25,869 bases of DNA from a bacterium (GCA_040757115.1 JBFLYA010000032.1:1-25869); one strand, 5' to 3'. Positions 1 through 25,869 are shown, counted from the stretch's first letter. Numbers and translations are program-made. Notes: generated by a model from the letters alone, not told the origin.

Positions 1-2
1 TA

Positions 3-80
3 GCAGGGTTTCTCAAAGAGTTGGAGGAATTTGGTAATATCTTTGCTTCAAGTATTTTAACGCTGAAAGGAAAGAGATAA
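3..80 (+). CDS. C-terminal end of an unidentified upstream gene (partial)
   Basis: An open frame enters from the left edge and runs for 25 residues to a TAA at 78-80, ending in a basic tail (LKGKR). It is too short to identify. It reads in the same direction as fmt, but 518 bases of repeat-rich spacer lie between them, so the two are probably not tightly coupled. It could be chance; the only support is an open frame with an ordinary hydrophobic and charged residue pattern. Confidence 0.3.
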   Translation, partial: AGFLKELEEFGNIFASSILTLKGKR

Positions 81-100
81 TTTTACTGAACTTTGGCAAA

Positions 101-205
101 GATAGTTGATAGTTTATAGTTGATAGTAGATAGTTGAAGGACTATAGACTATAAACTATAAACCATAAACTATAAACTATACACTATACACTATAAACTA
201 TAAAC
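101..205. repeat. Low-complexity ACTATAAACTATA repeat block with inverted arms
   Basis: The left part repeats the word gatagttgatag and the right part repeats actataaactata at least five times. The two halves are largely reverse complements (agtttatagttgatag against actataaactata), so the block could fold as a loose AT-rich hairpin. The units are imperfect and have no unique spacers. Confidence 0.75.
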
Positions 206-584
206 GAGTTTTGCATTTTGCTCTTTGGAGGAAATCCCTTTTGGACACCAAATCTGCATAGATTTCACTATTAGAGTTATTTTCAGACACCACCCAGACT
301 TTTGAGCCTAATTTTGCCATCTTTGAGCAAAATAAACAGATTGATAAGGATAAAGAGAACTTTAGATAGCCTCAATAGTAGCATAAAATTTACGAAAGTC
401 CAGTTCATAAAATCCAGTTTTTAAGTTGTCGGACTTCTTATGTTAAAAATTAAAGTCAAAACCGATAAGAAAAAAAGGTAGATTTTATGTCAACAGCCTG
501 TCAAGGGGCAAGGTAGAAAATAAGTGGCAGTGCTTCTTGTTCCTTGCTTGTTGAACCTACTACCTGAGTAAATAATTACAAATA
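206..584. other. Spacer upstream of fmt, no gene seen
   Basis: About 380 bases without a convincing reading frame, RNA gene or strong promoter. Only AT-rich sequence and short repeated words are visible, such as the paired phrases around 'gtccagttcataaaatccag' at roughly 396-416. It may hold degraded sequence. Confidence 0.5.
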
Positions 585-598
585 AAGGAGCTCTCATT

Positions 599-1528
599 AT
601 GCGAATCCTTTTTATGGGCACACCTGACTTTGCCCTTCCTTCATTAGAAAAAATAGCCAGAAGTGAATATGAATTAATTGGCGTCATTACCCAACCTGAT
701 AAACCTACTGGCAGAAGTTATAAAATCACTCCACCAAAAGTGAAAGAATTAGCCCAAAAGTTAAATCTTAAAGTCTGGCAACCAACCTCATTAAAAAATA
801 AAGAAGGATTGGAGCTCGTTAAACGACTTGAACCTGATTTAGTTATAGTCGTTGCCTTTGGCAAAATTCTATCACCCGAATTTTTGCACATACCTAAACT
901 CGGAAGTATAAATTTGCATGCCTCTTTATTACCAAAATATCGTGGTTCAGCACCAATTCAACGGGCAATAATTCAAGGAGAAACTAAAACAGGTGTTACC
1001 GTTATGTGGATAAGTGAAGAATTAGACGCAGGAGATATTATCTTACAACAAGAAGTAGAAATCTCATTTCTTGACACCGCCGGAACATTATCACAAAAGA
1101 TAGCTTCTACTGGCGCCGAACTCTTATTAAAGGCGATTAAACTAATTAAGGAAGAAAAAGCACCGCGGATAAAACAAGATACTTCTCAGGTAAGTTACGC
1201 TCCAAAATTAAACAAAGAAGATGGCTTGATTAATTGGAAAAAAACTAATCTGGAGATTTATAATCTTATCAGAGGTCTAAATCCATTCCCTGGAACACAT
1301 ATCTACTATAAAAATCAATTATTAAAGGTTTGGGAAACCGCAATAATAAATGAAGAAGGGTTACCTGGTCAGGTATTAAAGATTCTTAAAGATAAAGGAC
1401 CTGTAATTGGAACAGGTAAAGGTTGCCTCTTGATAAAACAAATTCAGCCTGCTAATAAAAAAAGGTTATCAGGGATTGAATTTGTCAATGGCTATAGAAT
1501 AAAAGAGGGGCAGATAATCGGTTATTAA
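599..1528 (+). CDS. fmt: Methionyl-tRNA formyltransferase
   Basis: This enzyme formylates the amino group of Met-tRNA(fMet) with 10-formyl-tetrahydrofolate in the cytoplasm, before translation initiation. The 309-residue length is normal for the family. The N-terminal formyltransferase domain starts with the GTPDFALPSL signature (residues 7-16). It carries the catalytic triad expected for this fold: Asn105 and His107 in NLHASLLPKYRG, and Asp143 in LDAGD. The C-terminal half, from about residue 205, is the Fmt-specific domain (LNKEDGLINW, IRGLNPFPGT). The start is fixed by AAGGAG at 585-590, eight bases before ATG. In many bacteria fmt sits beside def, but def is not visible here. The identification is secure; nothing looks broken, and this is a normal housekeeping gene beside the unstable region. 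Confidence 0.97.
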   Translation: MRILFMGTPDFALPSLEKIARSEYELIGVITQPDKPTGRSYKITPPKVKELAQKLNLKVWQPTSLKNKEGLELVKRLEPDLVIVVAFGKILSPEFLHIPKLGSINLHASLLPKYRGSAPIQRAIIQGETKTGVTVMWISEELDAGDIILQQEVEISFLDTAGTLSQKIASTGAELLLKAIKLIKEEKAPRIKQDTSQVSYAPKLNKEDGLINWKKTNLEIYNLIRGLNPFPGTHIYYKNQLLKVWETAIINEEGLPGQVLKILKDKGPVIGTGKGCLLIKQIQPANKKRLSGIEFVNGYRIKEGQIIGY

Positions 1529-1583
1529 TCAACACGACACTCTTGATTCTTACTAATTACCGGTTACTTGCTTACTGATTACC

Positions 1584-1826
1584 TTATTTTTCAAGTGGAA
1601 CAATAATTGCCGTTTGAGTTCTTCGGATACCATTTACGGTTTGAATCTTGGATACAACCATCTCACCTAATTTTTCTAAGTTTTCTGCTTCTAATAAGGC
1701 AATAATATCATAAACCCCGGTCACGGCATTAGCACTTTTAACCCCAGTAATATTTCTGATGGTAAGACAGGCATTTCCCACTTTTCCACCTTCTGCTTCA
1801 ATTAAAATATAAGCATTGACGGCCAT
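1584..1826 (-). CDS. Stand-alone Lrp/AsnC ligand-binding (RAM) domain protein
   Basis: An 80-residue protein consisting only of the effector-binding RAM domain of Lrp/AsnC regulators. It has the beta-strand pattern (MAVNAYILIE, GVYDIIALLEAE) and the ending IRRTQTAIIVPLEK, and no helix-turn-helix. In Lrp/AsnC proteins this domain binds amino acids and mediates dimer or octamer assembly; stand-alone copies are thought to sense amino acids or modulate full-length regulators. A longer frame starts upstream at 1868, but the start at 1826 is preferred because AGGAGGT lies just upstream on this strand (about 1831-1837) and the family pattern begins at this Met. It is convergent with fmt (55-base spacer) and lies 82 bases downstream of the HAD gene on the same strand, so the two may be co-transcribed. 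Confidence 0.85.
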   Translation of the reverse strand: MAVNAYILIEAEGGKVGNACLTIRNITGVKSANAVTGVYDIIALLEAENLEKLGEMVVSKIQTVNGIRRTQTAIIVPLEK

Positions 1827-1908
1827 TTTTTTACCTCCTGAAAACAATGAGCAGTCATCAGTATGCAAAAATCAGTCCCTTTGCTCTCTGATGGCTGAAC
1901 GCTTACTA

Positions 1909-2634
1909 TTACTTGAGTGTAATTTCATATTTTTCTCTTAAAAGGGAAACTAATTGCATCATATCACGAATAACCGCATGAGGTTTGGTATTTCCTTCAT
2001 TAAAGGCATATTTGCCACCTCGCTGGTAAAAAACAGTAATTAATCCAGCTTCATTTGCCGGGTCAATGTCATTTGTCGGATGGTCACCAACATACATTGC
2101 TTCTTGCGGTGCAATTTCAAGCATTTCACAGGCGCGGCTAAAAAGTAATGGGTCGGGTTTACGAATACCCATTTCTTCGACAAAAAACATCGCCTTTTTA
2201 TCAAAATATTTCAATAATCCAAGCCGAATAATCTTCTCTATCTGCTTCAAGGTGATACCATTAGAAATAATCCCTAATTTTATTTCCTCGCACTTTGATA
2301 ACACATCTAATGCCCATTCTACATCCGGAAAAGGTTTTAATTCTCTTACCTTAGCGTCATGATAGGCAACTATACCTGTGGCAATAATAATAGATTTATT
2401 CACATCTAATTTTATATTTAAACGAGCAATAAGTTCATCGTAGTGCCGTTCATAGTTAGCCCCAAAATCTTTAGTCACCTTCTCTAATTCTTCAAATGCC
2501 TTAAACTCATCTACTCTTAAACCTGCATCTACCATAGCTCTAATCGCACTCATTCGAGCTAAACGAGTGAATTCCGTCGTGGAATAAAGTGTATCATCTA
2601 TATCAAAAAATATAACTTTTAAATTTGTTCCCAT
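1909..2634 (-). CDS. HAD-superfamily hydrolase (HAD-IA, phosphatase-like)
   Basis: A 241-residue haloacid dehalogenase-superfamily hydrolase, most likely a small-molecule phosphatase. Motif I is FFDIDDTLY, with nucleophile Asp11 and acid/base Asp13. A helical cap follows (about residues 20-95). Motif II is the Ser in GIISNG, motif III the Lys in RKPDP, and motif IV the acidic pair in YVGDHPTNDIDPA. All four are present, so it should be active. The overall pattern, with the long cap after YSTTEFTRLAR, resembles the TIGR02253-like group found in archaea and deep-branching bacteria. A GGAAGG ribosome-binding site precedes the ATG at 2634. The substrate cannot be read from sequence. The perfect palindrome at 2708-2732 lies about 75 bases upstream of the start. 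Confidence 0.9.
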   Translation of the reverse strand: MGTNLKVIFFDIDDTLYSTTEFTRLARMSAIRAMVDAGLRVDEFKAFEELEKVTKDFGANYERHYDELIARLNIKLDVNKSIIIATGIVAYHDAKVRELKPFPDVEWALDVLSKCEEIKLGIISNGITLKQIEKIIRLGLLKYFDKKAMFFVEEMGIRKPDPLLFSRACEMLEIAPQEAMYVGDHPTNDIDPANEAGLITVFYQRGGKYAFNEGNTKPHAVIRDMMQLVSLLREKYEITLK

Positions 2635-2707
2635 CTTTAATTATACCTTCCTTGACTGATAGAAAATTGCTTTTTGAACATTTTGGATGTTACCTTCTCT
2701 TTTGCCT

Positions 2708-2732
2708 CGTTAGATAATTTTTTTATCTAACG
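2708..2732. other. Perfect 10-bp palindrome with a 5-T loop
   Basis: CGTTAGATAA (2708-2717) and TTATCTAACG (2723-2732) are perfect reverse complements separated by five T. It lies in the 5' region of the HAD gene. It could be an operator or part of a weak bidirectional terminator; there is no GC-rich stem followed by a T-run to prove the latter. Confidence 0.6.
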
Positions 2733-2838
2733 GATTTTGTTGGGGATATTTTACCAAAAATTTTACCCTGTGTCAACAAAAATTTCGACCTGTGTGTAAT
2801 GCGTCAGTGAGAGCGTTGCGTAGGACTTAAAGCTATAT

Positions 2839-3745
2839 CTACGGTCCCAGGTATTGCTTTACCTCATTTTTTGCCATCTTTTTGTTTCTCTTGACATTTT
2901 GAAGTCCCAAAAGACAACCCAAAGGGTCATTAACCAGTCGATAAAAGGGCATATCTTTAACTTCTGGCATAATTATCTCCAGTGGAGCCTTCCCGCTACC
3001 TGGTTGTTGCAAAAACAGATACATTACCAGAAAACACAAAAGTCCTCTCCTGGCACTCCCTACTGAAAAAAACCCACATCTTTTCTTGTAGAATTGGTTG
3101 AAATCCCTAAAAAACCGCTCTATGACATTGTTTGTCTTTGGAAACTTCTTACTCCCTATAGCAGGCAGAAGATTTGGCAATATCTTCTCTGTGTTCTCTA
3201 TCCAGCCTTGAATACCTAATTCCTTTCCATTCTCCTTCAGTCTTCCCAATCTCCTCTTTGCTGTCCGTTTATCATTAGTTTGCAATACCTTCTTTAGTTC
3301 CTTCTTCCGCTCTTTGATTACTTCCTTTTCCTCTTCACCACCATTATCAAATTGTTTTTTTACCCACCGACTCATAGCTTCCTGATGATGAAAATGACAT
3401 AACAAATGCTTTATACATTTCCCTAACGCTTCTCTGATATATACGTATCCCGCCATCCCATCCGTAATAAATACGCTGGGTATTTGTCCCAACATCTTTA
3501 GTTGATACCCTATCCACCAACATGCCCATTTCCCTCTCGACTCCAAAAGTGATGTCAGTATTGGTAACCCTGCCCTCGCCTCTAATACTACAAACCAATA
3601 ATACCATTTCCCTTGTATCTTTAGCCACTTCTCATCTATATACACCATAGTTGCCTTTACCTGCTTCTTTATCCACTCAGACACTAATGGTCAAATCTCC
3701 AAACCTAATCCAACTATCCATCGTCCTACCGTAAATGGATTTTTT
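2839..3745 (-). pseudogene. DDE transposase remnant with an in-frame stop (IS6/IS240-like)
   Basis: On the minus strand a DDE transposase reads from about 3745 to 2839. Visible catalytic residues are the Asp of VYIDEKWLKIQGKW, the Asp of FITDGMAGY and the Glu of NNVIERFFRDF. Between the second and third lie CHFHHQEAMSRWVKK and a charged helical stretch, and the C-terminus is YLFLQQPGSGKA. The continuous frame begins only at GTG 3684. Upstream in the same frame there is clear family-like sequence (TVGRWIVGLGLEI) before a TGA at 3691-3693, and beyond that a TAA; the N-terminal DNA-binding region is missing. I therefore call it a dead, 5'-truncated copy. No terminal inverted repeats or target duplication could be found. 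The IS family is uncertain: the IDEKW motif resembles IS6/IS240. Confidence 0.8.
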
Positions 3746-3834
3746 TAAAAAACTTATTTGGGTCTCTCTATATATTAAAACGGATTTATAATCATAAATC
3801 GGACATAATCTAAAAAAATTTATAAAGGGAAGTT

Positions 3835-4035
3835 ATGCACAATATTCACGATAGAACACAAGACCTCATTATGAAAGCCAAATCAGGTAACAGAGAGGCA
3901 CTAAATGCTCTCTTAATTCGATACCAGGAGAGGATACTTCGTATTGTACGATTACGGCTTAATCCTAAACTTCGGCAATGGCTACAGTCAGTAGATATTC
4001 TCCAGGAGGCACTTATTTCAGCTTCAAGAGGTTAG
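3835..4035 (+). pseudogene. N-terminal stub of an ECF-type RNA polymerase sigma factor
   Basis: The first 63 or so residues look like region 2 of an ECF sigma factor of the kind found beside Ser/Thr kinases: DLIMKAKSGNREALNALL, then YQERILRIVRLRL and WLQSVDILQEALISA. That segment normally binds core polymerase and the -10 element. After ISA the frame runs out at TAG 4033-4035, where full proteins continue for over 100 residues including region 4. At this point the downstream sequence switches to kinase-coding in another frame, so a deletion joined the two genes. A good ribosome-binding site (AAAGGGAAG) precedes the ATG, so the stub may still be translated, but it lacks region 4 and is unlikely to work. 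Confidence 0.75.
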
Positions 4036-4345
4036 TGAACAAGAAAACACCCATTATATTGCTATGGAATATATCCCTGGTGTGTCACTCGATAAACTCA
4101 TCAGTGCCCTGTCATTGCAAAAGAAGAAAAATCCTACCATAGAAGAAATAAACTCTCTCTTTACAGAGATTTTTATCTCTTTTGTCCCTTTAGATAAAAA
4201 AGAGGAGTTCAATCTATCAAAATTTGGAGATTCATATAGTCACTTTGTATCGGCACTGATAACAGAAGTTGCTGAGGTTTTGGATTATGCCCATCAAAGA
4301 GAGGTGTATCATCGAGATATAAAACCATCTAATATTATCCTGAGA
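4019..4345 (+). pseudogene. Internal fragment of a Ser/Thr protein kinase
   Basis: Read in frame from about 4019 (QLQEVSEQENTHYIAMEYI...), this is the middle of a Hanks-type kinase. The hinge is HYIAMEYIPGVSL. The catalytic-loop start is VYHRDIKPSNIIL, where the Asp of HRD is the catalytic base and the Lys and Asn are the usual partners. The N-lobe (glycine loop, ATP-binding Lys) and everything after ILR (DFG motif, activation segment) are absent. The left break is the fusion with the sigma stub; the right break coincides exactly with the MITE end at 4346. A short run-on continues to a stop at 4370-4372. In planctomycete-like genomes such kinases often lie beside ECF sigma genes, which fits a single deletion across a neighbouring pair. 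Confidence 0.85.
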
Positions 4346-4736
4346 CTAGTGCTCTGTCACAGAAATTTCTGATAGATTGGTAGCCGCAGGTTTCAGCCTG
4401 CGATCATTTCGCAACCTAATTGCTTTTTCATAAATAGGTTCCTCTTTTGGGGAGAGCGATAGCAAGAAGAACTTTAATGTAAATATCAAAATGCAAATAT
4501 CAAAATTACAATGCAAAATGCAAAAATACTTGTAAATTAACAAAGTAGCTGGAGAATATTTTGATTTTTGATTTGTAATTTTACATTTTGATGTTTGATT
4601 TTTAATTTATTTTATGGTATTCCAGAAAAGTGGAAGTTAATTTTGCAAAAACCATAAGGTTGCGGCTACCACTGAAGCAAGAACAGATAGTCGCACAGGA
4701 AGCAGACTATTAAAAACTTATGTGACAGTGCACTAG
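4346..4736. mobile_element. 391-bp MITE with terminal and subterminal inverted repeats
   Basis: The ends CTAGTGCTCTGTCACA (4346-4361) and TGTGACAGTGCACTAG (4721-4736) are inverted repeats matching at 15 of 16 positions. Just inside, GGTAGCCGCA (4379-4388) and TGCGGCTACC (4661-4670) form a second, perfect pair. The interior is non-coding and made of AT-rich words (caaaatgcaaa on the left; reverse-complement-like attttgattttt on the right), so the element could fold into a long imperfect hairpin. CTAG, or the TA within it, at both outer edges may be the target duplication, as in IS630/Tc1-type elements; that assignment is inference. It cuts the kinase remnant on its left and abuts a transposase tail on its right. 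Confidence 0.8.
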
Positions 4737-4737
4737 A

Positions 4738-4920
4738 AGTGAGGAAGGGACACGGAGTTGGGAGACATTTTTCTCAATTAAGGATACATGTCGAAAGCTT
4801 GGAGTGAATTTTCGTAACTATCTGTACGATAGACTTTCTGGAGAATACAGGCTGCCATCCTTGGCAGAAATGATTGGAAAGGCAAGTACAGTTTGTTGTC
4901 CATGTGGCCCTTCGCCATAA
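4738..4920 (+). pseudogene. C-terminal tail of an IS66-like transposase
   Basis: A 60-residue open stretch begins directly at the right edge of the MITE: TRSWETFFSIKDTCRKLGV, then NFRNYLYDRLSGEY and LPSLAEMIG. This pattern of a short helix, TCRKLGVNF-type sequence and LPSLAE ending is typical of the C-terminal tails of IS66-related transposases. No start codon or catalytic residues are present, so it is a fragment only. The remaining sequence to 5010 contains another short open stretch (HVALRHKKRFFRYYVAVEAVR) that I could not identify. Confidence 0.5.
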
Positions 4921-5050
4921 AAAACGGTTCTTTAGATATTATGTGGCTGTTGAAGCTGTAAGGTGCAGATTGCCACTTGATGGTGAGCAGTTACCTAAAA
5001 ATGTAGAAAAATGCTAAAAAAAAAAACAGAAAAATGCTACAATTTTTAAC

Positions 5051-5079
5051 TTGACATATAGATGATTACAATGTATATT
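5051..5079 (+). promoter_or_regulatory. Sigma70-type promoter upstream of the response-regulator remnant
   Basis: TTGACA (5051-5056) and TATATT (5074-5079) are separated by exactly 17 bases. This is a consensus -35 box and a 5-of-6 -10 box. Transcription would start near 5086, about 90 bases before the ATG at 5176. The leader holds a small hairpin, AGGAT...ATCCT, around 5142-5156. Confidence 0.6.
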
Positions 5080-5175
5080 TAAATAAGTTAGAATACAGAA
5101 TTGGACAGATTTAAGGACACGGATAAACAGATTTTTTAATTTAGGATTTATTATCCTTAAAATGAGAAAGCAAAT

Positions 5176-5855
5176 ATGAAACCTGCAATTTCTAAAAATA
5201 TACTAATAGTAGATGATGACAAGACTTTCTTAGAGAGTCTAACAACTGGTTTAGGTGAGGAATATCCAGTAGTGGATGGAGGGGAAGGAAAAGAGGCAAT
5301 TGATGTAGTAAGAAAAAGTGCAATAGATGTAGCCAGAGGGGATATAAAATTACTTGATATAGACGGACTTGAGGTACTTCAAGAAATAAAAGAAATAAAT
5401 AATAAGATAGGAGTTATTTTAATTTTTGATAAGCCAAATGATATAAAAAACCTGAAAACAAGGATAAAAAGTCTATTAAAATTAAGGAGAGATAACACTT
5501 ATAATTTTAGAGAATATCCATTAGATTTAGAGAATCGGATTGATAGAGTAAAAGATTGCTTAAGACAAATAATGGTAAATATAAATTATACGAGGTCGCC
5601 CATGAGATAGGATTAAGTCCAAAACACCTGAGTAGAATATTTAGGGAAAATAATGGTAAAAGTTTTACGCAACTACGAATAGAAATAAAAATGGAATATG
5701 CAAAACACCTACTAAAAAATACCAACTTAACTATAGACCAGATAACTTACGAACTTGGCTATTCACACTGGAGTTCTTTTACGAGAATGTTTAAAAAGAA
5801 GAATGGAGGTTCACCGACTTCATATCGTAAGACAAATAAAATGGTTGCTACTTAA
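5176..5855 (+). pseudogene. Response regulator with AraC-type DNA-binding domain, deleted and frameshifted
   Basis: The N-terminal part (5176 to about 5560) is a CheY-like receiver: acidic pocket ILIVDDDKTF, likely phosphorylation Asp in DIKLLDIDGLEVL, and Lys in DKPNDIKNL. Normal receivers have about 25 residues between 'GVILI' and the 'KPFD'-type Lys; here that segment (switch Thr and strand 4) is missing. The C-terminal part (from about 5560, another frame, ending at 5855) is an AraC/XylS double helix-turn-helix: YEVAHEIGLSPKHLSRIF and TIDQITYELGYSHWSSFTRMFKK. The frames meet near 5560-5575, so one frameshift separates them. It is most easily read as a dead regulator; the AraC part alone might be made from TTG 5556. 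It lies 240 bases upstream of the envelope operon and may once have controlled it. Confidence 0.85.
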
Positions 5856-5891
5856 AGTTTTATTAGTAATCCTTTAAGAAAATAAAAAAAT

Positions 5892-5991
5892 AGAGGGCAG
5901 GACAAAGAAAATTTAGACTCCGCACAAGTCTGATAGAGCAATCCCCAAAAATTAATTTTCGGGAGAATGCCTTCTTTGTCTTGTGCCCTCT
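5892..5991. other. Large imperfect stem with two inner hairpins (possible structured RNA or mini-MITE)
   Basis: AGAGGGCAGGACAAAGAA (from 5892) pairs with TTCTTTGTCTTGTGCCCTCT (5972-5991) as an 18-bp stem with a two-base bulge. Inside lie AGACT...AGTCT (about 5914-5932) and CCCCAAAA...TTTTCGGG (about 5943-5963), which together would make a three-way junction. It sits between the AraC remnant and the RND operon. No T-tract follows the main stem on the + strand. It could be a regulatory leader, a small RNA or a short palindromic element; no known RNA family was recognised. Confidence 0.55.
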
Positions 5992-6028
5992 TCTATAAAT
6001 GATACACTATTTTAATAGAGATGTCAAG

Positions 6029-6042
6029 AAAAATGCATTTTT
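6029..6042. promoter_or_regulatory. 14-bp palindrome upstream of the RND operon
   Basis: AAAAATGCATTTTT is a perfect palindrome 55 bases before the RND start. It could be an operator, but AT-rich palindromes this short arise by chance in such DNA. Confidence 0.3.
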
Positions 6043-6096
6043 TTCCAGAATGAACAAAGTAAATTCTTATCAGACACTTATAAGGAGACACTATAT

Positions 6097-8436
6097 ATGA
6101 AAAAAATTATTGAATCTTGGGCTAATTTTGTAGTTAAACATCGTATATTCGTAATTTTAGGTACTATAATTTTAGTAGGCACCTTATTTCTACCTATGAA
6201 AGGACTTTTTTTTAATAATTCCGATGAACTATGGTTTGTGACTAATGATCCGGATCTGGTTAATTATAGAGTGTTCAAAGAACGTTTTGGTGCAGATGAT
6301 TATATTGTAGTTGGCTTAGAAGGCAAAAAGCAGGATAAAAATATATTTAATGCAGAAACATTAAAGGTTATTTCTGAAATCAGTACTTTTCTGGAAGATC
6401 ATAAAGATATTGATAAGGTAGTGTCAATTAGTAACTATCAGTATATTCATGCAGATGAAGATGTCTTGCAGGTGGACAGAATTGTGCCGGAAGAATTAGA
6501 AGATTTATCTTCATTTCAAATAGAGGAAATGTTGCAAATTATGCAAAAAGAAACCATAATTCATGATAGGATCATTGCTAAAGATTTTCGTCATACTTTG
6601 ATTTTAGGTCGGTTAGTTAAAATAAGCGAAGATAATAGCAATTATGTACGACTGGTACATGATCTAAAAAAATTTATTGCAGATCAAAAATACCAACAAA
6701 AAGGCTGGATTTTTCACTATTTCGGAAATCCAGCTGTTTCAGAAGCTCTTTTTACCCTAAGCATGCATGACTCTAATAAAATTCATCCTTTAATGTTTTT
6801 AATGCTGATCATTTTACTCTTGCTTTTTTTCCGAACCATAACCGGACTTTTCATGCCCTTAATCGTAGTTGCTGGTGCGATTATTACTACTTTTGGCATA
6901 TTAGGCCTTTCAGGCTGGGGGTTAAATCCTCTAACCATATCCTTGAATTTACTAATTATAGCAGTGGGTATTGGTGATGCGATTCATATTATTACAAAGT
7001 TTTATAAATTTCGTGCTCAGGGATTAGAATCAAAGGCAGCAGCAGTAGAATCGCTTAAACATTTATTTATACCCTGTTTTTATACCTCGTTAACCACGGT
7101 TTTTGGTTTTATGGCTATTAGTGTCAGCAGTCATATAGCAGCTATCAGAGAATTTGGGATACTGGCAATGATAGGTATTACTATGGCCTTTATTTTATCT
7201 GTGACAATAATGCCAGCACTTTTAAGTTTAATACCTGGAAAGGATACAGGAGCACTCAGAATAGTGGAAAATAGTATTGTTACCCGTTTAACTGCTAAGT
7301 TACTTGCTTTCAATGTTAAAAACCATAAAAGTATTATAGTAGTAGCTTTAATATTTATTCTGGCTTCTCTGTTAATGACGACTACTATTTCATTAGATAC
7401 AGGTATAGAGAGTTACTTTAAACCACAGGATAAAATTCGGATGGACTTGGATTATGCTGATAAAATCTATAAAGCCGGTAGTAGGTTAGAGATTATGTTG
7501 GACAGTGGCAAGGGAAATGGCTTAAAAGATCCTGACTATTTAAACCATGCCTTAGAGTTTCAAAATTATCTGGAACAAAAAATCCACATGGGTAAAGTCA
7601 ATTCCTATCTTAATTATCTTTGTAAGATGAATCAGACTATGCATAATAATGATCCTGCCTACTATAAAATTCCCTTAAGCTCAGAATTAATTGCGCAGTA
7701 TTTGTTGCTCTATACCAGTTCCGGGCCAAATGAAGATTTATCTGATTTAAAAACTTTTGATAATCGATATATGCGGATTTCCGTCAACATGAAAATGCTG
7801 ACTTCATTTAAGACAAATAAGGAAATTAAAGCAATCCGAGATATATTGCAAAAGGATTTCAAAAATTTAAATGGAGTTGTCACCGGAACAACTGTTTTAG
7901 ATAGTGGTCGGGATAAATATGTTCTAACCGGCTTACTGAAATCATTCTCTTTAGCTGTAATTTTAATTACTCTCTGTTTCTTAGTGATTTTCCGTTCAAT
8001 TAAATACGGAATATTAGTTCTGTTGCCCAGTTTATTTCCTATTGTTTTTGCTGGAGGGATTATGGGAATCAGTGGAATAAATTTAGATCTACCCAATATG
8101 ATTATTGCTGCTATTATTTTTGGAATCACAGTGGATGATTCCATTCATTTTATGACACATTATCTTAACTCTCGACGTCAGGGAGATAGTATAGAAGTGG
8201 CCATTCAGGCATCTATCCGGGAATCAGGACAAGCTATAATTTTTACATCCCTGATTTTATTCTTAAGCTTTAGTATTTTAGCGCTATCTGCTTTTGTGCC
8301 TAATGTTCATATGGGAGTATTCTCCGCCCTGATAGTTTTAGTGGCTTTGTTTGCTACCCTGATATTATTACCGGCAATTCTATTAGGTATAGGTAAAAGG
8401 GCTCAACGTGGATGCGTGGGGGTAGATGTTGAATAA
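6097..8436 (+). CDS. RND/MMPL-family transporter
   Basis: A 779-residue inner-membrane protein of the RND superfamily, MMPL/HpnN-like branch, expected to move lipophilic molecules using the proton gradient. It shows the duplicated RND layout. TM1 is at about 16-33, a periplasmic loop covers about 38-228, and a membrane block covers about 230-380 with GIGDAIHI (Asp294). A second half repeats this: one TM at about 412-430, a loop, and a membrane block from about 612 to 768 with GITVDDSIHF (Asp680-Asp681). The paired GI..D.IH motifs mark the proton-relay helices. AAGGAG lies shortly before the ATG. It is first in an operon with the LolA-like and DUF1302 genes, a set known for envelope lipid or small-molecule export. 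The cargo is unknown; the product of the adjacent biosynthetic cluster is a possibility only. Confidence 0.92.
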   Translation: MKKIIESWANFVVKHRIFVILGTIILVGTLFLPMKGLFFNNSDELWFVTNDPDLVNYRVFKERFGADDYIVVGLEGKKQDKNIFNAETLKVISEISTFLEDHKDIDKVVSISNYQYIHADEDVLQVDRIVPEELEDLSSFQIEEMLQIMQKETIIHDRIIAKDFRHTLILGRLVKISEDNSNYVRLVHDLKKFIADQKYQQKGWIFHYFGNPAVSEALFTLSMHDSNKIHPLMFLMLIILLLLFFRTITGLFMPLIVVAGAIITTFGILGLSGWGLNPLTISLNLLIIAVGIGDAIHIITKFYKFRAQGLESKAAAVESLKHLFIPCFYTSLTTVFGFMAISVSSHIAAIREFGILAMIGITMAFILSVTIMPALLSLIPGKDTGALRIVENSIVTRLTAKLLAFNVKNHKSIIVVALIFILASLLMTTTISLDTGIESYFKPQDKIRMDLDYADKIYKAGSRLEIMLDSGKGNGLKDPDYLNHALEFQNYLEQKIHMGKVNSYLNYLCKMNQTMHNNDPAYYKIPLSSELIAQYLLLYTSSGPNEDLSDLKTFDNRYMRISVNMKMLTSFKTNKEIKAIRDILQKDFKNLNGVVTGTTVLDSGRDKYVLTGLLKSFSLAVILITLCFLVIFRSIKYGILVLLPSLFPIVFAGGIMGISGINLDLPNMIIAAIIFGITVDDSIHFMTHYLNSRRQGDSIEVAIQASIRESGQAIIFTSLILFLSFSILALSAFVPNVHMGVFSALIVLVALFATLILLPAILLGIGKRAQRGCVGVDVE

Positions 8437-8577
8437 CTGTCATTCTGAGCAGATATCGGTAAAATACTCAGGTCTCCCAAGTGAGTCATTGTGTCATGTA
8501 TTTGTATAAACCGGAGACATAGGTAACACTTTATAATTAGCTTTGACAATATGAAGTCGGTATAAGGGAGTTTAAAA

Positions 8578-9432
8578 ATGTACAAATTATATCATCGTAG
8601 ACAGCTATTTATATTTACTATAATTTTAGTTTTTATTTTTATATGCCCAGGAATAATGGCTGTCAGTCAGGATAGCGATGATGACATAGATGCTGATTAT
8701 ATAATGTATAAAATGGATAATCTTGAAGATGGTGATACTGCTATTATGGATTTAACTATGGTGCTGATCAATAGGGCAGGTAATAAAAAAATTAGAAAAT
8801 TAAAAGCTTTTAGAAAAGACTATGGAAAAGATTCAAAATCTTTAGCCTTTTTTCTCACACCAGCAGATGTTAAAAACACAGCGTTTTTAGGATTTAATTG
8901 GGATGATCTGAAAAAAGAAGATGATATCTGGATATACTTGCCAGCTTTACATAAAGCTAAGCGGATTGCTTCCAGTAATAAGAAAGATGCCTATATGGGA
9001 AGTGATTTTAGCTATGCAGATATAAATGGTTTAGACATCAGAAATTGGCAACATAGTATAAAAGAAAGCACAGATGAAGTGGATGGTTATGCCTGCTGGG
9101 TTATTGAATCAGTACCTAAAGATAATATAAAAGAAAAAGTGATAAATGAGACAGGGTATATTAAAACTCTGACATGGGTAAGAAAAGACAACTTTATTAT
9201 GGTACAAAGAAAGATATGGGTTAAGCAAGGTAATAGGGTTAAATATCTCAAAGCTTCAGATATAGAAAAAATACAGGATATATGGACAACTAAAAAAATG
9301 AAAATGATTACCACCAAAAATAACCGCAAAGAACATGAATCAATCTTTATCATAGACAAGATTTCCTACAATCAGGAAATGAATGATAATATTTTTACCT
9401 TACAGCATATGGAAAGAGGTTTAAATGAATAA
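8578..9432 (+). CDS. Outer-membrane lipoprotein-sorting-type (LolA-like) periplasmic protein
   Basis: A 284-residue exported protein. The N-terminus is a signal peptide: basic start MYKLYHRRQ, hydrophobic core about 10-26, likely cleavage near Ala28. There is no lipobox Cys. The mature part matches the LolA-like family that accompanies MMPL transporters, most clearly IWIYLPALHKAKRIASS (117-133), followed by MGSDFSYADI. These proteins form a half-barrel that can hold a lipid-like ligand in the periplasm, so a role as a shuttle between the RND pump and the outer-membrane barrel is reasonable. AAGGGAG precedes the ATG. Its last 8 bases overlap the next gene, showing translational coupling. Confidence 0.88.
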   Translation: MYKLYHRRQLFIFTIILVFIFICPGIMAVSQDSDDDIDADYIMYKMDNLEDGDTAIMDLTMVLINRAGNKKIRKLKAFRKDYGKDSKSLAFFLTPADVKNTAFLGFNWDDLKKEDDIWIYLPALHKAKRIASSNKKDAYMGSDFSYADINGLDIRNWQHSIKESTDEVDGYACWVIESVPKDNIKEKVINETGYIKTLTWVRKDNFIMVQRKIWVKQGNRVKYLKASDIEKIQDIWTTKKMKMITTKNNRKEHESIFIIDKISYNQEMNDNIFTLQHMERGLNE

Positions 9433-10780
9433 AAATTACGTGCCCCTCATTTTTGGCTGGGTGGGTATGTTGATAAGTACTATAGTTTTTGCTCAAGATA
9501 GTAATGATTTTTTCTCTGATTTTTTGCAAGAAGATACTTATTTTTTTAATTCGTCAGGGGGGGTTGCCTTAAGTGGTTTTTATAAGCAGGAAATCGCTTA
9601 TAGTTATAATTCTTCAGACTCAAACTTTAATTTTGTGCGACAACAGCCTGAAATATCTAAAATTAAATCAATCTTAGATATTACTTTGGATGCTAAAATC
9701 TTAAATCAGATTAAATTAAAATTAAATGGAAGATTTTTTTATGATAGCTATTATCTGCTCAAAGGCCGAGAAAAATTTTCCAGCCAATTATTAGAAGCAC
9801 ATGAAAGAGAAATAGATGTTGGGGAAAGTTTTATAGAAGCAAGTATCACAGATTATATGTGGTTAAAATCCGGTCGTCAGATAATTGCCTGGGGAGAATC
9901 TGATATCTATCAGAATACCAATGTTATTAATCCCCAGGACAATCGGGAATTAGGTCAGGAGGATATAACAGACAGATATATTCCTGCTTTGGCTACTAAA
10001 CTTACTTATCTGGCAAACACTGGGGAAATAAATCTGGCAGTTATTCATGAAGTAAGAGCCAACAAATATGGTGCCAGCGGGTCAGACTATGATCCCTATA
10101 TCAGACTTAGAAGTGAAGAAGATATAATTATCAGAGAAAAACTTCCCCCAAGTACTCTGGATAACACTCAGTGGGGATTTCGGTTACGAAAAGCTTTGCA
10201 TAGCGGAGATGTTAGCTTAATTTACGCTGATGTATTTGACAAAAATCCATACTTATATTTTGATGATGAAAATGTTACCCTCAATCTCAATCGTATTCAG
10301 GTATATGGAATAGCCGGTAATTATGTGTTAGGGCAGTGGTTATATAAATTTGATATTGCCAGAAAAATTAAAAGTATATTAATGCATAAAGACATGACTG
10401 AATTTAGCCATAAGAATATAATCCAGGGCATGATAGGCATTGATTTTACTGGAATAACCGATTTAAGATTAACTTTAGAAATTAACCACACCCTAATTGA
10501 AGCATATAAAAAAAATTTACAAGATGATGAATTATCAAGAGAATGGTTGATTACAGCTACATATAATATGTTTAATAATTGTTTACATCACAATTTATTT
10601 TGGACACACTTATCTAACAATAATGGTGATATTTTTGAATTGGAAACAGTATATGCTTATTCGGATGATATTCAAATTTCTATAGGAACCATATTTTATA
10701 TGGCCTCTGATAAAAAAGGGTTCATTTATCCATACAGAAACAATAATCGGATTTTTGCTGGGGTTAAATATAGTTTTTGA
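9425..10780 (+). CDS. DUF1302-type outer-membrane beta-barrel protein
   Basis: A 451-residue outer-membrane protein. It has a signal peptide (about 1-23, ending VFA-Q) and long runs of alternating polar and aromatic residues typical of barrel strands. The C-terminus is KYSF, the final aromatic required by the BAM system. The family mark is SGRQIIAWGESD (149-160) followed by NVINPQDNRELG (166-177), as in DUF1302 proteins coded next to RND/MMPL and LolA-like genes. It starts inside the end of the LolA-like gene (ATG 9425, 8-base overlap). It probably forms the outer-membrane end of the export route. Its ligand is unknown. Confidence 0.88.
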   Translation: MNKNYVPLIFGWVGMLISTIVFAQDSNDFFSDFLQEDTYFFNSSGGVALSGFYKQEIAYSYNSSDSNFNFVRQQPEISKIKSILDITLDAKILNQIKLKLNGRFFYDSYYLLKGREKFSSQLLEAHEREIDVGESFIEASITDYMWLKSGRQIIAWGESDIYQNTNVINPQDNRELGQEDITDRYIPALATKLTYLANTGEINLAVIHEVRANKYGASGSDYDPYIRLRSEEDIIIREKLPPSTLDNTQWGFRLRKALHSGDVSLIYADVFDKNPYLYFDDENVTLNLNRIQVYGIAGNYVLGQWLYKFDIARKIKSILMHKDMTEFSHKNIIQGMIGIDFTGITDLRLTLEINHTLIEAYKKNLQDDELSREWLITATYNMFNNCLHHNLFWTHLSNNNGDIFELETVYAYSDDIQISIGTIFYMASDKKGFIYPYRNNNRIFAGVKYSF

Positions 10781-10957
10781 TGATTTAAGTGACATATTAA
10801 CAAATCAGGAGCTGTATTGTGTGAACTATCATATCTTTTATTTTTAGACTCCAACGGTCACAATAGGTATAATTAGGAAAGAAAGTTTGGCTCTACGCGG
10901 ATTCTCAGATGGGACAGATTCTGGTTCATCAATTCTTTTAATTCAGAAAGAAGGTAA

Positions 10958-10982
10958 AAGAAATGACATATTTGCAAAAGGA
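10958..10982 (+). repeat. 25-bp repeat over a start codon (copy 1)
   Basis: Copy 1 of a 25-base sequence that recurs at 12422-12446 with 24 of 25 matches. It contains an ATG and encodes MTxLQK in both places. Here it overlaps the first possible start of the cupin gene. Confidence 0.85.
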
Positions 10983-11346
10983 GGAAAATCTAAATATGGA
11001 TGAAAATTTAGAAACTCTAAGTTCAAATTGGATAAGAGGTAAGAATAAATTAATAGGTGAAAAAGCTGTTATTGATACAGTAAGCGGGAACAATATGAGT
11101 GTTGCAAGGTATACGATGCATGAAAAAATGAATGTGGCAAAACATTCTCATGGATATGAGCAGATTGTTTATGTTTTAAAAGGAAAGATGATTTTGACTA
11201 TTGAAGATAAAGATTTCACAATGAAAAGTGGAGATATTCAAGTTATTTTAAGTGAACAAGAACATTCTGCCAGTATAGTTGATGTGCCATATCAATGTAT
11301 CGAGTTTTATAGTCCTAAAAGAAATGATATGCAATTGAATAAATAA
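10963..11346 (+). CDS. Small single-domain cupin with a BacB-like metal site
   Basis: A 127-residue (or 116-residue) cupin. Metal-ligand positions are His61 and His63 in KHSHGYEQ, Gln67 in place of the usual Glu, and His101 in QEHSAS. A three-His-plus-Gln pattern with this spacing recalls BacB/AerE, the cupins that isomerise the dihydro-hydroxyphenylpyruvate formed from prephenate in the bacilysin and aeruginosin pathways. BacB is a bicupin of about twice this length, so this may act as a dimer or do something else. There are two possible starts: ATG 10963, or ATG 10996 with a perfect AGGAGG at 10979-10984. The second has the better ribosome-binding site, and the first lies in a duplicated 25-bp sequence. 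It is the first gene of the biosynthetic cluster, 32 bases before the PP-loop gene. Confidence 0.82.
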   Translation: MTYLQKEENLNMDENLETLSSNWIRGKNKLIGEKAVIDTVSGNNMSVARYTMHEKMNVAKHSHGYEQIVYVLKGKMILTIEDKDFTMKSGDIQVILSEQEHSASIVDVPYQCIEFYSPKRNDMQLNK

Positions 11347-11378
11347 TTTATAACAATAAAAAACTAAGGAGTATATTT

Positions 11379-12353
11379 ATGTTTAAAGAAGGATATGAAA
11401 AATTTAAAGAAAGTGTTATTGAACTAGATATTATACCAAAGGAAACTAAAAAAATAATTATAGGGATGTCTGGTGGAAAAGATACAGTAGTTATGACTCA
11501 TTTTTTATTGGAATACAAAAAACATGAACGCCCAGACATTGAATTAGAGATGTGGACTGCTCCAGTTCCACACTGGGAACAAATGCCAGAAAAGTTATTT
11601 AATACATCACTTGATGAAAATCAAAAAGCATTACTTATTAAGCAGAAAAAAGTGATGGATGATTTTAAAGCATACTGGGCTAATTTACTTGAATGCAAAA
11701 TCATTCCTGTGCAACAAGAACTTTATGAAGATCGCATTTTTAATATGGATTGGGGATGTATGATGTGTTTTAGTACAAAAATGAAAGCATTCCATAAATA
11801 TCTATTAGAGCAACTGTATGAAGATAATACCCTCTTCGCATTTGGGTGGACCAAATGGGATGCTCATTATACCTTACTTTCACATATGATGAAATCTGAT
11901 GGTTCAAAGTGGTTTGATGTAAAAAAGAATCAGATTCAAAAGTATAAATCTGATTGTGTGTTTTTAGCTTCATTTTCTGCATATCCTCGTGTAAATATAG
12001 GTATTCCAGGGAAAAAGATATTTAGAATTAATCCAATTATAGAATTTGATGATGGAGAGACATTTGTGATATCAAGAGAGTTTAAAATTCCAATTGTTAT
12101 TGATATTTGCAAAGAATTGTATGGTGAAATGTTTGATCAGGATAGAAGATATTTATCAAAGTATCTGGAAATATATTCTAGAAATCAATCTCGATTAAAA
12201 CTTTCTAATGATTCATTGTTATACAGTTATAGAAATTTAGTAAAGTTTTTAAGAGATACAGAAATACTTCCACCTCTTGAAGAAATTGAAGGGATAATGT
12301 ATAACGCGTACAATTCTAATTTTGATGAAGTATTTGAGTTGCTAAAAAAATAA
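11379..12353 (+). CDS. TtcA-like PP-loop ATPase (adenine nucleotide alpha-hydrolase)
   Basis: A 324-residue ATP-pyrophosphatase. The PP-loop is SGGKDT (31-36) after strand KKIIIGM. A CxxC (Cys127, Cys130 in WGCMMCF) and a further Cys193 are placed much as the three cluster-binding cysteines of TtcA, and GWTKWDAHYTLLSHMM (156-171) occupies the place of the TtcA GHHxDD stretch. TtcA-type enzymes activate a substrate carbonyl as an adenylate and replace oxygen with sulfur. Relatives in natural-product clusters can make thioamides or form amide bonds. In this context a tailoring role in the cluster, possibly thiolation, is inferred; tRNA modification is the alternative. A strong AAGGAG precedes the ATG. 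No damage is seen. Confidence 0.8.
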   Translation: MFKEGYEKFKESVIELDIIPKETKKIIIGMSGGKDTVVMTHFLLEYKKHERPDIELEMWTAPVPHWEQMPEKLFNTSLDENQKALLIKQKKVMDDFKAYWANLLECKIIPVQQELYEDRIFNMDWGCMMCFSTKMKAFHKYLLEQLYEDNTLFAFGWTKWDAHYTLLSHMMKSDGSKWFDVKKNQIQKYKSDCVFLASFSAYPRVNIGIPGKKIFRINPIIEFDDGETFVISREFKIPIVIDICKELYGEMFDQDRRYLSKYLEIYSRNQSRLKLSNDSLLYSYRNLVKFLRDTEILPPLEEIEGIMYNAYNSNFDEVFELLKK

Positions 12354-12421
12354 AATTTATAGTCAGAAAAATGAGAATACTTTTATAATATTTAATATCT
12401 TCGAATTATCGTTAAGGAGAT

Positions 12422-12446
12422 AAGAAATGACATGTTTGCAAAAGGA
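12422..12446 (+). repeat. 25-bp repeat over a start codon (copy 2)
   Basis: Second copy of the repeat at 10958-10982. Here it spans the start of the radical SAM gene; the single mismatch changes Tyr to Cys in MTxLQK. Confidence 0.85.
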
Positions 12447-13938
12447 TGTTCTTTTAATTGGTGATACCTTTGTTGCCAATTTGCTAGCTAAAAAAAATCA
12501 AGATAATGGTATTGAACACATGGATAATACGACAAAACAATTCTTACCAAGTGCAGCATTTGAAGATTCGTTTTTTAACGCTTTAAGGGAAGACTTTCAA
12601 CAAATCACTCTATCTGATACCATAGAAGATTTGTTAAATAACTCAATTAATCCAGCAGGACTACATCTTTCATCAATTCTTGAGAAGGAAGGCTTTTCAT
12701 ATGATGTAATTAATTGTTCATTAAAACATCATGAAAAATTAGTTAGCTTTTTAAAAAGTACAAAATATAGAGTAATTGGAATATCAACTACATTCACATT
12801 AGATAGAGCATATATTCTTAATTTAATAGATTTGATAAAGAGAAATGCACCTACATCTAAAATAATAGTTGGGGGCATATTTATTGTTAAATTATTTAAA
12901 CTGCAAAAAAAAGAAATATTGCAAAAAGAGTTATCGTTATTAAATGCTGACTACTTTGTATTTAACGAGATAGGAGAGCAATCATTAATCGATATTCTAA
13001 ATTATGAGCAATACTCTAAACCTGATATTCAGAAGGTATTAAACATTGCATATAAAACTGAAAGTGGTTTTATAATTAATTCATATAAAACAAATGATAT
13101 TGATACCTCTATTAGCAACTGGATATTATCAAATAACACAAACTATGCTTTTTTACGCACATCGATATCTTGTTTGTTTAAGTGCAAGTTTTGTGATTTC
13201 CCTCTTATAGCAGATAAGTATAAATCAAAATCAATTGAGGTTATACAACAAGAGTTTAAAAATATTGAAAAGGCTGGTATTAAATACATTCATTTTTTAG
13301 ACGACACCTTTAATATACCAAAGCAACATTTTTATACCATATTAAATGAGCTTGCTATCAAAGGTTATAATTTTGAATGGGTTGCCTATATTAGATGTCA
13401 GCATCTTGATAATGAGACAGTTAGCTTAATGAAAGAAACTGGATGTATTGGCGTTTTTTTAGGGCTTGAGTCAGGTAATAATGATGTGTTAAAAAACATG
13501 AATAAAGGTGCAACTGTAGAAAAATATCTTGATGGGATTTCATTTTTACATAAGTATGAAATTCCGACTTACGGTGCTTTTATTATCGGATTTCCTGGAG
13601 AAACTAATAAAAGTATTGAGGATACAATTAGGTTCATAAAACAAGCTAGGTTACAATATTATCGATTATTTTTGTGGTTTTATGATCTTCGATGTCCAAT
13701 AGCACATGAAGCTGTAAAATATTCACTTGAAGGTTCAGGATATAAGTGGAAACATTCAACAATGACATCAGATGAGGCTGTAGAAAAATGTAAATTTATA
13801 TGGAAAGAAGTAAATAATTCTATCCATTGTACAATTCCCTTTGATTACACCTTTTATTTAAATAGAAATGTCAACACTAAAGATATCTTCAATGAGTGCT
13901 TAAGGCGTTTTAATGAACGGAATGCAAGCCAATTCTAA
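12427..13938 (+). CDS. Radical SAM enzyme with degenerate B12-binding-type N-terminal domain
   Basis: A 503-residue protein. Residues about 75-155 follow the cobalamin-binding Rossmann pattern (NPAGLHLSSILEKEGF, VIGISTTF, IIVGG) but lack the DxHxxG motif that supplies the cobalt-binding His. The radical SAM domain starts near 240 with Cys249, Cys253 and Cys256 (CLFKCKFC), followed by the HFLDDTF, GVFLGLESG and IIGFPGET elements typical of the Elp3/MiaB/NifB fold. Such enzymes methylate unreactive carbons or rearrange rings in antibiotic and hopanoid pathways. Without the His, base-off B12 binding or another cofactor is possible. AAGGAG precedes the ATG. The first residues (MTCLQK) come from a sequence also found at the cupin start. 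A 73-base spacer separates it from the PP-loop gene. Confidence 0.85.
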   Translation: MTCLQKDVLLIGDTFVANLLAKKNQDNGIEHMDNTTKQFLPSAAFEDSFFNALREDFQQITLSDTIEDLLNNSINPAGLHLSSILEKEGFSYDVINCSLKHHEKLVSFLKSTKYRVIGISTTFTLDRAYILNLIDLIKRNAPTSKIIVGGIFIVKLFKLQKKEILQKELSLLNADYFVFNEIGEQSLIDILNYEQYSKPDIQKVLNIAYKTESGFIINSYKTNDIDTSISNWILSNNTNYAFLRTSISCLFKCKFCDFPLIADKYKSKSIEVIQQEFKNIEKAGIKYIHFLDDTFNIPKQHFYTILNELAIKGYNFEWVAYIRCQHLDNETVSLMKETGCIGVFLGLESGNNDVLKNMNKGATVEKYLDGISFLHKYEIPTYGAFIIGFPGETNKSIEDTIRFIKQARLQYYRLFLWFYDLRCPIAHEAVKYSLEGSGYKWKHSTMTSDEAVEKCKFIWKEVNNSIHCTIPFDYTFYLNRNVNTKDIFNECLRRFNERNASQF

Positions 13939-14197
13939 AGGGTACGACATCTCGGGGCATCCATATAAAATATCTTTCGATGTTACGTCTAATTTCGACA
14001 AACGAAAGATATTAAAAAAATGTAACTGTTCAGGTAGTATGGGAAAGTACATAACTATAATGTAACCTAAAGGTTAAGTGTTTACTTACTCTTAACAATG
14101 GTCCAAAAATTGACTAAAAATAGTTAAAAAACCGATGGATTTAACCTTCATGAAACACAAGATGTAGTGGAATTAGCATAATTAATCCATCTATACA
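13939..14197. other. 259-base spacer within the cluster, with a hairpin and no gene
   Basis: This is the longest undisturbed gap in the first half of the cluster. AATATCTTTCG (13969-13979) and CGAAAGATATT (14003-14013) form a perfect 11-bp stem with a 23-base loop. TAACCT-AA-AGGTTA near 14063-14076 is a second small palindrome. No T-run follows, so a Rho-independent terminator is not supported. A promoter for the methyltransferase set may lie here, but no clear boxes are visible. Confidence 0.5.
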
Positions 14198-15034
14198 GTG
14201 GCTGAACGGTTACAAAAAATGATGGAAGTTAAAAGAGAATTAAAAAATAATTTTGATGTTAAGGGCGGCTTTGATGAATTATCTGAATTCTACGATTCAG
14301 ATGAATTGCGCTTCTTTTTAGACAGCTCCAAACTAATGGTTAAGGAACTTGACCTGACGGGTGTTAAAAATATTTTAGATGTAGCAACAGGTACAGGTCA
14401 TACTGCCATTGAAATGGCAAAAATTATACCCTACGGTAGTATAACTGGAATTGATATTTCTCGTTCTATGCTTGAAAAAGCAGAATTTAAAAGGGGCAAT
14501 TTATCTAATGTTGAGTTTAAGCAGCATGATATGACGTTTTTAGAATTGCTATATGGTAAATATGATCTTATTACTTGTTCGTTTGGGACATACTTTGCTA
14601 AGGACATGGTTCAATTCTTCAAAAGTGTATTCGATAAATTAACTGAAGATGGGAAAATTGTATTACTTAACTTTGCAGAGGAATCATTTATGCCATACGG
14701 TATGTTGTTTGTTAAAGATTTAGGGAAAATGGGTTTTTTCAAAGAATTTCCACCGTCATTTTCTATTCAAAATCGTAGATGTTTAGATAGTTTGAATATG
14801 GCGAAATTCGAAAATGTCAAAATAATAGAAAAACAATTGCAATATACAATAAAAAATCCGGCAGAATGGTGGAAAATTATATGGGGTACAGCATGCAGGA
14901 GTTTTTTAGCAGATTTATCACTTCAAGATATAGAAGTCTTTAAAGATTATCATCTAAAAAAAATAAAAACAATGATTGATGAAGGTATAAATACATATAA
15001 GGTCAATATATTAATTATAATTGGAACCAAATAG
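14198..15034 (+). CDS. Class I SAM-dependent methyltransferase
   Basis: A 278-residue Rossmann-fold methyltransferase of the UbiE/Methyltransf_11 kind. Motif I is ILDVATGTGHT (59-69), the post-I acidic residue is Asp86 in GIDIS, and motif II/III includes YDLITCSFGTYFAKDM and LTEDGKIVLLNF. It transfers a methyl group from S-adenosylmethionine to O, N or C of a small molecule; the acceptor is not readable. The annotated start is a GTG (14198) without a clear ribosome-binding site; ATG at 14219 or 14222 would lose only 7-8 residues and keep all motifs, so the start is uncertain. It lies 18 bases before the KAS III-like gene and is co-directional with the cluster. The sequence is intact. Confidence 0.88.
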   Translation: MAERLQKMMEVKRELKNNFDVKGGFDELSEFYDSDELRFFLDSSKLMVKELDLTGVKNILDVATGTGHTAIEMAKIIPYGSITGIDISRSMLEKAEFKRGNLSNVEFKQHDMTFLELLYGKYDLITCSFGTYFAKDMVQFFKSVFDKLTEDGKIVLLNFAEESFMPYGMLFVKDLGKMGFFKEFPPSFSIQNRRCLDSLNMAKFENVKIIEKQLQYTIKNPAEWWKIIWGTACRSFLADLSLQDIEVFKDYHLKKIKTMIDEGINTYKVNILIIIGTK

Positions 15035-15052
15035 GAAGTATAGGAAGATAAA

Positions 15053-16039
15053 ATGAAACTAAATACCAGTGTAAAATATATGGATTATTATATCCCAGAA
15101 AAAACTGTTTCTGTTGATGAAATATTATCGATGAATAAAAACATTTCAATTGATTCTGTTAATAACTATGACGAGTTTGTTCAACAATTTAGAAAACAAA
15201 GTGGACTGGACAGGATTGCTGTTTTAGATTCAAAAGATAATTTGGCTAACATAGCATCTGATATGGTAGATAAGCTTTTTCAAAATACAGACATAAAACC
15301 ATCAGAGATAAAGTATTTAGTCTGCGGAAATCGTGTTTTAATGGATGATAATATCTCTACGATACATTATATACAAAAGAAATTTAATCTTGAAAATGCG
15401 GTTATTTTGCCTATATTTCAAGACTGTGCCTCAACACTAATTGCGATGGGAATATCTGAGAAATTATTAAATAAAAGTGCTAAAGAATATATGCTCGTTT
15501 TAACAGCAAGAAAATGTCCAGATATCAAAGGTAGGTATGTTGGTTTTACGGTAATGGGTGACGGGCTATCACTAGTATTGATTGAAAACAAACCAGGTAG
15601 GATTAACATAACAAACTGGTGTTCATATAATAATGGGGTAAGTAGTTATAGCAAAATGGAAGGTTCGGCTAAGAGTTTAAGTGTAATTAATTTACAGATG
15701 AATATTATCACCAGTGGTGTTTCATTTTTACAAAGGTCTATGAAAAAAATTGATATTATGATGGAAAATATAGATAAAATTATTCATCCAAATACTAATT
15801 ATGATGTATTTCATGAACTTTATAGTAATTTACTAAATATTGAACCAACAAAGTTTTACCTTGACAATATACGAAATGGCGGCCATATTAATGATGTGGA
15901 TCTTGTTAGAAATACTAAGGATTATATATATAAAAACAAATCCCAAAAAAAAAGAATGAATGTGTTAATTTATGGTATAGATCTTGTTCAATCACTTGAT
16001 ATAAATTACCATATCATAACTCTGGAAATCAGTTTATAA
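15053..16039 (+). CDS. KAS III (FabH)-like thiolase-fold enzyme
   Basis: A 328-residue 3-oxoacyl-ACP synthase III relative. The nucleophile is Cys125 in FQDCASTLIAM, His245 lies in KIIHPNTN (the H-P-N context of FabH), and NGGHIND (275-281) stands where FabH has its GN-S/T-SAS loop. His278 or Asn280 would be the third catalytic residue, so a Cys-His-His or Cys-His-Asn arrangement is possible. FabH-like enzymes outside fatty-acid synthesis condense acyl-CoA with malonyl groups or act as acyltransferases joining acyl units to oxygen or nitrogen. It is strongly diverged and in a natural-product setting, so housekeeping FabH activity is unlikely. No ACP gene was seen nearby. The ribosome-binding site AGGAAG is moderate. 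Confidence 0.78.
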   Translation: MKLNTSVKYMDYYIPEKTVSVDEILSMNKNISIDSVNNYDEFVQQFRKQSGLDRIAVLDSKDNLANIASDMVDKLFQNTDIKPSEIKYLVCGNRVLMDDNISTIHYIQKKFNLENAVILPIFQDCASTLIAMGISEKLLNKSAKEYMLVLTARKCPDIKGRYVGFTVMGDGLSLVLIENKPGRINITNWCSYNNGVSSYSKMEGSAKSLSVINLQMNIITSGVSFLQRSMKKIDIMMENIDKIIHPNTNYDVFHELYSNLLNIEPTKFYLDNIRNGGHINDVDLVRNTKDYIYKNKSQKKRMNVLIYGIDLVQSLDINYHIITLEISL

Positions 16040-16073
16040 GGTAACTGCAAAAATCTAATAAGGAGGATATGAT

Positions 16074-16736
16074 ATGAACATGTTTAAAAAATTAGTTGAT
16101 TTTTATCTTCAACAAGATGAAGTAGAAGTATTATTAAGGCACTGTGACGTTGAAGAAATAATATTTTTTGTTTTAGGTCCTAATGGAACACATATAAATA
16201 TGGCAGCTAATGAATGGGCAAAAAAAATAAATGTTTTTAATAAATCAGTTTTTCATTTTGTAGAAACACTAGAAATAGCTGTATTAAAGGCAAAAGAAGT
16301 AGTTGATGTCCATAGACTTCCTATTTTTGTAACGTGTGCCGTTTATGATAAATTAAACAAACTATTTTTTGGAAATCCTGATTGTTACTTTTTTCTACAT
16401 CACCATTACATGCGATTAGATAATATACAGCTATCTGCTAGAAAAAAGGTTGATATTATACCACCAGAATGGATAATCGCATCTCACCCGTCACCAAAAT
16501 TTCTAGTTACCCACCTACCAAATAGAATCATAGAAACCTCATCAAATTCAAAGGCAGCAATACTATGTGCCGAAGGGAAAGTCGATTGCTGTATTACAAA
16601 CGAGACATCAAAAAATCTCTATAACTTGGAGACGATTTTTCATTTTGGGAAGCCAATATTACCATTTTATTTTTCAACCACATTATCTGGCATAAAGATT
16701 CTTAAAAAAATAAAGGCTCTGCAAAAAAAATCATGA
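16074..16736 (+). CDS. BacA-like (prephenate decarboxylase/dehydratase-family) protein
   Basis: A 220-residue protein resembling BacA, AerD and SalX, the non-aromatising prephenate decarboxylases, which share the prephenate dehydratase fold. The N-terminal glycine motif is FVLGPNGTHINMAA (BacA: LGPEGTSSEYAA). Downstream come ASHPSPKFLV (BacA: VSHPSPINLI), then SNSKAAILCAEGKVD and CCITNETSKNLYNL (BacA: NSTSQAARKVKEG, ALTNELARQKYGL). The length is close to BacA's 204 residues. BacA turns prephenate into dihydro-4-hydroxyphenylpyruvate without forming an aromatic ring. Together with the BacB-like cupin at the head of the cluster, this suggests a prephenate-derived building block. The BacA comparisons are from memory, so the family call is likely and the exact reaction inferred. 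AGGAGG (16061-16066) fixes the ATG at 16074. Confidence 0.68.
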   Translation: MNMFKKLVDFYLQQDEVEVLLRHCDVEEIIFFVLGPNGTHINMAANEWAKKINVFNKSVFHFVETLEIAVLKAKEVVDVHRLPIFVTCAVYDKLNKLFFGNPDCYFFLHHHYMRLDNIQLSARKKVDIIPPEWIIASHPSPKFLVTHLPNRIIETSSNSKAAILCAEGKVDCCITNETSKNLYNLETIFHFGKPILPFYFSTTLSGIKILKKIKALQKKS

Positions 16737-16777
16737 TTTTCTGGGGAGCAGATGCTATTATACTGAGGGAATAAATT

Positions 16778-18353
16778 ATGAATAGGTTGGATGAAATAAT
16801 TAATATCAGAAAAGAGTCTAATGAAATAGCTATTATCCATAAGAATAAATTTATTAGCTATAAAGAGTTATTTATTTATGCATCTAATTTAAGTAATATC
16901 ATATGTGAGAATAAAACTGGAGTATCCCCAAATATAGTTATTTATCTTGAAAAATCAATAGAATATATTATCAGTATTTTCGGCATATTAAAGTCTGGGG
17001 CTACTTATATACCAATAGATTATCAAATTCCGCTTGAGCGTTTGAACTATATTATTAAGAACTGTAATTCATCCTTTATCATTACTAATAGCAATGGAGT
17101 TAAAAAGTTAAGAAATCAAATATATAGTAATATGAAATTTATTATTATTGATGATTTCAAGAATGATACACAACCAGAATTAAATAATAATCCAAATTTA
17201 ATTTATTGGTATAACAAGGACAAAAAAGATTATTTCGATAATAAAAACTACAATGCGGAGATTGCCTATATAATTTACACTTCTGGTTCAACGGGACATC
17301 CGAAAGGAGTAATGATAAAAAATGAAAGTGTAGTAGCTTTTATTTTATCTATAATAGAATTAGTTTCTTATAATAGTGAGACACGATATTTAAATGTTTC
17401 TCCATTACATTTTGATGCTTCAGTTGTTGATATTTTTTGCACATTATATGCTGGTGGAACTCTTATTTTAATGGATAATTTTGTTTTACCAAATAGTCTC
17501 TTAGCAACTATGCAAGATCAAAGGATTACTGATACTCTTTTAGTGTCCTCAATTCTTAAATTACTCACTAGCAGATACAGTAAGTTGGAATCATTTGACT
17601 TAACCCATTTAAAAACTATTTGGTATGGAGCTGAGTCATGTCCAGTGAAAGTAATAAAGGAAATCAAGAAAAAACTACCAAATATTAGATTTATACATGG
17701 ATATGGGCCTACAGAGGCCACTCATACCACAACTTTATATATTTTTGATGAAATTGATAATAATTAATGAAGACTTTATGCCTATAGGAAAACCATTACC
17801 AAATGTAGAAGTATTTGCTCTTAATGATGTTGGAAATGAAATCATGCCTGGAGAAGTTGGAGAGTTGTATATTGGAGGTGTTCAACTATTTGCAGGTTAT
17901 TGTAATGATATTCAAAAAACAGAATCAGTAATAGTAAATAAGATTTTAGAGAAGAAGGGCAGATTTTACAAGACAGGTGATTATGTAACTATTGATAGTG
18001 AGGGCAATTATATTTTTAAAGGTAGAAAAGATGATATGATTAAAATTGCTGGACAACTAATATATTTAAAAGAAATTGAGAAAGTTTTGTTGTCATATAA
18101 CAAAATAATAGATTCATTTGTATATCATATTGATGATGAATTATTTAATTCCAAAATTATTGCTTTTATTGTAAGTCAATCAACTGATGCCATTCTTGAA
18201 TCAGAATTAATCAATTATCTAACAAATAAACTACCTAAATACATGATTCCAGCAAAATTTCATTTTTTAAATGCTGAAGAAATCCCTAAATCATCTACTG
18301 GTAAAATTGATAGACAATCCCTTATCGATTTAGCAAAACAAATAATTAATTAG
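16778..18353 (+). pseudogene. Stand-alone NRPS-type adenylation enzyme, split by one frameshift
   Basis: Two overlapping frames together encode one adenylation domain of about 525 residues that activates a carboxylate, probably an amino acid, with ATP. Frame one (16778-17767) carries A3 YTSGSTGHPKG (168-178), A4 HFDASV with Asp213 (the residue that contacts the alpha-amino group in NRPS domains), and A5 GYGPTE (308-313). It stops at TAA 17765. The second frame carries IGKPLPNV, A7 YKTGD, A8 GRKDDMIKIAG and A10 PKSSTGKIDR with the catalytic Lys, ending at 18353. One extra T near 17764-17765 explains the break: its removal gives DNNNEDFMPIGKP. No condensation or carrier domain is present. It could be a recent mutation or a sequencing error. 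It ends nine bases before the HemN-like gene. Confidence 0.85.
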
Positions 18354-18362
18354 GAGGCAATA

Positions 18363-18656
18363 ATGGACTTAGAACAATTTTTTGAAGTGAATAAAAGAGT
18401 TAATTTAACCTGGTTTTATCCAAAGATATGTAAGTTTCAAGATCAAAAAGAAGAAGATTCCGTTTTTTTTCAATTTTTAGAAACTGATAAACCCAAAGCT
18501 CCTTTTCTTTTATATATACATATACCATTTTGCGAATCTTTTTGTGCTTACTGCGCTTGCTTTAAAGAAAATGTTTATAAATATAGTAGAGAAGAAAGAG
18601 TCCAATTTGTTAATGCAATGATTAAAGAATTACAAAAATATGCAAGCACTCCTTGA
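18363..18656 (+). pseudogene. HemN-type radical SAM protein, truncated by an insertion
   Basis: The first 95 or so residues of a HemN/HemW-like radical SAM enzyme. YIHIPFCESFCAYCACF holds Cys57, Cys61, Cys64 and Cys66, the CX3CX2CXC form typical of coproporphyrinogen-oxidase-like enzymes, followed by the helix FVNAMIKELQKYA. Full-length relatives have 370-450 residues. The reading runs into transposase-derived sequence from about 18650 and stops at TGA 18654-18656. AGGAGG precedes the ATG, nine bases after the adenylation gene, so it was part of the cluster operon. HemN-like enzymes in secondary metabolism perform methylations or cyclopropanations (for example in the jawsamycin and CC-1065 pathways). 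The reaction here is lost and cannot be told. Confidence 0.83.
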
Positions 18657-18674
18657 TTGTCATTCTACCGCTAA

Positions 18675-19343
18675 AGAGAAGAAAGAGGGGGGATAAAGGA
18701 TTTATTCAGGCAACGGTTTGAAGAAGGATTAAAGAATATCCAGGCAGGTCTTTGTAAAAGGAATGGCACCAAGAAATATGAAAAGGTTATTGAAAGAATA
18801 GGACGGTTGAAAGAGAAGTTCAAGCAGGTAGCCCATTATTATGAGATTAGTATTGAGACAGATAGTAAGATGAAGAAGATTGTTGCCATTAGCTGGTATG
18901 AAAAGGAAAGAGAAGGTAATGAGGGTGTGTATTGTATACGAACCAACATAAATGGTTTCAATGAGCAAGAGATGTGGAATATTTGGACAATGCTTACCGA
19001 TGTAGAGGATGCTTTTAGATGTATGAAATCTGAATTGGGGTTAAGACCTGTCAATCACCAGAGAGAAGATAGAGTAGATGGGCATCTTTTTATTACGGTT
19101 CTTGCTTATCATATTGGACACACTATTCGTTTTAAATTACGTCAACAGGGCACACATTATAATGGGGCAACTATTCGTCAGTTATTGTCTACCCATGTAA
19201 GGATACCTACAACGATGAAGAGAAAAGATGGTAAGTTAATTCAGATAAGGAAGTCTTCAGTATCTGAATTATCTCACAAAGAAATCTACGAGGCTTTAAA
19301 TTTATCTTATCAACTGGGTAAAACTATTAAATTGATTTTGTGA
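18675..19343 (+). pseudogene. C-terminal half of an IS1634-family (IS4 superfamily) transposase
   Basis: An open frame of about 222 residues with no genuine start: FRQRFEEGLKNIQAGL, then KYEKVIERIGRLKEKF, GVYCIRTNINGF and the DDE-superfamily end MLTDVEDAFRCMKSELGLRP. In the last of these, the Glu in the D-x-E-x-A-F-R-x-M-K stretch corresponds to the YREK-type region. Then follow HLFITVLAYHIGHTIRFKL and a C-terminal SVSELSHKEIYEALN. These are features of IS1634-like elements. The N-terminal half is missing, so the element cannot move by itself. It lies where the HemN-like gene is broken. The TTG at 18807 is an arbitrary start inside the fragment. Confidence 0.8.
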
Positions 19344-19425
19344 GCATACAAACTATAGTGTCAAAACTCAATTTCTCTATTCTGTAACCTATTGATAATA
19401 CAAGACTTATTTTTTGAAAGTATGA

Positions 19426-19560
19426 AGTTGGGTTAAAGATAATAAAGGTGCTAAAAAATGGATTCAAAGGACCCCACTGATGGCTGTGGGGAAGACTGAC
19501 CATAGATGGACTCTTTTAGAGTTAGTGACTTATAAAATACCACCTGTTTCTCGTTGTTAA
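19426..19560 (+). pseudogene. C-terminal tail of another transposase
   Basis: A 44-residue open stretch: KKWIQRTPLMAVGKTDHRW, then TLLELVTYKIPPVSRC and a stop. The R-T-P-x-M-A-x-G-x-T-D-H-x-W pattern is a familiar end of transposase or transposase-like proteins of several IS groups. It has no start codon. It shows that more than one element entered this 1.1-kb insertion. Confidence 0.5.
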
Positions 19561-19806
19561 TTGTATTAGGACACGGAGGGAAATTGGAACTTGGAATTTA
19601 TTTGAGATTTGGTGCTTGAAATTTGGAATTTTTGCATTGAAGTACATCTGTTTCTTCAAATGGCTAAAGTGTTACAATTTTCCCCATTTTCCCACAGAAA
19701 GTGGGAGAGGTAAACCAAATTTTCATAACTATGTGAAAAATAGAGACTTAAAAGAAATTTGAATAAAAATTTTTGACAATACCAAAAATATAAAAGGGTA
19801 ATTTGT
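19561..19806. other. Word-repeat spacer before the second half of the cluster
   Basis: The sequence around 19575-19640 repeats variants of 'ggaatttgg' and 'gaaatttgg'. A 6-bp hairpin, TCCCAC...GTGGGA, lies at 19690-19706. No gene is visible. The last 60 bases should carry the ribosome-binding region of the synthase gene (only GGG at about 19795 is visible). Confidence 0.5.
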
Positions 19807-21189
19807 ATGATTCAAGAATTATTTAACAATTCATTTATCGTTTCAACCAGAAAACTAACAATTCAAAGATTTAAAAACTGGATGTGTAAAAAAAATGGCT
19901 ATTACATTACTGTTTTTAATGAGGCATTAGTATCTCAAATTAAAAAAAATGATTTATATATTAATTTTGATACAATGCAAATCATGAGCAAAGAAAAAAA
20001 TCAATATGGACTAAGGATCGATGGGAATGTTTTATTATTGAGTAATAATGAAATGAATACTAGAGATCTTTATTATATTTATGATAAAAATGCTAATTTA
20101 TTTATAATATTTAATAATTTACTTTTGGCAAAAGAAATTTTATTGAAATCCGGACTGTCTTTAGAATATGATTATAATAAAATTTATGAGAATGGAAGTT
20201 ATTTTAAGCATATACAATTGCTTGAACATTCCGAAGTGATAACAATTAACAATCAAAACGGAACAATAACATTAACCAAAACAAAATTAGAAGATGTGTT
20301 AATTCAAATTAAAGTTAATAATCTATATACCATAGAAGCTGTTAATCAAAAATTATTAAATATATTAATTGAAACTACAGAAATACTAACCCGAAATTAT
20401 GATAATGTTTCAATTCTTTTATCCGGAGGTTTGGATTCTGCAACTATTGCCTATATTTTAAAAAAATTGAATAAGAATGTAACAGCATATACAGTAGGTA
20501 CAGAGTGGGATAATGAATATGAAGATGCAGCAAAGATTGCTAAGTATATTAATATAAACCTTAACAAAATATTTCTATCCAAAGAAGAGATGTTAAGAGA
20601 AATCCCTTATATTATTGCTTTTTTAGGGTTTAACAATGATGAGAACATAGAAATTTCATTAGTTCCGCAGTGTCTATTTAGAAAAATCAGCGAGCTCTAT
20701 CCAGATCGAAAAATACTTTTTGCCACCGGTTTTGGTGCTGATCTCATTAATGCCGGTATTTATCATGAATTTAATGATTATGATGCATTAAAGGAGCAAT
20801 TAATTCAAGTATTATATAAGACTAGAATGAGTAATGAGTTATATAGTAATTTGTTTTTCAACAATAACAGTTATTTTCCTAATATAAATGTTGTGCATCC
20901 GTTTTGGAATATTGAGGTTATAAAGGAATCTTTAAGGATTCCAACTGAATTTAAAATACAAAACAATATTGGCAAATACTTCTTTAGAAAAATGATGGAA
21001 GAGCATTTGGGGAAAGAAAATGCTTGGAGGTCTAAACAGGCTATACATCAGGGGACAGGTATAAGTGCAAATTTGAAAACAATAATATTAGATAAGAATG
21101 AAATTTTACAGAATGATGATTATAAATTATATTATAAGGACTTACATAAAAAACTATTTTTTGAAAATGATTTTTCACTGTTAAAATAG
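19807..21189 (+). CDS. Asparagine-synthase/beta-lactam-synthetase-like ATP-dependent amide-forming enzyme
   Basis: A 460-residue member of the asparagine synthetase B family. The C-terminal synthetase domain has the PP-loop SGGLDS (206-211) and downstream ATGFGADLINAG, the counterpart of the family's SGxGADE stretch, then FFRKMMEE and a C-terminal AWRSKQAIHQGTG. The N-terminal domain does not begin with the catalytic Cys2 (it starts MIQELFNN), so glutamine hydrolysis is not expected. This combination is that of beta-lactam synthetase, carbapenam synthetase and lasso-peptide cyclases, which adenylate a carboxylate and close an amide ring. A similar cyclisation, or ammonia-dependent amidation, is inferred here. 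The ribosome-binding site is weak. It is intact and lies just after the insertion, 22 bases before the next gene. Confidence 0.82.
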   Translation: MIQELFNNSFIVSTRKLTIQRFKNWMCKKNGYYITVFNEALVSQIKKNDLYINFDTMQIMSKEKNQYGLRIDGNVLLLSNNEMNTRDLYYIYDKNANLFIIFNNLLLAKEILLKSGLSLEYDYNKIYENGSYFKHIQLLEHSEVITINNQNGTITLTKTKLEDVLIQIKVNNLYTIEAVNQKLLNILIETTEILTRNYDNVSILLSGGLDSATIAYILKKLNKNVTAYTVGTEWDNEYEDAAKIAKYININLNKIFLSKEEMLREIPYIIAFLGFNNDENIEISLVPQCLFRKISELYPDRKILFATGFGADLINAGIYHEFNDYDALKEQLIQVLYKTRMSNELYSNLFFNNNSYFPNINVVHPFWNIEVIKESLRIPTEFKIQNNIGKYFFRKMMEEHLGKENAWRSKQAIHQGTGISANLKTIILDKNEILQNDDYKLYYKDLHKKLFFENDFSLLK

Positions 21190-21211
21190 TTATAAAAAGT
21201 GGATTATAAAA

Positions 21212-22207
21212 ATGAAAAACTGTATTTATTTTAATATTGCTGATTATGATATATGCAAATCCAGTTATACGATTGAACCTGTTTTTCAGAATTATCTTAA
21301 GACTAAAATAGATTATATATTATCAAATAATCCTGTTAATAGCATAAAATCGGATGATATTCCTTCGGATTTCTTTAAAATTATCACACATAGGGAATTT
21401 AATTGCCAGTTAGCAAATAAAATAGTACAATGGAAAGAGACGGTAGTTCGTGAGGCTGGGATGTACGTGTCAAAAAATGAACCTATAAAAATTTATTTTG
21501 CATTAGGCGGCGGATATAAAGCTTCACTCGATGTACTTAATTTTAATACATTGAATTATTCTATTGGTCTGGGGGAATTGCTCGTTATTTATCAAATTAA
21601 AAAACTGGATGAAAAGATAAAACAAATATATAAACCAGGTATTACATTCAATATCGTAATAGATAATGGCGTTGCTAATTATGTGAATAACATACCCCGA
21701 GAGAAAACATTACACTACTGTAATTTGTTAAAAAAATTAATTGTAAAATTAAGAATGGATCATTGTATTAATCTTATAATTCAAACTGAAAATCTGAATT
21801 GGGATGAAAATATCAAAAAAATAAGTTATACTCCATTAAAATTAAAAGAAATCTCTGAAAGGCAACATGCTAATGTTATGCGATTTTTGGGTAGGAAATG
21901 TACATATGAGGAAGCATTAATGCTACAGAATAAGTATAATGCCTGCATGTTAATTTCCGGGCAAATAATAAAACAGGCTAGAGAAAACGATTTATGGTTT
22001 CTGCAATACAGCAACAACGGCGAGTTAACTTTCAGATCATTTCCTGGTGGAGTGTGTAGAATACAAGTGGGTGATATTGCATTGGTGAATAATCATAAAG
22101 TAATCCCATTTTCACTTTCAACTGAAAATATAAAGAATTATAATCCTTTTTGCTATAAAATTAATTTTGAAAACTTTTTCAAATTAATGCATATCATGAA
22201 TATCTGA
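21212..22207 (+). CDS. Possible isonitrile synthase of the PvcA/DIT1 family
   Basis: A 331-residue protein that I place tentatively with PvcA/IsnA/DIT1. The central part matches PvcA from memory in order and spacing: NEPIKIYFALGGGYKAS (PvcA: GEPIHLVLPAFPAKSP), SIGLGELLVIYQI (PDLGEELALQFL), KQIYKPGITFNIVIDNGV (GALYPPGARLTICSDGRV). The C-terminal SFPGGVCRIQVGDIAL, then HKVIPFS, may correspond to the last sheet. PvcA-type enzymes convert the amine of Tyr or Trp to an isonitrile with carbon from ribulose-5-phosphate. A tyrosine-like substrate would fit the BacA/BacB-like genes. No Fe(II)/2-oxoglutarate partner (PvcB) is visible. The key PvcA motif FPxKSP is altered, so this could be a related enzyme with other chemistry. 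Confidence 0.45.
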   Translation: MKNCIYFNIADYDICKSSYTIEPVFQNYLKTKIDYILSNNPVNSIKSDDIPSDFFKIITHREFNCQLANKIVQWKETVVREAGMYVSKNEPIKIYFALGGGYKASLDVLNFNTLNYSIGLGELLVIYQIKKLDEKIKQIYKPGITFNIVIDNGVANYVNNIPREKTLHYCNLLKKLIVKLRMDHCINLIIQTENLNWDENIKKISYTPLKLKEISERQHANVMRFLGRKCTYEEALMLQNKYNACMLISGQIIKQARENDLWFLQYSNNGELTFRSFPGGVCRIQVGDIALVNNHKVIPFSLSTENIKNYNPFCYKINFENFFKLMHIMNI

Positions 22208-22220
22208 AAGCTATAGTCAT

Positions 22221-22688
22221 ATGGTAGAACTATTATTAAGCGAATTAATTAAAAAAGGATATGATTTTTATACAGGAGTACCTTGTTCATTACTCATCTC
22301 CTTTTTTAATTATATCTACGCGAATCCCAGTAAACTTACATATGTTAGTGGATTAAGAGAGGATACAGCAGTGGGTATATCAGCAGGTGCTTATTTAGCA
22401 GGGAAAAAACCTGCAATTTTAATGCAAAATTCGGGATTTGGTTCATCCATTAATGCAATCACCTCATTATTATTACCTTATGATATACCAGTCTTTTTTA
22501 TCATCGGATACAGAGGATATCAAGGTAAGGATACGGAAGAGAATAAAGGTATGGGAGCATTAACCGAGAAATTATTAGCTGATTTGGATATTCCCTATTT
22601 ATTTTTACAAAAGAGTTCAGTTAATGAAATAATGGATTTTCTTATTGTTAATTCAAGTAAGAGCAGGGCATTATTAATTACAGAGTAA
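22221..22688 (+). CDS. Phosphonopyruvate/sulfopyruvate decarboxylase-like, thiamine-binding alpha part
   Basis: A 155-residue PYR-type domain of a thiamine-diphosphate enzyme of the phosphonopyruvate decarboxylase (Ppd, Fom2) and sulfopyruvate decarboxylase (ComD) group. FYTGVPCSLL, then LREDTAVGISAGAYLAGK with Glu47 (expected to activate the cofactor), and LMQNSGFGSSINAI are characteristic. The domain ends naturally in ALLITE and stop, as in two-subunit members. The PP half that binds the diphosphate is found 2.9 kb downstream (25625-25765), beyond an inserted IS66 element; RBS and GTG start are intact there. No phosphoenolpyruvate mutase is in the window, so phosphonate chemistry is not shown; the substrate may be another 2-oxo acid. 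It starts 13 bases after the previous gene, with a weak ribosome-binding site. Confidence 0.82.
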   Translation: MVELLLSELIKKGYDFYTGVPCSLLISFFNYIYANPSKLTYVSGLREDTAVGISAGAYLAGKKPAILMQNSGFGSSINAITSLLLPYDIPVFFIIGYRGYQGKDTEENKGMGALTEKLLADLDIPYLFLQKSSVNEIMDFLIVNSSKSRALLITE

Positions 22689-22864
22689 CAACTCAGCTTT
22701 GGTTAAAGTGATGGTAAATTTCTTCTTAATTTTTTTCTCAAAAATGCCGATAAATATAATAGAATGGGAAATAAATACCCGAAGAAAACAAAAACAAAAG
22801 AATCACTGTACTTGGATTGCAAAATAGTTAAAGAGATGGAATTAAAGATAGAAAGACAAGAGCA

Positions 22865-23345
22865 TTGATAGAGAAATTAGAGAAGGATATAAAAGCCTTA
22901 CAAAACAGACTTTCCTTAGACAGCCGTAATAGTCACAAACCCCCATCTTTTGATGGATTTAAGAAGAAGGTCATTAAAGGTTTGCGTAAACTCATGGGAA
23001 GAAATTCGGGTGAACAACCTGACTATAGGGGAGAAACATTAAAGATGGTAGATAACCACCGAAGGATAATTAGACATGGTGTAGAGAGATGCAAGGGGTG
23101 TCAAAGAGATATACAAGATGCAAAGCCAATAGATATAAAGAAAAGACAGGTTTTTAGATATACCTCTAGAGGGTATAGAAGTAATTGAGCATCAAGCGGA
23201 GGTAAAGAGAGGTAATAATTGTGGAGTAGTAAATGAAGCAAATTTTTCAGAAGATGAAAATACCCTATCCAGTACGGGAAGAGGCTAAAATCATTAGCGG
23301 TTTATTTTATTAATTGTAATTTTGGTCAATAATTTTCCCTTAATT
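22865..23345 (+). pseudogene. IS66 transposase, N-terminal part with frameshifts
   Basis: The segment MIEKLEKDIKALQNRLSL, then RNSHKPPSFDGFKKK, is the coiled-coil and 'SKPPSSDG' head of IS66 TnpC. It is followed by NSGEQPDYRGETLKMVDNH, and GVERCKGCQRDI of the zinc-finger region. The frame breaks in a T-run near 23151-23158; the correct continuation (DIPLEGIEVIEHQAEVKR) is in another frame. A second shift follows before YGKRLKSLAVYFINCNFG, after which similarity ends near 23345. The Cys-rich finger (CxGC...NNC) has lost cysteines. It is inactive. Confidence 0.88.
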
Positions 23346-23534
23346 TTGAGGAATAAATTGGCCTAAAAAAGACAGTTAAGAGAGGGGGTAAGTAGGATTA
23401 AATAATCCTGAGAGGGTGATATTTAAAGGAATATTTTGGTCTATTTTGGGATTTTGGCAAGCAAAGGGGAGGGAGGAGTTGCCAGAGCTGGTCTTCTGGC
23501 AAATCCTGGGGTTGGATATAGAGATGAGTTATTT

Positions 23535-23945
23535 TCAGGGAAGAGGCAGGTCATCCTGATTTAAGTCAAAGAGACGGAAGGAGGAAGCGAGGAAATACTC
23601 TGGTTGATCAAAGAAGGTGGGGATATCCTGTGTCATAAGCCAATCTTTAATAACACAAAGGATATCAGGTATTTTTCGGTGAGGGATGAATAAGATTTTG
23701 TCAGGATGATTGATGTTGCTGAAGAAGTGATGGGCAGAGGTAGAGGAATTGAACTGGAGTTGGTCAAAGAAGAAGATAGAGGGTTCAAATTGATGTTGTT
23801 TAAAGGGATCAATCCAGTTAAGGAAGAGGGAATTAGAAGGTAAGTCTTTAAGGTAGAAGTTTTTGCTGTCTAAGAGAGCAAAGGAGTGGGAAAGGATGAC
23901 CGCCTGGAAGGAAGTTGATGAGAGATTAACGCCGACATACAACAT
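23535..23945 (-). CDS. Unidentified protein coded after an ExeA-like transposon ATPase
   Basis: A 136-residue protein with no family that I recognise. It starts MLYVGVNLSSTSFQAVILS, reminiscent of the first strand of an actin- or RNase H-like fold (GVNLSS), and is rich in Phe, Ser and Leu. The ATG at 23945 is chosen over the upstream start at 23987 because GGAGGTG precedes it on this strand. The upstream ExeA-like gene ends only 13 bases before this start, so the two form one operon, probably cargo or helper genes of a transposon. It is followed by a G-rich purine stretch (23340-23530) without a gene. Confidence 0.5.
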   Translation of the reverse strand: MLYVGVNLSSTSFQAVILSHSFALLDSKNFYLKDLPSNSLFLNWIDPFKQHQFEPSIFFFDQLQFNSSTSAHHFFSNINHPDKILFIPHRKIPDILCVIKDWLMTQDIPTFFDQPEYFLASSFRLFDLNQDDLPLP

Positions 23946-23958
23946 AATTACACCTCCA

Positions 23959-24345
23959 TTAGATTTCCTGATTGGCAGCAAAGACATGCTCTTGGGTTAA
24001 GGTTTGAGTCTTGTCGTGGAAGCCAGCGGTCATAATTTTAAGGGCTAAGGAGTCGATGAGACGAGGGATACCAGCGGTATGTTTGAAGATAGCCTCTATA
24101 GATGCTGGAGAGAATGGGGATTTTTGGCAGCCTTTGATCGAGAGGTGGTGGGAGATATAAGGTTCGATCTCATCCTTTGTCAGAGGGATAAGGTGATATT
24201 TGAGATGAATACGCTGATTAAAGGAGCTAAGGATAGAGCGAGCAAGCCTATCGCGGAGATGGGAGTGAGCAACTAAGATAAAGAGAGCAGGGTCAGTAGA
24301 GTCCATATTGAAGTTGGAAACAATTTGGAGTTCATAGAAGTTTTC
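23959..24345 (-). pseudogene. ExeA/TniB-like AAA ATPase, C-terminal part
   Basis: On the minus strand, coding runs from about 24345 and gives ENFYELQIVSNFNMDSTDP, then LFILVAHSHLRDRLARSIL and NQRIHLKYHLIPLTKDEI. The end is GIPRLIDSLALKIMTAGF followed by the last helix with EHVFAANQEI. These are the sensor and lid segments of the ExeA/TniB/MuB-type AAA ATPases that help DDE transposases choose targets. The Walker A and B motifs are missing: the coding sequence is cut at 24345, precisely where an 18-bp sequence also found at the 25746 junction begins. An ATG at 24306 could start translation of the tail, but it would lack ATP-binding residues. Confidence 0.78.
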
Positions 24346-24363
24346 ATCCTAAAATCGGCAAGT
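24346..24363 (+). repeat. 18-bp junction repeat, copy 1 (element end)
   Basis: ATCCTAAAATCGGCAAGT matches the copy at 25746-25763 at 17 of 18 positions. Each copy lies exactly where a gene to its left is cut off. This suggests that it is the left end of a mobile element present twice in the same orientation. Confidence 0.6.
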
Positions 24364-24380
24364 TCACAGCTGCAAATAGT

Positions 24381-24713
24381 TCGACCTGTGAAATAGGTTT
24401 CGACCTGTGTGGTTAGGTTTATACTACTGTATTTTCTCCTTCGCCCCTGCGGGGCTTAATTGATTTTTAATCTAATCTTCCGTAGGTTAAAACCTATGGC
24501 TAATATACTGCAACCCTTCGGGTTTTAATAATGATTTTATTAATTATCCTATTTAGACACCGAAGGTGTCGAGGAATTTAGCCGCAGATTTTAATCTACG
24601 GAATAATAGTGCTCCATAAGGCAAGCCTTGACAGGGCGTAGGAAAGATTTCAACACATTCGTATTTTATCGGAAGTTTTTCTATTTTTCTTTAAAACCTA
24701 TTTCACAGGTCGA
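24381..24713. repeat. 333-bp element framed by a perfect 20-bp inverted repeat, with five hairpins
   Basis: TCGACCTGTGAAATAGGTTT (24381-24400) has its exact reverse complement at 24694-24713. Between them lie five short stem-loops in a row: GCCCC-tgc-GGGGC (24443-24455), CCGTAGGTT-aa-AACCTATGG (24480-24499), AACCC-ttc-GGGTT (24512-24524), GACACC-gaa-GGTGTC (24556-24570) and CCGCAGATT-tt-AATCTACGG (24582-24601). There is no coding sequence. The right arm overlaps the end of a small minus-strand ORF. A small non-autonomous element or a structured RNA locus are both possible. Confidence 0.7.
24398..24411 (+). repeat. 14-bp sequence shared with 2783-2796
   Basis: TTTCGACCTGTGTG occurs here and at 2783-2796, beside the other DDE transposase remnant. 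It overlaps the left arm of the 24381-24713 element. It could be part of a dispersed repeat. Confidence 0.5.
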
Positions 24714-24861
24714 AAAAGTGTGCTAATGAGAGAAACATAATTGTCTCAAAAGCAATTTGTTTCTTTTGGTGAAACTTTTCCTGAAATGTAACAAAAAACC
24801 AGGTAAAATTGTCACTTAAACACTCTTTAAGATAATAAGTTGATTCTTTACTCCTGTGCAT
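24703..24861 (-). CDS. Small 52-residue ORF with its own promoter and ribosome-binding site
   Basis: It encodes MHRSKESTYYLKECLSD, then NFTWFFVTFQEKFHQKKQ and a hydrophobic C-terminal IMFLSLAHFF, ending at TGA 24703. GGAGGAGG precedes the ATG at good distance, and TTGTAA-17-TATAAT lies upstream on the same strand. The frame ends within the 20-bp repeat at 24694-24713, so it may be the start of a longer gene, perhaps a transposase, cut by that element. I do not recognise its family. Confidence 0.4.
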   Translation of the reverse strand: MHRSKESTYYLKECLSDNFTWFFVTFQEKFHQKKQIAFETIMFLSLAHFFDL

Positions 24862-24864
24862 ATT

Positions 24865-24934
24865 TCTTTGCCTCCTCCCTGTTTTTTTGGATAGTTTTGT
24901 TATCCTTTATCCATTATAACATAGGAGGCAAAGA
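24865..24934. promoter_or_regulatory. Minus-strand promoter inside a perfect 12-bp inverted repeat
   Basis: TCTTTGCCTCCT (24865-24876) and AGGAGGCAAAGA (24923-24934) are exact reverse complements 46 bases apart. Between and beside them lies a minus-strand promoter: TATAAT (reverse of 24913-24918) and TTGTAA (reverse of 24936-24941) with a 17-base spacer. The left arm also contains the ribosome-binding site of the small ORF. Confidence 0.5.
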
Positions 24935-25045
24935 GTTACAACTACTTTAGTTATAAATGGTTATACCCTTGTTTCTCAATAGTTAAGCATTTTCATTTGA
25001 GTTAATCTTTAACTCTATATGTTTCAATCTGTTTTGTAAATTTAG

Positions 25046-25580
25046 GAATTATCAGTCTACAATATAAATCAGACTTATGAAGAAGAAAAGGCAGAATGGG
25101 CAGAAAAGATGATAAGATGTTTGCTTGATATAAAAGAAAAGACTGATAATGCAAAAGAGAATGATAAACAAGCATTAGAACCTAAAGTGATAGAGTTTTT
25201 TGATCAAAGATATGAAACAATATTAGAAGAAGGAGAGAAGATGTACTCAGCTAATCACAATAAAGAATCAGGAAGAAGGGGAAGAAAAATCAGAGCAAGA
25301 ACAAGAATCTACTGGATAGATTAAAGAAATACAAGAGACAAGTATTGCATTTATGTATAATCTTTCTATCCCTTTTGACAATAATCTTGTGGAAAGAGAC
25401 ATAAGGATCATGGAGATAAAACAAAAGATATCAGGATGTTTCAGGAGTGAAGAAGGTGCAAGATTCTTTTGCAGAATAAGGAGTTATATTTCTACCAAAC
25501 AAGGACAAAACATTATTGATGCACTATCTTTTGTTTTTATTGGTAAGCCCTTTGTACCTATTAGAGTTGAAGATGGGTAG
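25046..25580 (+). pseudogene. IS66 transposase, C-terminal part with frameshifts
   Basis: Coding starts without a start codon at about 25046 (VYNINQTYEEEKAEWAEKM) and continues through DIKEKTDNAKENDK and IEFFDQRYETILEEG. It then breaks near 25300-25350, where the original LDRLKKYKRQVLHFMYN reads across two frames. The last part, IPFDNNLVERDIRIMEIKQK, then ISGCFRSEEGARFFCRIRSY and KQGQNIIDAL, holds the catalytic Glu of the DDE triad in ERDIR and the IS66 signature ISGxFRSEEGA. This is the other half of the transposase at 22865-23345. It is inactive. Confidence 0.9.
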
Positions 25581-25624
25581 GCTGAGGAGTTATTTTACAG
25601 AATAATATGTTAGGAGATAATTAA

Positions 25625-25765
25625 GTGAATACAATTGAGTGTATTGAAGTAATAATTAGAAACTTAGACGAGATGCCAATTTTATTTTCTAATGGTTTTA
25701 TAAGCAGGTATGGATATAAACTTTTGGACCGTAAGTGCCACTTTTATCCTGAAATCGGCAAGTAG
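25625..25765 (+). pseudogene. Decarboxylase beta part (thiamine-diphosphate domain), truncated
   Basis: A GTG start at 25625 is preceded by AGGAGA at proper spacing. It encodes MNTIECIEVIIRNLDEM, then PILFSNGFISRYGYKLLDR, followed by KCHFYPEIGK and a stop. Phosphonopyruvate and sulfopyruvate decarboxylase beta parts begin just so: a short helix, then a '(C/S)NGFISR' strand, 'DRPxNFY' and a GSMG motif. Here HFY is followed by foreign sequence from 25746 instead of the expected GSMG, and the cofactor-binding GDG motif is lost. It is the partner of the alpha part at 22221-22688; the two were neighbours before the IS66 element entered. Confidence 0.72.
25746..25763 (+). repeat. 18-bp junction repeat, copy 2 (element end)
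   Basis: ATCCTGAAATCGGCAAGT matches 24346-24363 at 17 of 18 positions and starts exactly where the decarboxylase beta part loses its family pattern. The remaining 100 or so bases of the window are purine-rich (aaaagggggg-type) and show no gene. Confidence 0.6.
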
Positions 25766-25869
25766 TTGAGTAAAAAGGGGGGAGTGGGGTAAAAAAGAAG
25801 GCTATTTTGACAAATTGGGGAGAGAATTAAGGAAAAGATGAAGGGAATTAGATAACAGATAGGATTAAG

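Follow-up and report, generated by a model that had tools for sequence, protein, structure and literature searches.

A damaged bacterial gene cluster that combines PhpK-like radical SAM, lactam-synthetase-like, TtcA-like and sulfo-/phosphonopyruvate-type decarboxylase genes

The stretch of DNA analyzed here (the window) is an entire contig, C32, of 25,869 bp, taken from a bacterial genome assembly of 4.3 Mb in 462 contigs that is 99.9% complete. A first-pass annotation had proposed that co-directional genes starting at position 10963 form a single biosynthetic unit. ORF calls in the window located these genes where they had been described (Table 1). All cluster ORFs lie on the + strand, from 10963 to 25747, and the cluster comprises ∼14 co-directional genes. 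In gene order, the gaps are 32, 73, 259, 18, 34, and 41 bp, then (after a frameshift within the adenylation gene) 9, 1150, 22, and 13 bp. Most intergenic gaps are therefore 9–73 bp, the exceptions being 259 bp before 14198, a frame overlap at 17697–17767, and 1150 bp of transposase debris at 18657–19806. The unit encoding MMPL, LolA-like, and DUF1302 proteins ends 182 bp upstream of the cupin gene and may be the candidate export unit of the cluster, its membership being uncertain. The GC3 of cluster genes (0.16–0.26) is close to that of fmt (0.255) and of the MMPL gene (0.276), so the cluster does not stand out as foreign by composition, a comparison that is not decisive on transfer. Promoter and terminator scans gave no more matches than were obtained in shuffles, and no match was returned by an Rfam search or by PADLOC for the six proteins tried.

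Table 1. Genes and mobile-element features of the window (coordinates counted from its first base)
Feature	Coordinates	Strand	Basis
MMPL (RND-type) protein, LolA-like lipoprotein-sorting protein, and DUF1302 outer-membrane protein	6097..10780	+	PF03176 1e-31, PF17131 1e-51, PF06980 9e-24
Small cupin protein	10963..11346	+	PF07883 5.3e-9
TtcA-like PP-loop ATP enzyme, 324 aa	11379..12353	+	SGGKDT and CxxC aligned with E. coli TtcA
B12-binding radical SAM methyltransferase, PhpK-like subfamily	12427..13938	+	PF02310 3e-10, PF04055 9e-27, CLFKCKFC motif
Class I SAM methyltransferase	14198..15034	+	PF13847 9.6e-18
KAS III / type III PKS-like condensing enzyme	15053..16039	+	KAS III model 6.6e-8; PF08392 2.5e-6
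Small prephenate-dehydratase (PDT)-like protein (BacA/TdaC type)	16074..16736	+	PRK11898 8e-4; tblastn 6e-11 to 4e-7
Stand-alone amino-acid adenylation enzyme, frameshifted	16778..18353	+	AMP-binding 2e-62; PF00501, PF13193
HemN-type radical SAM gene, truncated, 97 codons	18363..18656	+	CESFCAYCAC motif (HemN-type CxxxCxxCxC); weak PF04055
Transposase remnant and genome-wide repeats, between HemN fragment and lactam-synthetase-like gene	18657..19806	+	Weak DDE_Tnp_1; repeated at many genome sites
Lactam-synthetase-like (CarA/BLS-type) protein	19807..21189	+	PF00733 1.1e-24; CarA 1.9e-20, BLS 2e-15
PvcA/DIT1-like protein (isonitrile-synthase family, remote)	21212..22207	+	PF05141 1.8e-6
Ppd/ComD-type TPP decarboxylase alpha subunit	22221..22688	+	TIGR03845 6e-33, TIGR03297 1.7e-32
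IS66 debris and another mobile element, between alpha and beta genes	22689..25624	.	DUF6444 and DDE_Tnp_IS66 at two ends
Ppd beta subunit, first 41 codons; gene resumes at G000:C221:125	25625..25747	+	Aligns with residues 5–42 of C86 beta
End of multi-copy insertion sequence (starts CCTGAAATCGGCAAG); splits beta gene, ends contig	25748..25869	.	Repeat copies on other contigs

Nearly all of the enzyme types named in the first-pass annotation were found. On alignment with E. coli TtcA, the PP-loop protein displays the TtcA-type signature SGGxD[ST] together with CxxC, and in that alignment one Cys lies near the position of the third Fe-S cysteine; no Pfam family scored above cut-off. The PhpK-like product contains both the B12-binding domain and the CxxxCxxC motif expected of a B12-dependent radical SAM methylase, and the active-site Cys of the KAS III-like protein is present in alignment. 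The adenylation enzyme retains both adenylation parts (PF00501 and PF13193, in two frames) and has no carrier domain, and no carrier-protein ORF was seen in the cluster, in agreement with the earlier annotation.

Two of the earlier labels stand as remote relationships only. The “BacA-like” protein reached 8e-4 by profile, and its best tblastn match (6e-11) is a hypothetical protein adjoining an ATP-grasp gene. Its relatives include small PDT-like proteins whose genes adjoin ATP-grasp genes in Pantoea and Pseudoalteromonas, and a Phaeobacter “prephenate dehydratase” beside GST, thioesterase, and acyl-CoA dehydrogenase genes (a tda-type arrangement), with 28–33% identity to proteins of the tda-type locus and the ATP-grasp loci. 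A small PDT-like protein is the point of likeness to the bacilysin (BacA) and tropodithietic acid (TdaC) pathways, but their partner genes are all absent from the cluster, which has no BacB-, BacC-, or BacD-like genes. TdaC itself still lacks a settled function (PMC13163973). The “PvcA-like” protein matched PF05141 at 28.1 bits against a cut-off of 26.4, over 80 residues only. For the PDT-like and PvcA-like proteins, structures modeled from single sequences had a pLDDT of 32 and were unusable. The chemistry proposed for the PP-loop, PvcA-like, PDT-like, and KAS-like members is accordingly tentative, the similarities on which it rests being weak.

The two-part Ppd/ComD-like decarboxylase reported earlier was recovered at the 3′ end, where the beta-subunit gene starts at 25625 and runs for 41 codons. 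The alpha subunit is 40% identical to 9iz3 (151 columns) and 43.5% identical to a second alpha subunit of the same genome, encoded on contig C86. The 41-codon beta fragment is 45% identical over 38 columns to the C86 beta subunit, with an alignment score of 78 versus a maximum of 37 among 1000 shuffles. A genome search returned two alpha matches (window and C86) and two beta matches (C86 and C221). C221 aligns from base 125 with residues 43–181 of the C86 beta subunit, and the window fragment aligns with residues 5–42. The 122 bp of insertion sequence (IS) at the end of the window are 100% identical in C334 and 90–94% identical in C3, C15, C45, and C304; contigs C3, C15, C45, and C334 also stop at the same IS. 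The first 77 bases of C221 correspond to the inner part of the C304 copy (84%), after which the IS tip recurs in inverted orientation, and a 5-bp repeat, TTTAT, is present on both outer sides of the IS. The end-to-end alignment of window positions 25625–25747 and C221 on one beta subunit, together with the IS ends and the TTTAT repeat, argues at the contig level that C221 follows C32 in the genome. The cluster is longer than the window, with the beta gene resuming on C221, where genes for an ISKra4-like transposase, a LysA-like PLP decarboxylase (PF02784, 1.4e-37), and a second B12 radical SAM protein are also present.

Several cluster genes are broken, a feature on which the first-pass annotation was silent. 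The adenylation gene occupies two frames, 16778–17767 (main domain) and 17697–18353 (end of PF00501 plus PF13193), which places the frameshift between about 17697 and 17767; this could be a sequencing or assembly error instead of a true lesion. The HemN-type ORF stops where transposase-related, genome-repeated sequence starts. The cluster is decaying through mobile-element insertions and a frameshift, with damage to the adenylation gene, the HemN-type gene, and the decarboxylase, and the pathway is very probably inactive in the source genome.

The top NCBIfam model for the radical SAM protein of the window is the PhpK P-methyltransferase (TIGR04479), and this best-scoring named subfamily constitutes its likeness to PhpK of the phosphinothricin and phosalacine pathways. 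The score is 393 bits, however, below the curated cut-off of 600, and relatives from Pelosinus and Spirochaetales, in settings without phosphonate genes, score higher (534–561). The protein also differs from PhpK in its long branch and in the lack of a PEP mutase (PepM) in the cluster. In a tree of 58 proteins it falls in a 30-row clade (support 95/97) that holds NRPS-type loci, its exact place on the long branch being unsure. A two-sequence radical SAM alignment, scanned against 84,980 species, matched at least 80 related loci, a sample; among the matches listed, PepM or Ppd was nearby at 0 of 80, and NRPS-type adenylation domains were nearby at 13 of 80, each of these 13 belonging to the loci that score >200 bits. 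At an E value of 1e-60 or better, 2 of 386 genomes, the source genome included, had PhpK-like proteins. Class B radical SAM methylases act on carbon as well as phosphorus (PMC7277169), and C-methylation appears to be the better guess for the reaction of this protein. That the nearest relatives of the family at the listed loci are near NRPS-type, not phosphonate, genes argues against the P-methylase label usually given to it, an automatic annotation that would mislead.

This evidence bears on a phosphonate or phosphinate pathway, in which Ppd would yield phosphonoacetaldehyde, the PhpK-like enzyme would methylate phosphorus, and PEP mutase would be supplied from C86. In addition to the PhpK model, such a pathway would account for the match of both decarboxylase subunits to the phosphonopyruvate decarboxylase model and for the presence in the genome of a PEP mutase (336 bits, above cut-off). 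However, no PepM is encoded in the window or on C221, and the only one found in the genome, on C86, is a fusion with a nucleotidyltransferase, accompanied by Ppd alpha and beta genes of its own. Such a fusion with its own Ppd pair is the layout of cell-surface phosphonate synthesis (PMC6697681). On the Ppd model, whose cut-off of 312.5 applies to the full length, the alpha subunit scored 112.9 and the beta subunit 120.3 as separate pieces, the first 41 codons of beta being unscored. The sulfopyruvate models gave 113.9 and 101.8, respectively, scoring alpha equally well, and which substrate the pair uses is not settled by the Ppd/ComD models. Given the low PhpK score, the separate PEP mutase of C86, and the 0 of 80 listed loci, a phosphonate product is not supported by the co-occurrence of Ppd and a PhpK-like enzyme, and we regard it as distinctly unlikely.

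The CarA/BLS-like protein has an Asn-synthase fold (PF00733) without the N-terminal Cys nucleophile, its N-terminus being MIQELFNN. Tyr345 of CarA is replaced by Phe, and the Glu (Glu380 in CarA) and Lys443 are retained, so that the Tyr-Glu dyad is incomplete. BLS-like homologues in crotonase-containing clusters also vary at the Tyr position, where Leu, Met, and Val occur. The protein is predicted most likely to close an amide or a lactam; other outcomes of the Asn-synthase/CarA-type family are known, such as amidation and nitrile formation (PMC13060819). The cluster resembles carbapenem and clavam clusters (CarA, BLS) in having a CarA-type ATP-dependent closing enzyme without glutaminase, and complex carbapenems in having B12 radical SAM enzymes. 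It differs from them in the Phe at the catalytic Tyr position and in the absence of crotonase and of a 2-oxoglutarate dioxygenase. Neither crotonase, CarC-type dioxygenase, nor ArgJ is encoded in the window or on C221, and the window has no TauD-type gene; the BLS-like homologues examined in Rhodococcus, Streptomyces decoyicus, Acinetobacter, and Pantoea are flanked by crotonase and TauD-type genes.

Among the matches listed from the 84,980-species scan, the best partial overlap with the cluster was found in Pelosinus fermentans JBW45, in ∼50 kb at ∼1.48–1.53 Mb of NZ_CP010978. Shared with the window and C221 are a CarA/BLS-like protein without glutaminase (38% identity over 465 columns, its closest homologue), a LysA-like decarboxylase (32%), PhpK-like B12 radical SAM enzymes (33–37%), and an AMP-forming ligase. 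By contrast, eight PhpK-like genes, a crotonase gene directly preceding the BLS-like gene, two ArgJ genes, MetK, ABC exporters, and class D beta-lactamase/BlaR-type genes are features of the Pelosinus region, in which no PP-loop, PvcA-like, PDT-like, or Ppd gene was detected. The Pelosinus BLS-like protein retains the Tyr, Glu, and Lys of CarA, and the region is a probable beta-lactam-type cluster. A literature search found no paper on it.

A strict beta-lactam (carbapenam-like) pathway, as suggested for Pelosinus, would fit the classical Tyr and adjoining crotonase of the nearest CarA/BLS-like relative, the two ArgJ and class D beta-lactamase genes near it, and the C-methylation of carbapenems by B12 radical SAM enzymes (TokK, PMC9692996). 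For the window cluster it seems quite improbable, however, as neither the Phe-substituted protein nor the gene content of the window and C221, compared with the inspected BLS-like loci, conforms to it. Because of the Phe for Tyr and the lack of crotonase and TauD-type genes, the window cluster was not filed as a beta-lactam cluster.

The proposal that the genes form one unit, made earlier from tight spacing and shared orientation, is supported by both of these features and additionally by an alpha/beta subunit pair parted only by mobile DNA. Four enzyme families are common to the cluster and the one Pelosinus neighborhood, and part of the enzyme set therefore travels together. Two or more unrelated operons, adjacent by chance, would instead separate the cupin, PP-loop, and radical SAM genes from the methyltransferase gene onward. 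The 259-bp gap falls at that boundary, and in a Spirochaetales MAG a PP-loop gene fragment occurs by itself among unrelated genes. Nevertheless, a chance juxtaposition is very unlikely: one strand is used throughout, the 259-bp gap holds no terminator-like site, and the Pelosinus region joins radical SAM enzymes of the same family with BLS-like and LysA-like genes.

The reading we prefer, and consider reasonably probable, is that of a single horizontally acquired secondary-metabolite cluster, continuing on C221 and now decaying, for a C-methylated, amino-acid-derived metabolite with ATP-driven amide or lactam closure. Gene content, order, and lesions are seen directly in the DNA, and each of the reaction steps that follow is our inference. 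No megasynthase would take part in this pathway, whose product would be a small metabolite derived from amino acids. Building blocks would come from two decarboxylases, the LysA-like PLP enzyme and the Ppd/ComD-type TPP enzyme, and the stand-alone adenylation enzyme would activate an amino acid. Assembly and C-methylation of the skeleton would fall to the KAS III-like enzyme, the methyltransferase, and the two B12 radical SAM enzymes, and the CarA/BLS-like enzyme would close an amide or lactam at the expense of ATP. The TtcA-like enzyme would introduce sulfur or carry out a different substitution driven by ATP, the PvcA-like and PDT-like enzymes would tailor the product, and the upstream MMPL/LolA/DUF1302 unit may export it. 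A bolder proposal is that PhpK-like B12 methylases, CarA/BLS-type closure, a sulfo-/phosphonopyruvate-type decarboxylase, and TtcA-like sulfur chemistry define a novel class of metabolites closed by a lactam or an amide, of which the Pelosinus eight-methylase cluster would be a second branch; this is speculative and, in our judgment, unlikely.

The enzyme families are known, and their combination is new: it was not met in the genomes sampled, and, as the first-pass annotation had maintained, no described pathway in the literature searched matches it. No intact orthologous cluster was found in the genomes searched. For the PP-loop protein, plasmids and 60 relatives (sister genus member included) yielded no genuine match, and these relatives taken together with 13 hit genomes and the 297 relatives of the Spirochaetales MAG gave one fragment and two short weak matches. 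The fragment, that of the Spirochaetales MAG, is 63% identical to the C-terminal 116 aa of the PP-loop protein. Sister genome G001, the one other genome of the genus searched, has neither the PP-loop nor the PhpK-like gene. No PvcA-like protein was detected in 42 genomes and plasmids, in a search run without a positive control, and PP-loop, PvcA-like, PDT-like, and Ppd genes were present at none of the 80 listed loci (flanks up to 10 kb). Viral contigs gave no match to the PP-loop and PvcA-like proteins and only remote relatives of the radical SAM pair. The cluster thus joins enzyme families so far unreported together, in a phylum thinly sampled among the compared genomes. A workable lead is Pelosinus fermentans, a named strain whose genome is complete and in which part of the set has a relative that appears intact.

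The nearest partial relative of the window cluster, a region of the Pelosinus fermentans JBW45 genome, encodes eight PhpK-like B12 radical SAM enzymes, two ArgJ proteins, a crotonase-BLS pair and a LysA-like protein; nearby there are class D beta-lactamase/BlaR genes. This region is probably a beta-lactam-type cluster, of which a literature search found no description.

Several contigs of the window's own genome (G000) terminate at the multi-copy insertion sequence (IS) listed below. The right end of C221, the contig inferred to continue the window cluster, is a palindrome past which the cluster may extend.

Coordinates of features in the window and in other loci
Feature	Location	Remarks
Multi-copy IS	Window 25748-25869; L179:1-119 (C221)	Ends CCTGAAATCGGCAAG / CTTGCCGATTGCAGG
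48-bp palindrome	L179:6067-6114	AGGACATCGTGCACTCTCACCCCATGG and its complement; C221 right end
PP-loop gene remnant	L153:1020-1388	Spirochaetales MAG; C-terminal third, 63% identical to window PP-loop
Partial relative	L154, L072, L155, L081	P. fermentans JBW45, NZ_CP010978, about 1.48-1.53 Mb
PEP mutase-nucleotidyltransferase fusion, then Ppd alpha and beta	L005:261-3035	G000:C86

The PEP mutase/Ppd set on C86 is an ordinary set of cell-surface phosphonate genes. The PP-loop remnant is surrounded by unrelated genes in the same MAG that carries a further cluster (L073:15-14161) encoding three PhpK-like radical SAM enzymes, two enoyl-CoA hydratases, KAS III, a carbamoyltransferase-like protein and a YcaO-like gene.

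A different setting for the PhpK-like family is the gene row at L008:12031-17716 in genome G042 (MaoC-like, PhpK-like radical SAM, FkbH-like, carrier-protein-like, MBOAT). On a Rhodococcus fascians plasmid (L157:7490-21302), a B12-type radical SAM gene lies about 6 kb from a BLS-like gene of an att-type locus, the product of which carries Leu in place of the catalytic Tyr.
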